This document shows positions 1 through 64,000 of a stretch of DNA of 64,000 bases, piece after piece. Under the pieces are notes generated by a model. The model did not search any database and had not been told where the DNA came from. It worked only from the letters and a program-made list of their open reading frames with translations. The stretch covers positions 1,736,001 to 1,800,000 of the forward strand of contig NZ_CP089301.1 in NCBI RefSeq assembly GCF_021227995.1, in the 5' to 3' direction. The stretch comes from Novosphingobium kaempferiae. Lineage in GTDB: Bacteria > Pseudomonadota > Alphaproteobacteria > Sphingomonadales > Sphingomonadaceae. The position numbers were made by a program, and so were the translations under genes. Position 1 is the stretch's first letter, and the number at the start of each line of letters is the position of its first letter.

Positions 1-2685
1 CGTGAGCACGGCGGCGGTGTCCTTCAGGTGCTCGGGATGCCAGGCCCAGCCACTGTGGAGCAGCTTGCCGTCGCCGAACGACACCGCGACCTTCGCGCCC
101 GGCGCGGTCGGGCGGAACACCGGGCTGGAATCGTAGAACAGGTCCACCTTGGGGTTGAGGCCCCAGGCAATCGGGTCGGCCACGTCCGCATCCGCCGTCA
201 GCAGTGCCCCGGGCACGTAGAACTGCGTGTTGGGCAGCGGGACGCGCTTGCCGTCCTTCTCGACCTGCAGCGGATCGACGACCGGCAGCTTCAGCAGCGC
301 GGCAAGGCCCGAGGAGGACGAGCCCATGGCAAGGATCGTGCCGCCGTCGGCTGCGAACCGCTCCAGCGCCGGGATCGTCTTCTCGACGCTGATATCGCCA
401 AGCGAGGCGCGGTACTGCGCCGGCATATCCTTCGCGGCGGGCTGGCGGCTGTCGAAGCGGCCACGGAACATGCCGCCGTCCACGCCCGAGCGCGCGTTCG
501 GGATCGCGGCGTCGGGGACGACGACGATGTCGAACTTCTTCGCGAGGCCGCCCTTGTCCAGTTCCTGCGGGTAGACGATCGAGTACGGCAGTTCCTGCCC
601 GTCGAGGATCCAGCGCAGCCAGCCGGTCGGGTGCAGCCCGCCGTAGAGATCGACCACCGCGACGCGCGGCGTCTTCACCGCAATCCGGCTTCCCTGGGGC
701 GCGGCGGCGACCGCCTGTACCGAGAGGCCGAGCGACTTCGCACCTTCCTCGACGATCGCGCGAGCCTTTGCCGACGCCGGGACGAACCATGCGCCGGGCT
801 GTGCGGGGCGGCTCGCGACCGACAGCGGCGTCTCGTAGGCGCTCACCGCGATGCCCGCCTTTTGCAACCGGTTGACGAGGCGGAACGCATCGTTCTGGTC
901 GTGGCTGACGAGCCAGCCTCCCGAGCTTCCCTCGCTGCCCGCGTCGGCGATCGGTTGCGCGTCGGGGGCGATCTCGCCGCTGACCGGGCGGGTCTTCACC
1001 GCGAAGGGATCAAGCACGCGGGCGAACTCGACGCCCGCCTGGAACGCCGGGGTATAGCCCGATGCATCGGCGGGCGGGATCGGCGGGCCGCCGGGGTAGG
1101 CGAAGTTGTTCGGGTAGTGCTGCGGCTCGAACATGTCGAGCACGTGGGCGCGATAGGCCTGCGCCGCCGGGATCACGTAAGTGCCCGCGGGCCACTGCCT
1201 GCCCGCTGCGGTGAACGGCGCTTCGGCACGCCCCATCTCCACGCCGAGCCGCGCGAGCGAGGTCAGGAACTTCGCCGTCGTCGGGAAGTCGTGCTGGTCT
1301 ACGGGCACGATGTAGGCGCGCGCGTCGCGCTGGGCCGGATCGTGGAGCACACTGTCGTAGAGGTCGGGATCGATCTCGCTCCATCCGCGCGTGCGCACCG
1401 GCTTCGGCTTGCCGCCGCGCTCGGCAAGGGCGGCGTGCGCGGCCTCGATGCGGTCCTTGGAGATCGTCCAGCTGTCGGTCGAGCCCTTGGCGATGGCGTT
1501 CGCGCCCATCTGCCAGCGGTCGAACAGCAGCTTCTCGCGGTTGTTCGCGGCATAAGTCAGCAGCCCGCGCGCGAGCGAGAGGCTGTAGGACACCGACTGC
1601 GCCATCGACCACGGGCCGGGCCTGGCGGGCAAGGGTTGGTCGTTGCCGGGCACCTGCCGCTCGGGCACGAAAGGGATCGTCTCCGGCACAGGGCTGCCGA
1701 TGATCTCGACGAGGATGCCCACCGCGTTGTGAAAGTACGTCGAGGTGCGCAGGTTGCCGTTGTACCAGGTGTCGTAATGCGCGCCGTTGCGGCTCGTCGC
1801 GCCGCCCTTGTTCTCCGACAGCAGGCGGCTCTGGAGCGTCGCACCAACTTCGTCGAGGCTGGAGATCACCAGCGGCTCGTAGTGGTAGTTGAACGGATCG
1901 CGGAACGGCGGGAGGAACAGCACGGTGCCAGCCGGGCCGGTCTGGTGCTGGTTCATCACGATCTGCGGGCGCCAGTCGCGGTAGAGCACGCGCACCATGT
2001 TCTGCGTCTCGACCTGCGTGGCGAGGAAGAAGTCGCGGTTGTTGTCGTGCCCTACGTAGGGGTGGTAGAGGCGCGGCAGCGACTTCAGGTCCGGCTCGCG
2101 CTGCATCGGATCCCTGAAGCGCATGTACCAGTCGGCCACGAACTGCTGGCCGTCCGGGTTGTCCGGCACGAACAGGGTGACGACGTTGTCGCGGATCTTG
2201 CGCGCCTCGGCGTCGTCGGAGGCAACGAGATCGTGGACCTGGGCGATCAGCGCGGTCTGCGCCTCGACCTCGCTGGCGTGGAGGCCGCCGTCGATCCAGA
2301 TCATCGCCTTGCCGGTCGCGGCCATGACGCGGGCACGGGCCTCGTCGATGCCCTGCGCGGCGCCGAGGGCACGGCTCGTCTCGCGGTATTCGTCGAGCTT
2401 CGCGAGGTTCTCGGGCGAGGAGACCACGGCCATGACCTGCCGCCGCCCTTCGGTGGTAGGGCCGATGTCGACCAGCTTCACCCGGTCGCTCGCGGCGGCG
2501 ACGGCCTTCCAGTAGGCCATCATGTCGTCGTAGGACGGGACGTAGCGGTCCTCGCCCATGCGATGACCCAATACTTGTTCAGGAGTAGGAACCTGCTCGG
2601 GCGTGAGCACGGGCCTCTCCTGCGCGGCGACGGGCGTCGCCAGCGTCAGGCAGGTGGCGAGGAGCAGAGCGCGGGTCAGTCTCAT
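1..2685 (-). CDS. M14-family zinc carboxypeptidase, C-terminus cut by window edge
   Basis: The frame runs from an ATG at 2685 to the left edge without a stop (895 residues seen). A signal peptide (MRLTRALLLATCL..., cleavage near AQERP) puts the product in the periplasm. The M14 zinc site is visible: His136 and Glu139 in GGLHASEVE, and the third ligand His247 in MNQHQTG. A DNPDGQ stretch and a HDNNRDFF segment are typical of the large sphingomonad/Bacteroidetes-type M14 proteins of about 900 residues. The start ATG overlaps the stop of the MFS transporter gene (ATGA), so the two are translationally coupled. By family it should remove C-terminal residues from peptides or hydrolyse a peptide-like conjugate; the substrate is not evident. 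The long plus-strand frame opposite it is a GC shadow. Confidence 0.9.
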   Translation of the reverse strand, partial: MRLTRALLLATCLTLATPVAAQERPVLTPEQVPTPEQVLGHRMGEDRYVPSYDDMMAYWKAVAAASDRVKLVDIGPTTEGRRQVMAVVSSPENLAKLDEYRETSRALGAAQGIDEARARVMAATGKAMIWIDGGLHASEVEAQTALIAQVHDLVASDDAEARKIRDNVVTLFVPDNPDGQQFVADWYMRFRDPMQREPDLKSLPRLYHPYVGHDNNRDFFLATQVETQNMVRVLYRDWRPQIVMNQHQTGPAGTVLFLPPFRDPFNYHYEPLVISSLDEVGATLQSRLLSENKGGATSRNGAHYDTWYNGNLRTSTYFHNAVGILVEIIGSPVPETIPFVPERQVPGNDQPLPARPGPWSMAQSVSYSLSLARGLLTYAANNREKLLFDRWQMGANAIAKGSTDSWTISKDRIEAAHAALAERGGKPKPVRTRGWSEIDPDLYDSVLHDPAQRDARAYIVPVDQHDFPTTAKFLTSLARLGVEMGRAEAPFTAAGRQWPAGTYVIPAAQAYRAHVLDMFEPQHYPNNFAYPGGPPIPPADASGYTPAFQAGVEFARVLDPFAVKTRPVSGEIAPDAQPIADAGSEGSSGGWLVSHDQNDAFRLVNRLQKAGIAVSAYETPLSVASRPAQPGAWFVPASAKARAIVEEGAKSLGLSVQAVAAAPQGSRIAVKTPRVAVVDLYGGLHPTGWLRWILDGQELPYSIVYPQELDKGGLAKKFDIVVVPDAAIPNARSGVDGGMFRGRFDSRQPAAKDMPAQYRASLGDISVEKTIPALERFAADGGTILAMGSSSSGLAALLKLPVVDPLQVEKDGKRVPLPNTQFYVPGALLTADADVADPIAWGLNPKVDLFYDSSPVFRPTAPGAKVAVSFGDGKLLHSGWAWHPEHLKDTAAVLT

Positions 2686-4010
2686 CGGTCGATGGCCTTT
2701 GCGGGGTCGGGCGCGCGCACGCAGGCGATCACCACGAAGGAGAGCAGAGCGGCGGCGGTGACGTAGAAGGCGGGGGCAATGTCGGCACCGGTGATCCGCA
2801 CCAGCAGCGTGGCGATGAACGGCGCGAAGCCGCCGAACAGCATGACCGCGCCGTTGTAGCCCACGGAGAGCGCGGTGTAGCGCACGCGGGTCGGCAGCAG
2901 TTCGCACAGGTACGTCGGCGCGGTGCCGCTGAACAGGCCGGAGAACACGCCCGCCACCGCCGTTGCGGTGATGACCGAGATGCCGCTGCGCGCCTCCGCC
3001 ATGAAGGCGAACAGCGGGATCGAGCAGAGCGCGAACCCGGCGGCGCTCGCCAGCAGGAAGGGCTTGCGGCCGACATTGTCCGAGGCCCAGCCCGCCAGCG
3101 GGATCACCGCAACGTTGCACAGTGCGCCAGTCAGCGTGCCGAGCAGAGCATAGCGGGAAGGCACTTCCAGCACCTGGCTGGCGAAGCTGACGAGGAACGT
3201 GCCGTAGGTATAGCCCGCGACGGTCCAGATCACGACCATGCCCGCGATCGTCAGCACCGTGCGGCGGTGGATCGTCAGCGCCTCACGCAAGGGGTGCTCA
3301 GGCACTTCGCGCTCGGCCGTGAAGTGCGGGGTCTCGGGCACTTTGGCGCGCAGGTAGAAGCCCAGGGGCGCGATCAGGATGCCCGCCACGAACGGCACGC
3401 GCCAGCCCCAGGCCTGCAGGTCTTCGGGCGAAAGCACGGTGTTGAGGGTCAGCGCCACCAGCACGGCGGAGATGACCGCAAGGCTGGTGCTGAGCTGCTG
3501 GAGCGCGCCGAACAGCCCGCGCCGGTTGGCCGGGGCATATTCGACGAGGAACGTCGTCGCCCCGCCCCACTCGCCGCCCGCCGCGAAGCCCTGCACCAGT
3601 CGGCAGACCACCAGCAGCGCCGGGGCGAGAATGCCGATCGAGGCATAGGGCGGGATCAGGCCGGTGGCGCAAGTCGCGCCCGCCATCAGCATCATCGTCA
3701 GCACCAGCGCCGACTTGCGTCCGAAGCGGTCGCCCATCGAGCCCAGCACCATCGAGCCGACCGGGCGCATCACGAAGCCCACGCCATACGTCGCGAAGCT
3801 CGACAGGATGGTCGTCACCGGGTCCGCTTCCGGGAACATGGCGATGCCGATCTGTGCGGCGAAGTAGCCGTAGATGATGAAGTCGAACAGTTCGAACCAG
3901 TTGCCGATCATCGCCGAGGCGAGCGCCCGGGCAATGTCCTTGCGGCCCGGCGCGTAACCGGATGCCGGGCGCGCGACTGTCCCGTCGGCGGGTAGCGCCG
4001 TTGTCGTCAT
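2682..4010 (-). CDS. MFS transporter, metabolite:H+ symporter (MHS) type
   Basis: A 442-residue inner-membrane transporter with about twelve hydrophobic helices. It carries the MHS signatures NWFELFDFIIYGYFA in helix 1 and GDRFGRKSAL in the 2-3 loop, and the family motif for an RLVQGFAAGGEWGG helix 4, as in the ShiA/ProP/KgtP group. I chose the ATG at 4010 (MTTTALPADG); upstream in-frame codons give a basic, non-conserved extension. It lies 37 bases after the amidohydrolase stop and overlaps the peptidase start by four bases, so it should import the compound or product processed by its neighbours, probably a small carboxylate, amino acid or peptide-like compound. Substrate unknown. Confidence 0.88.
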   Translation of the reverse strand: MTTTALPADGTVARPASGYAPGRKDIARALASAMIGNWFELFDFIIYGYFAAQIGIAMFPEADPVTTILSSFATYGVGFVMRPVGSMVLGSMGDRFGRKSALVLTMMLMAGATCATGLIPPYASIGILAPALLVVCRLVQGFAAGGEWGGATTFLVEYAPANRRGLFGALQQLSTSLAVISAVLVALTLNTVLSPEDLQAWGWRVPFVAGILIAPLGFYLRAKVPETPHFTAEREVPEHPLREALTIHRRTVLTIAGMVVIWTVAGYTYGTFLVSFASQVLEVPSRYALLGTLTGALCNVAVIPLAGWASDNVGRKPFLLASAAGFALCSIPLFAFMAEARSGISVITATAVAGVFSGLFSGTAPTYLCELLPTRVRYTALSVGYNGAVMLFGGFAPFIATLLVRITGADIAPAFYVTAAALLSFVVIACVRAPDPAKAIDR

Positions 4011-4047
4011 GGCGGGTCTCTCGTCTATGCGTTCGCGGTGAAGCGGG

Positions 4048-5481
4048 TCAGTTCTGCGTGTCGGCGGGCGAAGCCTTGGGCAGCGGCTTGGGCACATGCG
4101 GCGGGATCACCACCGCACCGTCCCGCGCCATCATCTGCCCGTCCTTGAACACCATCGAGACCTTGTGGAGCGCGTCGATGTCCTGATCGGGCCGCCCGTC
4201 GACGACGATCACGTCGGCCAGCTTGCCCGGCTGGATCGCGCCGATGAGGTCGTCCATCGCCAGCAGCTTCGCATTGGTCAGCGTCGCCGCCTGCAGGGCC
4301 TGCGGGATCGAGTAGCCGCCCTTCACGAACCACTTGAGCTCGGCGAGGTAGATGTTCGGCGTCATGCGGTTGGCATCCCCGATAGTGTCGGTGCCGACGC
4401 CCATGACGATGCCCGCCGCCTTCATCTTGCGGAACACGTCGAAGTTCGCGTCCGAAGTCATTGTGAAACGGCGCGAAGTCGAATCCCAGAAGCCGCCCGC
4501 ACGGTCGAGCACGTTCTGGTAGACCTGCAGGGTCGGCACCGCCGCCGTGTGGCGCTTGGCCATCTCCGAAATCGTCGCGTCGGTGCGCGGCAGCGGGTGC
4601 TCGATCATGTCGATGCCTGCCTCCACCGCCATCTGCGTATAGATCGTCTCGCAGTCGCACGTCACCTTCAGGCCGAGCCGATGCGCCTCGTCGACGGCGG
4701 CCCTGATCTCGTCCGGGGCGAAGTGGCTGGCGACCTTGATGACGCTCGCGCCCTTCTTGAAGGTATCGCGCACGGCGGCGCGCCAAGCGTCGGCGCCGTC
4801 GCGTTCCCACGCATAATCCGGGCCGTGCGAGGGGCGCACCGGGCGCTCCGTCGCATGGCCGCCGGTGCCGGTGATGATGTGCCCGGCGGTGAATACCCGC
4901 GGGCCGGGGATGGCGTCCTCGGCGCTCCAGTCCGCAAGGCGGTAGGGCGCATCGCCCACACCGTTGAGATCGCGGACCGAAGTGAAGCCGGATTCGATGA
5001 ACCAGCGCATGTTGCGCATGCCGCGCAGCACGCCGTCAGCCGCCTCGGCCTGCACGTCGTAGGGCGTGTCGGCGTCGGGGTAGGTCAGGTGGACGTGCAT
5101 GTCGATGAGGCCGGGCATCACGAACTTGCCGGTGACGTCGATCACCTTCGCACCGGCGGGCCATGCGCTGCTCTCCGGCGGGAGAACCGCGATGACCCGC
5201 CGACCCTGCATCACCACGCTGCCCGGTGCGACCCGAAGGGACGGCGTGTCGAAGATCAGGCCGCCGCGCAGGACGGTGACGGGGCCGGTCGCCGCTTCGG
5301 GACGCTCGGGCACCATGCGCGGGGTGTGGTCGGTGTTACTGCCCGGCGCGATCCACTCATGGCGGTCGCTGCGTGGCACGGTGTCGCCCTGCGGCGGCGC
5401 GGCGACGGCAGCGCCTGCAAGCGCGAGCGCGCCGAGCGCCAGCCCGCGAAGGGCGAGAGTGCGGATGGAATGCGTGTTCAT
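4048..5481 (-). CDS. Exported metal-dependent amidohydrolase (imidazolonepropionase-like)
   Basis: 477 residues with a clear signal peptide ending near AGAAVAAPP, hence periplasmic. The amidohydrolase TIM barrel shows the strand-1 metal motif H129-x-H131 in PGLIDMHVHL, a lysine (K249 in SVIKV) at the carboxylated-Lys position, His295 in MIEHPLP and a late Asp in GVGTDTIGD. The strand-5 histidine expected as VxxHxxG in the prolidase/imidazolonepropionase-like group is not present: the equivalent stretch reads KVTCDCET. It is therefore an unusual member, perhaps with a changed metal centre. In this family the usual substrates are Xaa-Pro or N-acyl dipeptides and cyclic amides. It sits between the IclR regulator (30-base gap) and the MFS gene, in the same direction. 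Confidence 0.85.
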   Translation of the reverse strand: MNTHSIRTLALRGLALGALALAGAAVAAPPQGDTVPRSDRHEWIAPGSNTDHTPRMVPERPEAATGPVTVLRGGLIFDTPSLRVAPGSVVMQGRRVIAVLPPESSAWPAGAKVIDVTGKFVMPGLIDMHVHLTYPDADTPYDVQAEAADGVLRGMRNMRWFIESGFTSVRDLNGVGDAPYRLADWSAEDAIPGPRVFTAGHIITGTGGHATERPVRPSHGPDYAWERDGADAWRAAVRDTFKKGASVIKVASHFAPDEIRAAVDEAHRLGLKVTCDCETIYTQMAVEAGIDMIEHPLPRTDATISEMAKRHTAAVPTLQVYQNVLDRAGGFWDSTSRRFTMTSDANFDVFRKMKAAGIVMGVGTDTIGDANRMTPNIYLAELKWFVKGGYSIPQALQAATLTNAKLLAMDDLIGAIQPGKLADVIVVDGRPDQDIDALHKVSMVFKDGQMMARDGAVVIPPHVPKPLPKASPADTQN

Positions 5482-5511
5482 TGTGCGACCGTCATCTTCT
5501 TCTCGTGCCGA

Positions 5512-6291
5512 TTACATGTTGCCCTGGCCCGCCATGGCCTCGGCGATGCGCGAGATCGCGGCGCCGAGATGGGCCTGGAGGCGGGCGGGATCCTGTCGAT
5601 AGCGCTGCGAGATGCAGCCGAGCCCGAGCGCGGCGAGCGGCTGTCCGGGGCCGAGCGGGATCACGGCGGCAACGCCGGTGCCGCCGACCGCGAACTCGTC
5701 TTCGACGATGGCGAAGCCGGTTTCGCGCGCCGCATCGACCGCATCGACGACCGCCGCGCGCTCGACCCGCGTCGCGCCGGTCAGCGCCGCACGCGGCACC
5801 GCGTCGAGCGCGGCTTCGACTGCGGCCGGTTCGAGGCGCGAGAGCAGCACGCGGCCGAGCGCGGTGCAGTAGGCCGGAACCTTGCGCGGCAGTTCGATGT
5901 CGAAGCGGATGTCGGAGGGGGACGCCTCCTTGGCGATCAGGCGCACGAGGCCCGGTGCGTCGGGCATTCCCAGCAGCACCGTCTCGCCCGAGTCCGCCGC
6001 GAGCGCGGTCATGACTGGCGGGGCGACGCGCAGGATGCGGCCGTGGCGGGCGAAGCCGTCGCGGCGGATCATGTCGTTCAGGCGGTACGTGTCGTCCTCA
6101 TCCTCGCGGACGAGGTAGCCGCGCTTGTGCAGCGTGCGGAGCAGGCCGAGGGTGCTGCTCTTTGGCAGTTCAAGCCCGCGCGCGACTTCGCTGAGGGTCA
6201 GTCCGTCGCATCGCGTGGAGAACAGCTCCAGCATGTCCAGCACGCGCGCAGCAGACTTGATCTCGTCACTCACATTGGCCCCTGACTGCAT
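5512..6291 (-). CDS. IclR-family transcriptional regulator
   Basis: 259 residues: an N-terminal winged helix-turn-helix (about residues 10-65, SAARVLDMLELFS ... LTLSEVARGLELPKSSTLGLLRTL) followed by the IclR effector-binding domain (about 75-255, with ALGRVLLS and the FAIVEDEFAVGGTGVAA signature). It leads a same-strand set with the amidohydrolase, MFS transporter and M14 peptidase and is the likely local regulator. Short inverted repeats in the upstream region (6322-6339 and 6512-6536) are candidate operators. Whether it activates or represses cannot be read from sequence. Ligand unknown. Confidence 0.92.
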   Translation of the reverse strand: MQSGANVSDEIKSAARVLDMLELFSTRCDGLTLSEVARGLELPKSSTLGLLRTLHKRGYLVREDEDDTYRLNDMIRRDGFARHGRILRVAPPVMTALAADSGETVLLGMPDAPGLVRLIAKEASPSDIRFDIELPRKVPAYCTALGRVLLSRLEPAAVEAALDAVPRAALTGATRVERAAVVDAVDAARETGFAIVEDEFAVGGTGVAAVIPLGPGQPLAALGLGCISQRYRQDPARLQAHLGAAISRIAEAMAGQGNM

Positions 6292-6321
6292 TTCGTGGTA
6301 CGTTCATATTTCCGAACCACC

Positions 6322-6339
6322 TGTTCACATGCATGAACA
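6322..6339. promoter_or_regulatory. Inverted repeat TGTTCA-N6-TGAACA upstream of the IclR gene
   Basis: Perfect six-base arms with a six-base spacer, 30 bases upstream of the IclR start. The same GTTCA/TGAAC arms return at 6521-6536. IclR proteins bind short palindromes near their own promoters, so an autoregulatory operator is the simplest reading; not proven. Confidence 0.45.
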
Positions 6340-6511
6340 TCATCGGTCAGTTGGCGCGGGCTGTCAAATATTTGACGCCGTCGGGCAACATTTCGAACGT
6401 TTGCCTGAAAAATCCGGATTTTGCGGGATGAACGATCGGCCCGCGGCGCGGTTTGGGCGCTGGTTTTTCAATTCCTGCACCACGGTCGATATCGCTCACA
6501 CCGCGCGAATC

Positions 6512-6536
6512 GAACGAATCGTTCAAATTCGTGAAC
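6512..6536. promoter_or_regulatory. Overlapping palindromes GAACGAATCGTTC and GTTCA-N6-TGAAC
   Basis: GAACGAATCGTTC (6512-6524) is a perfect 13-base palindrome around a central A; its right arm starts GTTCA-N6-TGAAC (6521-6536). Together with 6322-6339 these are three GTTC-type repeats in the 368-base gap between the divergent IclR gene and the SPFH operon. They could serve either promoter. The rest of this gap (6292-6659) holds only short frames without coding character. Confidence 0.4.
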
Positions 6537-6659
6537 GCCTGAGCAATCTCGCCGCCCGCCGTCACGCCGTTGCAATGCCGAGGGCACACTGCTTGCCCTT
6601 TTCAGCGCCGCATCGCCGTTCTAGGCTGCGCGCCGATCAACACAGGGGTGGGCGGATCC

Positions 6660-7673
6660 ATGTTCGATTTCCTGAGGAAGCAGTTCGTCGACGTCATCGA
6701 CTGGCTGGAGCAGCCGGGCGAGCTGGCATGGCGCGTTCCGTTCGAGGACCGCGAGATCCAGAACGGCGCGCAGCTGACCGTGCGCGAGGGCCAGGTGGCG
6801 ATTTTCGTCAACGAGGGCTCGCTGGCGGACACCTTCGAATCCGGGCTGCACCGGCTCGACACCGCGAACCTGCCGATCCTCACCAGCCTGATGAACTGGG
6901 ACAAGGGCTTCCGCTCGCCGTTCAAGTCGGACGTGGTGTTCCTCTCGCTCAAGGAGCAGCAGGGGCTGAAGTGGGGCACCAGCCAGCCCGTCACCGTGCG
7001 CGATGCCGAATTCGGGGCGCTGCGCCTGCGGGCGTTCGGTTCCTACTCGTTCCGCATTTCCTCGGTGCAGCCTTTCGTCGATCGCGTACTCGGCACGCTG
7101 GGCGAAGTGAACGTCCATGCCATCGAGCCGCAGCTGCGCGCCGCGATCCAGACCGCGATGGCGACCGCGCTGGGCGGTGGCGGCGTGCCGTTCCTCGATC
7201 TCGCCGCCAACCAGCAGGCGCTGTCCGACCGCATCCGGGTGGAGGTGGACAAGGCCTTCGCGCAGTGGGGGCTGACCTGCCTCAGCTTCTACGTCGAGAG
7301 CATCTCCCTGCCGGAGGAAGTTCAGGCGCATCTCGACAAGGGATCGTCGATGCGGGTGCTGGGCGATCTCGGCAACTACACCCGCTTCCAGGCGGCGGAA
7401 GCGATCGAGGCGGCGGCCGGTCAGGAAGGCGGCTCGATGGCCGGGATCGGCGCGGGCGTGGCGGCTGCGACGGCACTGGGCGGCGCGATGGCGCAGGGCC
7501 TCGGCACGGCGGCGGCTCCTGTGGCGGTTCCGGCCCCTGCGGTCACGGCTACTCCGGTCGAGGAGGACCCCATCGCCACGATCGAGAAGCTGCACAAGCT
7601 GGTGACGTTGGGCGCGCTCAGCCAGCAGGAGTTCGACGCCAAGAAGGCCGAGCTCCTCTCCCGCATCCGCTGA
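6660..7673 (+). CDS. SPFH-domain protein with C-terminal SHOCT helix (YdjI/virion-core-like)
   Basis: 337 residues from the ATG at 6660; an in-frame ATG 90 bases earlier adds a non-conserved tail. Residues about 1-240 match the SPFH group that includes Bacillus YdjI (WRVPFEDREIQNGAQLTVRE, QVAIFVNEG, then a long beta/alpha repeat ending SFYVESISLPEE). A Gly/Ala-rich linker (about 270-300) leads to a SHOCT-like helical tail (IEKLHKLVTLGALSQQEFDAKK). Known relatives scaffold membrane-stress complexes and are linked to PspA. There is no transmembrane segment, so it probably associates peripherally. It is the first gene of the 6660-13537 operon; the zinc-ribbon genes follow at 19 bases. Confidence 0.85.
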   Translation: MFDFLRKQFVDVIDWLEQPGELAWRVPFEDREIQNGAQLTVREGQVAIFVNEGSLADTFESGLHRLDTANLPILTSLMNWDKGFRSPFKSDVVFLSLKEQQGLKWGTSQPVTVRDAEFGALRLRAFGSYSFRISSVQPFVDRVLGTLGEVNVHAIEPQLRAAIQTAMATALGGGGVPFLDLAANQQALSDRIRVEVDKAFAQWGLTCLSFYVESISLPEEVQAHLDKGSSMRVLGDLGNYTRFQAAEAIEAAAGQEGGSMAGIGAGVAAATALGGAMAQGLGTAAAPVAVPAPAVTATPVEEDPIATIEKLHKLVTLGALSQQEFDAKKAELLSRIR

Positions 7674-7692
7674 CCCGCACCCGGGGCCGCGC

Positions 7693-8358
7693 ATGACCGA
7701 CTGTCCTTCCTGCGGCGCGCCGCTGCCGGTGCGCAGCGCCGCGATGCCCTATGCCACTTGCGCGAACTGCCAGTCGCTCGTCATGCGCGAGGGGCTGGCG
7801 GCGCAGGACATGGGCAAGGTCGCGGTGCTGCCCGTCGACGTCTCGCCGATCCAGCTCGGCACGACCCTGCATGTCGAGGACATGGTGCTGCAGGTCGTCG
7901 GGCGCGTCCGCTGGGGCTGGACGGACGGCTCATGGAACGAATGGCTGCTCGAGGGCGGCGACGGCGTGGAGCGCTGGCTGGGCGAGGCGATGGGCGCGTT
8001 CATGCTCACCGCCGCGCGGCCCGATCTGCTCGACCGGCCGATGCTGCACGGCTTCGCCGCCGGGGGCGAGATCGCGGTCGGCACCCGGCTGGACATCGAG
8101 GGCGTGTCCCTCGTCGCCATCGACTGCAAGGAGGCGCAGTGCCTCGGCAGCGAAGGTGATCTGCCCTTCCCCACCCTTTCCGGTCGCACGATGACCAGCA
8201 TCGACTTTCGTGGCCCGAACCGCGAGGCGGTGAGCCTCCAGCGCGATGATCGCGGGGCATCGGCGTGGCTGGGCTACTACAGCGCTCTTGGCGCGCTGAT
8301 GCCGCGCAACCTGCGCGCGGTCGATGGCTGGACGATCCCGCGCGAGCTGGCGCAATGA
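7693..8358 (+). CDS. Zinc-ribbon DUF4178 protein
   Basis: 221 residues. A zinc ribbon with CxxC pairs at C4/C7 and C23/C26 is followed by a DUF4178-type beta domain with a WNEWLLEG stretch and an aromatic-rich core. It is soluble, with no signal peptide or membrane helix. Its stop overlaps the start of the next DUF4178 gene (ATGA), so the pair is translationally coupled. DUF4178 proteins are known mainly from co-occurrence with SPFH, DUF350 and polyamine genes; their biochemical role is not established. Confidence 0.8.
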   Translation: MTDCPSCGAPLPVRSAAMPYATCANCQSLVMREGLAAQDMGKVAVLPVDVSPIQLGTTLHVEDMVLQVVGRVRWGWTDGSWNEWLLEGGDGVERWLGEAMGAFMLTAARPDLLDRPMLHGFAAGGEIAVGTRLDIEGVSLVAIDCKEAQCLGSEGDLPFPTLSGRTMTSIDFRGPNREAVSLQRDDRGASAWLGYYSALGALMPRNLRAVDGWTIPRELAQ

Positions 8359-9605
8359 CGGCGCGCGCGGTCTCCTGCCCCAACTGCGGCGGCACGCTGG
8401 AAGTGCGCGCGGCGGGCTACAGCGTCAATCTCGCCTGCCGCTACTGCGGTTCGCTGCTCGACGTCTCCCGCCCCGAAGTCGCGCTGATCGAGGCGCACCG
8501 CCGCGCCATGCAGGGCCTGTTCCTCCCGCTCGGCACCCGCGGCACGCTGTTCGACGTGGAGTGGGAAGCGATCGGCGCGCTGCGCCGCAAGGCCGGGCTC
8601 TACACCTGGGACGAGTACCTGCTGTTCAATCCCTACGCCGGATACCGCTGGCTCGTCCTCAGCGACGGGGCGTGGCAGTTCGGCACGATGCTGCTCGACC
8701 TGCCCGATGGCGACGACGATACCGTCGCCTGGCGCGGCGCCCGCTACACGCGCGACGGCACGGCCGAAAAGACCCGGACGACCGCCGTCGTCGGCGAATT
8801 CTACTGGCGCGTGCGCGAGGGTGACACCGTGGATGCCCTCTCGTTCGAGCGGGGCGACACCGTGCTCTCGCGGGAAGGCGGCGGGGGCGAGGTCAACTGG
8901 ACGCAACTGATCCCGGTCAGCGGCGACACCATCACCGAGGCCTTCGGCCGCGTCAGCCGCGAGCCCCGCCGCCGCGCCCCGCGCGCGTTCAAGATCGCCG
9001 AGCCGGAGCGCGAGGCGGACGACCTGCCCGCGATGCTGGGCCTCGCCTGCGCGGCACTGGTGCTCCTGCTGCTGGTGATGGTCTTCGTTTCCGGCCCGGT
9101 CGAACGTGCTTCCGGCACTGTCGCCGCACCGTTCGGCTCGACGCGGGAGGGCGTTAAGATCGGCACGATCTCGGTCCGCCGCCCGTGGCAGTTCGTCAAG
9201 GTGACGGCGGACGCGGGGGACTTCGACAACCGCTGGGTCGATCTCGACTACAGCCTCGTCGACCGCACCACCGGCCAGTCGATCGACGCCTACGGCATCG
9301 TCGAGCACTACAGCGGGCGCGACAGCGACGGTAGCTGGACCGAAGGCAGCCGCAGCGGCACCACGCTTCTGGGCAAGGTGCCGCGCGGCACTTACGATCT
9401 CTACGTGGATGCCGCCGCGCATGCCTGGCCCTCGGACCCGCCGCCCGATACGTCGGGCTGGTCGCTGGCGGAGACGATCACCGTTTCGATCAATGTCGAG
9501 ACCGGCGCACTGCCGTGGGGTAACTGGTGGACGGCGGCGGTGCTGCTGTTCCTGTTCCCCGGCACCGTGATCTGGCAGCGCCTGCGCAACAGACACTGGC
9601 CATGA
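8355..9605 (+). CDS. Membrane-anchored zinc-ribbon DUF4178 protein
   Basis: 416 residues from the ATG that overlaps the previous stop. It has a zinc ribbon (C8/C11, C28/C31), a DUF4178 domain with YTWDEYLLFNPYAGYRWL, a transmembrane helix around 225-246 (MLGLACAALVLLLLVMVFV), a beta-rich domain of about 130 residues, and a second hydrophobic segment near the C-terminus (WWTAAVLLFLFPGTVIW). The topology suggests a cytoplasmic DUF4178 module joined to a periplasmic beta domain. Its stop overlaps the start of the small lipoprotein gene. Function unknown; the second, larger member of a DUF4178 pair. Confidence 0.8.
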   Translation: MTARAVSCPNCGGTLEVRAAGYSVNLACRYCGSLLDVSRPEVALIEAHRRAMQGLFLPLGTRGTLFDVEWEAIGALRRKAGLYTWDEYLLFNPYAGYRWLVLSDGAWQFGTMLLDLPDGDDDTVAWRGARYTRDGTAEKTRTTAVVGEFYWRVREGDTVDALSFERGDTVLSREGGGGEVNWTQLIPVSGDTITEAFGRVSREPRRRAPRAFKIAEPEREADDLPAMLGLACAALVLLLLVMVFVSGPVERASGTVAAPFGSTREGVKIGTISVRRPWQFVKVTADAGDFDNRWVDLDYSLVDRTTGQSIDAYGIVEHYSGRDSDGSWTEGSRSGTTLLGKVPRGTYDLYVDAAAHAWPSDPPPDTSGWSLAETITVSINVETGALPWGNWWTAAVLLFLFPGTVIWQRLRNRHWP

Positions 9606-9754
9606 CCCTGCGCCTCTTCGCCTTCATCCTGTGGATCGCGATGATCCTCGCCGGTTGCGCGAGCGCGTCCTACTACGCCTGGTCGCCCTATTCGGACGAG
9701 GACCAGTCCCTTTACGCGCGCGGCGGCGGGTCGCGCGGACCGACGCACAAGTGA
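9602..9754 (+). CDS. Small putative lipoprotein (50 aa)
   Basis: The ATG at 9602 overlaps the preceding stop (ATGA). The product has a hydrophobic leader with a lipobox-like LAGC (Cys19) followed by a short polar tail rich in Tyr, Ser and Gly. Tight coupling inside the operon and the signal-like N-terminus support a real gene. No family recognised. It may be an envelope-anchored accessory of the SPFH/DUF4178 system. Confidence 0.6.
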   Translation: MTLRLFAFILWIAMILAGCASASYYAWSPYSDEDQSLYARGGGSRGPTHK

Positions 9755-9779
9755 TCCGCCCAAAGCCAAGGAGACACCC

Positions 9780-9989
9780 ATGCTGACACTCACGGTCTTC
9801 CTCGCCACCCTGCTCTACGCCGGGCTCGGCATCCTGATCTTCGTGGTCAGCTTCGTGCTGGTCGACAAGCTCACGCCCGGGGAGCTGTGGCGCGAGATCA
9901 TCGAGAAGCGCAACACCGCGGTCGCCCTGCTCGCAGGCGCGGTGGCCATCGGCATCTCGAACATCATCGCCGCCGCCATCCACGGCTGA
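9780..9989 (+). CDS. DUF350 (YjfL-like) membrane protein, half length
   Basis: 69 residues with two transmembrane helices separated by a charged loop (VDKLTPGELWREIIEKRNTAVAL), the DUF350 repeat unit. Family members such as E. coli YjfL usually hold two units and four helices; this one holds one, so it probably acts as an oligomer. A strong ribosome site (AAGGAGA) lies eight bases upstream. In E. coli yjfL sits with a PspA-family gene (yjfJ) and a glutathionylspermidine-synthase-like gene (yjfC), the same association of DUF350 with polyamines and membrane stress seen here. Confidence 0.75.
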   Translation: MLTLTVFLATLLYAGLGILIFVVSFVLVDKLTPGELWREIIEKRNTAVALLAGAVAIGISNIIAAAIHG

Positions 9990-9994
9990 CCCGC

Positions 9995-11557
9995 ATGGCC
10001 GAGGCCGATCCTGTACCCAATGTCGTGACCGATACCCGATCCGCAGACCGCGCGCCCGCGTCGCTGGCGGTGATCCTGCTCGTCTCCGTGCTGGTCGTCG
10101 CCACCTGCGGCCTGATCTACGAACTGCTTGCGGGCACTCTTGCCAGCTACCTGCTGGGCGACAGCGTCACCCAGTTCTCGACGGTGATCGGCACCTACCT
10201 CTTCGCGATGGGCGTCGGCAGTTGGCTGTCTCGCCACGTCCGGCGCGACGAAATGGGCGTCTTCGTGCGGGTCGAGATCCTGATCGCGGCGCTGGGAGGC
10301 TGGTCGGCGGCGGGGCTGTTCCTGCTGTTCCCCCTCGTCGGCGATTTCCGGATCGTGCTCTATGCGCTGGTGCTGGCGATCGGCGTGCTCGTGGGGCTGG
10401 AGATCCCGCTCCTTATCCGCATCCTGCGCCACCGCTTCGCGTTCCGGGAACTTGTCTCCAACGTCCTGACCTACGACTACGTCGGCGCGCTGATCGCTTC
10501 GCTGCTGTTCCCGCTGGTGCTGGTGCCGTGGCTGGGGATGATGCGCACCGGCTTCGTGTTCGGGCTGGCCAACGTCGCCGTCGCGCTGGCTTTGCTGGTC
10601 GCACTGCGCCATCAGCGCCGCATCGTGGTGGACGTCGCCGCCGCGCTGATCGTCGCCGCCAGCCTGCTCGCCGGGATGGCCTATGCCGACCGGTTGCAGC
10701 GCTGGTCCGAAGTGGCCTTCTACGCCGAGCCGGTGATCTACGCCCGCTCCACGCCGTACCAGCGCATCGTCCTGACCCGGCGCGGCGACGACCTGCGGCT
10801 CTACCTCAACGGCAACCTCCAGTTCTCCACGCGCGACGAGTATCGCTATCACGAGGCGCTGGTCTGGCCGGTGCTGGGCCGCGTGGCGAAGCCCGCCAAC
10901 GTCCTGATCCTTGGCGGCGGAGACGGCCTTGCCGCGCGCGAAGTGCTGCGCGATCCGCGCGTGCAGCGCGTCACCCTCGTCGATCTCGACCCGGAGATGA
11001 CGCGCCTGTTCCGCGATACGCCGCAGCTCTCGGCGCTCAACGCGAGATCGCTCGCCTCGCCGCGCCTGCGCGTGCTCAACGCCGATGCGTTCCGCTGGGT
11101 GCGCGAGGCGCGGGACAGCTATGACGCGGTGATCGTGGACTTTCCCGATCCGACCGAGTTCTCGCTCGGCAAGCTCTATACCGAAAGCTTCTACCGCGAA
11201 GTCTCGCGCCTGCTTGCCCCGGACGGCGTGATGACGGTGCAGAGCACCTCGCCGCTGGTCGCGCCGCAGTCCTACTGGACCGTCGCAACGACGCTGGAAG
11301 CCGCAGGTTTCCGGGCGCGCGGCTATCACGCCTATGTGCCGAGCTTCGGCGAGTGGGGCTTCACCCTTGCCGCCCACAATCCCATCGGCGACGCCGTGCG
11401 CCTGCCCGCTCATCTGAGGTTCCTCACGCAATCGAGCGAGCGGGCGATGTTCGACTTCCCGCCCGACATGGCGCGCCGCCCAACGCCTGTTAACCGGCTC
11501 GACAATCAGGCGCTCGTCCGCAGCTTCGCGCGCGAGTGGGGCCGCTATGAAGGCTGA
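9995..11557 (+). CDS. Membrane-fused spermidine synthase-like aminopropyltransferase
   Basis: 520 residues. The N-terminal half (about 23-228) holds roughly seven transmembrane helices; the C-terminal half (about 240-500) is a spermidine synthase fold with the decarboxylated-AdoMet motif GGGDG (307-311), an acidic VDLDPEM strand, and DFPDP (382-386) where soluble SpeE has its catalytic D-x-x-D. By family it transfers an aminopropyl group from decarboxylated AdoMet to an amine acceptor, here at the inner membrane. The AdoMet decarboxylase needed for that donor is the last gene of this operon. The next gene starts inside its 3-prime end (11-base overlap). Confidence 0.85.
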   Translation: MAEADPVPNVVTDTRSADRAPASLAVILLVSVLVVATCGLIYELLAGTLASYLLGDSVTQFSTVIGTYLFAMGVGSWLSRHVRRDEMGVFVRVEILIAALGGWSAAGLFLLFPLVGDFRIVLYALVLAIGVLVGLEIPLLIRILRHRFAFRELVSNVLTYDYVGALIASLLFPLVLVPWLGMMRTGFVFGLANVAVALALLVALRHQRRIVVDVAAALIVAASLLAGMAYADRLQRWSEVAFYAEPVIYARSTPYQRIVLTRRGDDLRLYLNGNLQFSTRDEYRYHEALVWPVLGRVAKPANVLILGGGDGLAAREVLRDPRVQRVTLVDLDPEMTRLFRDTPQLSALNARSLASPRLRVLNADAFRWVREARDSYDAVIVDFPDPTEFSLGKLYTESFYREVSRLLAPDGVMTVQSTSPLVAPQSYWTVATTLEAAGFRARGYHAYVPSFGEWGFTLAAHNPIGDAVRLPAHLRFLTQSSERAMFDFPPDMARRPTPVNRLDNQALVRSFAREWGRYEG

Positions 11558-13160
11558 GACGAGCCGTCGCGGCGTGCTTGCCGGCGGCTCGGCGGTGCTC
11601 GGCACGGCGCTGGCGGGGGGATGCGCGGCGCCCGCGATGGCGGGCACGCTCGACGGTGCGGACTGGCGGCGCGGGCACCTGCTGCGCGACCGGCGCTTTC
11701 CGCCGCCCGAAGGTCCGGTCGAGGAGATCGGCGTCGCGATCTGCGGCGGCGGCGTCGCCGGGCTGGCTGCGGGCTGGCGCTTCGCCGAGGCCAGGTTCGA
11801 GGATTTCGCGCTGTTCGAACTGGAGGACCGCACCGGAGGCAATGCCCGCTCGGGCCGCAACGCCGTCAGTGCCTATCCGCTCGGCGCGCATTACCTGCCG
11901 GTGCCCAACCGCGAGGCCGGGGCGCTGCGCCACATGCTGCGCGGCTTCGGCATGATCGTCGGCGATACGCCGCAGGGGCCGGTCTACGATCCCTACCAGC
12001 TCTGCGCCGACCTTGAGGAACGGTTGCTGTGGCGCGGCAGGTGGCAGGAAGGGCTGGTTCCGCAGAGCGCCCTGCCCGAGCCCGAACTCGCCCAGCGCAA
12101 GGCCTTCGACGCACGCATCTCGGAGTATCGGGAGGCGGAGGGCAAGGATGGCCGCCCTGCCTTCGCGATCCCGATGGCATTGTCGAGCACCGACCCGCGC
12201 TTCACCGTGCTCGACGGCATGACCTTCGCCGCCTGGCTCGACGCCGAGGGGTTCACCGCCCCGGCGCTGCGCGCCTATCTGCGCTATTGCTGCCGGGACG
12301 ATTACGGCGCCGAGCCGGAGCATGTCTCGGCATGGGCGGGCATCCACTACTTCGCCGCGCGGCGCGGGTGGGCGGCCCACGGCAACGGCGACCGGGAACT
12401 GACCTGGCCCGAAGGCAACGACCGCCTCGCGACGCTGATGGCCGAGCGGATCGGGCACCAACTGCGCCCGGCGCACAGTGTATTCCGAGTGGCGCGGACA
12501 GCGGATAGCCATGCCGAGATCGACGTGTTCGATCACGCATCGCGCCGCAGCCGTCGCCTTCGCGCACGTACCGCGATCCTCGCCATGCCGCATTTCGTGG
12601 CGGCTCGCGTCGCGCCGGGTCTCTGCGCGGAAGGCGGGTTCAGCTATGCCCCTTGGGTCGTCGCCAACGTCACCGTGAACCGGCACCCCGAAGGCAAGGG
12701 CGTGCCGCTGGCGTGGGACAACGTGTCGAGTGCGAGCGAGTCGCTCGGCTACGTCGTCGCCACGCACCAGAATTCCAGTGGGGCCGGGCCGACCGTGCTC
12801 ACCTGGTACATGCCCCTCTCGCGTGAGACGCCGGAGGAGGCACGCAAGATCCTGCTCACCCGCTCGCTGGAACGCTGGCAGGCGATCGTGCGGGAGGATC
12901 TGCTGGAGATGAACCCCGATCTCGACGGCGCGATCGAGCGGATCGACATCTGGCGCTGGGGCCACGCGATGATCCGCCCGACGCCCGGCTTCCTGACCGA
13001 GCCGGCCCGGCTTGCCGCGCGCGCTTCCGCGCCGCCGGTGCTATTCGCCCATTCCGACCTCAGTGGCCTGTCACTGTTCGAGGAAGCCCACCACCACGGG
13101 GTCACCGCCGCCGAGCGCGCGCTGGAGCACCTCGGCTTCGCCTACGAAAGCATCGCCTGA
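11547..13160 (+). CDS. Tat-exported FAD-dependent oxidoreductase (amine-oxidase-like)
   Basis: 537 residues. The N-terminus has a twin-arginine signal (TSRRGVLAGGS) ending near APAMA; a Cys in LAGGC could instead be lipid-modified. An FAD-binding GxGxxG follows (VAICGGGVAGLAAG, about 62-76), then RTGGNARS and a C-terminal FAHSDLSGLSLFEEAHHHG as in flavin amine oxidoreductases. It overlaps the aminopropyltransferase gene by 11 bases and is followed two bases later by the SpeD-like gene. A role in oxidising a polyamine or aminopropylated product outside the cytoplasm is an inference from context. Confidence 0.78.
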   Translation: MKAETSRRGVLAGGSAVLGTALAGGCAAPAMAGTLDGADWRRGHLLRDRRFPPPEGPVEEIGVAICGGGVAGLAAGWRFAEARFEDFALFELEDRTGGNARSGRNAVSAYPLGAHYLPVPNREAGALRHMLRGFGMIVGDTPQGPVYDPYQLCADLEERLLWRGRWQEGLVPQSALPEPELAQRKAFDARISEYREAEGKDGRPAFAIPMALSSTDPRFTVLDGMTFAAWLDAEGFTAPALRAYLRYCCRDDYGAEPEHVSAWAGIHYFAARRGWAAHGNGDRELTWPEGNDRLATLMAERIGHQLRPAHSVFRVARTADSHAEIDVFDHASRRSRRLRARTAILAMPHFVAARVAPGLCAEGGFSYAPWVVANVTVNRHPEGKGVPLAWDNVSSASESLGYVVATHQNSSGAGPTVLTWYMPLSRETPEEARKILLTRSLERWQAIVREDLLEMNPDLDGAIERIDIWRWGHAMIRPTPGFLTEPARLAARASAPPVLFAHSDLSGLSLFEEAHHHGVTAAERALEHLGFAYESIA

Positions 13161-13162
13161 CC

Positions 13163-13537
13163 ATGGCTCACAGCGCAGGCACCAGCGTCCACCTGATCGC
13201 CGATATCGCCGACGCCCACGGGCTCGACGACCTAGCGCTGATTGAGGTGACGCTGCGCGAGGCAGCGGAGGCGGCGCGCGTCAGGGTGCTGGACGTGCGG
13301 CTTCACCACTTCGGCGCGGGCATGGGCGTGACGGGCGTGGCGCTGCTGGCGGAATCGCATATCTCGATCCACACCTGGCCCGAGGACGGTCTCGCCGCCG
13401 TCGACCTGTTCGTCTGCGGAGAGACCGCCGATCCCGAGGCCGGGCTGGAAACCATCCGCCAGCGCCTGCGCGGCACCGTGCGGGAACGGCACACGATCCG
13501 GCGGCTGCGCGTTCCGGGCGCTACACCATTTCCTTGA
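13163..13537 (+). CDS. S-adenosylmethionine decarboxylase proenzyme-like protein (SpeD/SpeH type)
   Basis: 124 residues, the prokaryotic class of pyruvoyl-dependent decarboxylase. The self-processing site is E64-S65-H66 in [11 protein letters not shown], where Ser65 would become the pyruvoyl group; His70 and Cys85 (DLFVCG) match the processing and proton-donor residues. It should make decarboxylated AdoMet for the aminopropyltransferase two genes upstream. Some SpeD homologues have turned into amino-acid decarboxylases, so substrate needs testing. The last 17 bases overlap the convergent ferredoxin reductase gene. Confidence 0.85.
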
Positions 13538-14747
13538 GCGGCGTCCCCGCATCGGCGAGGCGCTCCACATCGGGCGCCGCGCCGGCTTCGACCAGCTTGC
13601 GGCCCTGCACGTAGTCCTTGACCATGTTCACGCAGTCCAGCGCCACCACGCGCCCGTCCTTCAGGTACACCACCGAGAACGAACGCCCCTCGACATCGCC
13701 GCGCACCACGGTCCGGTCGAAGCCCATGTTGATCCCCGCCGTCTGCAGCTTGAGATCGTACTGGTTCGACCAGAACCACGGGAACGCCTTGTACGGCTTC
13801 TCGTCCCCGCAGATCGCCTTGGCCACGCAGGTCGCCATGTCGTTGGCGTTCTGCACCGATTCCACGCGCATCACCGTGCCGCCCGCATAGTCGCAGGCGA
13901 AGGCCGCGCAGTCGCCGATGGCGTAGACGTCCGGCAGCGAGGTGCGGCAGAACTCGTCCACGTCCACCCCGTTCGCGCCCGATGCCCCCGCCACGATCAG
14001 CGGGCCGACCGCAGGCACGATGCCGATGCCGACGATCACCGCCTCGGCAGGCACGATCTCGCCATCCGCCAGCTTTACGCCGGTGACACGATGACCGTCA
14101 CCCTCCAGACATTCGACCGCCACCCCCGTGCGCAGGTCGACGCCATGCGCGCGATGCTCGTTCTGGTAGAACTCGGACAGTTCCTCGCCCGCCACGCGCG
14201 CCAGCACCCGCGGCAGCGCTTCGAGCAGCGTCACGTTCAGCCCCATCTTCGAGAGCACCGCCGCCGCTTCCAGCCCGATATAACCGCCGCCGATGACGAC
14301 GATGTTCTTCGTCCCGGCATCGACCTCGGCCATCAGCGTGTCGCAGTCCTCGCGGGTGCGCACCGCATGGACGCCCGCCAGATCCGCGCCCGAGCACGAC
14401 AGCCGCCGCGGATCGCCGCCCGTCGCCCAGACCAGCCTGCCGTAGCCGAACGTGCTGCCGTCCGAGAGCGTCAGTTCCTTCGCCGAGGCGTCCACCTTCG
14501 TCACCTCGGTGCCGAGCCGGAACGCCACGTCCTTCTCCGCCCAGAACGTCGGCGGGCGGATGTAGAGCCGGTCGAAGGTCTTCTCCCGTGCGAAGTACTC
14601 CTTCGAGAGCGGCGGACGCTCATACGGATACTCCGGCTCGCGGCCGATGACGGTGATGGTCCCCTCGAACCCGTTCTGGCGCAGGGCAAGCGCACACTGC
14701 GCTCCACCATGTCCCGCTCCCACGATGACGATGTCTGATTTGCTCAT
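13521..14747 (-). CDS. NAD(P)H:ferredoxin reductase of the benzoate dioxygenase system
   Basis: 408 residues with two dinucleotide-binding folds: FAD motif [13 protein letters not shown] at the N-terminus and NAD motif [13 protein letters not shown] around 150, plus the VYAIGDCA segment. This is the putidaredoxin/rhodocoxin reductase family. It is the last gene of the cat-ben operon, three bases after pcaD, and together with the separate ferredoxin (15517-15834) would pass electrons to BenAB. Canonical benzoate dioxygenases use a single fused BenC reductase instead, which is not found here. Its 3-prime end overlaps the convergent speD-like gene. Confidence 0.88.
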
Positions 14748-14750
14748 GGC

Positions 14751-15512
14751 TCAGTCCTGCAGGAACCGGATCATGCCCGCCGCGAGTTCACCGGGCGCTT
14801 CGAGGGGGGCCAGGTGCGCCGCTTCGAGCGACAGGTGCTGCGCGCCGGGAATGGTCGCCAGCAGGTGCTCGCCGTGGCCCTCCAACGGGGTCGAGGTGTC
14901 GCGGGTGCCGGTGACGACCAGCGTCGGCGCGGCGATTGCGACGATGCGGGTGGCGAGGTCCATGTCGCGGATCGCCGCACCGCACGCCGCGTAGCCCTCG
15001 GCGTCCATGGACAGCAACTGGCGCAGCACGGTCTGATAGGTCGCGGGGCTGGCGGCGTCGGAGAGGAAGCGGCCCATCGCCAGCTGCGCGATCGCGGCCA
15101 TGCCCTCACCCCGCACCTTCGCGACGCGGTCGTTCCACGACGCGCTGTCCATCGTTGCCGACGTGCAGACGGGGATCAGCTTCTCCACCCGCTCCGGCGC
15201 GCGCAGGGCGAGTTCCATGCCGATCATGCCGCCGAGCGACACGCCCGCCAGCGCAAAGCGCGAGAACCCGGCAGCATCGGCGGCAGCCAGCACGTCGTCG
15301 GCCAGCATGGCGAGGGTCAGGTCGCCCGGCTCGGCCCGCGACGCACCATGGCCGCGCGTGTCGATCCGCAGCAGGGCGAAGCGTTCGCGCAGGAACGGCA
15401 GCACCGGCTCCCACAGGTCCATGTCGGTGCCGATGGAATTGAGCAGCACCAGCGCGGGCGCATCCTCGATCCCGTCGCGCTTCCAGTAGATGCCGTCTGG
15501 GGTGAAGGGCAT
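14751..15512 (-). CDS. pcaD: 3-oxoadipate enol-lactonase
   Basis: 253 residues, alpha/beta hydrolase with nucleophile Ser92 in LAGVSLGGMIG, an Asp in TGTRDTSTP and His near the C-terminus (AAHLAPLE). The N-terminal LLNSIGTDMDLWEPV is characteristic of PcaD/CatD. It hydrolyses 3-oxoadipate enol-lactone, the product of CatC, to 3-oxoadipate. It sits four bases after the ferredoxin gene and three before the reductase, inside the catBCA-benABD operon, so one transcript takes benzoate down to 3-oxoadipate. The CoA-transferase (PcaIJ) and thiolase (PcaF) are not in this window. Confidence 0.88.
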   Translation of the reverse strand: MPFTPDGIYWKRDGIEDAPALVLLNSIGTDMDLWEPVLPFLRERFALLRIDTRGHGASRAEPGDLTLAMLADDVLAAADAAGFSRFALAGVSLGGMIGMELALRAPERVEKLIPVCTSATMDSASWNDRVAKVRGEGMAAIAQLAMGRFLSDAASPATYQTVLRQLLSMDAEGYAACGAAIRDMDLATRIVAIAAPTLVVTGTRDTSTPLEGHGEHLLATIPGAQHLSLEAAHLAPLEAPGELAAGMIRFLQD

Positions 15513-15516
15513 GGGC

Positions 15517-15834
15517 TCAATCCTCCGGGGCGATGGTGACGCGCAGGCCGTCGAGCGCGGGGCTCAGCGCGATCTGGCAGGACAGGCGCGAGAGCGGGCC
15601 GCGATGGTCGGAGCTGTCGAGCAGGTCGTTCTCGTCCTCGCCCGGCGCACCGGCCCGGTCGGCCCAGTCCGCGTCCACGAAGACATGGCAGGTCGCGCAG
15701 GAACAGCAGCCTCCGCACAGTGCGAGCAGCTCGTCGAAGCCGTTGTCGCGGATGGCTTCCATCACGGTCACGCCCTCGCGGGCGTCGATGGCGGTTTCGT
15801 CTCCCGAACGGTCGACGACGATCAGTCTGGGCAC
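15517..15834 (-). CDS. 2Fe-2S ferredoxin of the benzoate dioxygenase system
   Basis: 105 residues, adrenodoxin/putidaredoxin type. Cluster ligands follow C-x5-C-x2-C: C40, C46 and C49 in [15 protein letters not shown], with C86 in RLSCQ. Extra cysteines C43 and C44 lie inside the loop. It is placed between benD and pcaD and pairs with the reductase at 13521. Separate ferredoxin and reductase make this a three-component dioxygenase rather than the usual two-component BenABC. Confidence 0.9.
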
Positions 15835-15861
15835 TTTGTCGTATTCCTGTGAAGTGGCGTG

Positions 15862-16647
15862 TCAGCCGATGTCGCCGCCGGCGACCGGAAGCACCGATCC
15901 GGTCACGTAGCTGGCCTCGTCCGATGCGAGGAAGAGGATCGGGGCGATCTGCTCCTCCAGCGTGCCGTAGCGCTTCAGGAAGGCGGAGGAGGTCACTTGC
16001 GCGACTGCTTCGGCCATCCACGCCTGTTCCTGAGCATTGTCGCCCTCGGCATTGCGGGCGACGCGGCGTGGCGGCGCGCTGGTGCCGCCGGGTGCGGTCG
16101 CGACGACGCGGATGCCCGCTTCGGCATATTCCATGGCGAGCGCCTGCGTCAGCCCGTTGATCCCGCCCTTGGCCGCCGAATAGGGCACCCGGCGGATGCC
16201 GCGCGTGGCGTTGGACGAGAGGTTGACGATGGTGCCTGCACCCTGCCCCAGCATCGCGGGCAGCACCGCATGGCAGCAGTAGAGCGTGGGCATCAGCGAA
16301 CGGCGGATTTCCGCGTCGATCTGTGCGGGCTCAAACTCGGCATAGGGCCGCATCCGGATCGCGCCGCCGACGTTGTTGACGAGAATGTCGATGCGTCCGA
16401 ACGCTGATACCGCCGCCGCCATAGCCTGCGCCGCGCCCTCGTAGGTTTCGAGGTCGCATTGCACGGACACGGCCTTGCCGCCCGATGCGACGATGGCCTC
16501 TTCCACCTCGGTCACGAAGTCGGCGCGGTCGACGAGGACGACACTCGCTCCTTCCGCCGCCGCGCGGGTGGCGACGCCCGCCCCGATGCCCTGCGCCGCG
16601 CCGGTCACGACCATGACCTTGCCGGCGAACCGTCCTGCGAAGATCAT
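15862..16647 (-). CDS. benD: cis-1,6-dihydroxycyclohexa-2,4-diene-1-carboxylate dehydrogenase
   Basis: 261 residues from the ATG at 16647 (MIFAGRFAGKVMVVTGAAQG). Classical short-chain dehydrogenase: TGAAQGIG cofactor motif, NNVGG, and the catalytic stretch NLSSNATRGIRRVPYSAAKGG with Ser and Y-x3-K. The ATRGI-RVPY-AAKGG wording and APGGTSAPPRR are hallmarks of BenD. It oxidises the cis-diol carboxylate from BenAB to catechol with release of CO2. A 178-base gap with an inverted repeat separates it from benB, the only long gap in the operon. Confidence 0.9.
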   Translation of the reverse strand: MIFAGRFAGKVMVVTGAAQGIGAGVATRAAAEGASVVLVDRADFVTEVEEAIVASGGKAVSVQCDLETYEGAAQAMAAAVSAFGRIDILVNNVGGAIRMRPYAEFEPAQIDAEIRRSLMPTLYCCHAVLPAMLGQGAGTIVNLSSNATRGIRRVPYSAAKGGINGLTQALAMEYAEAGIRVVATAPGGTSAPPRRVARNAEGDNAQEQAWMAEAVAQVTSSAFLKRYGTLEEQIAPILFLASDEASYVTGSVLPVAGGDIG

Positions 16648-16679
16648 GCTGCGACCTCCGAAGCGGTTGCTCCCCCGCT

Positions 16680-16765
16680 CGTCATTGCGAGCGGAGCGAA
16701 GCAATCCATCGGCAACGTCGTGCAGCGCTGGATTGCTTCGTCGGCTGCGCCTCCTCGCAATGACG
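16680..16765. repeat. Palindromic intergenic repeat, family A
   Basis: Ends are CGTCATTGCGAG (16680-16691) and its reverse complement CTCGCAATGACG (16754-16765), with an inner pair GAAGCAATCCA and TGGATTGCTTC. It lies inside the cat-ben operon between benB and benD. Copies occur at 22186-22260, 36971-37052 and 50616-50690. The transcript would fold into a long hairpin. Confidence 0.85.
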
Positions 16766-16825
16766 AGGTTTTGGAGGCGATTGCGGCATATGCTTCAGGA
16801 TGATGAACCATGGCTGCTCTCACCA

Positions 16826-17341
16826 TCAGACGTGGTAGACGTCGATGACCTGGTGAATGTAGTCGTCCTTGAGGACGATCTTCTTCTTCAGGATCTTCGG
16901 CGTCTCGCCGGATGTGTCGAGCGTCAGGAACGTTGTTCCGAAGAACTGCTGCGTCTGCTGGTAACGGTGGGCGAGCGTGTTCCAGTTGTAGCGCAGGTCC
17001 ACGGCGCCTTCGCGCGTCTCCAGCACTTCGACGTTGCCGATGAAGTGCGCCGTGCGCGCCTCCGGCGTGCTGGCCGACGAACGCTCGGTGTTGAGGCGAT
17101 AGACGCGGTCTTCGAGGCCCTTGCGGTTCCCATAGTAGATCAGCGAGATCTCGGTCTGCGGATCGGTGGTCAGCGCATCGTCGTCGGTCCACGCGGGCAT
17201 CCAGTACTCCGCGGCCTCCGAATAGCATTCCAGCCATTCGTCGAACTCGCGATCGTCGAGCAGGCGCGCCTCGCGGTAGAGGAAGGCGCAGATGTCGGCG
17301 TAGGACAGCGCCGCGGCGGTCTTTTCGAGAACGAGGGTCAT
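16826..17341 (-). CDS. benB: Benzoate 1,2-dioxygenase, small (beta) subunit
   Basis: 171 residues, ring-hydroxylating dioxygenase beta subunit of the usual length. Recognisable segments are CAFLYREARLLDDREFDEWLECY near the start, WMPAWTDDDALTTDPQTEISLIYY in the middle and KKKIVLKDDYIHQVIDVYHV at the end, typical of benzoate/anthranilate/toluate dioxygenases. The ATG at 17341 overlaps the benA stop (ATGA), so large and small subunits are made together. It has no redox centre and supports the alpha3beta3 hexamer. Confidence 0.9.
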   Translation of the reverse strand: MTLVLEKTAAALSYADICAFLYREARLLDDREFDEWLECYSEAAEYWMPAWTDDDALTTDPQTEISLIYYGNRKGLEDRVYRLNTERSSASTPEARTAHFIGNVEVLETREGAVDLRYNWNTLAHRYQQTQQFFGTTFLTLDTSGETPKILKKKIVLKDDYIHQVIDVYHV

Positions 17342-18687
17342 TCCGCGGCCTCCAGCATGGGACTGGCATCCTTGGCCATGCCGTCGAGCATGATCTGCGC
17401 CCAGAACTCGTGCTGGCGCACGAAGAGGCCCTCGTCCTCGCTGCGCTCGCTGGAGAGCAGCGGGTTCATGCCCATCGCCTTCGCATTGGCATCCGGACCG
17501 GCGATCCAGCGGGTAGCGCCACGGCTGAGGTCGTTCCACAGTTCGCCCGCGCCTTCGTAAGCCTTCTGGCAGCTGCGGAATTCCTCCAGATCGTCAGGCG
17601 TGCCCATGCCGGTGACGTTGAAGAAGTCCTCGTACTGGCGGATGCGGTGGGCGCGATCCTCGGCGCTTTCGCCCTTGGGGGCGTAGCAGTAGATCGTGAC
17701 TTCGGTGGTGTGCACGTCGATCGGGCGCACCACGCGGATCTGGGTGGAGAACTGGTCCATCAGGAACACGTTCGGATAGAGCGCCAGATTGCGGGTCTGT
17801 TCGAGGATGAACTTCGCGCGATCCTCACCCAGACGTTCGTCCAGCGCCGCCTTGTGGCTCCAGATCGGGCGGACTTCGGGGTTCAGCACCTGCGTCCAGA
17901 GCAGGATGTGGCCGTGCTCGAAGCCGTAGACGCCGCTTGCAGGGGCCTTCGACCAGCCGTTGGCGTCGACCGCCTTGGTGCCGCCTTCGGCGCGACGGCC
18001 CATGGTGGACTGGTAGTTCTCGTGAACGGAGCTGACGTGGTAGCCGTCGCAGCCGTTCTCCATCTGCATCTTCCAGTTGCCGTCGAAGGTGTAGGTGGAA
18101 TTGCCGGTGAGCACTTCCAGACCCTCGGGCGCCTGGTCGACCATCTGGTCGATGATGACTTTCGCCTCGCCCAGATGCTGCTCCAGCGGGAGGACATCGT
18201 GGTTGAGCGAGGCGAAGATGAAGCCGCGATAGCTTTCGACGCGGGCCTTGGTCAGGTCGTGCGAGCCTTCATGGTTGAAGCTGTCCGGATAGGCGCCGGT
18301 GCTGGCGTCCTTGGCGCGCATCAGCGTGCCGTCGGTCTTGAAGCTCCAGCCGTGGAAGGGGCACACGAACAGCGGCTGATTGCCCCGCTTGCGGCGGCAC
18401 AGCTTGGCGCCGCGATGCGCACAGGCATTGACCACGCAGTTGACGCCGCCGTCCTTGGCGCGGGTCAGGATCACCGGGGTGCGGCCGATCCAGGTCGTGA
18501 AGTAGTCGTTCTTCTTCTCGAGCTGGCTTTCGTGCGCGACGTAGACCCAGTTGCTCTCGAAGATGTACTTCATTTCGAGTTCGAACAGCGCCGGGTCGGT
18601 GAAGACGTCGCGGCGGCAGCGGAACAGGCCGGTCTCGGGGTCGTCGACCACGGCGGTCGCGACGCGGCTCATCAGATGTTCGTGCAT
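17338..18687 (-). CDS. benA: Benzoate 1,2-dioxygenase, large (alpha) subunit
   Basis: 449 residues. The Rieske centre is C89-x-H91 and C109-x2-H112 (CAHRGAKLC ... VCPFHGW). The catalytic iron site follows with Asp214, His217 and His222 in ENGCDGYHVSSVHENY and a late Asp in GTPDDLEEF. Length and these segments fit benzoate-type dioxygenases. With BenB, ferredoxin and reductase it forms the cis-dihydrodiol carboxylate from benzoate. The gene starts 25 bases after catA ends. A methylbenzoate or anthranilate preference cannot be excluded by reading, but linkage to benD, catA, benK and benE favours benzoate. Confidence 0.92.
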   Translation of the reverse strand: MHEHLMSRVATAVVDDPETGLFRCRRDVFTDPALFELEMKYIFESNWVYVAHESQLEKKNDYFTTWIGRTPVILTRAKDGGVNCVVNACAHRGAKLCRRKRGNQPLFVCPFHGWSFKTDGTLMRAKDASTGAYPDSFNHEGSHDLTKARVESYRGFIFASLNHDVLPLEQHLGEAKVIIDQMVDQAPEGLEVLTGNSTYTFDGNWKMQMENGCDGYHVSSVHENYQSTMGRRAEGGTKAVDANGWSKAPASGVYGFEHGHILLWTQVLNPEVRPIWSHKAALDERLGEDRAKFILEQTRNLALYPNVFLMDQFSTQIRVVRPIDVHTTEVTIYCYAPKGESAEDRAHRIRQYEDFFNVTGMGTPDDLEEFRSCQKAYEGAGELWNDLSRGATRWIAGPDANAKAMGMNPLLSSERSEDEGLFVRQHEFWAQIMLDGMAKDASPMLEAAE

Positions 18688-18712
18688 GATCCTGTCTTCC
18701 GTTTCGTGGTTG

Positions 18713-19633
18713 TCAGACGGTCTCGGCTTCGGGCAGCGGAGTGGCCTCGGCGCGGGTGCGGGAGGAGAAGCCCTCGTCGCCCGCGTCGTGAGCGCGCTGC
18801 AGCTGGAAGTCGAACTGGATGTAGGCGCTGTCGCCCTGGCGGCTCGGCACCGGCAGCAGGCCCTCGCGGGTGCCGAAGGCGAAGTCGTCCGCGGCGAAGG
18901 GGTCGTCGCCGAAGTTGATCTGCGTCGTCAGCGTGCGATAGCCGGGCGCCTCGATGAAGAAGTGGACGTGCGCCGGGCGATTGCCGTGGCGGCCGAGCGC
19001 CTGCATCAGCTGGTCGGTCGCGCCCTGCGGCGGCACGGAATAGCCGCTCGGCTGCTTGGAGTGGAACGCATAGCGCGCATCGGAGCCCAGCTTGATGCGA
19101 CGGCGGTTGTTGAACGGGGTCTGCTCGCTCGTCGGGTCGAAGTGCGAGTACCAGCCCTTCGAGTTCGCATGCCAGACATGGACGATGGCGCCTTGTACCG
19201 GTTCGCCGTCAGGGCCGGTGATCGTGCCGGTCATGTGCAGCACCTGCGTGCCCTCGTCGGGATCGGTGCTGAGGTTGACGTTGCCTTCCACCAGCGGCGC
19301 ACCTGCGACGTAGAGCGGGCCTTCGATGGTGCGCGGGGTGCCGCCGGTCAGGCCCGCCTCGGCGTCCTTGGCGTCCATGTAGAGGTCGAGGAAGTGCTCG
19401 ATGCCGGTGCCCGGAACGATCAGGCCGATCTCGGCCGAGCTGTCCGCGAGGTACTTCATCGCCAGCCAGAACTCGCTCTCGGAGATGTCGTGCTTGACGA
19501 TCAGTTCCATCACGCTCTGCGTCAGGTCGCGCACGATGGCCTTGAGGCGGGGGTTGCCGCCGCTCTCGTTCACGCCTGCGGCGCGGTCGAGCAGCTGCTG
19601 GATTTCCGGGGTCTGTACGAAGCTGATGTCCAT
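18713..19633 (-). CDS. catA: Catechol 1,2-dioxygenase
   Basis: 306 residues, intradiol dioxygenase. The non-haem Fe(III) ligands are visible: Tyr162 (GWYSHF), Tyr198 (SGYSVPP), His222 and His224 (RPAHVHFF). The N-terminal helical domain (about 1-100) is the dimer linker typical of CatA. It cleaves catechol to cis,cis-muconate. It lies downstream of catB and catC (42-base gap) and upstream of benA in one transcription unit. Confidence 0.93.
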   Translation of the reverse strand: MDISFVQTPEIQQLLDRAAGVNESGGNPRLKAIVRDLTQSVMELIVKHDISESEFWLAMKYLADSSAEIGLIVPGTGIEHFLDLYMDAKDAEAGLTGGTPRTIEGPLYVAGAPLVEGNVNLSTDPDEGTQVLHMTGTITGPDGEPVQGAIVHVWHANSKGWYSHFDPTSEQTPFNNRRRIKLGSDARYAFHSKQPSGYSVPPQGATDQLMQALGRHGNRPAHVHFFIEAPGYRTLTTQINFGDDPFAADDFAFGTREGLLPVPSRQGDSAYIQFDFQLQRAHDAGDEGFSSRTRAEATPLPEAETV

Positions 19634-19675
19634 TATATTCTCTCCCGTTCGTTGGCGGTCATGGGGGTTTGACGA

Positions 19676-19966
19676 TCAGCGATCGTCGTCATGGATTGAG
19701 GAGGGATGCCGGGCGAGCGGCGTGATCTTCATCGTCATGAAGGGGTAGAGCGGCAGCGCCATCAGCGTGTCGTGCAGCGCCGCATTGCTCTCGACATCGA
19801 AGATCGAGACGTTGGAATAGAGCCCGACCTTGCGCCAGATGTGCCGCCAGGTGCCCGCCTGCTGCAACGTCTGGAAGTAGGCCTTCTCCTCCGCCTTGAT
19901 CCGCGTGGCTTCCGCCGGATCGAAGTCCAGGGGGATATTGACGTCCATTTCGACCATGAAAAGCAT
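19676..19966 (-). CDS. catC: Muconolactone isomerase
   Basis: 96 residues, full length for the family. It begins MLFMVEMDVNIPLDFDP, as CatC proteins do, and contains WRHIWRKVGLYSNVSIFDVESN and LPLYPFMTMKITPLARHPSS. It isomerises (+)-muconolactone to 3-oxoadipate enol-lactone. It starts five bases after the catB stop. The family forms a decamer in the cytoplasm. Confidence 0.93.
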   Translation of the reverse strand: MLFMVEMDVNIPLDFDPAEATRIKAEEKAYFQTLQQAGTWRHIWRKVGLYSNVSIFDVESNAALHDTLMALPLYPFMTMKITPLARHPSSIHDDDR

Positions 19967-19971
19967 GTGTC

Positions 19972-21129
19972 TCAGGCTCCTGCGTTGACGGCGTGGAGGG
20001 CGGGGGCCTTCCGGTCGCGCCGGAAGAAGGCGATCTTGTCCTCGTCGAGCGCGATGCCGAGGCCTGGCCCGGTCGGAACGGCAAGCGAGAAGTCGCCGTA
20101 GGCGAGCGGTTCGCTCAGGATTTCCTCGGTCTGGAGCAGCGGGCCGAACAGCTCGGTGCCCCAGGCGAGTTCAGGCAGCGTCGCGAAGACATGGGCCGAA
20201 GCGACGGTGCCGACGCTGCCTTCCAGCATCGTGCCGCCATAGAGCCCGATCCCCGCCGCGGTGCCGATGGCGGCAACTTCCGCCGTGGCGAAGAGGCCGC
20301 CCGACTGCGCGATCTTGAGCGCGAAGACGCCCGCCGCATTGGCAGCGGCGATCCGCAGCGCCGAGCGCGGGCCGTGCAAGGCCTCGTCCGCCATCAGCGG
20401 CACCGCCTGCGACTTCGACAACCGCGCCATGGCGGCGATCGCGTCGCCCGCGATGGGCTGTTCGACAAGGTCGCAGCCGACATCGAGGAGCATCTTCATG
20501 CCGAGCTTGGCCTGCGCCTCGCTCCAGTTCTGGTTGACGTCCACGCGCACGCTCGCGCGGTCGCCCAGCGCCTTGCAGATCGCGCCGACGTGGGCGACGT
20601 CGTCCCGCACGTCGCGCTTGCCGATCTTGAGCTTGAAGATGCGGTGGCGGCGCGCCTCCAGCATGGCCTCGCCCTCGGCGATGTCGCGGGCGGTGTCGCC
20701 GCTGGCGAGCGTCCAGGCGACCGGCAGGCTGTCGCGCACGCGCCCGCCGCCGATCAGCTCCGACACCGGCACGCCGAGGCGCTTGCCCTGCATGTCCAGC
20801 AGCGCGGTTTCGACCGCGCACTTGGCGAAGTGGTTGCCGCGCACGCACTTGGCGATCTTCGCCATCGTCGCGCCAACCTGCGCGATGTCGCAGGTTTCCA
20901 GCACCGGAACGATGTAGGTGTCGATCGCGGACTTGATGCTCTCGGGGCTTTCCTCGCCGTAGCTGAGCCCGCCGATCGTGGTGCCCTCGCCCAGCCCCTC
21001 GACGCCGTCCGCGTCGGTCAGGCGGACGATCACCATCGACTGGGCGTGCATCGTCGCCATGGCCAGCACATGCGGCCTGATCGTCGGGATATCGACGATA
21101 AAGGTATCGGCTCGGCTCAACACGGCCAT
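19972..21129 (-). CDS. catB: Muconate cycloisomerase
   Basis: 385 residues, enolase superfamily, MLE subgroup. Active-site residues can be placed: K166-x-K168 (FKLKIG), metal ligands Asp197, Glu223 and Asp248 (VRVDVNQNW, LVEQP, MADEA) and Lys272 (FALKIAQSGG). It cycloisomerises cis,cis-muconate to muconolactone. It is the promoter-proximal gene of the operon and is divergent from the LysR gene, with a BenM/CatM-type operator in the shared 121-base gap. Confidence 0.92.
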   Translation of the reverse strand: MAVLSRADTFIVDIPTIRPHVLAMATMHAQSMVIVRLTDADGVEGLGEGTTIGGLSYGEESPESIKSAIDTYIVPVLETCDIAQVGATMAKIAKCVRGNHFAKCAVETALLDMQGKRLGVPVSELIGGGRVRDSLPVAWTLASGDTARDIAEGEAMLEARRHRIFKLKIGKRDVRDDVAHVGAICKALGDRASVRVDVNQNWSEAQAKLGMKMLLDVGCDLVEQPIAGDAIAAMARLSKSQAVPLMADEALHGPRSALRIAAANAAGVFALKIAQSGGLFATAEVAAIGTAAGIGLYGGTMLEGSVGTVASAHVFATLPELAWGTELFGPLLQTEEILSEPLAYGDFSLAVPTGPGLGIALDEDKIAFFRRDRKAPALHAVNAGA

Positions 21130-21216
21130 TGCAGCGACTCTCCCGTATGCTTAGCTTTCGAGCGAGAGGTAGTCCTCCGTAGCAGGTCGTTCAAAGATCA
21201 ATGCGGTCAGGGCCCT

Positions 21217-21231
21217 ATACCGTACCGGTAT
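21217..21231. promoter_or_regulatory. BenM/CatM-type operator ATAC-N7-GTAT (catB/catR)
   Basis: An exact ATAC-CGTACCG-GTAT match in the gap between divergent catB and the LysR gene. ATAC-N7-GTAT is the known recognition sequence of BenM and CatM from Acinetobacter. It overlaps the first in-frame ATG (21230) of the LysR frame, a reason to prefer the start at 21251. Confidence 0.8.
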
Positions 21232-21250
21232 GATGGAGACGTATCTCGTG

Positions 21251-22174
21251 ATGGACCTGCGCCTTTTGCGCTATTTCGTGGCGGTGGCGGATGAAGGGAA
21301 CTTCAACCGCGCGGCCGAGCGCCTGCACATCGCGCAGCCGCCGCTCTCGCGCGCGATCCAGCAACTGGAAGCCCACGTCGGCGCCGCGCTGCTCGACCGG
21401 GCGAGCCGTCCGCTGCGGCTGACCTCGGTCGGCAAGCTGCTTTACGCGCAGGCGCTGCAGGTGCTCGCGCGCATGGAGGACGTGGAGACCATGGTGAAGG
21501 CGGCGGCCACCAGCCCGCGCCGTCGTCTGGTGATCGGCTTCGTCGCCTCCACCATCTACGCGCGCCTGCCCGAACTGATCCGCGAATTCCGCAAGGTGGC
21601 CGAGAACGTCGAACTGGTCATGGTCGAGGCGACGACGCTCGACCAGATCGCCGCGCTGAAGGACGGCCGCATCGACGTTGGCTTCGGTCGCATCCGCTTC
21701 GAGGATCCGGCGGTGCGCCGCATCATCCTGCGCAACGAAAAGCTGATCGCCGCCTTCCCGGTCGACCACCCACTCGCCCAGAGCGACGAGCCCATCTCCC
21801 TGCGCGATCTCGCGGAGGAACCGCAGATCATCTACCCCCGCTCGCCGCGCCCCAGCTATGCCGACCAGGTGATTTCGCTGTTCCGCGACCATGCGATAGA
21901 ACCGCGCGTGGTGCATGAAGCGCGCGAACTCCAGATCGCCATCGGCCTCGTCGCGGCGGAGGAAGGCATGGCCATCGTGCCGGAATCGGTCCGCCGCGCG
22001 CGCAGCCACGACGTCGCTTTCCGCGAATTGGTGGAGCCTGCGACCTCGCCCATCATCATGAGCCACCGACCTGGCGACCGCTCGCCCGAACTGGCGCTGA
22101 TGGCCTCGGTGATCGCGCGGCAATATGCGGAGTGGGGGTATGATGTGCCGGTGGCGCTGACGGAGGAGTTGTAG
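21251..22174 (+). CDS. catR: LysR-type regulator, BenM/CatM/CatR group
   Basis: 307 residues from the ATG at 21251 (MDLRLLRYFVAVADEGNF), matching the start of BenM/CatM (MELRHLRYFVAV). The helix-turn-helix reads AAERLHIAQPPLSRAIQQLE; the effector domain has RRRLVIGFV, LKDGRIDVGFGRI and QIIYPRSPRPSYADQV, close to BenM, whose pocket binds cis,cis-muconate and whose second site binds benzoate. It should activate catBCA-ben and, through the site at 22291, benK-benE-porin. Two earlier in-frame ATGs exist, but one lies in the operator. Confidence 0.88.
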   Translation: MDLRLLRYFVAVADEGNFNRAAERLHIAQPPLSRAIQQLEAHVGAALLDRASRPLRLTSVGKLLYAQALQVLARMEDVETMVKAAATSPRRRLVIGFVASTIYARLPELIREFRKVAENVELVMVEATTLDQIAALKDGRIDVGFGRIRFEDPAVRRIILRNEKLIAAFPVDHPLAQSDEPISLRDLAEEPQIIYPRSPRPSYADQVISLFRDHAIEPRVVHEARELQIAIGLVAAEEGMAIVPESVRRARSHDVAFRELVEPATSPIIMSHRPGDRSPELALMASVIARQYAEWGYDVPVALTEEL

Positions 22175-22185
22175 GGGGTCCCCTT

Positions 22186-22260
22186 CGTCATTGCGAGCGC
22201 AGCGAAGCAATCCAGCGGCGTGGGCCGACTTTGGATTGCTTCGCTGCGCTCGCAATGACG
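22186..22260. repeat. Palindromic intergenic repeat, family A
   Basis: Starts CGTCATTGCGAGCGC and ends with GCGCTCGCAATGACG; the inner arms GAAGCAATCCA and TTGGATTGCTTC also pair. It begins 11 bases after the LysR stop and could fold as a transcription barrier for that gene. Confidence 0.85.
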
Positions 22261-22290
22261 AAGGTGAAAAGACGCCGGATCGCGCCTGTC

Positions 22291-22305
22291 ATACCTTTTG
22301 CGTAT
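22291..22305. promoter_or_regulatory. BenM/CatM-type operator ATAC-N7-GTAT (benK promoter)
   Basis: A second exact match, ATAC-CTTTTGC-GTAT, about 90 bases upstream of benK. With the site at 21217 it places the transporter/porin operon under the same LysR regulator as the catabolic operon. Confidence 0.78.
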
Positions 22306-22396
22306 TCGAACGGGACTTAAACGGTATTTGTTGGAACCCGACAGGTCATTCACTTTCCCGACAAATCACACAATGTGAAACGGGAGAGGAATCGAT

Positions 22397-23722
22397 ATGC
22401 AAGGTATCGATGTAAGTCGTGTTGTCGACGAAGCCAGATTTGGAAATCTGCATCTCAAGATCGTAATAGCCTGCGCGCTGCTGCTTATAGTCGATGGCTA
22501 CGACGTATTCATTTATGGCGTCGTTCTTCCCAAGCTCATGGAGCAGTGGCAACTTACCGCGCCGCAGGCCGGTTCTCTGGCAAGCTGGGCACTGTTCGGA
22601 ATGATGTCCGGCGCGCTTCTGTTCGGACCGCTGGGCGACCGGATCGGCCGCAAGAAGTGCATCACCTTGTGCTTCACGCTGTTCAGCCTCGCCACCTTCC
22701 TCAACGGCTTCGTCACTACGCCGACGATGTTCGGCGTGCTGCGCTTCGCGGCGGGCCTGGGCTGCGGCGGACTGATGCCCAATGCGGTGGCGCTGACCAA
22801 CGAATATGCGCCCAGGCGGATGCGGAGCACCCTCGTCGCGCTGATGTTCAGCGGCTACGCGGTGGGCGGCATGGTCGCGGCGGGCCTCGGCATCTGGCTG
22901 CTGCCGCTGTTCGGATGGCAGGCGATGTTCCTTGCCGCTGCGGTCCCGCTGGTGCTGCTGCCGCTGATCCTGCGCGGCCTGCCGGAATCGGCCGGCTTCC
23001 TCGTCCGCTCGGGTGAGCAGGACAAGGCCCGCGCCATCCTGCGGCGCCTTGCCCCCGGTGCCGCGATCGACGGTCCTCTCGTCCATCAGGAAGCCGCTGC
23101 GCCCGCATCGGTCGGCGAACTGTTCCGCAACGACCGCACGCTCGGCACGCTGTCGATGTGGCTGTGCTTCTTCTGCTGCCTGCTGATGGTCTACGCGCTC
23201 GGTTCGTGGCTGCCGCAACTGATGCGCAACGCCGGTTACAGCCTCGGCTCCAGCCTGTCGTTCCTGCTCGCGCTCAACTTCGGCGGGATGTTCGGGGCCA
23301 TCGCCGGTGGCCGCCTTGCCGACCGCTTCGGATTGCCGCGCGTGGTCATGGCCTACTTCGCGCTGGGCGCGCTGTGCATCTCTCTGCTCGGCCTCAACAG
23401 CGCGATGCCGGTGCTGTACCTGCTGATCTTCATCGCCGGTGCGGGCACCACGGGCACGCAGATCCTGCTCTACGCCAGCGTCGCGGAGTTCTACAGCCTG
23501 TCGGTCCGCTCGACCGGGCTTGGCTGGGCCTCGGGCATGGGCCGCGTGGGGGCCATCGTCGGTCCGATGCTGGGCGGGCTGCTGCTCGCCGCGCAACTGC
23601 CGATGGCGCTGAACTTCCTCGCCTTCGCGGTTCCGGGCGTGATCTCGGTGCTGGCGACGGCGGTCTACACGGTCAGCCGCAACCGCCAGCGCCATCGGGA
23701 AACCTACGCCCTCGCGGCGTGA
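22397..23722 (+). CDS. benK: Aromatic acid:H+ symporter, AAHS-type MFS (benzoate transporter)
   Basis: 441 residues, twelve predicted helices. The AAHS signatures are present: DGYDVFIYGVVLPKLM in helix 1, GPLGDRIGRKK in the 2-3 loop, and an Asp/Arg-rich 8-9 loop GGRLADRFGLPR. Relatives are BenK, PcaK and VanK. The ribosome site GGGAGAGG precedes the ATG. Location after catR, with a BenM-type operator upstream and benE just downstream, supports benzoate uptake; other aromatic acids are possible. Confidence 0.85.
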   Translation: MQGIDVSRVVDEARFGNLHLKIVIACALLLIVDGYDVFIYGVVLPKLMEQWQLTAPQAGSLASWALFGMMSGALLFGPLGDRIGRKKCITLCFTLFSLATFLNGFVTTPTMFGVLRFAAGLGCGGLMPNAVALTNEYAPRRMRSTLVALMFSGYAVGGMVAAGLGIWLLPLFGWQAMFLAAAVPLVLLPLILRGLPESAGFLVRSGEQDKARAILRRLAPGAAIDGPLVHQEAAAPASVGELFRNDRTLGTLSMWLCFFCCLLMVYALGSWLPQLMRNAGYSLGSSLSFLLALNFGGMFGAIAGGRLADRFGLPRVVMAYFALGALCISLLGLNSAMPVLYLLIFIAGAGTTGTQILLYASVAEFYSLSVRSTGLGWASGMGRVGAIVGPMLGGLLLAAQLPMALNFLAFAVPGVISVLATAVYTVSRNRQRHRETYALAA

Positions 23723-23732
23723 GACGATAACC

Positions 23733-24917
23733 ATGGTCACCAGGCAAACATCGTGGATCCCGGCGATCGTCGCCGGGATCATCGCCACCACCATATCCTA
23801 CGCCGGGCCGCTGGTGATCGTGTTCCAGGCCGCGAAGGGGCTGGAACCGGCCCTCGTCGCCTCATGGATCTGGGCGATCTCGATCGGCAGCGGCGTGCTC
23901 GGCATCGTGCTGAGCTGGCGCTGGCGGGTGCCGATCGTGGTGGCGTGGTCCGCGCCCGGATCGGCGCTGCTGGTGACGATGCTGCCGCAGACGGACTTTG
24001 CGACGGCGGTGGGCGCCTATATCGTCGCCAACCTCGCGGTGCTGGCGGTCGGCCTGTCGGGCGCGTTCGACCGGCTGATCGGGATGCTGCCTTCCGCGAT
24101 CACCGCCGCGATGCTGGCGGGCATCCTGTTCCGCTTCGTGATCGACATGGTGGGCGCGGTGCCCTCCGCCCCCCTGATGGTCTGCGCGATGATCGCCGCG
24201 TTCTTCGCCGGACGCGTGCTCGCCCCGCGCTATGCGGTGGTCGCGGTGCTGGTGACGGGCGTGGCGCTGACCATGATCGAGGGCGGGTTGACCGGCGCCA
24301 TCGGCACGCCGCGCCTGACCCTGCCGGTATGGACGACGCCCCGCTTCGACTGGACCGTAACGGCCAGCATCGCGCTACCGCTGGCGGTGGTCGCGCTGAC
24401 CGGGCAGTTCCTCCCCGGCATGGCCGTGCTGCGCGCGGCGGGGTACGAAAAGCCCGACGCGCGGCCGATCATCTCAGCGAGCGCCATCGGCTCGATCCTG
24501 CTCGCGCCGTTCGGCTGCCATGGCCTCAACCTTGCCGCGTTCACCGCCGCGATCTGCCTCGGGCCGGACGCGCACCCCGATCCGGCGAAGCGATACGTGG
24601 CCGGGATCGCGGGCGGCGTGGCCTATCTCGTCTACGGCGCGTTCGCGGCCACCGTGCTGGCGCTTTTCGCCATGCTCCCGGCCACGCTGGTCGCCGCCTG
24701 TGCCGGTCTGGCGCTGTTCCCTGTCGTCTCGGTGTCGCTCAGTACCGCCCTGCGCGCAGAGCGGGGACGCGACGGTGCGCTCGTCACCTTCGCGGTAAGC
24801 ACCTCGGGAATAACGCTTTTCGGACTGGGATCGGCCTTCTGGGGGCTGATCTTCGGCCTTGCGGTCCACGTGCTCCAGACCATCGCGTCGAGACCGGCGC
24901 AAGCGGCGGCCGGCTAG
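23733..24917 (+). CDS. benE: Benzoate/H+ symporter, BenE family
   Basis: 394 residues, 11-12 predicted helices, starting 10 bases after benK ends. BenE-family segments are clear: ISYAGPLVIVFQAAK near the N-terminus, VVAWSAPGSALL, and APFGCHGLNLAAFTAAICLGPDAH around 280. The inner-membrane family is dedicated to benzoate import. Having both BenK and BenE in one operon is seen in other benzoate degraders. Confidence 0.9.
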   Translation: MVTRQTSWIPAIVAGIIATTISYAGPLVIVFQAAKGLEPALVASWIWAISIGSGVLGIVLSWRWRVPIVVAWSAPGSALLVTMLPQTDFATAVGAYIVANLAVLAVGLSGAFDRLIGMLPSAITAAMLAGILFRFVIDMVGAVPSAPLMVCAMIAAFFAGRVLAPRYAVVAVLVTGVALTMIEGGLTGAIGTPRLTLPVWTTPRFDWTVTASIALPLAVVALTGQFLPGMAVLRAAGYEKPDARPIISASAIGSILLAPFGCHGLNLAAFTAAICLGPDAHPDPAKRYVAGIAGGVAYLVYGAFAATVLALFAMLPATLVAACAGLALFPVVSVSLSTALRAERGRDGALVTFAVSTSGITLFGLGSAFWGLIFGLAVHVLQTIASRPAQAAAG

Positions 24918-24958
24918 CCGCCCCGCTCAAAGACAAACGATAAAACGGGAGAATACCA

Positions 24959-26398
24959 ATGTTCCAGATCATGGCGCACGCCCTCGCCGCAGCCACCGCC
25001 CAAGCCCCTGCCCTGCCTGCAGAAACCGAAGCAAAACAGACGGATACAGCCGTCTCCGTCGAAGCCGCCGCACCCGAAACCCCGAATCGCCCCAAGGCCC
25101 CGAAGCCCGCGTTCAAGCCGATCAACCACGACGAGGACTACTCCAGCTTCCGCGCGGTCCGCGACGCCAACCTCTGGACCCGCCTCAAGTATATTCCCAT
25201 CGCTGGAGATACTTACGCGACACTCGGCGGCGAACTGCGCCTGCGCCCCGAACTGCGCCTCGGCGAACGCTGGGGCCGCGGCCCTCAGGACGACGACGGC
25301 AACTTCCAGCAACGCACCCGCGTCTGGGGCGACCTCCAGATCGAAGGCATTCTGCGGGCCTTCGTAGACCTTGAGCACGCCACCAGTTCCGGGCTCGATT
25401 CCGTGATGGCCCCGATCGAGGAAGGCCGCCTCGACTTCAACCAGGCTTTCATCGAGGCGCATGTCCCGGTCGGCGGCGCGAAGATCACCGCGCGGCTCGG
25501 GCGGCAGGAGATCGGCATCGGCAACCAGACCGTGTTCGACATGCGCGAGGGCGCGAACACCCGCCGTTCGCTGGATCTGCTGCGCGTCATGGGCACGGCA
25601 GGCAAGTGGGACGGTGGGTTCCTGACGGGTCACGCTGTCCTCGAAAAGCTGGGAACTTTCGACGACAAGACCAACCAAGACTACGATTTGACCGGCGTGC
25701 ATGCAGGTCGCAATTTCGGGGCGGGCAGCCATACAGGCCGCGCGGAGGCGCTGTTCATCACGTCCGACCGCGCCAGCGTCGCGTTCGACAGCGAGCCCGC
25801 GGCACGCGACCAGCGCCGCACGCTGTCGCTGCGCTATGCGGGCAAGGCCGATGCCTGGAGCATCGACGTCGAGGGCATCAGGCAGTGGGGCTCGTTCGGC
25901 GATCTCGACATCGACGCCTATTATGTCACTGGCACCGTAGCGCACGGCTGGCAGGGTGGATGGAAGCCGAAGCTGGGGCTGCGGATCGACGTCGGCTCGG
26001 GCGATCGCAATCCGAATGACGGAAAAATCGGTACTTACGGGCCACTGTTCCCGAAGCCTCTCACCTACAATGGCGACCTCGGGCCGCACAACCTGATGAT
26101 CTTCCAGCCCCAGCTGACGCTGCAGCCGACGAGCAAGCTGACACTGGACTTCTCGGCGGCGGGGCTGTGGCGCACCTCGATCCACGACGGCGTCTACTCG
26201 CTCGGCGGGCAGGTTCTGCGGCGCGGCAACGAGAGCGATTCCCGCTTCTTCGGCACGCGCGCCACGGCGGCCGGGCGCTATATGCTCAATCCGTTCACGA
26301 CGCTTGGCTTCTACACGATCTACGGCGACGTTTCGGAGAAGTTCAAGCCGGGGCGCGACCTGTTCTACGCGGCGGGTTACCTGACCTTCCGCATCTGA
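24959..26398 (+). CDS. Outer-membrane porin, alginate-export domain family
   Basis: 479 residues. After a short leader and a Pro/Ala-rich linker (about 20-55), a 400-residue beta-barrel follows with YATLGGELRLRPELRLGERWG, ARLGRQEIGIGNQTVFDMREG and a C-terminal aromatic strand ending YLTFRI, features of the alginate-export (AlgE-like) barrel family. It starts 41 bases after benE with a good ribosome site (GGGAGAA). Its place after benK-benE suggests it passes benzoate across the outer membrane, the role BenF-type porins play elsewhere. The signal peptide is weak as read. Confidence 0.78.
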   Translation: MFQIMAHALAAATAQAPALPAETEAKQTDTAVSVEAAAPETPNRPKAPKPAFKPINHDEDYSSFRAVRDANLWTRLKYIPIAGDTYATLGGELRLRPELRLGERWGRGPQDDDGNFQQRTRVWGDLQIEGILRAFVDLEHATSSGLDSVMAPIEEGRLDFNQAFIEAHVPVGGAKITARLGRQEIGIGNQTVFDMREGANTRRSLDLLRVMGTAGKWDGGFLTGHAVLEKLGTFDDKTNQDYDLTGVHAGRNFGAGSHTGRAEALFITSDRASVAFDSEPAARDQRRTLSLRYAGKADAWSIDVEGIRQWGSFGDLDIDAYYVTGTVAHGWQGGWKPKLGLRIDVGSGDRNPNDGKIGTYGPLFPKPLTYNGDLGPHNLMIFQPQLTLQPTSKLTLDFSAAGLWRTSIHDGVYSLGGQVLRRGNESDSRFFGTRATAAGRYMLNPFTTLGFYTIYGDVSEKFKPGRDLFYAAGYLTFRI

Positions 26399-26435
26399 CC
26401 TTGCCCCGAGGCTCCGGCGCGGTATCGTTGCGGCC

Positions 26436-27743
26436 ATGAACCGCGCCCTCCTCGCAGCATTGCCGCTGCTGCTCGTCTCCGGCCCCGCCCTTGCCCGGAT
26501 ATCGTCCGTCGAACAGAAGATCGTCGCTTCGGCCGATGCGGGGGCGGCGCAGAACCTCGACCTTCTCGAAAGACTGGTCGCGCAGAACAGCGGCACGCGC
26601 AACGTCGAGGGCGTGAAGAAGGTGCGCGACATGGTCGCGCCCGAACTGGAGGCGCTGGGCTTTGCGGTGCGCTGGGTACCGATGGATCAGGTCAAGCGCG
26701 CCGGGCACCTGATCGCCACGCACAAGGGCAAGGTCGGCACGACGCGGATGCTGCTGATCGGCCACCTCGACACGGTGTTCGAGCCGAGTTCGCCGTTCCA
26801 GACCGCCAGGCGGGAGGGCGACATGCTCCACGGCCCCGGTGCGGGCGACGACAAGGGCGGCATCGTCGTGATGCTGGCGGCGCTCAGGGCGATGAAGGCG
26901 GCGGGTACGCTGGCCAACGCCAACATCGAAGTCGTGCTGACCGGAGACGAGGAAGCTTCCGGCACGCCGACGTCCATCGCCCGCGCCGACCTTATCGCAG
27001 CAGGCAAGCGGGCTGACGTGGCGCTCGACTTCGAGGGACTGGTGATGATCGACGGGCAGGACTACGGCTCTGTCGCGCGACGCTCCGCCGGGGATTACAC
27101 CATCACCGTCACCGGCAAGACGGCGCATTCGAGCGGCATATTCTCGCCCAGCGTCGGCAGCGGTGCGGTCTATGAACTGGCGCGGATCATCGACGCTTTC
27201 CGCCGGGAGCTGCCGGAGCCCAACCTCACCTTCAACATCGGCATCGTCGCGGGCGGTGCGACGGCGAAGCTGAGCGCAGACGAGGCGCAGGTCGAGGCGA
27301 CCGGCAAGACCAACATCATCCCGCCCGTCGCCATCGCCAAGGGCGACTTCCGCGCCCTGACGCCCGATCAGGTGGAGCGGGTCAAGGCGAAGATGCAGGC
27401 CATCGTCGCCGCGCACCTGCCGGAAACCGATGCGAAGATCGCGTTCAAGGACGGCTACCCACCGATGGCTCCGACACCGGGCAACCAGAAGCTGCTGGAC
27501 CGGCTCAACACGATCAATGCCGACCTCGCGCTGCCCACGATGCCTGCACTCGACCCGCTGAAGCGCGGCGCGGGCGACATCAGCTTCGTGGCGGGAGATG
27601 TTGATGGTCTTGCAGGCCTCGGCCCGAGCAGCAGCGGCGATCATACGCCGGAAGAGCGCGTCGATCTCTCCAGTTTCCCGCGCCAGATCAAGCGCGCAGC
27701 CCTTCTCATGACCCGGCTGAGCGCCGAGCGTGTGAAGCGCTGA
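26436..27743 (+). CDS. Exported M20-family metallopeptidase (glutamate carboxypeptidase-like)
   Basis: 435 residues with a signal peptide (cleavage near GPALA-RISS). Di-zinc ligands fit M20: H110-x-D112 in GHLDTVF, Asp138 in PGAGDDKGG, the Glu172/Glu173 pair in TGDEEASG, and a late His in SSSGDHTPEE. The dimerisation insert starts near RRSAGDYTITVTGKTAHSSG. Relatives cleave C-terminal Glu or dipeptides in the periplasm. It lies 37 bases after the porin; a link to benzoate use is not apparent. Confidence 0.87.
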   Translation: MNRALLAALPLLLVSGPALARISSVEQKIVASADAGAAQNLDLLERLVAQNSGTRNVEGVKKVRDMVAPELEALGFAVRWVPMDQVKRAGHLIATHKGKVGTTRMLLIGHLDTVFEPSSPFQTARREGDMLHGPGAGDDKGGIVVMLAALRAMKAAGTLANANIEVVLTGDEEASGTPTSIARADLIAAGKRADVALDFEGLVMIDGQDYGSVARRSAGDYTITVTGKTAHSSGIFSPSVGSGAVYELARIIDAFRRELPEPNLTFNIGIVAGGATAKLSADEAQVEATGKTNIIPPVAIAKGDFRALTPDQVERVKAKMQAIVAAHLPETDAKIAFKDGYPPMAPTPGNQKLLDRLNTINADLALPTMPALDPLKRGAGDISFVAGDVDGLAGLGPSSSGDHTPEERVDLSSFPRQIKRAALLMTRLSAERVKR

Positions 27744-27837
27744 GGGGCACCGGACGCACGTTCGCGTGCGTCCAGCATCAAGACCGCGTCGTGTCGAGGC
27801 GCTAGGGTGCCGGGCAAGCGCCATAGGAGATTGCCGC

Positions 27838-28914
27838 ATGACCGTCGCCGAAGTCCCCTCCCCCGTCCTGACCGCTGCCGCGTGGCGCGGCGACCGGCTG
27901 ATGGAAGGGCAGGACTGGGTCTACGAACTCGACGCCGCGCAGCTTGCCGAGCTTGAGGCGTTGGGCAAGCGCTTCCTCGACGAAGACCCTGATCTGCGTT
28001 TCGTGCAGGCCGAGGACTACCCCCTCGTCGCCTGCGCCGCTGCGGTGAAGTCATGGCGGGACGCCGTGGATTTCGGGCGCGGCTTCGTACTGGTGCGTGG
28101 CCTGCGTTCGGACCAGTATTCGGACGCGCTGTCGAGCGCGATCTACTACGTTCTCGGCCTGCACATGGGCGATCCGATCCGCCAGAACGAGATGGGCGAC
28201 CTGCTCGACCACGTCTACGCCACCAGCGACAAGACGATGGACGATCCCACCGCCAAGTCCTCCAAGGTGCGCGACAAGCTCGTCTACCATTCGGACAGTT
28301 CGGACATCGTGGCGCTGATGTGCCTGCGCGGGGCGCGGGAGGGCGGACTGTCCTGCCTCGTCTCCGGCGCGGAAATCTACAACGAGATCCTGCGCCGCCG
28401 CCCGGACCTTGCTCACCTGCTGCTCGAACCGTTCCACTGGGACTGGCGTCGACAGGACGCGGAGGCTCCGGCGGATACCTATACCTCGCCGGTGGTGAGC
28501 GTGGAGGAAGGCGTGTTCTCGATGTACGCCGGTTCGCTCTACATCGTGACGGCGCAGGGATATCCCGGCGTGCCCAAGCTGACCGAGGATCAGCTGGAGG
28601 TGCTGCGCCTCTTCGACGAGATCACCTATGAGCCCGGCATGGCCATCGCCATGGACTTCCGCCCCGGCGACATCCAGTGGCTGTCGAACTACGCCGCGCT
28701 CCATTCGCGGACCGAGTTCTTCGACTGGCCCGAACCCCAGCGCAAGCGCCACCTGCTGCGCCTGTGGCTGTCGAGCAAGACCAACCGCCCGGTGGTGGAA
28801 GGCTTCGGCAAGAACGGCGTCGTCCAGCACCGCGCCGCGCATCGCGACGGGGTGGAACATCCCGACGCGCGCTTCTCGATCAAGGCGATGTCGGTGCCGC
28901 GCCTGCTCTCGTGA
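27838..28914 (+). CDS. TauD/TfdA-like Fe(II)/2-oxoglutarate oxygenase
   Basis: 358 residues from the ATG at 27838, chosen for its AGGAGA ribosome site; an upstream in-frame ATG gives no conserved sequence. The facial triad is H151-x-D153 (YHSDSSD) and His289 (ALHSRTEF), with Arg308 (RHLLRLW) for 2-oxoglutarate. The family hydroxylates small carboxylates, sulfonates or amino-acid derivatives in the cytoplasm. Substrate unknown; the preceding M20 peptidase is 94 bases away and may or may not be cotranscribed. Confidence 0.85.
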   Translation: MTVAEVPSPVLTAAAWRGDRLMEGQDWVYELDAAQLAELEALGKRFLDEDPDLRFVQAEDYPLVACAAAVKSWRDAVDFGRGFVLVRGLRSDQYSDALSSAIYYVLGLHMGDPIRQNEMGDLLDHVYATSDKTMDDPTAKSSKVRDKLVYHSDSSDIVALMCLRGAREGGLSCLVSGAEIYNEILRRRPDLAHLLLEPFHWDWRRQDAEAPADTYTSPVVSVEEGVFSMYAGSLYIVTAQGYPGVPKLTEDQLEVLRLFDEITYEPGMAIAMDFRPGDIQWLSNYAALHSRTEFFDWPEPQRKRHLLRLWLSSKTNRPVVEGFGKNGVVQHRAAHRDGVEHPDARFSIKAMSVPRLLS

Positions 28915-28915
28915 C

Positions 28916-28952
28916 GAAAAAAGGGCGGGACAGCGGCAAGGCTGTCCCGCCC
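28916..28952 (-). terminator. Intrinsic terminator of the TonB receptor gene
   Basis: A perfect 12-base stem GGGCGGGACAGC / GCTGTCCCGCCC (28923-28934 and 28941-28952) with a six-base loop, followed on the minus strand by a run of six T. It is correctly placed 65 bases after the receptor stop at 29018. There is no T-run on the plus strand, so it serves the minus strand. Confidence 0.85.
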
Positions 28953-29017
28953 GATGTGCCGGGGGCGATTGGAGGAGTAGGGCCGCTTGCGCACGGCCCT
29001 GCCCCCGGGGGAAAGGA

Positions 29018-31735
29018 TCAGTACTTCACGCGGATGCTCGCGCCGTAGAACTTGTCGTCGATGCGGATGTCGTGCGGGAACGACGGGGTGTCGAAGTAGC
29101 TGTAGTACTTGCCGCCGGTCACGTTCACGCCATCCACCGAGACGGTGATGTTCGGGGTCACGTCGTAGCCGACCGAGAAGTCGAGACGGCCGTTGGCCTT
29201 GACCTTGTTGAACTGGCTGGTGAAGTCCGGTCCGACGAGCGTGCCGACGCCGAACAGCGTTTCGTTGTAGCCCGAGCGCCAGGTGTAGACCACGCGGGCT
29301 GTCACACCGTACTTCTCGTAAAGCGCGCCCGCAGTGTAGTTGTACTTCGAGACGCCCAGCAGTTCCTTGCCTTCCAGCGGATCGCCGGGGGTGGTGACCT
29401 TGCTGTCGGCCAGCGTGAAGGTGCCCATCACGCCGATGCCGTCGAACCCTTCGGGCAGGAAGTCGAAGAACACCTGGCCGGCGACTTCGATGCCCTTGAG
29501 CTTCGAGGAACCAAGGTTGCGCGGCTGCGCGATCTGGTAGGTCTGACCGTTGATGACCTGGATCGAGGTCGCGGTCGCCACGCGGTCCTTCAAGTTGCGG
29601 TAGTAGCCCGCGACGGTGACGTAGCTCGATCGGCCGAAGTAGTATTCTGCCGTAAGGTCGAAGTTGTCCGACTGCTGCGCCTTGAGGTCCGGGTTGCCGC
29701 CCGAGCCCGCCAGGATGACGTTCGGGTTGCCGCCGGGAGCCGCCAGCGAGAGGCCGGGGTTCAGGTCGCCGAAGGTCGGACGCGCCACCGTCTTGGCGTA
29801 AGTCGCGCGGAACTGGAGCTGGTCGTTCGCCTTGAAGCGGATGCTCGCGTTCGGAAGGACGTAAGTGTCGTCGGTGTCGCGGCTGACCGGCTCGAAGAGA
29901 TCGGTGCCGCCGGCGCCCGCGCCGATCACGCGCGAAGTGCCGTCCAGCGTGCGCTTGGTATTGACGACGCGCACGCCGACAAGGCCGTCGATCGACGAAA
30001 CACTGCCGATGTCGAGCTGGTACTTGCCTTGCACGTAAGCCGCGAAGGTTTTTTCAGCCGCCTCGTAGTTGCGGGTCGGATCCCAGGCCGGATCGCCTGC
30101 CGGAGCACCGTAAAGCGCGCGCAGGTCATCCGTGTTGTTGAGCAGGTAATCCGGGTTCGGCGTGTACCAGTGCGAGCCGTTGTTGATGTAGGGGATCGAG
30201 TCCGGCGACTTCACCATGAAGTCCGACGGCAGGCCGACCGACGAAACCAGCGTGCCGCGGTTCGGTCCGGGGAAGTTCGGGCCACCGGCATAGGCGCGGA
30301 ACGAGCCCGAACGATCCGAGTAACGCGCGCCGACCTGGAACTGGCGCAGGAAATCGCTGTCGATGTCGAACGCGGTGTCCAGCTTGAACGCATACTGGCG
30401 GCTGTTCGACTTGTTGAGATCCTGGAACAGCGAGTTCGCGAAGACGAAGCCCTCCGGGTTGCCGAGCGGATCGCCCTGCATCACGGTGGTGCCATGGCCG
30501 TTGTCGTCCACGATGATGTCGACCGCAGCGCCATGCTTGGCGGTGTCGACGATGATCGAGCGGTTGGCGTTCTTCGACTGGATGTAGCTGGCGTCGAACA
30601 CGACATGGACGTCGTCGGTGTTCCACTTCACGCCGCCGCCCAGCACGTACTGGTCGGTGCTCTGCTTCTTCGCCTGGGTGCTGGTCAGCACGTCGACGCC
30701 GTTGAACGTCGCCGACTGGCCGATGCACAGGTTCTCGACCGTGCCCGTGGTACCGCCCGGGAAGCCCGCACCGTCCACCGGGGCCGAGAAGCAGTTGTCA
30801 CCGGCAACCGCGTTGCTGATCGAGCTTCCCGCGAACAGGTCAGAGAAGATGAAGTTGGTCGCGAACTTCGAGCGATAGCCGCTGTAGAGACCGTCGACGT
30901 AGACTTCGAGTTCCGGGGTGATCTCCCACTGGAACGCGGCGTTCACCTGTGGACGGTTGTTGTGCCCGGTGTCGGTCAGACCGCCGACGCAGGTCGGCAG
31001 GACGAGGTTCGGCGCGCCTGCGGGACCGTGGTTGGTCGAACGCGGGTCGCAGTTGAACGAGATCGGGCGGCTGAAGTTGTTGCGCGTGTACGACACGTCG
31101 ACGAGCAGGCCCATCTGGCCATCGCCCGCATCCCAGCGGTTCGAGACGAGCAGACCGGCGCTGTAGCTGGTCTTGTCCGAAACCTGGCCGTTGTAGACGC
31201 GGCCGTTGGCGGCGATGGTAAGGCCCTTGTCGAAGTTGAACGGCTTCTGCAGCTTCATGTCGATGGCACCGGCGACGCCGCCTTCGATGAGGTTCGCCGA
31301 GTTCGACTTGTAGACGTCGATCCCGCCGATTGCTTCGGCGGGGAGATCCTGGAACGAGAAGCCGCGACCGACGCCGGTGAAGATCTCGCGACCGTCGAGG
31401 GTCGTGATGATGTCGCCGATGCCGCGGATGATCGGGGCCTGGATTTCGTTGTTGAAGCCGTTCGAGACCTGCACGCCCGCGACGCGCTGGAGCGCGGAAG
31501 CGACGGAGGTGTCGGGCAGCTTGCCGATGTCCTCGGCAACGATCGAGTCGATGACGAGGTCCGAGTTCTTCTTCACGTTGCGCGCGGCCTCAAGGCTGGC
31601 GCGCTGGCCGGTGACGACGATCTCGTCCGACTCGCCCGCCGACGGCGGTGCGGAATCCTGAGCGAACGCGGGTACGCCAACGACGAGCGCCAGCGCGGAA
31701 GACGACAGGATAAGCGTGCGGGTAATGTTGTTCAT
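29018..31735 (-). CDS. TonB-dependent receptor of a pentose/hemicellulose locus
   Basis: 905 residues from the ATG at 31735 (MNNITRTLILSSSALAL, signal peptide ending GVPAFA). TonB-box-like DEIVVTGQR and the plug domain follow (VIDSIVAEDIGKLPDTSVASALQRVAGVQV, the form common in Caulobacter and sphingomonad carbohydrate receptors); the barrel ends in FYGASIRVKY with a terminal aromatic residue. It would import an oligosaccharide across the outer membrane. It is divergent from a xylonate dehydratase/lactonase/epimerase/glycosidase set, which suggests a xylose- or arabinose-containing ligand. Its own terminator lies downstream. Confidence 0.9.
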   Translation of the reverse strand: MNNITRTLILSSSALALVVGVPAFAQDSAPPSAGESDEIVVTGQRASLEAARNVKKNSDLVIDSIVAEDIGKLPDTSVASALQRVAGVQVSNGFNNEIQAPIIRGIGDIITTLDGREIFTGVGRGFSFQDLPAEAIGGIDVYKSNSANLIEGGVAGAIDMKLQKPFNFDKGLTIAANGRVYNGQVSDKTSYSAGLLVSNRWDAGDGQMGLLVDVSYTRNNFSRPISFNCDPRSTNHGPAGAPNLVLPTCVGGLTDTGHNNRPQVNAAFQWEITPELEVYVDGLYSGYRSKFATNFIFSDLFAGSSISNAVAGDNCFSAPVDGAGFPGGTTGTVENLCIGQSATFNGVDVLTSTQAKKQSTDQYVLGGGVKWNTDDVHVVFDASYIQSKNANRSIIVDTAKHGAAVDIIVDDNGHGTTVMQGDPLGNPEGFVFANSLFQDLNKSNSRQYAFKLDTAFDIDSDFLRQFQVGARYSDRSGSFRAYAGGPNFPGPNRGTLVSSVGLPSDFMVKSPDSIPYINNGSHWYTPNPDYLLNNTDDLRALYGAPAGDPAWDPTRNYEAAEKTFAAYVQGKYQLDIGSVSSIDGLVGVRVVNTKRTLDGTSRVIGAGAGGTDLFEPVSRDTDDTYVLPNASIRFKANDQLQFRATYAKTVARPTFGDLNPGLSLAAPGGNPNVILAGSGGNPDLKAQQSDNFDLTAEYYFGRSSYVTVAGYYRNLKDRVATATSIQVINGQTYQIAQPRNLGSSKLKGIEVAGQVFFDFLPEGFDGIGVMGTFTLADSKVTTPGDPLEGKELLGVSKYNYTAGALYEKYGVTARVVYTWRSGYNETLFGVGTLVGPDFTSQFNKVKANGRLDFSVGYDVTPNITVSVDGVNVTGGKYYSYFDTPSFPHDIRIDDKFYGASIRVKY

Positions 31736-31806
31736 GGTTCCTCCCCTTCGAACTACACCTCGGCCCCTTGGCAGGCCTTGGCCGCTCCATAGCCCTGTGA
31801 TTCTGG

Positions 31807-31829
31807 TCCTACAAGCCATATTTGTAGGA
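31807..31829. promoter_or_regulatory. Palindrome TCCTACAA-N7-TTGTAGGA between receptor and xylonate dehydratase
   Basis: Perfect eight-base arms with a seven-base spacer, 72 bases upstream of the TonB receptor start and about 150 upstream of the dehydratase. It is the only strong dyad in the 244-base divergent gap (31736-31979) and is AT-richer than its surroundings. Symmetry and size fit a GntR- or LacI-type dimer; no regulator gene is next to it. Confidence 0.55.
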
Positions 31830-31979
31830 TAAATAGGTTGCCAGCAAAAATAGCGGGTGGTAGCGGCATTGGGGCAACGCTCCCGCGAGACGCCCGCTCC
31901 GCGCGGCGCAGGATGGAAACGAGCGAGATTATGGGAGGCGAACATTTCTTCCGCTGACGAGAGCAATACCGGCCCCGCC

Positions 31980-33773
31980 ATGACTGGAGCCGCCCCGAAG
32001 CTGCGTTCGCGCGCATGGTTCGACGATCCGAGCCACCCGGACATGACCGCGCTCTATCTTGAGCGCTATCTGAACTACGGCCTCTCCATCGAGGAGATGC
32101 AGTCCGGTCGTCCGATCATCGGCATCGCGCAGTCGGGCAGCGATTTGGTGCCGTGCAACCGCCACCATCTGGTGCTGGCGGAGCGCATCAAGGCGGGTAT
32201 CCGCGACGCGGGCGGCATTCCGATCGAGTTCCCCAGCCATCCGCTACAGGAAACCGGCAAGCGCCCGACGGCGGGTCTCGACCGCAATCTCGCTTACATC
32301 AGCCTTGTCGAACTGCTCTACGGCTACCCGCTCGACGGCGTGGTGCTGACTATCGGCTGCGACAAGACGACGCCTTCCTCGCTGATGGCGGCGGCGACCG
32401 TGAACATCCCCGCGATCGCACTGTCGGTCGGACCGATGCTGAACGGCTGGTACGAAGGCAAGCGCACCGGCGCAGGCACCATCGTGTGGAAGGCCCGCGA
32501 GATGCTCGCCAAGGGCGAACTGGACTATCAGGGCTTCCTGAAGCTGGTCGCCTCGGGCTCGCCCTCCACCGGCTATTGCAACACCATGGGCACCGCGACG
32601 ACGATGAACTCGCTGGCCGAAGCATTGGGCATGTCGCTGCCCGGCTCCGCCGCGATCCCCGCGCCCTACCGCGACCGTCAGGAATGCGCGTGGGAGACGG
32701 GCCGCGCCATCGTCGAGATGGTGAAGGCGGACCGCAAGCCGTCCGACATTCTGACCCGCTCCGCGTTTCTCAACGCCATTCGCGTCAACTCGGCCATCGG
32801 CGGCTCCACCAACGCGCCGATTCACCTCAACGCCATCGCCCGCCATATCGGCGTCGAACTGACGCTGGAGGACTGGGAGCAGACCGGCGCCGACGTGCCG
32901 CTGCTGGTCAACCTGCAGCCCGCCGGTGAGTATCTGGGCGAGGACTACTACCGCGCGGGCGGCGTCCCTGCCGTGATGGGCGAACTCAGCAAGGCCGGCC
33001 TGATCGACGGCACCGCGATGACCGCGAACGGCAAGACCGTGGCCGAAAACATCGTCGGTGCGCGCATCGTCGATACCGACGTGATCCGTCCGTTCGAGCA
33101 GCCGCTCAAGGAAGCGGCGGGGCTGACCGTGCTCAGGGGCAACCTGTTCGAGGGTGCGGTGATGAAGCTCTCGGTGATCTCCGAGGAATTCCGCAGCCGC
33201 TACCTGTCCGACCCCGAACATCCGGACGTCTTCACCGGCCGCGTAGTCGTGTTCGACGGGCCGGAGGACTATCACGCCCGCATCGACGAGCCGGAACTGG
33301 GCATCGACCAGAACACGATCCTCGTCATCCGTGGCGCGGGCCCGGTCGGCTATCCCGGTGGCGCCGAAGTCGTGAACATGCGCCCGCCCGCTGCGCTGAT
33401 CCGCGCAGGCGTCCACGCCCTGCCCTGCATCGGCGACGGTCGCCAGTCCGGCACTTCGGGAAGCCCCTCGATCCTGAACGCCTCGCCCGAAGCGGCAGTC
33501 GGCGGCGGCCTTGCCCTGCTACGCACCGGCGACAAGGTCCGCATCGACCTGAAGAACCGCAGCGCCGACATGCTCGTCGATGATGCCGAGATCGCTCGCC
33601 GTCGCGAGGAATTGGTCGAGATCGAAACCCGCGTGACGCCGGAATCGCAGACGCCCTGGCAGGAAATCCAGCGCAGCCTCGTCGGCCAGTTCGCGACCGG
33701 CGCAATCCTCGAAGGCTCGGAGAAGTACCAGCGCATCGCCCAGACGCGCGGCTTGCCGAGGGACAGCCACTGA
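31980..33773 (+). CDS. Xylonate/arabinonate dehydratase, IlvD/EDD family
   Basis: 597 residues from the ATG at 31980 (MTGAAPKLRSRAWFDDPSHPDMTALYLERYLNYG), aligning with the start of Caulobacter XylD. Iron-sulfur ligands Cys59 (VPCN), Cys127 (GCDKTTP) and Cys200 (GYCNTMGTA), and Mg-binding Lys129, are present, as is the C-terminal GDGRQSGTSGSPSILNASPE. It dehydrates D-xylonate or L-arabinonate to the 2-keto-3-deoxy acid. The lactonase gene overlaps its stop by one base. Later pathway enzymes are not in this window, so Weimberg versus Dahms route cannot be decided. Confidence 0.88.
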   Translation: MTGAAPKLRSRAWFDDPSHPDMTALYLERYLNYGLSIEEMQSGRPIIGIAQSGSDLVPCNRHHLVLAERIKAGIRDAGGIPIEFPSHPLQETGKRPTAGLDRNLAYISLVELLYGYPLDGVVLTIGCDKTTPSSLMAAATVNIPAIALSVGPMLNGWYEGKRTGAGTIVWKAREMLAKGELDYQGFLKLVASGSPSTGYCNTMGTATTMNSLAEALGMSLPGSAAIPAPYRDRQECAWETGRAIVEMVKADRKPSDILTRSAFLNAIRVNSAIGGSTNAPIHLNAIARHIGVELTLEDWEQTGADVPLLVNLQPAGEYLGEDYYRAGGVPAVMGELSKAGLIDGTAMTANGKTVAENIVGARIVDTDVIRPFEQPLKEAAGLTVLRGNLFEGAVMKLSVISEEFRSRYLSDPEHPDVFTGRVVVFDGPEDYHARIDEPELGIDQNTILVIRGAGPVGYPGGAEVVNMRPPAALIRAGVHALPCIGDGRQSGTSGSPSILNASPEAAVGGGLALLRTGDKVRIDLKNRSADMLVDDAEIARRREELVEIETRVTPESQTPWQEIQRSLVGQFATGAILEGSEKYQRIAQTRGLPRDSH

Positions 33774-34615
33774 TGGTCAAGGTCATCGCCCGTGACCGTG
33801 CGGACGTGCTCGGCGAAGGGCTGTTCTGGGATGCGCGCGCCGGGAAGCTCCTGTGGACCGACATCCTCGGCAAGCGCGTCAACCGCCTGGCGCCGGAGAC
33901 GGGCGAGGTCGAAAGCTGGGAGATGCCCGACGTCACCGGCTGGATCATCGGCGCGGAGACGGGCGGCTATGTTGCCGGGATCGGCCGCTCGATCGCGCGG
34001 GTCTCGCTCGATCCGTTCTCGGTCGAGACCATCGCCGACATTCCCGGCCAGACCAGCATCAACCGCGTGAACGACGCCGCCGCCGACCCCGAGGGCCGTC
34101 TGTGGCTGGGCACGATGCCGTTCTCCTGCGACGTGCCGACCGGCGGATTCTGGCGCTTCGACGGCGAAGTCAGCCGTGCCGACGCGACGCCCTATACCAT
34201 CCCCAACGGCCCGGCGATCGACCCGGCGGGATGCTTCCTGCTGCACACCGACAGCGCGATGGGCGTGATCTTCCGCTATGCGCTGGAAGACGGCCAGTTG
34301 GGCGAACGTCAGCCCTTCATCGCGTTCGAGGACGGCTGGGGCTCGCCCGATGGCATGACCTTCGATGCCGAGGGCCATTTGTGGGTCGCATGCTGGGGCG
34401 CTTCCTGCCTCACCCGCTTCTCGCCCGAAGGTGTGCCCGTCCGCCGCATCGAGCTGCCCGCAAGCCAGATCAGCAACTGCGTGTTCGGCGGCGCGGACCT
34501 TGACCGGATGTTCGTCACCAGCTCCGCCAACGGCGTGGATGAGAAACACGGCGGCGCGCTGTTCGAGATCGACCCAGGTGTGTGCGGTGTACCGGCGTTC
34601 CTGTATCGGGGATGA
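33773..34615 (+). CDS. SMP-30/gluconolactonase-family sugar lactonase
   Basis: 280 residues, six-bladed propeller. The N-terminal ADVLGEGLFWDARAGKLLWTDI supplies the metal-binding Glu, and RVNDAAADPEGRLWLGTM, NGPAIDP and SPDGMTFDAEGHLWVACWG hold the Asn/Asp ligands. It hydrolyses xylono- or arabinono-lactone to the acid used by the dehydratase. Its ATG shares a base with the preceding stop (TGATG). A degraded copy of repeat family A follows at 34632. Confidence 0.88.
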   Translation: MVKVIARDRADVLGEGLFWDARAGKLLWTDILGKRVNRLAPETGEVESWEMPDVTGWIIGAETGGYVAGIGRSIARVSLDPFSVETIADIPGQTSINRVNDAAADPEGRLWLGTMPFSCDVPTGGFWRFDGEVSRADATPYTIPNGPAIDPAGCFLLHTDSAMGVIFRYALEDGQLGERQPFIAFEDGWGSPDGMTFDAEGHLWVACWGASCLTRFSPEGVPVRRIELPASQISNCVFGGADLDRMFVTSSANGVDEKHGGALFEIDPGVCGVPAFLYRG

Positions 34616-34631
34616 CGATAGCACTCTCCCC

Positions 34632-34645
34632 CGTCATTGTGAGCG
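34632..34645. repeat. Remnant half of palindromic repeat family A
   Basis: CGTCATTGTGAGCG differs by one base from the left end of family A; no right arm is present. It lies 16 bases after the lactonase stop. The position after a stop codon matches that of the intact copies at 22186, 36971 and 50616, so it is probably a decayed insertion. Confidence 0.5.
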
Positions 34646-34683
34646 ACGACGTGGTTTGAATACAAAGGTTTAAAGGAGAGACG

Positions 34684-35808
34684 ATGCTGAGGACCATAGC
34701 CACCGCCGCGCTGCTGTGCGCGGCATCCACGACCGCGCTGGCCGCCGAAGCGAAGCGCGAGGCTTTCGGCACGATGCCGGACGGCACCGCCGTGGAGGCC
34801 GTCACCCTGACCAACGCCAGGGGCATGTCGGTCCGCGTGATGACGCTCGGCGCCTCGATCCAGCAGGTCATGATGCCGGGCAAGGACGGCAAGGCGGTGG
34901 ACATCGCAGTGGGCTACGACAGCCTCGATGGCTACGCGAAGGACGGCCAGTTCTTCGGCGCCACCGTGGGCCGGGTCGCCAACCGCATCGCCAAGGGCAA
35001 GTTCACGTTCGACGGCAAGGAATACACCACGCCGGTCAACAACGGCCCCAACTCGCTGCACGGCGGCACCAAGGGCTTCGACAAGGTCGTGTGGAGCGTG
35101 CGCGAGGTGAGGAGCGGCAAAAGCGCCAGCGTCACCATGCGCTACGTCAGCCCCGACGGCGACATGGGCTATCCCGGCATGCTCACCACCGACGCGACTT
35201 ATGCGCTGGACGAGCAGGACAACCTGACCATCACCTACACCGCGACGACGGACAAGCCGACCGTCGTGAACATCTCCAACCACGCCTACTGGAACCTCGC
35301 GGGACCGGGCCGGACGGCGATGGATCACGTCCTGACGATCCCCGCCGACCGCTTCACCCCGACCGACGAAACCTCGATCCCCGTCGGCCAGCACAAGAGC
35401 GTCGCGGGCACCGTGTTCGACTTCCGCCAGCCCACTCCGGTAGGCGCGCGCGTGCGCGAAGGCGGCGACGCGCAGATCCGTTATGGCCGTGGCTACGACC
35501 ACAACTGGGTCGTCGGCGATGCGGTGACCAAGGACCAGCACCTGATGGCTCGCGTCACCGAGCCGACCTCGGGTCGCGGGTTCGAGGTCTGGTCGAACCA
35601 GCCGGGGCTCCAGTTCTATTCGGGCAACTTCATGGACGGCACGATCGTCGGCAAGTCCGGCCAGATCTACCGCGAGGGGGACAGCCTCGTCTTCGAGCCG
35701 CAGCTTTTCCCGGATAGCCCGAACCAGTCGCAGTTCCCGTCGGTCCGCCTTGATCCGGGCAAGACCTACCAGAACGTCATCACCTACAAGTTCTTCGTTA
35801 CGCAGTAA
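34684..35808 (+). CDS. Exported aldose 1-epimerase (mutarotase)
   Basis: 374 residues with a signal peptide ending near STTALAAEA. Galactose-mutarotase fold: FFGATVGRVANRIAKGKFTFDG, NNGPNSLHGGTKGFDKVVW with the conserved His, ISNHAYWNLAG with the second catalytic His, and GLQFYSGNFMDG with FEPQLFPDSPN near the Glu-bearing end. It interconverts anomers of aldoses, here in the periplasm. A ribosome site AAGGAGA precedes the ATG. It sits in the pentose locus after the lactonase and before the glycosidase. Confidence 0.88.
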   Translation: MLRTIATAALLCAASTTALAAEAKREAFGTMPDGTAVEAVTLTNARGMSVRVMTLGASIQQVMMPGKDGKAVDIAVGYDSLDGYAKDGQFFGATVGRVANRIAKGKFTFDGKEYTTPVNNGPNSLHGGTKGFDKVVWSVREVRSGKSASVTMRYVSPDGDMGYPGMLTTDATYALDEQDNLTITYTATTDKPTVVNISNHAYWNLAGPGRTAMDHVLTIPADRFTPTDETSIPVGQHKSVAGTVFDFRQPTPVGARVREGGDAQIRYGRGYDHNWVVGDAVTKDQHLMARVTEPTSGRGFEVWSNQPGLQFYSGNFMDGTIVGKSGQIYREGDSLVFEPQLFPDSPNQSQFPSVRLDPGKTYQNVITYKFFVTQ

Positions 35809-35821
35809 GAGGGGAATACCT

Positions 35822-36958
35822 GTGAAAGCTCTCGCAACCGCCTTGCTGGCAGCCACCGCCGCGCTGGTGGCCATGCCCGCCGAGGCCCGCCCGCAGTGGA
35901 CGCCCGCAGAGGCAAAGGCATGGTACGCCAAGCAGCCCTGGCTGGTCGGCTCCAACTTCGCGCCCGCCAACGCGATCAACCAGTTCGAAATGTGGCAGGA
36001 AGCCACCTGGGACCCCAAGCGCATCGACTACGAGCTGGGTCTGGCCGAGAACATCGGCATGAACACTATGCGCGTGTTCCTGCACGACCAGCTCTGGCAG
36101 CAGGATCCCGAAGGCTTCAAGAAGCGCATCGACGAATTCCTGACGATCGCCGCGAAGCACAAGATCAAGCCGCTGTTCGTGCTGTTCGACAGCTGCTGGG
36201 ATCCGGTGCCGGTGCTCGGGCCCCAGCATCCGCCGATCCCCGGCGTCCACAACTCCGGCTGGGTGCAGGGCCCCGGCCTTCCCGCCATGCGCGATCCCTC
36301 GCAGGAGCCGCGCTTCAAGGCCTACGTGCAGGGGCTGATCGGCGCTTACGCCAAGGACGACCGCATCCTCGGCTGGGATCTGTGGAACGAGCCCGACAAC
36401 GGCGCGGACCAGTACAAGGGCCAGGAAGGCAAGCAGGAACTGGTCCTCGCCCTGCTTACCAAGGTCTACGGCTGGGCGCGCGAGGCGGAGCCGACGCAGC
36501 CGCTGACCTCGGGCGTGTGGCAGCATGACGACTGGAAGACCGAGAGCGCGCTGTCGCCGATGGAGAAGCTCCAGCTCACGCAGTCGGACGTGATCTCGTT
36601 CCACGACTACAACTGGCCCGAGAAGTTCCAGGACCGCGTGAACCAGCTCAAGGTCTACGGCCGCCCGATCCTCTGCACCGAATACATGGCGCGCGGCAAC
36701 GGCTCGACCTTCGACGGCTCGCTGCCCATCGGCAAGCGCGAGAACGTGGCGATGATGAACTGGGGCTTCGTCGACGGCAAGACGCAGACCCGCCTGCCGT
36801 GGGATTCGTGGAAGAAGCCCTACACCATGGAGGAGCCGACGATCTGGTTCCACGAGGTCTTCCACACCGACGGCACCCCCTATCGCCAGTCCGAGGTGGA
36901 CCTGATCCGCACGCTGGCGAAGGCGCCGAAGGGCGTCGTTCCGGCAGCGAAGAAGTAA
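35822..36958 (+). CDS. Exported GH5-like glycoside hydrolase (GTG start)
   Basis: 378 residues. I chose the GTG at 35822 because a ribosome site (AGAGGGG) precedes it and a clean signal peptide follows (MKALATALLAATAALVAMPAEARPQW). The TIM-barrel retaining-glycosidase signature is visible: acid/base Glu190 in WDLWNEPDN and nucleophile Glu287 in PILCTEYMARG, with HDYNWPE before the latter. Relatives are often named 1,4-beta-xylanase or cellulase. It should act on a beta-linked oligosaccharide in the periplasm or outside the cell, feeding the pentose pathway. Exact linkage unknown. Confidence 0.78.
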   Translation: MKALATALLAATAALVAMPAEARPQWTPAEAKAWYAKQPWLVGSNFAPANAINQFEMWQEATWDPKRIDYELGLAENIGMNTMRVFLHDQLWQQDPEGFKKRIDEFLTIAAKHKIKPLFVLFDSCWDPVPVLGPQHPPIPGVHNSGWVQGPGLPAMRDPSQEPRFKAYVQGLIGAYAKDDRILGWDLWNEPDNGADQYKGQEGKQELVLALLTKVYGWAREAEPTQPLTSGVWQHDDWKTESALSPMEKLQLTQSDVISFHDYNWPEKFQDRVNQLKVYGRPILCTEYMARGNGSTFDGSLPIGKRENVAMMNWGFVDGKTQTRLPWDSWKKPYTMEEPTIWFHEVFHTDGTPYRQSEVDLIRTLAKAPKGVVPAAKK

Positions 36959-36970
36959 ACGATCCCGGAC

Positions 36971-37052
36971 CGTCATTGCGAGCGAAGCGAAGCAATCCCA
37001 CGAGGCTTTGGCTTTCGCCGGATTGCTTCGCGGCTTACCGCTCGCAATGACG
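36971..37052. repeat. Palindromic intergenic repeat, family A
   Basis: CGTCATTGCGAG (36971-36982) and CTCGCAATGACG (37041-37052) form the ends, with AAGCAATCC and GGATTGCTT inside. It starts 12 bases after the glycosidase stop and ends before the esterase gene. Confidence 0.85.
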
Positions 37053-37110
37053 AATGATTTGCAATGAATGGTCTGGACAAGAGCGGGACTACTCCGACAA
37101 GAAGGGCGTA

Positions 37111-38298
37111 ATGCGCAACCTCACGTTCCTTGCCGCCCTGAGCGGTCTCGCTCTTGCCGCCACCACGGCTTCCGCTTCGGCCCATGCCGCGCCGGTCTGG
37201 GCGGGAGCCTGGGGCTATGCCCCAGCCGACGCCGGTTCGGGCGATCCCGAGCAGCCGGCGGGAACCTACCGCTACCGCGTGCGACTGACGCAGGCGGGTG
37301 ACGCGATGCAGCTCAGCATCAGCAATGCCGAGGGCGACAGGCCGCTCGGCATTGCCGGTGTGACCATCTCCAGCCCGTCCGGCCCGGTCGGGACGGAGAT
37401 CGGCGCCAACCCGGTCCACACGATCCGGTTTTCCGGCTTGCAGGCGGTGGCGCTGCCCAAGGGGCATACGGTCGTCAGCGCCCCCATCATCGCGCCGTTC
37501 CACAACGCGCAGGACGTGATCGTCAGCGTCAGTTTCTCCACGCCTTCCAAGCCCGGACGCACGAACCTGGGGCTGGAAATGGCCTTTGCGCCAACCACGC
37601 CGGGAGCGACGTTCACGCCGATCAAGGTGCGGCCCTATCTCTCGCTGGTTTCCGTGCGCAGTAGCCAGGCGCCCTGCACCGTCGTCGCCTTCGGGGATTC
37701 CATCACCGACGGCTTCCTCGGCCTCTCCCCGCAGACGCGCGGATGGCCGGGCCGTCTGGCAGAGCGCCTAGCCGCGCTTCCGGCATCGCAGCGCTGCGGC
37801 GTGGTCAACATGGGCATCAGCGGCAACCGCGTGCTCAAGCAGGGCCGTGCCACCTCCGCGCTCGACCGCTTCTGGCGCGACGTGGCGAGCGTGCCCAACG
37901 TGACGCATGTCATCCTGCTCGAAGGCATCAACGACATCGGCGCCGGCGCGGAAAGCGGGCCGGACGCGGTGACGCCGGACCAGTTGATCTACGGCTACCG
38001 CCAGTTCGTTGCGCGCGCCCATGCGCTCGGGATCAAGGTGCTCGGCGGCACGCTGACGCCTGCTTTGCGCGCCGGGTACATGTCGCCGGTCAAGGAACAG
38101 ACGCGGCAGGCGGTCAATGCGGCGATCCGCAGCCAGAAGATCTTCGACGGCGTGGTCGATTTCGACGCCGCCGTGCGCAGTCCGACGGTCCCTGCGGACA
38201 TGAAGCCGGAGTTCGACCCGGGCGATCACCTGCACCCGAATGACGCGGGCCTTCGCGCGATGGGCGATGCGGTGAACCTGTCGCTGCTCAAGCCTTGA
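37111..38298 (+). CDS. Exported SGNH/GDSL-family esterase
   Basis: 395 residues from the ATG at 37111 (signal peptide MRNLTFLAALSGLALAATT, cleavage near AHAAP). A beta-rich N-terminal domain (about 28-175) is followed by an SGNH hydrolase: block I Ser197 in VAFGDSITDG, Gly238 in MGISGNRVL, Asn274 in LEGINDIG, and the Asp/His pair in FDPGDHLHPND. Such two-domain proteins include carbohydrate acetyl esterases. In this locus it probably deacetylates xylan-type oligosaccharides. The start upstream at 37054 lies in a repeat and was rejected. Confidence 0.85.
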   Translation: MRNLTFLAALSGLALAATTASASAHAAPVWAGAWGYAPADAGSGDPEQPAGTYRYRVRLTQAGDAMQLSISNAEGDRPLGIAGVTISSPSGPVGTEIGANPVHTIRFSGLQAVALPKGHTVVSAPIIAPFHNAQDVIVSVSFSTPSKPGRTNLGLEMAFAPTTPGATFTPIKVRPYLSLVSVRSSQAPCTVVAFGDSITDGFLGLSPQTRGWPGRLAERLAALPASQRCGVVNMGISGNRVLKQGRATSALDRFWRDVASVPNVTHVILLEGINDIGAGAESGPDAVTPDQLIYGYRQFVARAHALGIKVLGGTLTPALRAGYMSPVKEQTRQAVNAAIRSQKIFDGVVDFDAAVRSPTVPADMKPEFDPGDHLHPNDAGLRAMGDAVNLSLLKP

Positions 38299-38371
38299 GG
38301 GTGGATGCGGTGACTTCAGGGCGCTCGGCCTGACTCTTCGAACAAGCTCGTGTTCTAATTGAAAACATTGT

Positions 38372-38458
38372 CGTCATCCCCGCGAAGGCGGGGATCCATC
38401 TGATGCCCCCGCAAAAGGCGCCGTCAGGAGATGGGTTCCCGCCTTCGCGGGAATGACG
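38372..38458. repeat. Palindromic intergenic repeat, family B
   Basis: Left end CGTCATCCCCGCGAAGGCGGG and right end CCCGCCTTCGCGGGAATGACG are reverse complements apart from one base, giving a hairpin of about 20 pairs. It lies between the convergent esterase and amine oxidase genes, where it may stop transcription from both sides. Confidence 0.8.
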
Positions 38459-38501
38459 ATAATGGGCTCGAACGCGATTGAGTCCGGGGGCGCTTGCAAA
38501 C

Positions 38502-38527
38502 GCGCTCAGGCTGAGCTTGTCGAAGCC
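38502..38527. repeat. Single copy of repeat family D
   Basis: CGCTCAGGCTGAGCTTGTCGAAGCCC, a unit that recurs as the right half of the paired repeat at 48991-49069. Here it stands alone, 20 bases before the end of the amine oxidase gene. Confidence 0.6.
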
Positions 38528-38546
38528 CCATGTGACCCTCTGCGCC

Positions 38547-39998
38547 TCACGCCTTCCCCAACCGTTCCGCCACCTCCAGCGCCGCGCGCTCGCCGGTCGC
38601 GGCGGCCGCGTCCATGCCGGGCTCCACGTCGCGCGTGTGCTCGCCCGCGAAGTGCAGGCGGTGCCAGGGCTCGGCGATGGCGGCGCCGAAGCGGCTGACC
38701 TGTCCCGGGCGGAAGATGTGCTTGTTGCCGCCGACGAAGGGATTGCGCCGCCAGCTGTGCTGGCCGAGCGGCCGGATCGCGCCCGCCATCGCCGGACGCA
38801 CGCGCACCAGTTCGGCCATCGCCAGCTCCGCGGCCTTGTCGGGCGAGAGCGCGTCGAACGGCAGCGTCCCCGCGCCGTTGATCCACACGTCCAGCCACTC
38901 GACCGCGCCGCTCTCCCCCTTGTTGGCGAAGACGCGCTCGATCGCGCCGTCGGTGATGAGGCCCGGTTCCAGCCCGTCGCGCTCCCAGTAGGGCGCGGTC
39001 ACGGCGAAGAAGAAGTGCGAGGTGCCCATGTAGAGCGCATCGTCGATCGACTCCGCCCGCAATCCGGTCGGGTGCGGGGAGATGGCGATGCGCGACAGCG
39101 CGGTCAGCGGCACGGCGGAGACGACATAGGCGCAGGCGATCCGCGAACCGTCGGCGCAGGTGACTTCGCAACCGGTGCCGGTCATGTCGATCGCCGTCAC
39201 CGGCACCCCGCAGCGCACCGGCGCGCCGAGGCCCTGCGCGACCGCCTCGGGCAGCGTGTCCGATCCGCCCGCGATATAGTGAAAGTCCCCGGTGCCCGCT
39301 TCGTAGACCGAGTTCTTCTGTCCGCCACCCTGCTTGCCCCATGACGCGATGGACTGGAGTTCCTTCATCTGGAACAGCGCCGATGTCGTCTCCAGCGTCT
39401 CGCAGTTGCTGGTGATGCCGATCAGGCGGATCGCCTCTTCGGAGAGCCCGCACTCGCGGTAGAAGCGGTCGAGCGGGATGTCCCACCGGGCATACGCCGG
39501 GTCGCGCCAGGCGTCGGGAGCGGGGAGTTTGCCGAAGCGGTTTATCATCGCCACTTCCAGTTGCGCGATGGCGATGGCGCGCTCGTCGCCCACGGTGCGG
39601 TTGGCGGGAGACTGCGCCCAGTCACCGCCCGCGCCGCTCGCGCCGTTGATCGCCCAGGCCATGCCGCCGCGCCGGTGCGGCGGGACCAGCGCGACGCCGA
39701 ACCGCTCGGCAAGCCCGCGCACGCGGCCGTACTCGGGACCGATGGTGGTCGCGCCGCAGTCGAAGTAGCCGTCCGCCGTGCGCAGCGTGTGGAGCCTTCC
39801 GCCCGGCTTGTCCTGCGCTTCCAGCACCATGACCTTAGCGCCGAGGTCGGTCAGGATCGTCGCCGCGTTGAGGCCCGCCAGCCCCGCGCCGATCACCACC
39901 ACGTCGCACTTCTCCACCGCCGCGCGGGCGGGAACGGCGGCGAGCGAAAGCGCGAACAGGCCCGACTGGCCGAGCATGGTGCGGCGGGTGATCGCCAT
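38547..39998 (-). CDS. Tat-exported flavin monoamine oxidase
   Basis: 483 residues. Twin-arginine signal ITRRTMLGQSGLFALSLAAVPARA, then the FAD motif VVVIGAGLAGLNAA, GGRLHTLR with the second phosphate contact, and the C-terminal HFAGEHTRDVEPGMDAAAATGERAA typical of monoamine and polyamine oxidases. It should oxidise an amine in the periplasm with release of aldehyde, ammonia and peroxide. A LysR gene lies 100 bases upstream in the same direction and may control it. It is a different protein from the flavoenzyme at 11547. Confidence 0.85.
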   Translation of the reverse strand: MAITRRTMLGQSGLFALSLAAVPARAAVEKCDVVVIGAGLAGLNAATILTDLGAKVMVLEAQDKPGGRLHTLRTADGYFDCGATTIGPEYGRVRGLAERFGVALVPPHRRGGMAWAINGASGAGGDWAQSPANRTVGDERAIAIAQLEVAMINRFGKLPAPDAWRDPAYARWDIPLDRFYRECGLSEEAIRLIGITSNCETLETTSALFQMKELQSIASWGKQGGGQKNSVYEAGTGDFHYIAGGSDTLPEAVAQGLGAPVRCGVPVTAIDMTGTGCEVTCADGSRIACAYVVSAVPLTALSRIAISPHPTGLRAESIDDALYMGTSHFFFAVTAPYWERDGLEPGLITDGAIERVFANKGESGAVEWLDVWINGAGTLPFDALSPDKAAELAMAELVRVRPAMAGAIRPLGQHSWRRNPFVGGNKHIFRPGQVSRFGAAIAEPWHRLHFAGEHTRDVEPGMDAAAATGERAALEVAERLGKA

Positions 39999-40098
39999 TG
40001 CAGTCTCCGATTATCCTGTGACCCTCCTGCATTCACGGGCCGGGCGCGCAGCCGCCACTTCGGCGCGACGCCGCGTTCGCCTGCCGGACAGGCTAAGG

Positions 40099-40965
40099 TC
40101 AGCCCGGAAAGCCGACGACGAGGAAGTCCATCACTACCCGCGCGCGCATCGGCATGCGCATGCCGCGAAAGCCGTGGGCGACGAGCACCTCGATCGGCGG
40201 GATCGTGCAGCCGGGGAGCACCTCGACCAGAAGCCCGCGCGCCAGATCCTCCTCGACCTGGATGCGTGGCAGCATCGCGATGCCCAGCCCGCCGCGCGTC
40301 GCGCGCAGCACCGCCTCGCTGCTGCTGGCGCGCAGGAAGCCGGAGACGCGCAGTTCCTCGCCGTCGACCGGCCACGGCTCAGGCCGCGCCGCGTAGCCGT
40401 AGGTGATGCACTCGTGCGCGGCGAGGTCGGCGACGTTTCCGGGCGCGCCGCGTGCTTCGAGGTAGCCCGGCGACGCAACCAGCATGCGGGGCAGCAGGCC
40501 GAGCAGTTCCGCGCCTGCGGTGCCTTCCGGCCCTACCGCCAGCCAGAGGTCGAGCCCGCCGTCGTCGGCGGCGTCGCGCCAGTCGGCGAAGAACATCTCG
40601 ACCGTCAGTTCGGGATGCTGCGCCCGCAAGTCCGCCAACCGCTGCGCATAGTGCAGGCCCAGCGCCGTCGTCACGCCGAGCCGCACCAGCCCGCGCGCCG
40701 CCACGGCTCCGGCAAGGTCCGTCTCCGCCATGCCTACCTGGTCGAGAATCGCCACGGCATGTTCCAGCAGCCGCTCTCCGTCCGCGGTCAGGGCCTGCCG
40801 CCTCGTCGTTCGCTGGAACAGCCTCACGCCGAAGTATGATTCGAGATCGGCGATGGCGCGCGCTATCGTGGTGTGGCTGAGGTTCTGGCGTCGCCCGAGC
40901 GCGGAGAAGCTGCCTTCCTCGTTCAGGCGCACGAACAGGCGCAGTGATCGGATGAGATCGCTCAT
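40099..40965 (-). CDS. LysR-family transcriptional regulator
   Basis: 288 residues from the ATG at 40965 (MSDLIRSLRLFVRLNEEGSF). Helix-turn-helix ALGRRQNLSHTTIARAIADLE followed by the effector-binding domain (GLVRLGVTTALGLHYA ... EAVLRATRGGLGIAMLPRIQVEEDL). The group resembles those controlling neighbouring oxidative or transport genes. It is divergent from the CoA-transferase gene and precedes the amine oxidase, so either may be its target. A possible LysR box lies at 40976-40996. Confidence 0.9.
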   Translation of the reverse strand: MSDLIRSLRLFVRLNEEGSFSALGRRQNLSHTTIARAIADLESYFGVRLFQRTTRRQALTADGERLLEHAVAILDQVGMAETDLAGAVAARGLVRLGVTTALGLHYAQRLADLRAQHPELTVEMFFADWRDAADDGGLDLWLAVGPEGTAGAELLGLLPRMLVASPGYLEARGAPGNVADLAAHECITYGYAARPEPWPVDGEELRVSGFLRASSSEAVLRATRGGLGIAMLPRIQVEEDLARGLLVEVLPGCTIPPIEVLVAHGFRGMRMPMRARVVMDFLVVGFPG

Positions 40966-40975
40966 CTGCACGCCT

Positions 40976-40996
40976 TTAGCACAAGTGATCTGCTTA
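40976..40996. promoter_or_regulatory. Possible LysR box TTAGCA-N9-TGCTTA
   Basis: An imperfect dyad (five of six arm bases pair) just upstream of the LysR start in the 111-base divergent gap. It contains a T-N11-A core. Placement fits LysR autoregulation; the sequence match is weak. Confidence 0.35.
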
Positions 40997-41001
40997 TTTG
41001 A

Positions 41002-42591
<1,590 letters not shown>

Positions 42592-42613
42592 TCGACCCTG
42601 ATCGACCGGCGGC

Positions 42614-42639
42614 GGGAGAGGCGCGATGCCTCTCCCTTT
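42614..42639 (+). terminator. Hairpin with short T-run after the CoA-transferase gene
   Basis: GGGAGAGGC / GCCTCTCCC, a perfect nine-base stem with a five-base loop, followed by TTT. It lies 23 bases after the stop. The T-run is short, so efficiency is uncertain. Confidence 0.6.
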
Positions 42640-42760
42640 CGCCTGGCGGGTTCAGGATGACGAAAGGGTTCGGAGGTTACCGGCGGCGCAACCATGACCC
42701 TTCCCATGCTCACCAAAATGACAGTCCGGTCATACTGGACTCTGCCTGACCCCCAACCTA

Positions 42761-42776
42761 TATACCGCTCGGTATG
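42761..42776. promoter_or_regulatory. TetR operator TATACC-N4-GGTATG overlapping the tetR start codon
   Basis: A near-perfect dyad (TATACC-GCTC-GGTATG) whose right end holds the ATG of the TetR gene at 42774. The same dyad recurs at 43644-43659 in the efflux promoter. Repressor bound here would block its own transcript start or ribosome access. Confidence 0.7.
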
Positions 42777-43385
42777 AAATGTTCGGCCCCCTCTGCGGTC
42801 CGCGGCCGTCCCCGCGAATTCGACCCTGACGACGCTCTCGCAGCCGCGCTGCGGGTGTTCTGGACTCGCGGCTACGAAGGCGCGTCCATGGCGGAACTGA
42901 CCGAGGCGATGGGCATCACCAAGCCCAGCCTCTACGCCTGTTTCGGCAACAAGGAAGCGCTCTTCAAGAAGGCCTTGGACCTCTACGAGCGCGACAAGCT
43001 GGCCTATATCGGCACCGCGCTCGAAGCCCCCACCGCACGCGGCGTCGCCGAGCGGCTGCTCAACGGTGCGCTCGCGACTCACTGCGGCCAGAACGATCCG
43101 CATGGCTGCCTCGGCGTCATCAGCACCGTCGCCTGCATGACCGAGGCGGATTCGATCCGCTCCGACGTCATCAAGCGTCGTGCCTCCTCGGAAGCCGCCG
43201 TCGTCAAGCGTTTCGAACAGGCCCGCGACGAAGGCGACCTTCCCGACAGCATCTGCCCGGTGAAGCTGGCAGGATGCCTGACCACCCAGCTTCAGGGCCT
43301 TTCGGTCAAGGCGCAGGGCGGCGCCGGACCGGAGGAACTGCAGGGCAGTATCGACACCTTCCTGTCGATCTGGCCGGGGCGCTGA
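42774..43385 (+). CDS. TetR-family regulator of the RND efflux operon
   Basis: 203 residues. N-terminal helix-turn-helix RGRPREFDPDDALAAALRVFWTRGYEGASMAELTEAMGITKPSLYACFGNKEALFKKAL; the C-terminal domain is of the TetR_C type common in regulators of efflux and oxidoreductase genes. The only ATG before the DNA-binding domain is at 42774, inside the operator and with no visible ribosome site, which suggests a leaderless or near-leaderless message. The shared palindrome at 43644 makes the downstream RND operon its probable target, as a repressor released by a toxic ligand. Confidence 0.88.
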   Translation: MKCSAPSAVRGRPREFDPDDALAAALRVFWTRGYEGASMAELTEAMGITKPSLYACFGNKEALFKKALDLYERDKLAYIGTALEAPTARGVAERLLNGALATHCGQNDPHGCLGVISTVACMTEADSIRSDVIKRRASSEAAVVKRFEQARDEGDLPDSICPVKLAGCLTTQLQGLSVKAQGGAGPEELQGSIDTFLSIWPGR

Positions 43386-43391
43386 CAAACA

Positions 43392-43515
43392 CGTCATCCC
43401 GGACCTGATCCGGGACCGGTGGCTGTCTTTAGCCAGTATCCTGCGGAAGCCCCCGGCGTTCAACGGTAGCCGGGCCGTTCACGGCCAGTGGTCCCGGAGC
43501 AAGCCCGGGACGACG
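43392..43515. repeat. Palindromic intergenic repeat, family C
   Basis: Left end CGTCATCCCGGACCTGATCC with GGGACCGGTGGCTG, right end CCAGTGGTCCCGGAGC and CCCGGGACGACG: imperfect inverted arms around a 50-base centre. It fills most of the gap between tetR and the efflux promoter. Confidence 0.65.
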
Positions 43516-43620
43516 AAATGGACCCCATTTCGCACCTGCGAAAAAATTTCGTTCAACGGGCATTCAGCCTCTTGAAAGCCGCTCGCAAATCCTAATTTAC
43601 CGGGCGGTACAGAAAGACGC

Positions 43621-43649
43621 TTGACGTTACGCCCACCTGAATATATACC
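43621..43649 (+). promoter_or_regulatory. Sigma70-type promoter of the RND operon
   Basis: TTGACG (43621-43626), 17-base spacer, then TATACC (43644-43649). The -10 element is the left arm of the TetR palindrome, so bound repressor would exclude RNA polymerase. The predicted transcript has a leader of about 270 bases before the first gene. Confidence 0.65.
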
Positions 43650-43659
43650 GAGTGGTATA
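43644..43659. promoter_or_regulatory. TetR operator TATACC-N4-GGTATA
   Basis: A perfect six-base dyad (TATACC-GAGT-GGTATA) on the -10 element of the RND promoter, matching the site at 42761-42776 over its conserved arms. Confidence 0.75.
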
Positions 43660-43833
43660 GAAACGAACCGCCCGACTCGCCCCCCGGCAGCGGGCTCTCT
43701 CCCAAACGACCGGTCCTGACCGGCCGCCTGACAGTCGCCAACCCACCCGGGTCGCGGCTCGACGCAACGCATCCGGCTTCCGCCGCCGACTGGACATTCG
43801 CGTGTCCGGCAACGGGGAAGTCTTACCCGCACC

Positions 43834-43906
43834 CTTCCGGCTGCCCCGAGCCGGAAGCCGCCCCGGCGCGCGCCCTTCCCCCCTGTCCCGGGGCGTGCGC
43901 CGGGGC
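43834..43906 (+). promoter_or_regulatory. Structured mRNA leader of the RND operon (two strong hairpins)
   Basis: First hairpin: CTTCCGGCT / AGCCGGAAG (43834-43842, 43849-43857), perfect nine-base stem with loop GCCCCG. Second: 43860-43876 pairs with 43890-43906 over 17 positions, two of them G-U. The first loop GCCCCG is complementary to the last six bases of the second stem (CGGGGC), so a switch between folds is possible. The ribosome site of the next gene lies 14 bases after the second stem. Confidence 0.45.
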
Positions 43907-43931
43907 TCACCTTACGAACAGGAGCACGGAC

Positions 43932-44324
43932 ATGGCCTTCATCGACTTCACCGATGCCGCGCTGCAGGCGCTGCCCTCATCGCTCGCACAGCCGCCGAAG
44001 AATGCGGTCGAGGCCCTGTCCACGCTGGAGAAGCGCATCGTCGCGCTGGCCCGCAACGACGGCCTTCACAGCCTGCGCGAACAGCGCAAGCGGGGCTGGC
44101 TTGCCCGCCTGATCCTCGGCCCGACGCCGCCGTCCGCGATGCTCGCCAACGAGCAGCTGGAAGCGCTGCGCAGGCTGGCCGTGCGCGCCTGGCACCATGG
44201 TTTCACCCTGCCGGTCTCGGCGCTGAAGGAAGCCCGCGCGGCAGGCTACAGCGAAGCCAAGATCGGCGCCGTCATCGACATCATCGGGCGCCAGCGCGCC
44301 CCGTTCCGGAGCATCGCCGCGTGA
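43932..44324 (+). CDS. Unknown small protein, first gene of the RND efflux operon
   Basis: 130 residues, no signal peptide or membrane helix. It is rich in Ala, Leu and Arg, and mostly helical by eye, with a basic RKRGWLARLILG patch in the middle and a C-terminal half (ALKEARAAGYSEAKIGAVIDIIG) that resembles a helix-turn-helix-like segment. A ribosome site (AGGAG) precedes the ATG. Its stop overlaps the GTG start of the adaptor gene, so it is translationally coupled to the pump. No family recognised; possible roles are a regulator or an accessory of the pump. Confidence 0.75.
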   Translation: MAFIDFTDAALQALPSSLAQPPKNAVEALSTLEKRIVALARNDGLHSLREQRKRGWLARLILGPTPPSAMLANEQLEALRRLAVRAWHHGFTLPVSALKEARAAGYSEAKIGAVIDIIGRQRAPFRSIAA

Positions 44325-45598
44325 ACCTCGCTCACAAACTCGAAATCCCCGCCGACTACGCGCCGCCCGGCGACGACAGTGGCGACAACGGCCGCCCCAG
44401 CCCGCGCCGGATGCAGATCGGGATCGGCGCGCTCGCGCTCGTCGCGTTCGCCGGCCTTGGCTGGAAGTTCATCGGCGGGGCGGAGCCCGCCGCCGCCCTG
44501 CCGCCGCCCGCCGTGGTGCAGGTGGCGCATCCGCTGGTCCGCGAAGTGACCGAGTGGGACGACTACGTCGGCCGCTTCGCGCCCAGCAAGACGGTTGAAG
44601 TGCGCCCGCGCGTCTCGGGTGCGGTGACGCAGATCCTGTTCAGGGACGGTGACTACGTGCAGGCCGGTCAGGCGCTGTTCGTGGTCGATCCCCGCCCCTA
44701 CGCCGCCGCCCTGGCAGAGGCCCGCGCCGATGCCGCATCGGCGAGCGCCACACTCGCCCTTGCCCGTTCCGACTACGCCCGCGTCGCCGGGCTGACCGGG
44801 GACGAGGCGATGGCCGCCAGCGAGGTGGACAACCTGCGCTCGCGCGTCCGTGCCGCCGAAGCCGCCCTCGCCGCCGCACAGGCCCGCGTCCGCTCGCGCA
44901 GCCTCGATGTCGAGTTCGCCACCGTGCGCGCCCCGATTTCGGGCCGCGTGTCGGATCGCCGGGTCGATGCGGGCAACCTCGTTTCCGGCGATGCCGGGGC
45001 GAACGCCACGCTGCTGACCACGATCAACGCCGTCAGCCCGATCTACTTCACCTTCGACGCCTCTGAATCGCTGTTCCTCAAGGCTCAGCGCGACAAGGCG
45101 GAAGGCGCCGCCTCCGACGTGGAAGTGCGCCTTCAGGATGAGGCGGACTATCGCTGGAAGGGCAAGCTGGACTTCACGGACAACGGGCTCGATCCCAATT
45201 CGGGCACGATCCGCATCCGCGCCAGCCTCGACAACAAGGACGGGTTCCTGACGCCGGGCATGTTCGGTAACATGCGGCTTGCGAGCGGCGGTATGGTCAA
45301 GGCCATGCTGGTGCCGGACGCCGCGGTGCGCTCCGACCAGACCCGCAAGGTGGTGATGGTCGTCGGCAAGGACGGCGCCGTCGCCGCCAAGCCGGTCGAT
45401 CTCGGCCCGCTGGTCGGTAACCTGCGCGTGGTCCGCAAGGGCCTCGACGCCGGGGACACGGTGGTGATCTCCAACTACCAGGCGGCGATCCCCGGCAGCA
45501 AGGTCACGACCCAGCCCGGCCGGATCGCAAGCGGCAAGGTCGAAAGCGCACCGGCGCCCAGCGCTCCGGTGGCGGCTCAGGCGACGCTCGCCAACTGA
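44321..45598 (+). CDS. RND efflux periplasmic adaptor (membrane fusion protein)
   Basis: 425 residues from a GTG at 44321 that overlaps the preceding stop (GTGA). An N-terminal anchor helix (about 35-52, IGIGALALVAFAGLGWKFI) is followed by the beta-barrel/lipoyl/hairpin layout of AcrA/MexE-type adaptors: VRPRVSGAVTQILFRDGDYVQAGQALFVVDPRPY, a coiled-coil (ARADAASASATLALARSDYARV ... AAQARVRSRSLD), VRAPISGRVSDRRVDAGNLV, and LTPGMFGNMRL. It links the inner-membrane pump at 45794 to the outer-membrane channel at 49110. Confidence 0.9.
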   Translation: MNLAHKLEIPADYAPPGDDSGDNGRPSPRRMQIGIGALALVAFAGLGWKFIGGAEPAAALPPPAVVQVAHPLVREVTEWDDYVGRFAPSKTVEVRPRVSGAVTQILFRDGDYVQAGQALFVVDPRPYAAALAEARADAASASATLALARSDYARVAGLTGDEAMAASEVDNLRSRVRAAEAALAAAQARVRSRSLDVEFATVRAPISGRVSDRRVDAGNLVSGDAGANATLLTTINAVSPIYFTFDASESLFLKAQRDKAEGAASDVEVRLQDEADYRWKGKLDFTDNGLDPNSGTIRIRASLDNKDGFLTPGMFGNMRLASGGMVKAMLVPDAAVRSDQTRKVVMVVGKDGAVAAKPVDLGPLVGNLRVVRKGLDAGDTVVISNYQAAIPGSKVTTQPGRIASGKVESAPAPSAPVAAQATLAN

Positions 45599-45639
45599 CT
45601 GAGATAACGAGACCCCTTCCCCGCTGAGGGGAAGGTACA

Positions 45640-45688
45640 GGGTGGGGGCCTTCGAACCCCCACGGCCCTCCCCGGAAGGCCCCCACCC
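45640..45688. repeat. Long inverted repeat (family E) between adaptor and pump genes
   Basis: GGGTGGGGGCCTTC (45640-45653) pairs perfectly with GAAGGCCCCCACCC (45675-45688); a smaller hairpin CCCCTTCCCC / GGGGAAGG lies just before (45613-45634). The 195-base gap holds no gene. A T-run at 45702-45707 is too far away for a standard terminator. Confidence 0.75.
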
Positions 45689-45793
45689 CTTACACCCTTT
45701 CGCTTTTTTCGCGCCAACCGGCGCGCCGGATTTCAAGGTCTCGGGACTTGCCCGCAGGCCCGGTTCGACGCGCGCCCAAGAGGGGCACCTGCC

Positions 45794-48700
45794 ATGCGAC
45801 TTTCCCGCTTCTTCATCGACCGCCCGATCTTCGCGGGCGTCGTCGCGGTGATCATCACCATCGTCGGCGCGCTGGCGTTCATCGGCCTGCCGGTGAGCCA
45901 GTACCCGGACATCGTCCCCCCCACCGTCACGGTCACGGCGCAGTATCCCGGCGCCTCGGCCGAGACCGTCGCCAACACCGTCGCCGCTCCCGTCGAGCAG
46001 GAGATCAACGGCGTCGACAACATGCTCTACATGGACTCGCAGTCGACCGGCGACGGCAAGGTGACGATCACCGTCACCTTCAAGATCGGCACCGACCTCG
46101 ACGCCGCGCAGGTGCTCGTCCAGAACCGCGTCGCCATCGCCGAGCCGCGCCTTCCCGAAGCGGTGCGCGCCATGGGCGTCGTCACCAAGAAGGCGAGCCC
46201 GGACTTCCTGATGGTCGTCAACCTCCAGTCGCCCGACCGGACCTATGACCGCGACTACATCTCCAACTACGCGCTGACGCAGGTCAAGGACCGCCTCGCG
46301 CGGCTTGAGGGCGTGGGCGACGTGCAGCTGTTCGGCGCACGCGACTACGGCATGCGCATCTGGATCGATCCGGGCCGCGCGGCGCAGATGAACCTGACCG
46401 CCGGCGAGATCGTCGCCGCCCTGCGCGCGCAGAACGTGCAGATCTCCGCAGGCGCCATCGGTGCCCCGCCGTTCGACAAGGGCAATGCCTATCAGGTCGG
46501 CGTCGAGGCGCAGGGCCGCCTGACCGATCCGCAGCAGTTCGCCGACATCGTCGTGCGCACCGACGCGCAGGGCCATCAGGTCCGCGTGCGCGACGTCGCC
46601 CGCGTGGAACTGGGCGCGCAGGACTACACCACCAACACCTACCTCTCGGGCAACCCGACCGTCGTCATGGCGGTGATGCAGCGCCCCGGCTCCAATGCGC
46701 TGGAGACGGCCAAGCTGGTGCGCGCCGAGATGGATTCGCTCCAGGCCAAGTTCCCCAAGGGCCTGGAATACTCCGTCATCTACAACCCCACCGAGTTCAT
46801 CGGCCAGTCGATCGACGCGGTGTACCACACGCTGTTCGAGGCGGTGATCCTCGTCGTCCTCGTCATCCTGGTGTTCCTCCAGAACTGGCGCGCGGCGGTG
46901 ATCCCGATCATCGCGATCCCGGTCTCGCTCGTCGGCACCGCGATCATGCTGGCCGCCGTCGGTTATTCGCTCAACAACCTCTCGCTGTTCGGCCTCGTCC
47001 TCGCCATCGGCATCGTCGTCGACGACGCGATCGTCGTCGTCGAGAACGTGGAGCGCTACATCGAGGAGGGCCTCTCCCCGCTCGAAGCGGCCCGCCGCTC
47101 GATGGACGAGGTTTCCGGCGCGCTCGTCGCCATCGTGCTGGTGCTCTGCGCCGTGTTCGTGCCCACGCTGTTCATCGACGGCATCTCGGGCGCGTTCTAC
47201 AAGCAGTTCGCGGTGACGATCTCGACCGCCACGGTCATCTCGCTCGTCCTTTCGCTCACGCTCTCCCCGGCGATGGCGGCACTGCTGCTGCGCCACAAGG
47301 AGCGTGCCGGTCCCGATGCGCCGCGCTGGAAGCGCGTGCTCCAGTCGGGCGCGGACAAGTTCAACCACGGCTTCGACCGCATGAGCGAGGGCTACGCCCG
47401 CCTCACCGCGCGTCTCGTCAAGGCTCCCACGCGCATGATGGCGACTTACGCCGCCCTCATCGCCGGGACCGTGGGCCTGTTCTGGGCGACGCCGACCGGC
47501 TTCATCCCGCAGCAGGACCAGGGCTACTTCCTCGCCGCCGCGTTCCTCCCCTCGGGCTCCTCGCTGGAGCGCACGGACGAGGTGACGCAGGACATCGCCA
47601 AGCGCCTCCTGCCGATCAAGGGCATTCGCGGCGCCGTGATGTTCGCAGGGTTCCACGGCCCTTCGCGCACCGCATCGCCGGACTCGGCCGCGATCTACTT
47701 CCCGTTCGAGAGCTTCGAGAAGCGCAAGGAACTGGGCGTCACCTACGAAGGCATCATGGCCGAGGCGCAGAAGGCCCTGCAGGGCTATGACAAGGCCATG
47801 GTCCTCGTCATTCCGCCGCCGACCATCAACGGCATCGTCCCCGCCGGCGGCTATCGCATGATCGTCGAGGACAACGAGGGCCGCAGCTATGCCGAACTCG
47901 CGCAGGCCGCAGGCGGCGTGATCGGCAAGGCGAACCAGGAGAAGGGTCTGCACCAGATCTACACCCTGTTCGACCAGAACACCCCGCGCGTCTTCGCCGA
48001 CATCGACCGCCGCAAGGCCGACATGCTCGGCATCCCGCCCGAGCGCGTGTTCGAGACGCTGCAGGTCTACCTCGGCTCGGCCTTCGTGAACGACTTCAAC
48101 CTGCTGGGCCGTACCTTCCGCGTCACCGCGCAGGCGGACCAGGGCAGCCGTGGCTCCATCGCGGACATCGCCAACCTCAAGACCCGCTCGAACACCGGCG
48201 CCATGGTGCCGATCGGTTCGGTCGCGACCTTCCAGGACAAGACCGGCCCCTACCGCGTCGTGCGCTACAACCTGCACCCGGCGATCGAGGTCGACGGCAA
48301 CGTCGCCCCCGGCTACTCGACCGGACAGGCCCTCTCCACCATGGAGAAGATCGCCGACGAGACCCTGCCCTCCGGCTACGGTTTCGAATGGACCGGCATC
48401 GCCTACCAGCAGGTGACGGCGGGTAACACGGCGGCGGTGGTCTTCGGCATGGCCGTGGTCTTCGTCTTCCTCGTGCTGGCCGCGCAGTATGAAAGCCTGA
48501 CGCTGCCGCTGTCGATCATCCTCATCGTGCCGATGTGTCTCTTCGCGGCGATGGCGGGCGTGAACCTGCGGGGCATGGACAACAACATCCTGACCCAGAT
48601 CGGTCTGGTGGTGCTGATAGCCCTGGCGGCGAAGAACGCGATCCTCGTGGTCGAGTTCGCCAAGCAGGCCGAGGAGGAACAGGGTATGTCGATCGTGGAC

Positions 48701-48973
48701 GCCGCCGTCTACGCCGCCAAGACCCGCCTCCGCCCGATCCTGATGACCAGCTTCGCCTTCATCCTCGGCGCCGTGCCGCTGGTGATCGCGCAGGGGGCAG
48801 GCGCCGAGCTTCGGCAGGCGCTGGGAACGGCGGTGTTCTTCGGCATGACCGGCGTCACCGGCTTCGGCCTGCTGTTCACGCCGACCTTCTACGTCGTGTG
48901 CCGGATGCTGGCCGAAAAGCTGAGCCGCCGCCCGCGCCGCCAGGTGGATCACCACGCGGTTCCGGCGGAGTGA
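45794..48973 (+). CDS. RND multidrug efflux pump, HAE1 (AcrB/MexF) family
   Basis: 1059 residues, full length. The N-terminus MRLSRFFIDRPIFAGVVAVIITIVGALA starts helix 1; the proton-relay pair D410-D411 lies in GIVVDDAIVVVENVER; a helix-10 Lys is in AAKNAILVVEFAK; the large periplasmic loops contain QNRVAIAEPRLPEAVRAMGV and QQDQGYFLAAAFLP. It exports hydrophobic compounds by proton antiport as a trimer. The group with adaptor upstream and NodT-type channel downstream fits MexEF-OprN-like pumps that handle aromatic or solvent-like substances. Substrate unknown. Confidence 0.93.
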   Translation: MRLSRFFIDRPIFAGVVAVIITIVGALAFIGLPVSQYPDIVPPTVTVTAQYPGASAETVANTVAAPVEQEINGVDNMLYMDSQSTGDGKVTITVTFKIGTDLDAAQVLVQNRVAIAEPRLPEAVRAMGVVTKKASPDFLMVVNLQSPDRTYDRDYISNYALTQVKDRLARLEGVGDVQLFGARDYGMRIWIDPGRAAQMNLTAGEIVAALRAQNVQISAGAIGAPPFDKGNAYQVGVEAQGRLTDPQQFADIVVRTDAQGHQVRVRDVARVELGAQDYTTNTYLSGNPTVVMAVMQRPGSNALETAKLVRAEMDSLQAKFPKGLEYSVIYNPTEFIGQSIDAVYHTLFEAVILVVLVILVFLQNWRAAVIPIIAIPVSLVGTAIMLAAVGYSLNNLSLFGLVLAIGIVVDDAIVVVENVERYIEEGLSPLEAARRSMDEVSGALVAIVLVLCAVFVPTLFIDGISGAFYKQFAVTISTATVISLVLSLTLSPAMAALLLRHKERAGPDAPRWKRVLQSGADKFNHGFDRMSEGYARLTARLVKAPTRMMATYAALIAGTVGLFWATPTGFIPQQDQGYFLAAAFLPSGSSLERTDEVTQDIAKRLLPIKGIRGAVMFAGFHGPSRTASPDSAAIYFPFESFEKRKELGVTYEGIMAEAQKALQGYDKAMVLVIPPPTINGIVPAGGYRMIVEDNEGRSYAELAQAAGGVIGKANQEKGLHQIYTLFDQNTPRVFADIDRRKADMLGIPPERVFETLQVYLGSAFVNDFNLLGRTFRVTAQADQGSRGSIADIANLKTRSNTGAMVPIGSVATFQDKTGPYRVVRYNLHPAIEVDGNVAPGYSTGQALSTMEKIADETLPSGYGFEWTGIAYQQVTAGNTAAVVFGMAVVFVFLVLAAQYESLTLPLSIILIVPMCLFAAMAGVNLRGMDNNILTQIGLVVLIALAAKNAILVVEFAKQAEEEQGMSIVDAAVYAAKTRLRPILMTSFAFILGAVPLVIAQGAGAELRQALGTAVFFGMTGVTGFGLLFTPTFYVVCRMLAEKLSRRPRRQVDHHAVPAE

Positions 48974-48990
48974 CGGGGCGGCGCTGAGGC

Positions 48991-49069
48991 CCTTCGACAA
49001 GCTCGGGGCGAGCGGGGTGGGAATGCGTCCCAAACCCACCCCCGCTCAGGCTGAGCTTGTCGAAGCCCA
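48991..49069. repeat. Paired inverted repeat, family D
   Basis: CCCTTCGACAAGCTC (48991-49005) faces GAGCTTGTCGAAGCC (49054-49068), with CGGGGC/GCCCCG-type and GGGTGGG/CCCACCC sequences in between, making a long hairpin between the pump and channel genes. A single unit occurs at 38502-38527. Confidence 0.75.
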
Positions 49070-49109
49070 CGCACCACCTTTCCGATTTCATCGAAACAGG
49101 ACATATCCG

Positions 49110-50564
49110 ATGATGAAGCAGACTTTGGCGGCGCTGCTCGCCGCAACCGCCCTCTCCGCCTGCGCGGTCGGCCCGGACCATGTGGCCCCGACCCCGCCCG
49201 CGTCGGCAGAGGCTCCCTTCGTCGGCGTGCAGAGCGCCGAAGTCACCACTGCCGCCCCCGACGACAACTGGTGGAAGCTCTACGACGACGACGTGCTGAA
49301 CGGCCTCGTCGCGCAGGCGCTGGCGGCCAATACCGACCTGCGCGTCTCGCTTGCGCGGATCGAACGGGCGCGCGCCAACTTGCGCGGCTCGCGCTCGCAG
49401 AACCTGCCCTCCACGGACATCAGCGCGACCGGCACATATGGCCGCGTGTCCGAAGCGCAGGCGCTGCCCGGCTTCGACCGTGAAGGCCGCCGCGTCGATG
49501 GCGGCATCTCCATCGGCTACGAACTCGACCTTTTCGGCCGCGTCAGCCGGGGCATCGAAGCCTCGCGCGCGGACCTTGCAGCGGCGCAGGAGGATGCCGA
49601 CGCGGTGCGCGTCACCGTCGTCGCCGACACCGTGCGCGCCTATGTCGATGCCACCAGCGCCAACGAGCAGATCGACGTCGCACAGCGCAACGTCGACCTG
49701 CTCGCCCGGTCGGAGCGCATCACCAATGCCCGGTTCGAGCGCGGCCTCAACCAGAAGCTCGACGTCATCCGCGTCACCCAGCTTCGCGAGGCGCAGGCCG
49801 CGACGATCCCGACGCTGCAGGCCCGCCGCGACGCCGCGCTGTTCCGCCTCGCGGTGCTGACCGGCAACACGCCGCAGGATCTGCCCGACGGCGTGATCGC
49901 GCGCACCACCACGCCCAACGTCGGCCAGCCCATCCCGGTGGGTGACGGTCGCACGCTGCTGGCGCGGCGCCCCGACGTGAAGGCGGCCGAGCGCCGCCTC
50001 GCCGCCGACACCGCGCGCATCGGCGTGGCGACGGCGGACCTCTATCCGAAGATCACGCTGGGCGGCTCGATCGGCACCACGGCGGTCGGCTCCACCGACA
50101 TATTCGGCGGCGGCCCGCTGCGCTGGCTGCTCGGCCCGCTGATCTCGTGGGCCTTCCCCAACCAGGAAGCGATCCGCGCCCGCATCGGCGGCGCCAAGGC
50201 CGACGCCAAGGCGGACCTCGCTGCCTTCGACGGCACCGTGCTGCGCGCGCTGGGCGAGACGGAGACGGCGCTGTCCGCCTACCGCAACGCCCTGCTGCGC
50301 AAGGTACGCCTCGCCGCCTCGCGCGATGCGGCGGACCGCGCGGCCAAGGTCAGCCTCGCCCGCCAGAGCCGGGGCCAGATCGACGCGCTCGACGTGCTCG
50401 ACGCGCAGCGCACGCTGGCAGCCGCAGATGCGGACTCGGCAGCGGCCACCCGCGACGTCGCCTTCGCGCAGGTGGACCTGTTCCGCGCGCTCGGCGGGCG
50501 CTGGGAGCAGGAGAAGCAGGCGAGCGCGGAGCCCGCGGTTTCCTACAAGACGGCCGCGCGCTAG
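49110..50564 (+). CDS. Outer-membrane efflux lipoprotein, NodT/OprM family
   Basis: 484 residues from ATG 49110 (MMKQTLAALLAATALSACAVGPDH), a lipoprotein signal with lipobox LSAC at Cys18. It contains NWWKLYDDDVLNGLVAQALAANTDLRVSLARIERARA and the repeated coiled-coil barrel halves of TolC-type channels (about 60-240 and 270-470), including GQIDALDVLDAQRTL. It completes the tripartite pump. It follows the pump gene across a 136-base repeat-bearing gap in the same direction. Confidence 0.92.
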   Translation: MMKQTLAALLAATALSACAVGPDHVAPTPPASAEAPFVGVQSAEVTTAAPDDNWWKLYDDDVLNGLVAQALAANTDLRVSLARIERARANLRGSRSQNLPSTDISATGTYGRVSEAQALPGFDREGRRVDGGISIGYELDLFGRVSRGIEASRADLAAAQEDADAVRVTVVADTVRAYVDATSANEQIDVAQRNVDLLARSERITNARFERGLNQKLDVIRVTQLREAQAATIPTLQARRDAALFRLAVLTGNTPQDLPDGVIARTTTPNVGQPIPVGDGRTLLARRPDVKAAERRLAADTARIGVATADLYPKITLGGSIGTTAVGSTDIFGGGPLRWLLGPLISWAFPNQEAIRARIGGAKADAKADLAAFDGTVLRALGETETALSAYRNALLRKVRLAASRDAADRAAKVSLARQSRGQIDALDVLDAQRTLAAADADSAAATRDVAFAQVDLFRALGGRWEQEKQASAEPAVSYKTAAR

Positions 50565-50615
50565 AAAGGGGGCCATGCGCCCCCTTCAATGCGCCCAAGT
50601 ATCGCCGTTCCACTT

Positions 50616-50690
50616 CGTCATTGCGAGCGAAGCGAAGCAATCCACGGTCGGTCCGTGACGCTGGATTGCTCCGCTTCGCTCGCAATGACG
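50616..50690. repeat. Palindromic intergenic repeat, family A
   Basis: CGTCATTGCGAGCGAAGCG at the left and CGCTTCGCTCGCAATGACG at the right, with GCAATCCA and TGGATTGC inside. It starts 51 bases after the channel gene stop, in the gap (50565-50821) between convergent operons. Confidence 0.85.
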
Positions 50691-50707
50691 AGGCAGGTCG
50701 AAGGCCC

Positions 50708-50745
50708 GGAAAATGCGTGCAACCGGAAGGTCACACGCATTTTCC
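50708..50745. terminator. Hairpin between convergent RND and ADC operons
   Basis: GGAAAATGCGTG (50708-50719) and CACGCATTTTCC (50734-50745), a perfect 12-base stem with a 14-base loop. The A4/T4 blocks lie at the base of the stem and AT-rich sequence follows, so it may end transcripts from either side. No true T-run. Confidence 0.45.
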
Positions 50746-50821
50746 ATATTTCACATTATAATCAAATAATTACATCGCATTCCTGCGACACATAAACACC
50801 GATCCGGCTCAAGCAAACCCC

Positions 50822-51643
50822 TCAGTCCGCGTTGTAGTCATGCACCACGCGGATACCTTCGAGGATCATCGTCATCGGGATCGAATAGCCCCCGATGGTC
50901 TCGACCGGCTGGATCGGCCAGAGTTCCTCGTTAGGCCCCTCGCCGAAGACGAGGCTGGCGCTTCCCGCAGTCGGCGTGCCGAAGCTGGTGTCGCGCATGA
51001 TCTGCTGGACGAGGTCGTGGACCGCCGGCTTGCCCCTGGGCGGAATGGTGATGTCGGGCATGTGCCGCATCCCGGTCAGCGGCAGGAGCGCGGTGTAGAA
51101 CGACAGGTCGTCCATCGCGATCTCGCGCTCCGGCGTATAGCTCATGTCCACCACCCGGTCGCCGAAGCGCGACACGGTGCGGCGGATCGGATGGCCCAGC
51201 GCTCCGTCGAGCGGAGAACCGATACGGCCGATCAGCGGGTGGCGCGAAGTCTCGTGGAAGTCCCCACCCTTGGACGTCGCGCCGATGAACCAGCTCAGGA
51301 CGATCAGCCAGTCCTTGTCGCACCACTGGAAGGCGGAGAACATCGTCGGCTTGCCGTCCAGCTTCGCGGGAATGCCGATGACGCAGACGTTGTAGCCGGT
51401 CTGCGCCGGGTCCATCGCCGCCGGGTCCATGTCGACCGGGTGGCAGGTCAGCTTCGGCGACCACAGGAAGCACTCGCCGCTGTCGTCGAGCGACTCCAGC
51501 GGCGCGGGAAGGTAGCGCGCCAGCGCCTCGGGATCGGCGCGGAAGTGGATGAGAAGCAGGTCGCCGGCGAACTTCCACGGCAGCGGATGCGCGATGGAGC
51601 CGATGCCGGTGGGGGTGAAGGGGCGCGTGAAACCCTGCGTCAT
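50822..51643 (-). CDS. Acetoacetate decarboxylase-family protein
   Basis: 273 residues from the ATG at 51643, which overlaps the preceding stop (ATGA). The ADC-like beta-cone fold is suggested by PADLLLIHF-type N-terminal strands (FAGDLLLIHFRADPEALARYLPAPLE), WSPKLTCHPVDMDP, and a C-terminal SLVFGEGPNEELWPIQPVETIGGYSIPMTMI. The Lys-Lys pair of clostridial ADC (YPKKLG) is not obvious; single lysines occur in IPAKLDGK and GATSKGG. The ADC superfamily also includes aldolase-dehydratases. It is the last gene of the minus-strand operon and probably handles a late, keto-acid step. Confidence is in the fold, not the reaction. Confidence 0.7.
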   Translation of the reverse strand: MTQGFTRPFTPTGIGSIAHPLPWKFAGDLLLIHFRADPEALARYLPAPLESLDDSGECFLWSPKLTCHPVDMDPAAMDPAQTGYNVCVIGIPAKLDGKPTMFSAFQWCDKDWLIVLSWFIGATSKGGDFHETSRHPLIGRIGSPLDGALGHPIRRTVSRFGDRVVDMSYTPEREIAMDDLSFYTALLPLTGMRHMPDITIPPRGKPAVHDLVQQIMRDTSFGTPTAGSASLVFGEGPNEELWPIQPVETIGGYSIPMTMILEGIRVVHDYNAD

Positions 51644-52071
51644 GCGGCGTCCTTTCCGGCGGCGTGGCGGGCCATCATCGCGGCGTGCTGCGCCTCGGCC
51701 TCGTCGAGCCGCTTGGCCGCCAGCGCCGCGCAGGGGAAGCCCGCCTCCTGCCCGGTGACGATCAGTACCTCCTCGATCTCCGCACGGGTCGCCCCGTTGC
51801 AGAAGGCACCGCGCATGAAGAACCGCGTCTCCTCCCGCCCCAGCGCCGCCAGCACGGCCAGCGCCACGAACATCCGGGTCTTCATGTCGAGTCCCTCGCG
51901 CTCCCAGACCATCGGGCCGATCTGGGTCATGACGAAGCGGTTCATGCCCACCGGCCCCTCGTGGAGCTGCTTGCACAGTTCGGCGCCGTAGATCTCGCCG
52001 AACATCCGCTTGAAGTTGGCGGCCCCGCGCGCAAGGTCGGGATCGTCGTAGGTGTAGCCGTCGTCACTCAC
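51640..52071 (-). CDS. Carboxymuconolactone decarboxylase (CMD)-family protein, copy 1
   Basis: 143 residues, all-helical AhpD/CMD fold. Segments MTQIGPMVWEREGLDMKTRMFVALAVLAALGREETRFFMRGAFCNGATRAEIEEVLIVTGQEAGFPCAA follow the CMD pattern. The CxxC of AhpD peroxidases is absent, so decarboxylase- or isomerase-like chemistry is more likely. It is separated from the flavin monooxygenase gene by 14 bases and overlaps the ADC-family gene. A second, different CMD gene lies at 53243. Confidence 0.82.
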   Translation of the reverse strand: MSDDGYTYDDPDLARGAANFKRMFGEIYGAELCKQLHEGPVGMNRFVMTQIGPMVWEREGLDMKTRMFVALAVLAALGREETRFFMRGAFCNGATRAEIEEVLIVTGQEAGFPCAALAAKRLDEAEAQHAAMMARHAAGKDAA

Positions 52072-52085
52072 GGAGATAGGCCCTT

Positions 52086-53243
52086 TCAGATGGGGACGCG
52101 CATCGCGTCGTAGTCGTTGAGGTCAAGCGTGTGGCCGAGCGCCTCGCCGGGCGATCCGCCCTCGTCGGGGTGGGAGTTGAAGTAGCGCCCATGCTCCCGG
52201 CTGGTGCGCAATGCATAGTTGGCGCGCGGCTTGCGGGCGGCCTGATAGGCGGCCAGCGCGGTGCGCAGGTCCGGCTTCTCGGTCACGGCGCGGGCGAGGA
52301 TCAGCGCATCCTCGATGACCATGCCTGCGCCCTGTCCGAGAAACGGCAGCATCGGATGCGCCGCGTCGCCGAGCAGGACGAAGGGGCCGTCTGACCAGAT
52401 TTCGCGGACCTCGCGGTCGAACAGGCCCCACTTGAACAGCGCCTCTGCGGGCGCGGCGCGGATGAGGTCGGTGACGATGGCGTTGTAGTCGCCGAAGCGG
52501 GCCAGCACTTCGTCATGCGTGGCAGGGATGCGCCAGCCTTCCTCTTCCCACGTATCGACAAGCGCGAAGGCGAGGAAGTTCACCGCCGTCCGGTTGCGGA
52601 TGAAGTAGTGGACGAAGTTGCTTTGCGGCCCGAGGTGGATGCCGGTCGGATCGGCGCGGAAAGCATCGCCCAGTCGCTCGGCCGGGACGACGGCGCGATA
52701 GGCGATGACATTGGTGAACAGCGGCTCCTCGTGCCCGAACACGAGTTCCCGGATCGAAGAACGGATGCCATCGCAGCCGACGACGAGATCGCCCTCCGCA
52801 ACCGCCCCGTTCGCGAAGACGACGCGTCCGCCGGTAGCGGTGCGCTCGATCCCGACGGCGCGGTGCGACAGGTGGATGGAGGCCGGATCGCCCTCACGAA
52901 CCGCATCGATCAGTGTGCCGTGCAGATCTTGCCGGTGCATTTGATAGAGTGGCGCCCCATAGTCCGCGCGCATCTTCGTCCCGCGTTCGAAGGCATGAAG
53001 CTCCTCGCCGGAGCGGTAGTGGAAGATCTTCTGGACCGGCGGCTCGACCGCGATGGCGTCGAGCTTGTCTTTGAGGCCAAGGTCGAACAGAACCCGGCAG
53101 GCATTGGGCCACACGGTAAGCCCCGCGCCCGCCTCGCGCAGTTCGTCCGCCTGCTCATAGATCGCGGCGGTATGCCCGAAGCGGCGCAGCGCGATGGCAA
53201 GGGTCAAGCCCGCGATTCCGCCGCCGACGATGACGACATGCAT
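52086..53243 (-). CDS. Class A FAD-dependent aromatic monooxygenase (salicylate hydroxylase-like)
   Basis: 385 residues. The FAD/NAD(P)H fold shows VVIVGGGIAGLTLAIALRR at the N-terminus, the DG motif GDLVVGCDGIRSSIR in the middle, and the GD motif FVLLGDAAHPMLPFLGQGAGMVIEDALIL. This is the group containing salicylate and 6-hydroxynicotinate hydroxylases. It would hydroxylate, often with decarboxylation, a phenolic acid. Its ATG overlaps the stop of CMD copy 2 (TGATG). Position in the operon suggests an early or middle step after the hydrolase and amidohydrolase. Confidence 0.87.
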   Translation of the reverse strand: MHVVIVGGGIAGLTLAIALRRFGHTAAIYEQADELREAGAGLTVWPNACRVLFDLGLKDKLDAIAVEPPVQKIFHYRSGEELHAFERGTKMRADYGAPLYQMHRQDLHGTLIDAVREGDPASIHLSHRAVGIERTATGGRVVFANGAVAEGDLVVGCDGIRSSIRELVFGHEEPLFTNVIAYRAVVPAERLGDAFRADPTGIHLGPQSNFVHYFIRNRTAVNFLAFALVDTWEEEGWRIPATHDEVLARFGDYNAIVTDLIRAAPAEALFKWGLFDREVREIWSDGPFVLLGDAAHPMLPFLGQGAGMVIEDALILARAVTEKPDLRTALAAYQAARKPRANYALRTSREHGRYFNSHPDEGGSPGEALGHTLDLNDYDAMRVPI

Positions 53244-53653
53244 CAGTAGCTGCCCTCTTCGGCGAGGAACGCCTCATGCTCCGCGATGGTCGCGGTCAGC
53301 CAGTCGAGCGCATTGGCGGCACGCGGCATGCCCGCCTCCAGCCCGACGAGCAGCAGCAGTTCCTCGATTTCCTGCGGCGTAATGCCGTGGATCAGTGCCG
53401 AGCGGCAGAAGATCTTGAACTGCACATCCTGCGCCGTCGTCGCGAAGATGACGATCATGGTGACGAGCTTGGTGCGCAGGTCCAGCCCGTCACGGAACCA
53501 GACCATCGGCCCGATCTTGCCGAACACCAGGTCCTGAAAGCTGTCGGGCCGCACCGCGTAGGCATCGGTGTAGCGCTTTGCCAGCTTGGGGCCGAAAAGC
53601 AGTTCGAACAAACGGTGCCCGTCCGCGTTCGGCTTCGAATCCGTGCTTGTCAT
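53243..53653 (-). CDS. Carboxymuconolactone decarboxylase (CMD)-family protein, copy 2
   Basis: 136 residues: FGKIGPMVWFRDGLDLRTKLVTMIVIFATTAQDVQFKIFCRSALIHGITPQEIEELLLLVGLEAGMPRAA. It shares the IGPMVW-R-GLD-(R/K)T and HGxTPxEIEE pattern with copy 1 but is clearly diverged, so the two may form a heteromer or act on successive intermediates. It lies 18 bases after the alpha/beta hydrolase stop and overlaps the monooxygenase start by one base. Confidence 0.85.
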   Translation of the reverse strand: MTSTDSKPNADGHRLFELLFGPKLAKRYTDAYAVRPDSFQDLVFGKIGPMVWFRDGLDLRTKLVTMIVIFATTAQDVQFKIFCRSALIHGITPQEIEELLLLVGLEAGMPRAANALDWLTATIAEHEAFLAEEGSY

Positions 53654-53671
53654 CCTTGAGGAACTCCCGTT

Positions 53672-54553
53672 TCAGCAAGCCGGAAGGTGCGCGCGCAGGA
53701 ATGCGGCGATCGGCTCGATGTACTCCGCCTCGCGCCCCACGCCGATCAACGGATGGCCGCCAGGGTATGAGAACTGCGCATGGCCGGCAGGCGCCGCCGC
53801 CAGCGCGTCATCGTGCGCAGGGCGCAGCGGCTCGTCCTCGGCGGTGAGCAGCAGCAGCCTGCTTTCGAGCGCCGGCAGTCGCGCGATCCAGTCATAGTGG
53901 GACACGCTCACGTCCGACCGCTTGTGGGGTGTGAGCGCTGCGCGAACCGCTTCCGGAACCATCGGCGACGGCGACGTCGCGATCGTCGGATCGTTCTGGA
54001 GCGAGCCGATGGTCAGTCGCCGGAACAGCGGCCAGGTATCGGCATCGAGCACGAAATGCGGGTTGAACAGGCGCAGCTTGCCGAGCAGCATGTCCACCCA
54101 CCAGTGCGCTTCGTTGCCCGCGAACGGGTACTGCGGATTATTGGCGATCACTTGCGTCGCCAGGGCCATGGCCTGTTCGTCCGTGACGGTCGTCGCGCCG
54201 TCCATCACGAGAACCGGACAGGCCGCAGGATCGCGCAAGGCGAACTCCAGCCCCGTGATGCCGCCCTGATGCCAGCCTATGACCGCGAAGACGCCGCCCA
54301 TTTCCTGCCCGACGTCGGCCATGACTTCGGCCTGCCCTTCGATGGTCAGGCATGCCGAGGCGCTGTCCGAGTTCCCGTAGCCCAACCCGTCGTAGGCTAT
54401 GACGCGAAAACCCTGCGCCGCAAGCAGCGGCATGACCGGCTCCCAGAACAGGCTCGTCCACGGATTTGCGTGGGCGAGCAGCACCGCCGGCCCCTCCCCG
54501 CATTCGCGCAAGTGGATCTGGCCGTGACGGCTGTCGATATAGGCGCGCCGCAT
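53672..54553 (-). CDS. Alpha/beta hydrolase with His in place of the nucleophile Ser
   Basis: 293 residues with the alpha/beta hydrolase fold: oxyanion-loop region AVLLAHANPWTSLFWEPV, strand 3 FRVIAYDGLGYGNSD, nucleophile elbow VIGWHQGGITGLEFA, acid loop LLLLTAEDEPLRP and catalytic His in SYPGGHPLIG. The elbow should read G-x-S-x-G-G; here it is G-W-H95-Q-G-G, read from codons GGC TGG CAT CAG GGC GGC. Ser, Cys or Asp is absent, so ordinary ester hydrolysis is unlikely. It may be a lyase or a C-C bond enzyme, or inactive. It lies six bases after the amidohydrolase stop. Confidence 0.82.
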   Translation of the reverse strand: MRRAYIDSRHGQIHLRECGEGPAVLLAHANPWTSLFWEPVMPLLAAQGFRVIAYDGLGYGNSDSASACLTIEGQAEVMADVGQEMGGVFAVIGWHQGGITGLEFALRDPAACPVLVMDGATTVTDEQAMALATQVIANNPQYPFAGNEAHWWVDMLLGKLRLFNPHFVLDADTWPLFRRLTIGSLQNDPTIATSPSPMVPEAVRAALTPHKRSDVSVSHYDWIARLPALESRLLLLTAEDEPLRPAHDDALAAAPAGHAQFSYPGGHPLIGVGREAEYIEPIAAFLRAHLPAC

Positions 54554-54559
54554 CGCCGG

Positions 54560-55735
54560 TCAGCGCATGTCGAAGACGTCGAGCGCGGTCTCGCCGACGA
54601 TCTTCTTCGCGTTGTCCTCGCTCGTCGCCGCGAACACGGCATGTGCCGCAGAGCGCGTGTAGCCCACCGTGCTCTCGTTATGCGGGTAGTCGGTGGACCA
54701 CATGACCCGGTCGGCGCCGATGAAGTCGAGCAGTGCAAGGCCCGCCGCGTCGGTCATGAAGGTCGCGTAGCAGTGGTTGAACCAGTACCAGCTCGGCGTG
54801 TGCCTGAGCTGCGGCGTCATCAGCGGATGGAAAGCCTCATAGGCAAGGTCCGCGTCCTGGATCGCGCCGGCCACCCAGTTGATGCCTGCCTCGACGAAGA
54901 CGACCTTGAGGGCGGGATGCCTGTCGAAGACGCCGCCGAACGTCAGCGCGCCCCAATTGAGCCGGAAACCGCCGGTCTGCGAAAGGAAGTGCGCGCCCAA
55001 CCCGCCGAAGCTGTCGATCTTAACCGCCTCGCCGATATGGAAGCAGAAGGGCAGGACGGATTTCTCGACGGCGCTCCAGAACGGGTCCATCTCGGGGCTG
55101 GCATAGAGGATGTCGGTGCCGTCGGGTCGCTGCCCCGGCATGATCGGTGCCATGATCGCCTTGAGGCCGAGCGCGCGGATCTCCTCGATTGAGGATTCGA
55201 AGGCATCCGGATCCCAGAAGTTCGCGATGCCGACGCCGTAGAGCCGGTCGGGCGCCTGCGCGCAGATGGATGCGATATACTGGTTGTAGCCCCGGAACAC
55301 CCAGGCGCGCGCTTCGAGGTCGGCCTCGCGGATCAGCGAGAGCACCTTCTGCGGGAACAGCAGTTCCTTCTCCACCCCTTCGGCGTCGAGATCGGCGAGC
55401 CGCGCCTCGACTTCGCTCATGCCGGGCAGACATTCGAAGGTGTCCTGCGCCTCCGTGATGATGTCAGGGAAGCGCATTCTGCCGCCGACTTCGATGTTCC
55501 AGCCTTTCGGCGTGCGCACGACTTTCGGCGCCTTGTCCCGCAGATGCTCGGGGAAGCGACTGGTCCAGACATCGCCGGTTTCAAGCCAGTGGCTGTCCGA
55601 GGAAATCAGCCGCGTACCGGCGGGAAAAGGCAGCGAATCGCGCTGCAGTTCGCGGTCGCAGGGAAAGCCGATCCCGACCATCTCCGGTATACTGACGCGC
55701 GTCGAAGGCGTGTGGTCAACACGTGCGGAGGCCAT
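54560..55735 (-). CDS. Amidohydrolase of the ACMSD/decarboxylase type (amidohydrolase-2)
   Basis: 391 residues from the ATG at 55735 (MASARVDHTP), chosen for the GGGGAC ribosome site nearby; in-frame ATGs at 55747 and 55795 are possible. The TIM barrel reads ISSDSHWLETGDVW (D-x-H in place of H-x-H, common in this subgroup), FCFHIGEA with a metal His, and the terminal VMWSTDYPHNEST with the catalytic Asp. The family includes ACMSD, gamma-resorcylate decarboxylase and 5-carboxyvanillate decarboxylase LigW. It leads the minus-strand operon divergent from the IclR gene. A non-oxidative decarboxylase or a hydrolase of an aromatic or ring-cleavage product is likely. Confidence 0.83.
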   Translation of the reverse strand: MASARVDHTPSTRVSIPEMVGIGFPCDRELQRDSLPFPAGTRLISSDSHWLETGDVWTSRFPEHLRDKAPKVVRTPKGWNIEVGGRMRFPDIITEAQDTFECLPGMSEVEARLADLDAEGVEKELLFPQKVLSLIREADLEARAWVFRGYNQYIASICAQAPDRLYGVGIANFWDPDAFESSIEEIRALGLKAIMAPIMPGQRPDGTDILYASPEMDPFWSAVEKSVLPFCFHIGEAVKIDSFGGLGAHFLSQTGGFRLNWGALTFGGVFDRHPALKVVFVEAGINWVAGAIQDADLAYEAFHPLMTPQLRHTPSWYWFNHCYATFMTDAAGLALLDFIGADRVMWSTDYPHNESTVGYTRSAAHAVFAATSEDNAKKIVGETALDVFDMR

Positions 55736-55860
55736 TACCGTCCCCATATCTGAATGGATGGATTTTGGCGGACATCTCTCTCGTCCGACGTGCATATCGC
55801 TATGGCCGGGCGGTGCTGCTCACCACGCTCGATCCGTGCAATCACCACCTGGTGGATTTT

Positions 55861-55870
55861 TTTGTATGCA
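55861..55870 (+). promoter_or_regulatory. Cluster motif TTTGTATGCA (amidohydrolase/IclR gap)
   Basis: First of four copies of a TTTG(T/C)AT(G/T)CA motif in intergenic regions of the 50822-64000 cluster. It lies just upstream of the IclR start at 55880 and within the divergent control region. Confidence 0.5.
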
Positions 55871-55879
55871 CGCATCGAC

Positions 55880-56734
55880 ATGGGGCCGATCAATGACACT
55901 CTCGCCCATATGGACAGCCTCAGTTCTCCTCTCAGGGCCCTGAGCCGCGGCATCGGAGTGCTGCGAGCCATCAGCCAGTCCGGCCCGATCAGTCTGAGCG
56001 AAATGGTCGAGGCGACCGGGCTGGCGCACACCACTGTCGTGCGCATCGTGCGCACGCTGGAATCCGATGGGCTGGTGAGGCGCATCGACGGCAGCAAGCG
56101 TTATGCCGTGACGGAGCTGACGCTTGGTCTGTCATGCGGGTTCACTCAGGACGACAGGCTGACGCAGCAAGCGGCGGAACCAATCCGGGAACTGACCCGG
56201 CAGGTCGGTTGGCCCATCGCCATACTGACCCGCGTCGGCGGTGCGATGATCGTGCGGGATTCCACCGTGCGGGAGACCTCGCTGACGTTCAACGTCTACG
56301 ATGCCGGGATAACCCTCCCGATGTTCGCATCTGCTGCCGGGCGGGTGTTCTTCGCGTTCTCGACGGCCGACGAGCGCGCGGAAATGCTCGCTCGTGCCCT
56401 TCAGGGCGGCCCTTCGACAAGTACGCACGTGCTTGAGGAATTTCGGCGGGAGGATGTCATCGAGCGCATCCGGCGCGATGGCCATGTCGCCATGTCCAGC
56501 GTCGGATCCGAGGAGCGGGTGCGGGGCAATGCGGCGATTGCGGTCCCCATACTCATCGATGGGAGCGTTCGCGGCGCCTTGTCGCTGGTGTTCTTCAGCC
56601 GCGCGATGCCGTTGGCGCGAGCGATCGCCCAACTCGTTCCCCCGCTTTCGGAAACCGCCCGCGGACTAAGCATACGCCTTGGGCGGGGCGATCAGGCGCG
56701 GCGACCGGTCGGAGAGCGGATTTTCTCAAATTAG
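55880..56734 (+). CDS. IclR-family regulator of the 50822-64000 cluster
   Basis: 284 residues from ATG 55880; ATG 55910 (MDSLSSPLRALSRGIGVLRAI) is equally good, while an earlier in-frame ATG at 55754 adds an unlikely extension across the control region. Helix-turn-helix: GPISLSEMVEATGLAHTTVVRIVRTLESDGLVRR. The effector domain ends with VRGNAAIAVPILIDGSVRGALSLVFF. It is divergent from the six-gene catabolic operon and upstream of the receptor and transporter genes, so it is the natural regulator of both arms. Confidence 0.88.
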   Translation: MGPINDTLAHMDSLSSPLRALSRGIGVLRAISQSGPISLSEMVEATGLAHTTVVRIVRTLESDGLVRRIDGSKRYAVTELTLGLSCGFTQDDRLTQQAAEPIRELTRQVGWPIAILTRVGGAMIVRDSTVRETSLTFNVYDAGITLPMFASAAGRVFFAFSTADERAEMLARALQGGPSTSTHVLEEFRREDVIERIRRDGHVAMSSVGSEERVRGNAAIAVPILIDGSVRGALSLVFFSRAMPLARAIAQLVPPLSETARGLSIRLGRGDQARRPVGERIFSN

Positions 56735-56752
56735 TATACCATATGACTATAC
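56734..56752. promoter_or_regulatory. Inverted repeat GTATA-N9-TATAC downstream of the IclR gene
   Basis: Five-base arms around a central CATATG, beginning on the stop codon of the IclR gene, in the AT-rich 285-base gap (56735-57019) before the TonB receptor. Possible control site for the receptor promoter. Weak on sequence alone. Confidence 0.35.
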
Positions 56753-56889
56753 AGCACAAGCTATGCGTAAATCTCCATCATGATGGCTTATCTTGACGTA
56801 ATGCACGTATTTTAAACGTTTTAATGGCGATTTCACGGTCGCGTTTGTGGCAAAATTGCCGCTGGACATAGCGGCCAAACGTGACAGTT

Positions 56890-56899
56890 TTTGTATTCA
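56890..56899 (+). promoter_or_regulatory. Cluster motif TTTGTATTCA (TonB receptor promoter)
   Basis: One base from TTTGTATGCA, within a quasi-palindrome TTTTTGTATTCATAAAAA, 120 bases upstream of the receptor gene. Confidence 0.45.
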
Positions 56900-57019
56900 T
56901 AAAAACAAGAGCAGGGTGAACAAGCTGCAAAGGCAGTTCAGGGATCAATCCCGCGACTGACCAGCCACGGCGGTGTGGGACCGCAGGCGGCAGGGGCGGA
57001 CAAGACGAGGGAAGAAGCG

Positions 57020-59281
57020 ATGATGACTTCACGCTGGATCATGGGCGTCTCCGCCGCTGCGCTGTTCATCGGCGCGCAGCCTGCGCTCGCACAGGACGCC
57101 GCGGACGAAAGCGCAGCGACGGAAAAGGCTTCGGGCGTCGGCAGCGACATCGTCGTTACCGCACAGCGCCGCGAGCAAAGCCTGCAGGACGTGCCGATCG
57201 CCGTCTCCGCCATCAGTGCGGATGCGTTGGTGGCGCAGGAGGCGACCTCGACGCAGGGCCTGCTGCGCATGTTCCCGAACGTGTCGGGCGCGCAGATCAC
57301 CGGTGCTGGCGCCAACAACTACTCGATCCGCGGGCTTTCCAATGCGGAGACTGCCGCGACGTTCGACTCTCCGGTCGGCACCTACATCGACGGCATCTAT
57401 CTCAGCCGCGTGAACTCCAACAATTTCGCGCTGTTCGACATCGAGCGGATCGAGGTGATGCGCGGCCCGCAGGGCACGCTGTTTGGCCGCAACACCACCG
57501 GCGGCGCGATCAACGTCGTGCTCAAGCAGCCCGGCAAGGAAATGGGCGCCTCTGTGGAAGGCTCCTACGGCAATTACGACTCCAAGTCGCTGCGCGGCTC
57601 CATCGACATGCCGATCGGCGAACACATCCGCACCCGCCTGTCGGGCTACTGGATGGATGAGGACGGATACGTCAAGAACATCACCACCGGCGGCACCGAG
57701 AACGATCACGACGGCTGGGGCGTGCGCGGCGCGGTCAGCATCGACCTGTCGTCGGCCGTGACCTGGGACATCTCGGTCGATCACATCCATGACGAGAACT
57801 CGCTGATCCCCGCCACCAAGGTGGACGGCAAGTGGATCAGCAGGACAGGCCTCCAGAAGCTGGGCAGCATCGTCACCGGCAAGAAGGGCGACATCGAGCC
57901 GAACCGCGTCATCAACGATACCACCGGCGTCACCAGCAAGCTGACCATCGACGCCAGCATCGGCACCATCCAGTTCATCACCGGCTACCGCCATCTGCGC
58001 AGCAAGTTCAACCTCGACTACTTCGACAACCCGTCGACCATCGGCGGATATGACTCGGTGCAGTATTCGAAGCACAACCAGTTCAGCCAGGAAGCCAACA
58101 TCTCGGGCGAGCTGTTCGGCGGCGTGGCGGACTATACGGCGGGGCTGTTCTACTTCCATGAGTACAACGACACCGACTTCACCACCGTATTCCGCCTCGG
58201 CAGCGGCGCGCCCTTCGTCGATGCGGACCGCACGGTGTTCAACACCACCGACAGCTTCGCGATGTACGGCCAGTTCGACTGGCACCTGACCGACAAGCTG
58301 ACCCTGACGACCGGTGGCCGCTGGACCACCGACACCAAGAAGATGCATTACGAGGACAACGGCAATCCGCGCGCCAGCGTCCACCTGACCGACCAGACGC
58401 TGCTCAACGCGGGCATCCCGCTGACGCAGACCGCGTCGGTCTTCACCCCGCGCGTCGCGCTGACCTATCAGGCGACCCCGGACGTGATGCTGTTCGCATC
58501 GGCCACCAAGGGCTTCAAGTCGGGTGGCTGGAACGTGCGCGCCACGACCACCAACCTGCTGGGCGACTTCGAGGCGGAAACGATCTGGTCGTTCGAAGGC
58601 GGCGTGCGTTCGGAGTTCTTCGACCGCAAGGTCACGTTCAACCTCACGGGGTTCTATGGTTATACCAAGAACCTTCAGATCGCGACCGCCAACGGCGCTT
58701 CCTCGGCCGGCGTGCCGGTGTTCCCGGTCGGCAACTTCTCGGATTTCCGCAGTTATGGTCTTGAAGCGGAAGCCAACTTCCGCCCGATCGACGGCCTCTC
58801 GATCTTCGCCAACGCGGGCTACAACAAGACCGAGTACGCCAACCCGACCCCGGCGGTTCTGGCGCAGCAGGCTGCCTGTGAGGCGGCGCTGGCGGCAGGC
58901 GGGACGAGCAGCAACTGCGGTGGCGGCATCATCCGGCTCGATGGCACCATCGCCGCTCCGCTGCGCGCGCCCAAGTTCACCGGCACCGTCGGCTTCTCGT
59001 GGGACGTGCCTGTCACCGACACATGGTCCGTCGTGCCGTCCAGCTCGTTCCGGTACGTAAGCAGCTTCAACGTCAACGCGGCCGAACTGCCGACCACTTA
59101 CGACGATGGCTACTCGCTTCTCGCGGGCTCGCTCGCGCTGGAGAACAAGGACGCCGGGATGCGCTTCTCGATCGGGTGCGAGAACTGCACGAACTCGATC
59201 TACCGCGTGGCCACCATCGCCGGTTACTCGTACTGGTCGCCGCCGCGCCGCTGGACCGCCCGCGCGCGCTTCGACTTCTGA
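57020..59281 (+). CDS. TonB-dependent receptor of the uncharacterised catabolic cluster
   Basis: 753 residues from ATG 57020 (ribosome site GAGGGAAGAAG). Signal peptide MMTSRWIMGVSAAALFIGAQPALAQ; TonB-box-like SDIVVTAQRREQSLQDVPIAVS; plug with YSIRGLSNAETAATFDSPVGTYIDGIYLSR and RGPQGTLFGRNTTGGAINV; 22-strand barrel ending in ARARFDF. This sub-family (sphingomonad receptors for non-iron aromatic or lignin-like ligands and others) is expanded in such genomes. Linkage to catabolic genes suggests uptake of the pathway substrate, not iron. Confidence 0.88.
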   Translation: MMTSRWIMGVSAAALFIGAQPALAQDAADESAATEKASGVGSDIVVTAQRREQSLQDVPIAVSAISADALVAQEATSTQGLLRMFPNVSGAQITGAGANNYSIRGLSNAETAATFDSPVGTYIDGIYLSRVNSNNFALFDIERIEVMRGPQGTLFGRNTTGGAINVVLKQPGKEMGASVEGSYGNYDSKSLRGSIDMPIGEHIRTRLSGYWMDEDGYVKNITTGGTENDHDGWGVRGAVSIDLSSAVTWDISVDHIHDENSLIPATKVDGKWISRTGLQKLGSIVTGKKGDIEPNRVINDTTGVTSKLTIDASIGTIQFITGYRHLRSKFNLDYFDNPSTIGGYDSVQYSKHNQFSQEANISGELFGGVADYTAGLFYFHEYNDTDFTTVFRLGSGAPFVDADRTVFNTTDSFAMYGQFDWHLTDKLTLTTGGRWTTDTKKMHYEDNGNPRASVHLTDQTLLNAGIPLTQTASVFTPRVALTYQATPDVMLFASATKGFKSGGWNVRATTTNLLGDFEAETIWSFEGGVRSEFFDRKVTFNLTGFYGYTKNLQIATANGASSAGVPVFPVGNFSDFRSYGLEAEANFRPIDGLSIFANAGYNKTEYANPTPAVLAQQAACEAALAAGGTSSNCGGGIIRLDGTIAAPLRAPKFTGTVGFSWDVPVTDTWSVVPSSSFRYVSSFNVNAAELPTTYDDGYSLLAGSLALENKDAGMRFSIGCENCTNSIYRVATIAGYSYWSPPRRWTARARFDF

Positions 59282-59307
59282 TGCACGATTTCCGGTCTGT
59301 CCTGACA

Positions 59308-59332
59308 GTCGACGGGGCATGCCCCCGTCGAC
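59308..59332. terminator. Hairpin after the TonB receptor gene
   Basis: GTCGACGGGG / CCCCGTCGAC, a perfect ten-base stem with a five-base loop, 27 bases after the receptor stop. No T-run follows, so it may be a weak terminator or an RNA-stabilising hairpin. Confidence 0.45.
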
Positions 59333-59352
59333 GCCATGCACTATAACGCGGG

Positions 59353-59362
59353 TTTGCATGCA
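59353..59362 (+). promoter_or_regulatory. Cluster motif TTTGCATGCA (MFS transporter promoter)
   Basis: One base from TTTGTATGCA, 60 bases upstream of the MFS gene at 59422. Third member of the motif set. Confidence 0.4.
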
Positions 59363-59421
59363 GGCTGGCGCACGTATTCTCCGTTCTTCCCCGCTCCTGA
59401 CCGAGGGTTGAAGCAATACCC

Positions 59422-60660
59422 ATGACCATGTCCCTGGCCGCCGGCGCAGATTCCCCTTTCTCCTCTGACCGCAACGAGCCGTGGCGGCGCTGGCTCACCG
59501 TCAGCGGATTGCTGCTTGCGATGGTCATCATCCACGGCATCATCCAGGCGGGGCTTCCGGCGCTCGACAAGGCGCTGTTGACGGACCTCGGCATTTCCCG
59601 CGGGGATCTCAAGGCGCGTGAGGCGATCTTCTTCCTGGCATCGGGAACGTCGAGCTTCCTCGTCGGACTGGTGACGCGCCGAATAGCGCCGAACTTCATC
59701 ATTTTCGGCGGCCTCGCGCTGTTGGCGGCTACGCTCTGGGCCTATGCCCATGCGGCTTCGATCGGACAGATCTACGCGATCTATCCGTTTCTCGGCCTGT
59801 GCTTCGCCAGCGTTCACGTTGTCATCGTGGTCCTGCTGATCCACCGCAATTTCGAGAGCCGCCGCGCGCTGGCGATCTCGATCGCGCTGTCGGGCACCAG
59901 CCTCGGCGCGGCGATCTTCCCGAACCTCGTCATTCATCTGCTGAAGGAAGAAAGCTGGCGTCAGAGTCTCACGCAGCTTGCGGTACTGCCGCTGCTGGCA
60001 ATGCCGTTCCTGCTCCTGCTGCTTCCCCGCAACGGCTACGTGGCCGGGCGGACGAATGCTGCCCAGCCCGTCGCCGAAGGCAAGATCCGTCGCACCGGAC
60101 TTCGCCTCGCCTGCCTCATGGTGGCTACATTCGGCACGTTCTACGCCGCCACGTCCTTCCTGATGAACCTGTTCCTCTATCTTCAGGACGTGGGGATGAA
60201 GTCGGAAATGGCGGCGATGGGCATGAGCAGCGTTTTCGTGATCGGGCTCTGTGGCAAGGCCGTCGTCGGCCTCTGCGCGGAACGCTGGGGCTCGCACGTG
60301 CTCTGGCTGGTGCAACAGGCGATCCTGCTGGGCGGTGCGATCCTGCTGACGACCGGTGTAATAGCGGTCCTTCTGCCCGGTCTGGTCCTGCTCGGCATCG
60401 GTTGGGCGGGCTGCTACGTCATGACGCAGGTCGTGCTGTCCGAGTACTTCGCCGGGCCGAAGCTGGGCCAGCTTATCGGCGCATTCTTCCTGTTCGAAGG
60501 CGCATCGTCGGCGCTTGGCACATGGGCCGCGGCGCGGCTCTTCGACGCTTTCGGTTCCTATCAGGTGGGCTTTTCCGTCAACGTGCTGACAGTGGCTCTG
60601 GCCATCGGCGCGACGCTGGTGTTTCGCCGTTCGGTGCGACGCGACATTGCGGATGCCTGA
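59422..60660 (+). CDS. MFS transporter of the uncharacterised catabolic cluster
   Basis: 412 residues, about twelve helices. It begins with a short polar leader, then WLTVSGLLLAMVIIHGIIQAGLPALDKALL; the 2-3 loop reads SFLVGLVTRRIAPNFIIFGG and lacks a strict GxxxDRxGRR motif. It resembles the monocarboxylate/OFA-like MFS group in layout. Probably imports the substrate or an intermediate after uptake by the TonB receptor. It is convergent with the cupin gene at 60689 (28-base gap). Confidence 0.82.
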   Translation: MTMSLAAGADSPFSSDRNEPWRRWLTVSGLLLAMVIIHGIIQAGLPALDKALLTDLGISRGDLKAREAIFFLASGTSSFLVGLVTRRIAPNFIIFGGLALLAATLWAYAHAASIGQIYAIYPFLGLCFASVHVVIVVLLIHRNFESRRALAISIALSGTSLGAAIFPNLVIHLLKEESWRQSLTQLAVLPLLAMPFLLLLLPRNGYVAGRTNAAQPVAEGKIRRTGLRLACLMVATFGTFYAATSFLMNLFLYLQDVGMKSEMAAMGMSSVFVIGLCGKAVVGLCAERWGSHVLWLVQQAILLGGAILLTTGVIAVLLPGLVLLGIGWAGCYVMTQVVLSEYFAGPKLGQLIGAFFLFEGASSALGTWAAARLFDAFGSYQVGFSVNVLTVALAIGATLVFRRSVRRDIADA

Positions 60661-60688
60661 GGCATGGTCAGCGCAGTGGCGATACGAA

Positions 60689-61450
60689 TCAGCTTTCGAC
60701 GAGTTCTCCGCCTTCGTAGCGGAGATAGGCCCAGGGCCCGTCGTGCCATTCGAGCAGCACGCAGCCGCCCCTAGTGTGTTCGTGAAAGCCATGAACCGAA
60801 AGCCGCGGGTTCCACAAGTACGATCCGGCGCGCATCGGCGTGTCGTCATCGGGCGCGATATCGCCTTCGAGGCAGAATATCTCTTCCTCGACCGGATGGT
60901 AGCTCGGTCCGCCGGTTCCTTCGAAACCTGCAGGAATGCGGAGCAGCCGGGTGTCCGCACCAGTGCCCGTGTCCTCCCAGAGCACCCGGCGTTCGAAACC
61001 TTCGAGTACTTTTCCGGCAATTACCGGTACTATCGGCTCGACCGCGAAGACGTCCGGCACGACGAGCGTTTCCGTATTTCCCTGCGGCGCCTCGGCCGTG
61101 CCATGATCGAGGATGACGACGACTTGCGCACCGGTTTCGCTCCCGATCGTCGGCAATTCGCCGCCGCGAGGCACTGCCACGAACCCACCGAAGCCGAGGT
61201 GCACATCGCCCACGGTGATCGTTCCGGAGCGCACGAAAACCTGGACGACCTCCGCGCAGGCAATCCGCCCTGTCCCGACAAATCCGGCAGGCAGCGACAC
61301 CAGCCCGCTTCGCAACGATCCGTCGTCGAGCTTGCGCAGGGGATGCACATGCGTGCCTGCACCGAAGAGTGTGAACGGCTCATCGGCAATGTCGCTTTCA
61401 TGGACGCACAGGGACACGTCGTAAGCGACAGGGCGAGGGTGTTCGGACAT
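60689..61450 (-). CDS. Bicupin protein (DUF4437/ChrR-like)
   Basis: 253 residues with two cupin folds. The C-terminal fold keeps candidate metal ligands (SYHPVEEEIFCLEGDI and SVHGFHEHTRGG); the N-terminal fold has GTHVHPLRKLDDGS and TITVGDVHLGFGGFVAVP. Relatives include 2,4-prime-dihydroxyacetophenone dioxygenase-like and ChrR-type cupins. It is divergent from the cupin at 61555, with a TTTGTATGCA motif between. It may be a non-haem oxygenase or an isomerase of this pathway. Confidence 0.72.
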   Translation of the reverse strand: MSEHPRPVAYDVSLCVHESDIADEPFTLFGAGTHVHPLRKLDDGSLRSGLVSLPAGFVGTGRIACAEVVQVFVRSGTITVGDVHLGFGGFVAVPRGGELPTIGSETGAQVVVILDHGTAEAPQGNTETLVVPDVFAVEPIVPVIAGKVLEGFERRVLWEDTGTGADTRLLRIPAGFEGTGGPSYHPVEEEIFCLEGDIAPDDDTPMRAGSYLWNPRLSVHGFHEHTRGGCVLLEWHDGPWAYLRYEGGELVES

Positions 61451-61488
61451 TTTTCCTCCACGTACCGGACGTTGCGGATTCAGGATAT

Positions 61489-61498
61489 TGCATACAAA
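61489..61498 (-). promoter_or_regulatory. Cluster motif TTTGTATGCA (between divergent cupin genes)
   Basis: An exact copy on the minus strand of the motif at 55861, in the 104-base gap between the cupin genes at 60689 and 61555, so it can control both. Confidence 0.5.
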
Positions 61499-61554
61499 TT
61501 TCGGACCGGCCAGCCTCGGCGGCGTTGCGGATTTGGCATGAAGGAGGAGCGATC

Positions 61555-62307
61555 ATGCGACCGAGGATTGTAGCGCTCGATGTCGAGGCGATGGACTGGA
61601 AACCGCTGGGCCCCGCCGGTCTCTACTCGAAGCTGCTGAGCCGCGACGAGGAGACGGGCGCGCGGACGGCATTGCAGCGGCTCAATCCGGAGGAAGGGTA
61701 TCAGCCTCCGACGATCGCGCATTTCCATACCACTTACGAGGAAATCCTCGGCGTGCGAGGCTGGTTCAGCTTCGACCAGCGGACTTGGGTCCGCCCCGGC
61801 TCCTACGTGTTCCACCCACCGCGCACCGTGCATGGCTTCAGCAGCGCGGTGCCGCAGGACAGCTGGTTCCTCTCTCGCGTGGGCCGCGACCTCGACGTGA
61901 ACCTCGTCGATGTTCCCGCTCATGACGACCTCTACGTCATCGAGGGTGACGCCCCGCCGCGCATCCCCTGCGCCATGGGCGAGCCGATGGCCGAACTCGG
62001 CTTCGTCCAGCGGACCATCGCGGGTGCGAGTGCGCCGGTGCAGTGGTGCGAACTCTCGGTCGATCCCGAGACCGGTGAAGGCTCCGCGCTCGTTCGCCTG
62101 CCATCGGGCTGGCGCTATGAAGCCGCCGGACTGCCCGGCTACCTTGAGATATTCACGCTTGAAGGGGCTTTGTCGCAGGAGGGCGCCGGGGAAGTGCCCC
62201 GAGGCATGACCTACTATTTCTACCCGCCCGAGGAGCCCGTCGGCCCGCTTGTCGCGAACGGTGAAATCCTTGCCTACATCAATTTCGGACGCCCGCTGGA
62301 GCCCTAA
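61555..62307 (+). CDS. Bicupin protein (DUF4437-like)
   Basis: 250 residues from the ATG at 61555, preceded by a strong AAGGAGGAG ribosome site. First cupin: IAHFHTTYEEILGVRGWFSFD and VFHPPRTVHGFSS give H-x-H, Glu and a distal His. The second cupin (about 140-245) has WRYEAAGLPGYLEIFTLEGALS and is missing clear His ligands. It starts a plus-strand operon with the SDR fusion (four-base gap) and the cupin at 63681. Likely a metal-dependent oxygenase or isomerase acting on a pathway intermediate. Confidence 0.75.
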   Translation: MRPRIVALDVEAMDWKPLGPAGLYSKLLSRDEETGARTALQRLNPEEGYQPPTIAHFHTTYEEILGVRGWFSFDQRTWVRPGSYVFHPPRTVHGFSSAVPQDSWFLSRVGRDLDVNLVDVPAHDDLYVIEGDAPPRIPCAMGEPMAELGFVQRTIAGASAPVQWCELSVDPETGEGSALVRLPSGWRYEAAGLPGYLEIFTLEGALSQEGAGEVPRGMTYYFYPPEEPVGPLVANGEILAYINFGRPLEP

Positions 62308-62311
62308 CCCG

Positions 62312-63655
62312 ATGCCTTCAATCTGCCTGGTGATCGACGGCGGCTCCCCCTTCGCCGACACAACTTCGACTGTCCTCTCCCCCCTGTTCGACCGGGTTCT
62401 GCGCACCGGCGTCGGAATGCCGGACCTACCGGAACTCGCGCTGGACCTCGATGACGATGCGTCATGGAACAGGATGAGCGACGCGCTGTTGCGGCGCTAT
62501 GGCGCTCTTGATGCACTCGTGTTCTGCGCGCCGCCTGTCGATGTGCCCGGCGGTCAGGTGATTGCCCGCCAGTGGTTCGCCCTGCGCGAAATGCTGCGCC
62601 TTCTCCCGGAGGGTGAGCGCGGCGTGTTCCTGAGCCAGCATCTCGCCCCGGATGATGCCAGCCCGGCACGCGCAGCCGCCATCGAAGGACAGCGCATCGG
62701 CATGGGCGCGGCAGTGATCGACGGCATCGCGATGGGCCGCCGTCCACGCGCCAACCGGCTCGTGCTCGACGAGAAGGCTGCCCCGTCCGCCGTCGCAGAA
62801 ACCGTGCGCTTTCTGTGCGATGCTCGCTCCGCGTTCCTGTGCGGCGCGGAAGTAGCGCTCGATGCGACCCTCAGCGAGGGTGATTCCAGGCTGGATGGTC
62901 GGACCATCCTGATAACCGGCGCAACGTCTGGCCTCGGGCGCGCAGCGGCGGTTCTGGCGGGCAAACTCGGCGCTTTCGTGGCCATCGGGGGACGCAAGGC
63001 TCCGCTAGCAGAGGAAACGCTGGCCATGGTCCGTGAAGCCGGCGGCGACGGCATGGTGGTCCCGCTGGATGTCACCGACGCCTCGGCATGGGCACGGGGG
63101 ATCGAGAGCGTCGTCGCTGCGCGTGGGGCCCTGCACGGGCTCGTCAACAACGCCGGGGAATCGGTCAATCGACGGCTCGACCAGCTTACCGGCGACGATC
63201 TCGGCTTCCTGCTGGCAGTCAACTACACCGGCACCGTTCTCGGCATGGATGCCGCGTTGGGGGCGTTACGCGCATCGGGTGGCGGCTCGATCGTCAACGT
63301 CAGCTCTGTCGCGGGTATTCGCGGTGGTCCGGGAGCCGCCGCCTATTCCACTACCAAGGCGGCGGTCATCGGCGAGAGCCTGTCCCGGGCCCGCGCGCTT
63401 GCCGGAGATACCACCCGCATTCGCGTCAATGCCTTGCAGCCGGGCCTGATCTGGAGCGACAGCGTGGCGGATTCGCTCGGCGAGGCGGGAGCGCAGGCGT
63501 TCCGGGCCCGGATCGAGCCGCAGACCCCGCTGGGCCGCGTGACGACGCCGGAGGAGGTTGCCGAACCGCTCTGCTGGCTGCTCAGCGAGGCCGCCGCTCC
63601 GGTGACCGGCCAAGCGATCCACGTATCAGGCGGGCTCGAACTCAACTTCCCCTGA
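62312..63655 (+). CDS. Tandem short-chain dehydrogenase fusion, first domain degenerate
   Basis: 447 residues, nearly twice a classical SDR. The second half (about 195-447) is a complete SDR: TGATSGLG (202-209), NNAG (279-282), Ser332, Y345-x3-K349 and a C-terminal TGQAIHVSGG. The first half (1-190) mirrors an SDR in length and order (LDDDASWNRMSDALLRRYGALDALVFCAP; VRFLCDARSAFLCGAEVALDA) but lacks the glycine motif and the Y-x3-K pair. It probably arose by duplication and keeps a structural role. It starts four bases after the cupin gene. It should oxidise or reduce a hydroxyl/keto intermediate. Confidence 0.83.
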   Translation: MPSICLVIDGGSPFADTTSTVLSPLFDRVLRTGVGMPDLPELALDLDDDASWNRMSDALLRRYGALDALVFCAPPVDVPGGQVIARQWFALREMLRLLPEGERGVFLSQHLAPDDASPARAAAIEGQRIGMGAAVIDGIAMGRRPRANRLVLDEKAAPSAVAETVRFLCDARSAFLCGAEVALDATLSEGDSRLDGRTILITGATSGLGRAAAVLAGKLGAFVAIGGRKAPLAEETLAMVREAGGDGMVVPLDVTDASAWARGIESVVAARGALHGLVNNAGESVNRRLDQLTGDDLGFLLAVNYTGTVLGMDAALGALRASGGGSIVNVSSVAGIRGGPGAAAYSTTKAAVIGESLSRARALAGDTTRIRVNALQPGLIWSDSVADSLGEAGAQAFRARIEPQTPLGRVTTPEEVAEPLCWLLSEAAAPVTGQAIHVSGGLELNFP

Positions 63656-63680
63656 TCAGCCAAGGAATAAGGAGGTTTCC

Positions 63681-64000
63681 ATGACCGACTTCCGAACAGT
63701 TCGCGCCGACGACGTGCCGTGGCAGCCGATCGGCACGCACGGCCTCATGTGCAAGACGCTCGCCTTCGACGAGAGCACCGGCGGGATGCTCAACTACCTG
63801 AACATCCCGAAGGACTGGCGCGGCGGCGGTGTCGCGCATTTCCACGAGGCGTTCGAGGAGGTCTACATCCTCGAAGGCTCGGTGACGCTGGGTGCGGGGC
63901 GCTGGTTCGTCGAGGGCGACTATTTCTATCGTCCGGGCCGCGTCGTGCATGGTCATGCAGAGGAAGCCCGCGAGGGCTGTCGCGCGCTGGTTCGATCGAA
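63681..64000 (+). CDS. Cupin protein, cut by the window edge
   Basis: The frame opens at ATG 63681 after a perfect AAGGAGG ribosome site and runs to the edge (106 residues seen). One cupin fold is visible: VAHFHEAFEEVYILEGSVTLG and FYRPGRVVHGHAEEAREG, with H-x-H, Glu and a distal His for a metal. The N-terminal TVRADDVPWQPIGTHGLMCKTLAFDESTG resembles that of the cupin at 61555, so these are paralogues. Third cupin gene of this cluster; same operon as the SDR fusion (25-base gap). Confidence 0.8.
   Translation, partial: MTDFRTVRADDVPWQPIGTHGLMCKTLAFDESTGGMLNYLNIPKDWRGGGVAHFHEAFEEVYILEGSVTLGAGRWFVEGDYFYRPGRVVHGHAEEAREGCRALVRS

Follow-up and report, generated by a model that had tools for sequence, protein, structure and literature searches.

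We identified, at the end of the window (the whole stretch of 64,000 nucleotides of Novosphingobium kaempferiae DNA that was analysed), an undescribed and probably catabolic cassette that adjoins a recurring bicupin module. We lean towards a reading in which the region consists of a rare six-gene oxidative operon (module A) and a neighbouring module B, and in which the candidate oxygenase (ARO), the FAD monooxygenase (FMO), the two carboxymuconolactone decarboxylase family proteins (CMD1 and CMD2), the His-elbow hydrolase, and the acetoacetate decarboxylase family protein (ADC) act as in the steps proposed below. The most unusual part of the region is the His-elbow hydrolase family.

Gene organization of the region

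The genes discussed here are listed below; Pfam matches reached E ≤ 4e-8 for every named gene, far beyond chance.

50822..51643, minus: ADC, acetoacetate decarboxylase family; last operon gene (PF06314, 8.1e-25, in a longer ORF)
51640..52071, minus: CMD1, carboxymuconolactone decarboxylase family (PF02627, 7.7e-11)
52086..53243, minus: FMO, group A FAD monooxygenase (PF01494, 4.5e-25; best PDB 8rqh)
53243..53653, minus: CMD2, carboxymuconolactone decarboxylase family (PF02627, 8.4e-9)
53672..54553, minus: alpha/beta-hydrolase fold; the nucleophile elbow (GWHQG) carries His95; Asp240 and His267 present
54560..55735, minus: ARO, amidohydrolase fold (PF04909), candidate dinuclear oxygenase; operon gene 1
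55880..56734, plus: IclR-family regulator, divergent from the operon (PF01614, PF09339); start picked by eye, longest ORF from 55754
57020..59281, plus: TonB-dependent receptor (PF00593, PF07715)
59422..60660, plus: MFS transporter (PF07690)
60689..61450, minus: bicupin 1, Cupin_7 type (PF12973, 3.8e-8, one stretch)
61555..62307, plus: bicupin 2, Cupin_7 type (PF12973, 2.5e-17, in a longer ORF from 61525)
62312..63655, plus: tandem SDR-like protein (PF13561, 6.9e-50, C-terminal half; longest ORF from 62249)
63681..64409, plus: bicupin 3, 242 aa with two Cupin_7 stretches (PF12973, 1.8e-19 on the full gene; the window ends at 64000)

The six minus-strand genes span 50822-55735, and the gaps between them, in the order from ADC to ARO, are -4, 14, -1, 18, and 6 bases. 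On the basis of this spacing, they are read as one compact operon, oxidative and probably catabolic in role. ORF positions and Pfam matches reproduced the gene content and order given by a first-pass annotation of this DNA, and the measured gaps agree with the tight packing that it described (overlaps or at most 18 bases). Its facing arm was correct for the IclR, TonB, MFS, bicupin 2, SDR, and cupin genes on the plus strand, but not for bicupin 1, which lies on the minus strand. Likewise, the gene that it called a further cupin is present, but is bicupin-sized and runs to 64409, past the window. PRK08261, a model of tandem SDR proteins, aligned with 376 residues of the protein described as an SDR fusion, at 131.5 bits against a cut-off of 410. 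A terminator-like site at 50792-50771, 3' of the last operon gene, fits the operon end, but five such sites were found when 4.1 were expected from shuffles. No RNA element was matched in 50000-64000, and a search for tRNA-linked insertion returned 0 tRNAs within the window.

The first operon gene is a candidate dinuclear oxygenase

In ACMSD-type decarboxylases, the first metal motif is H-x-H. ARO has the PF04909 fold, and its first metal motif is D-x-H, in the window protein and in all 120 aligned sequences. All six AibH2 metal ligands are kept (D47, H49, H233, E282, D349, and H352), and an extra acid, E354, lies two residues past the last ligand His; each is invariant in the 120 aligned sequences, this protein included. 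The AibH2 reference residues were taken from PMC7782822, where an acid two positions after the last His is reported in binuclear members only. The nearest neighbours of ARO in sequence and in predicted structure were PtmU3 and DitZ. Since this ligand set is that of dinuclear oxygenases, the earlier label of ACMSD-type amidohydrolase is unsupported. We consider it improbable that the protein acts without redox chemistry on a single metal, as a decarboxylase or hydratase like ACMSD or the gamma-resorcylate enzymes: the first motif is D-x-H instead of H-x-H, Glu282 and Glu354 fit the dinuclear set, and a profile search scored PtmU3 at 177 bits and DitZ at 136, whereas ACMSD scored 32 and benzoate decarboxylases 57-63. 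That is, the sequence points to a candidate amidohydrolase-related dinuclear oxygenase at 54560-55735 rather than an ACMSD decarboxylase.

A Rieske ferredoxin gene, which marks the AibG-type ARO subgroup, was absent among the operon and plus-arm genes, and one Rieske-motif protein was found in the loci of 80 ARO relatives (ORFs of at least 90 aa). Seven of the nine PF04909 proteins of this genome, ARO included, carry the six-ligand set, and four or five of these seven also carry the extra acid.

The hydrolase carries histidine at the nucleophile elbow

The second operon gene encodes a canonical alpha/beta-hydrolase fold in which the catalytic acid and His are all present. The elbow residue, however, is His95 within GWHQG, and Ser, Cys, or Asp was found at this position in none of the 13 family members (own included), in agreement with the earlier description of this protein as Ser-less. 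G93, W94, H95, Q96, G97, D240, and H267 were invariant in all 13. A predicted strand at 90-94 followed by a helix at 96-107 places His95 at the elbow (model pLDDT 89.9). The family-wide lack of a Ser, Cys, or Asp nucleophile might point to a subunit that has lost catalysis and is used for binding or as a scaffold. This is unlikely, as Asp240, His267, and elbow residues 93-97 are invariant too, suggesting selection on an active site, and the model is confident. We tentatively propose, while regarding the proposal as rather doubtful in its full form, that the protein at 53672-54553 founds an alpha/beta-hydrolase-fold family with a His-Asp-His site, whose elbow His would be the nucleophile or base, and that it is operon-coupled to the dinuclear oxygenase in a catabolic route: C-H hydroxylation by the "amidohydrolase" would be followed by bond cleavage by the His-elbow enzyme.

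An alpha/beta-hydrolase classification (PMC11878206), in the part available, names Ser, Asp, and Cys nucleophiles and Ser-less dyads and no His elbow; the available part of PMC7034887 likewise contained no His elbow. PMC9105624 was rejected as a precedent, as the residue "replaced by histidine" there is another one.

The remaining operon enzymes

The best PDB match of FMO was tropone 2-monooxygenase TrlE (8rqh, 1.1e-64); assignment as a 3-hydroxybenzoate 6-monooxygenase was rejected (NF006021, 238 bits against a cut-off of 459). CMD1 and CMD2 are 34% identical to each other, and neither was accepted as PcaC, the 4-carboxymuconolactone decarboxylase (TIGR02425, 45.4 and 42.7 bits against 155.7). 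ADC reached the PF06314 cut-off, with 6eej/4zbo as its best PDB matches (1e-24), and was rejected as MppR (TIGR04460, 89.7 bits against 380). Enzymes of the ADC superfamily use a lysine that forms a Schiff base. In ADC, the sole lysine invariant in 63 of 63 sequences (own included) is Lys125, which aligns with the second Lys of an adjacent pair in 4zbo.

Distribution in other genomes

The first-pass annotation had proposed a search for the same gene order in relatives. The hydrolase and the oxygenase apparently occur together on five other public contigs. However, near ARO in the best 80 of 402 relatives' loci, many of them incomplete and the best relative being 54% identical, no full-length hydrolase, CMD, or ADC relative was found (E 1e-5, available flanks). 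Among these 80, one locus (L057) held a partial hydrolase match of 56 residues, and FMO matches lay ~9 kb from ARO in two others (L065 and L068). In the 195 genomes of the genus, the hydrolase search (E 1e-20) returned the own protein and one partial match of 127 residues; at E 1e-25, none was found beyond the own genome in a 397-genome family sample or a 385-genome class sample, the three samples overlapping. ADC was not found beyond the own genome among the 195 of the genus at E 1e-40, and a protein 87% identical to it is named for Novosphingobium sp. BL-52-GroH. Plasmid records matched ARO (7), FMO (161), and ADC (4), no record being common to the ARO and ADC lists; the hydrolase, bicupin 2, and CMD2 had no plasmid match, and ARO was not found in phages.

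The two arms are separable

The set of IclR, bicupin, SDR, cupin, and ADH genes (module B) recurs without the six-gene operon in 7 of 194 other congeners. Judged by gene content, the two arms are separable, and IclR goes with the module B arm; the IclR proteins in the bicupin module of these seven loci are 36-39% identical to that of the window. These two observations weaken the idea of one complete dedicated pathway across both arms, which the first-pass annotation considered plausible. Transport and regulator genes do lie near the operon, as it stated.

A single IclR-controlled pathway for one substrate, in which module A would supply the bicupins with a ring or dione for cleavage, is still a serious possibility, although we are inclined to doubt it. 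The divergent IclR gene has its upstream region in common with the operon, and the genes for uptake, oxygenase, and bicupins form an unbroken stretch. On the other side, module B lies beside other enzymes in both congener loci with annotated gap genes, namely arylmalonate-decarboxylase-family and PEP-mutase/isocitrate-lyase-family proteins, and a different FAD monooxygenase adjoins it in congener locus L117. Moreover, no operator was common to the IclR regions of the window and its relatives: a palindrome in four of the seven relatives' regions was absent from that of the window, and the window's palindrome was absent from theirs.

Proposed pathway

The sequence itself shows the genes, their spacing, the conserved ligands and elbow, and the separable arms; we infer the activities of module A, the order of its reactions, its substrate, and its catabolic purpose. 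Module A may serve the oxidative breakdown of an organic acid or phenol-like compound. ARO, on the PtmU3/DitZ side of PF04909, would be an O2-dependent dinuclear (Fe/Fe or Mn/Fe) oxygenase that hydroxylates or dealkylates a C-H position. FMO would introduce a second hydroxyl, and a carboxylate may be lost in this step, as happens in several of the solved enzymes closest to FMO. CMD1, CMD2, the His-elbow hydrolase, and the lysine-bearing ADC would then decarboxylate and split the product; in the hydrolase, His95-Asp240-His267 would probably work by general-base catalysis, cleaving a lactone or C-C bond without an acyl-enzyme. Module B (IclR, MFS, bicupins, tandem SDR, cupin, and ADH) is a recurring congener module that here adjoins module A.

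PtmU3 and TrlE, the nearest solved relatives of two of the products, are biosynthetic, and the operon might accordingly detoxify, modify, or build a bioactive compound rather than feed on it. We find this improbable: the six genes include no synthase-type gene, a degradative role suits the TonB receptor gene, the two CMD genes, and the ADC gene, and further oxygenase, CoA-transferase, and lyase genes lie in the downstream 19 kb. A literature search on the combined cluster terms gave no match to a published cluster with this gene set, consistent with the earlier statement that no nameable aromatic pathway fits.

AROs are drawn from a superfamily that has been called largely uncharacterised (PMC10811679). 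If our catabolic reading is right, AROs gain a testable catabolic context, and a small, clean enzyme family emerges in which an invariant His occupies the alpha/beta-hydrolase nucleophile elbow. The seven six-ligand proteins of this genome also warn that, in bacteria of this kind, a gene of the PF04909 amidohydrolase family can belong to the dinuclear-oxygenase type.

Comparison with known systems

The hydroxylase PtmU3 (6omp), which acts in a diterpenoid pathway, that of platensimycin/platencin, has the same fold as ARO and 26% identity over 343 residues; DitZ of Rhodococcus rhodochrous (8uyr), for which a literature search gave nothing usable, has the same fold and 23% identity over 352 residues. 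Both share with ARO the pattern D-x-H / H / E / D-x-x-H-x-acid. ACMSD and gamma-resorcylate decarboxylases have the PF04909 fold in common with ARO but differ in the first metal motif and other ligands. ARO shares the six AibH2 ligands and the extra acid with the dinuclear AROs AibH2 and SfbO (PMC7782822, PMC10811679), whereas the window operon has neither a Rieske ferredoxin gene nor a second, AibH1-like amidohydrolase.

The C-C and haloacetate hydrolases DxnB2, BphD, fluoroacetate dehalogenase, and AidH have the same fold as the hydrolase described here, which carries His in place of their Ser or Asp. FMO matched the group A FAD monooxygenases TrlE, NicC, and 3-hydroxybenzoate 6-hydroxylase at E 1e-64 to 6e-43; an Arg and a Tyr of the TrlE site are aligned (Arg183 and Tyr213), whereas TrlE His213 aligns with Asn209. 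PcaC has the CMD domain in common with CMD1 and CMD2, and MppR has PF06314 in common with ADC, but the window proteins score below the respective cut-offs. ADC-like 4zbo and 6eej share PF06314 with ADC, which has one invariant Lys where 4zbo has two adjacent ones. Finally, the module B genes are 36-62% identical to those of the IclR-bicupin-SDR-cupin-ADH module in seven congener genomes, where the six-gene operon is missing and other enzymes adjoin.

Gene organization of the operon and its surroundings

The first-pass annotation had described a six-gene minus-strand operon divergent from an IclR arm; the gene coordinates and the short gaps, which are 6, 18, -1, 14 and -4 bases from the ARO to the ADC gene, agree with this description.

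Genes of the operon, in transcription order, and the divergent regulator
54560-55735, minus strand: amidohydrolase-related dinuclear oxygenase (ARO) candidate, first
53672-54553, minus strand: alpha/beta hydrolase with a histidine at the nucleophile elbow, second
53243-53653, minus strand: carboxymuconolactone decarboxylase-family protein (CMD2), third
52086-53243, minus strand: FAD monooxygenase, fourth
51640-52071, minus strand: CMD1, fifth
50822-51643, minus strand: acetoacetate decarboxylase-family protein (ADC), sixth
55880-56734, plus strand: IclR regulator, divergent from the operon

Beyond IclR come genes for a TonB receptor, an MFS transporter and a minus-strand bicupin. The plus strand then carries bicupin 2, a tandem SDR and bicupin 3; the last ends at 64409, outside the window, which spans bases 1736001-1800000 of a contig of 5.70 Mb. 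By eye, bicupins 1 (60689-61450) and 2 (61525-62307) each appear to combine one intact metal-binding cupin half with one degenerate half.

The next 19 kb past the window (L009, window coordinates 64410-83000) adds a fourth bicupin and a second ADC to the set, together with an alcohol dehydrogenase and SDRs. It also holds LysR and GntR genes, a CaiB-type CoA-transferase, genes of HMG-CoA-lyase-like and isochorismatase-family type, an NmrA gene, and a Rieske protein whose C-terminal domain is LigXa-like. A second FAD monooxygenase there is 49.6% identical to that of the operon. Because of this gene content, the operon and plus arm are the margin of a larger, probably catabolic region.

Probable reassignment of the amidohydrolase gene

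The annotated gene cluster stood, but one key label did not: the metal ligands turned the amidohydrolase into a candidate oxygenase. In the profile search, the window's candidate ARO scored 58.8 bits with AibH2 and 46.9 with SfbO, both known AROs, versus 63.4 and 57.1 with benzoate decarboxylases. As these scores are similar, kinship by itself supports no more than the PtmU3/DitZ side, and the remainder of the case depends on the ligands. For a dinuclear-type metal site the evidence is strong; for action as an oxygenase it is moderate. This reassignment and the histidine elbow of the hydrolase are what make the cluster worth bench work.

PMC10811679 defines enzymes of this kind as AROs and locates four new candidates via adjacent Rieske genes. 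A Rieske gene was not found among the operon or plus-arm genes. One Rieske-motif and one ferredoxin-motif protein were detected across 80 relatives' loci, scanned for ORFs of at least 90 aa, a minimum at which smaller ferredoxins would be missed. Genome-wide, seven of the nine amidohydrolase-2 (PF04909) genes (L128-L136, own included) carry six dinuclear-type ligands, and two are of the H-x-H type.

Relationship between the two arms

A complete dedicated pathway spanning both arms had also been considered plausible, and this claim had to be trimmed. Relatives of bicupin 2 (E 1e-30 or better) occurred at nine places in 7 of 194 other genus genomes. At seven of these, each in a different genome (L117-L123; 20 kb per locus), bicupin 2 was accompanied by bicupin 1, the tandem SDR, cupin 3 (the third bicupin), ADH and IclR at 36-62% identity, with an MFS detected by BLAST in six; at the other two (L124 and L125), only an IclR relative directly adjoins bicupin 2. 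None of the six operon genes was the best match of any ORF in L117-L123 (E 1e-8). Gap-gene annotation covered two of these seven loci. In L117, IclR lies opposite an operon that combines a different FAD monooxygenase and an arylmalonate-decarboxylase-family protein with cupin 3 and ADH. A gene of the PEP-mutase/isocitrate-lyase family lies near it, as does a different CMD-family gene. L118 likewise has an arylmalonate-decarboxylase-family protein and a PEP-mutase-like gene. Since the IclR/bicupin set stands without the operon genes in L117-L123, the IclR arm is a separate module beside which the operon is an addition. The reading as a single dedicated pathway is therefore weakened; shared control stays compatible with the separable arm.

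The palindrome TTGATC-CA-GATCAA, a possible operator, occurs upstream of IclR in four of the seven congener loci (L117, L121, L122 and L123) and is absent from the window's IclR upstream region. Another palindrome, CCACCTGGTGG, lies between ARO and IclR (55845-55855), occurs once in the window and was not found in the relatives' IclR regions.

Rarity of the operon genes

The complete hydrolase was not found in any other genome of overlapping samples of the genus (195), family (397) and class (385); one partial match of 127 residues lay within the genus. The ARO and hydrolase homologue lists share five exact longest-contig sizes (22985, 7615, 6824, 56248 and 11859), two of which also appear in the ADC list. 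In a control with the 49 hydrolase matches outside the family, a single short size (1423) recurred in the ARO list and no size in the ADC list. The five shared sizes indirectly suggest that these entries are the same contigs, each with ARO and hydrolase. A size match was lacking for 6 of the 11 nearest ARO relatives (three on contigs >9 kb) and, among the 12 other members of the hydrolase family, for 7 (two on contigs >9 kb); thus, the gene set is not always kept together. A 2670-base contig common to hydrolase and ADC is too short for the window's gene arrangement.

The ADC protein matched PF06314, and Lys125 was the sole invariant lysine among 63 aligned sequences, own included. Because Lys125 faces the second lysine of the 4zbo pair, its predicted Schiff-base role is no more than likely. 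An ADC 87% identical occurs in Novosphingobium sp. BL-52-GroH (P0184) on a 1.79 Mb contig, and no contig of that length appears among the hydrolase and ARO matches listed; therefore, ADC may also serve another cluster.

Proposed pathway and comparison with known enzymes

From the family of each protein, we infer an order in which the substrate would enter through the TonB receptor and MFS, ARO would oxidise a C-H bond, the FAD monooxygenase would perform ring or ipso-hydroxylation, and CMD, the histidine-elbow hydrolase and ADC would decarboxylate and cleave the product. As to the substrate, only kinship to PtmU3 and TrlE hints at a bulky hydrophobic or phenolic acid.

CMD1 and CMD2 both scored far below PcaC. 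The nearest relative of the FAD monooxygenase was TrlE (8RQH), followed by decarboxylating vanillate hydroxylase, 6-hydroxynicotinate 3-monooxygenase and 4-hydroxybenzoate decarboxylase entries. According to PMC11110157, TrlE couples decarboxylation to ipso-hydroxylation and has Arg185, His213 and Tyr217 as site residues. In our alignment, where TrlE numbers were inferred from a constant offset of 26, these residues correspond to Arg183, Asn209 and Tyr213 of the window enzyme.
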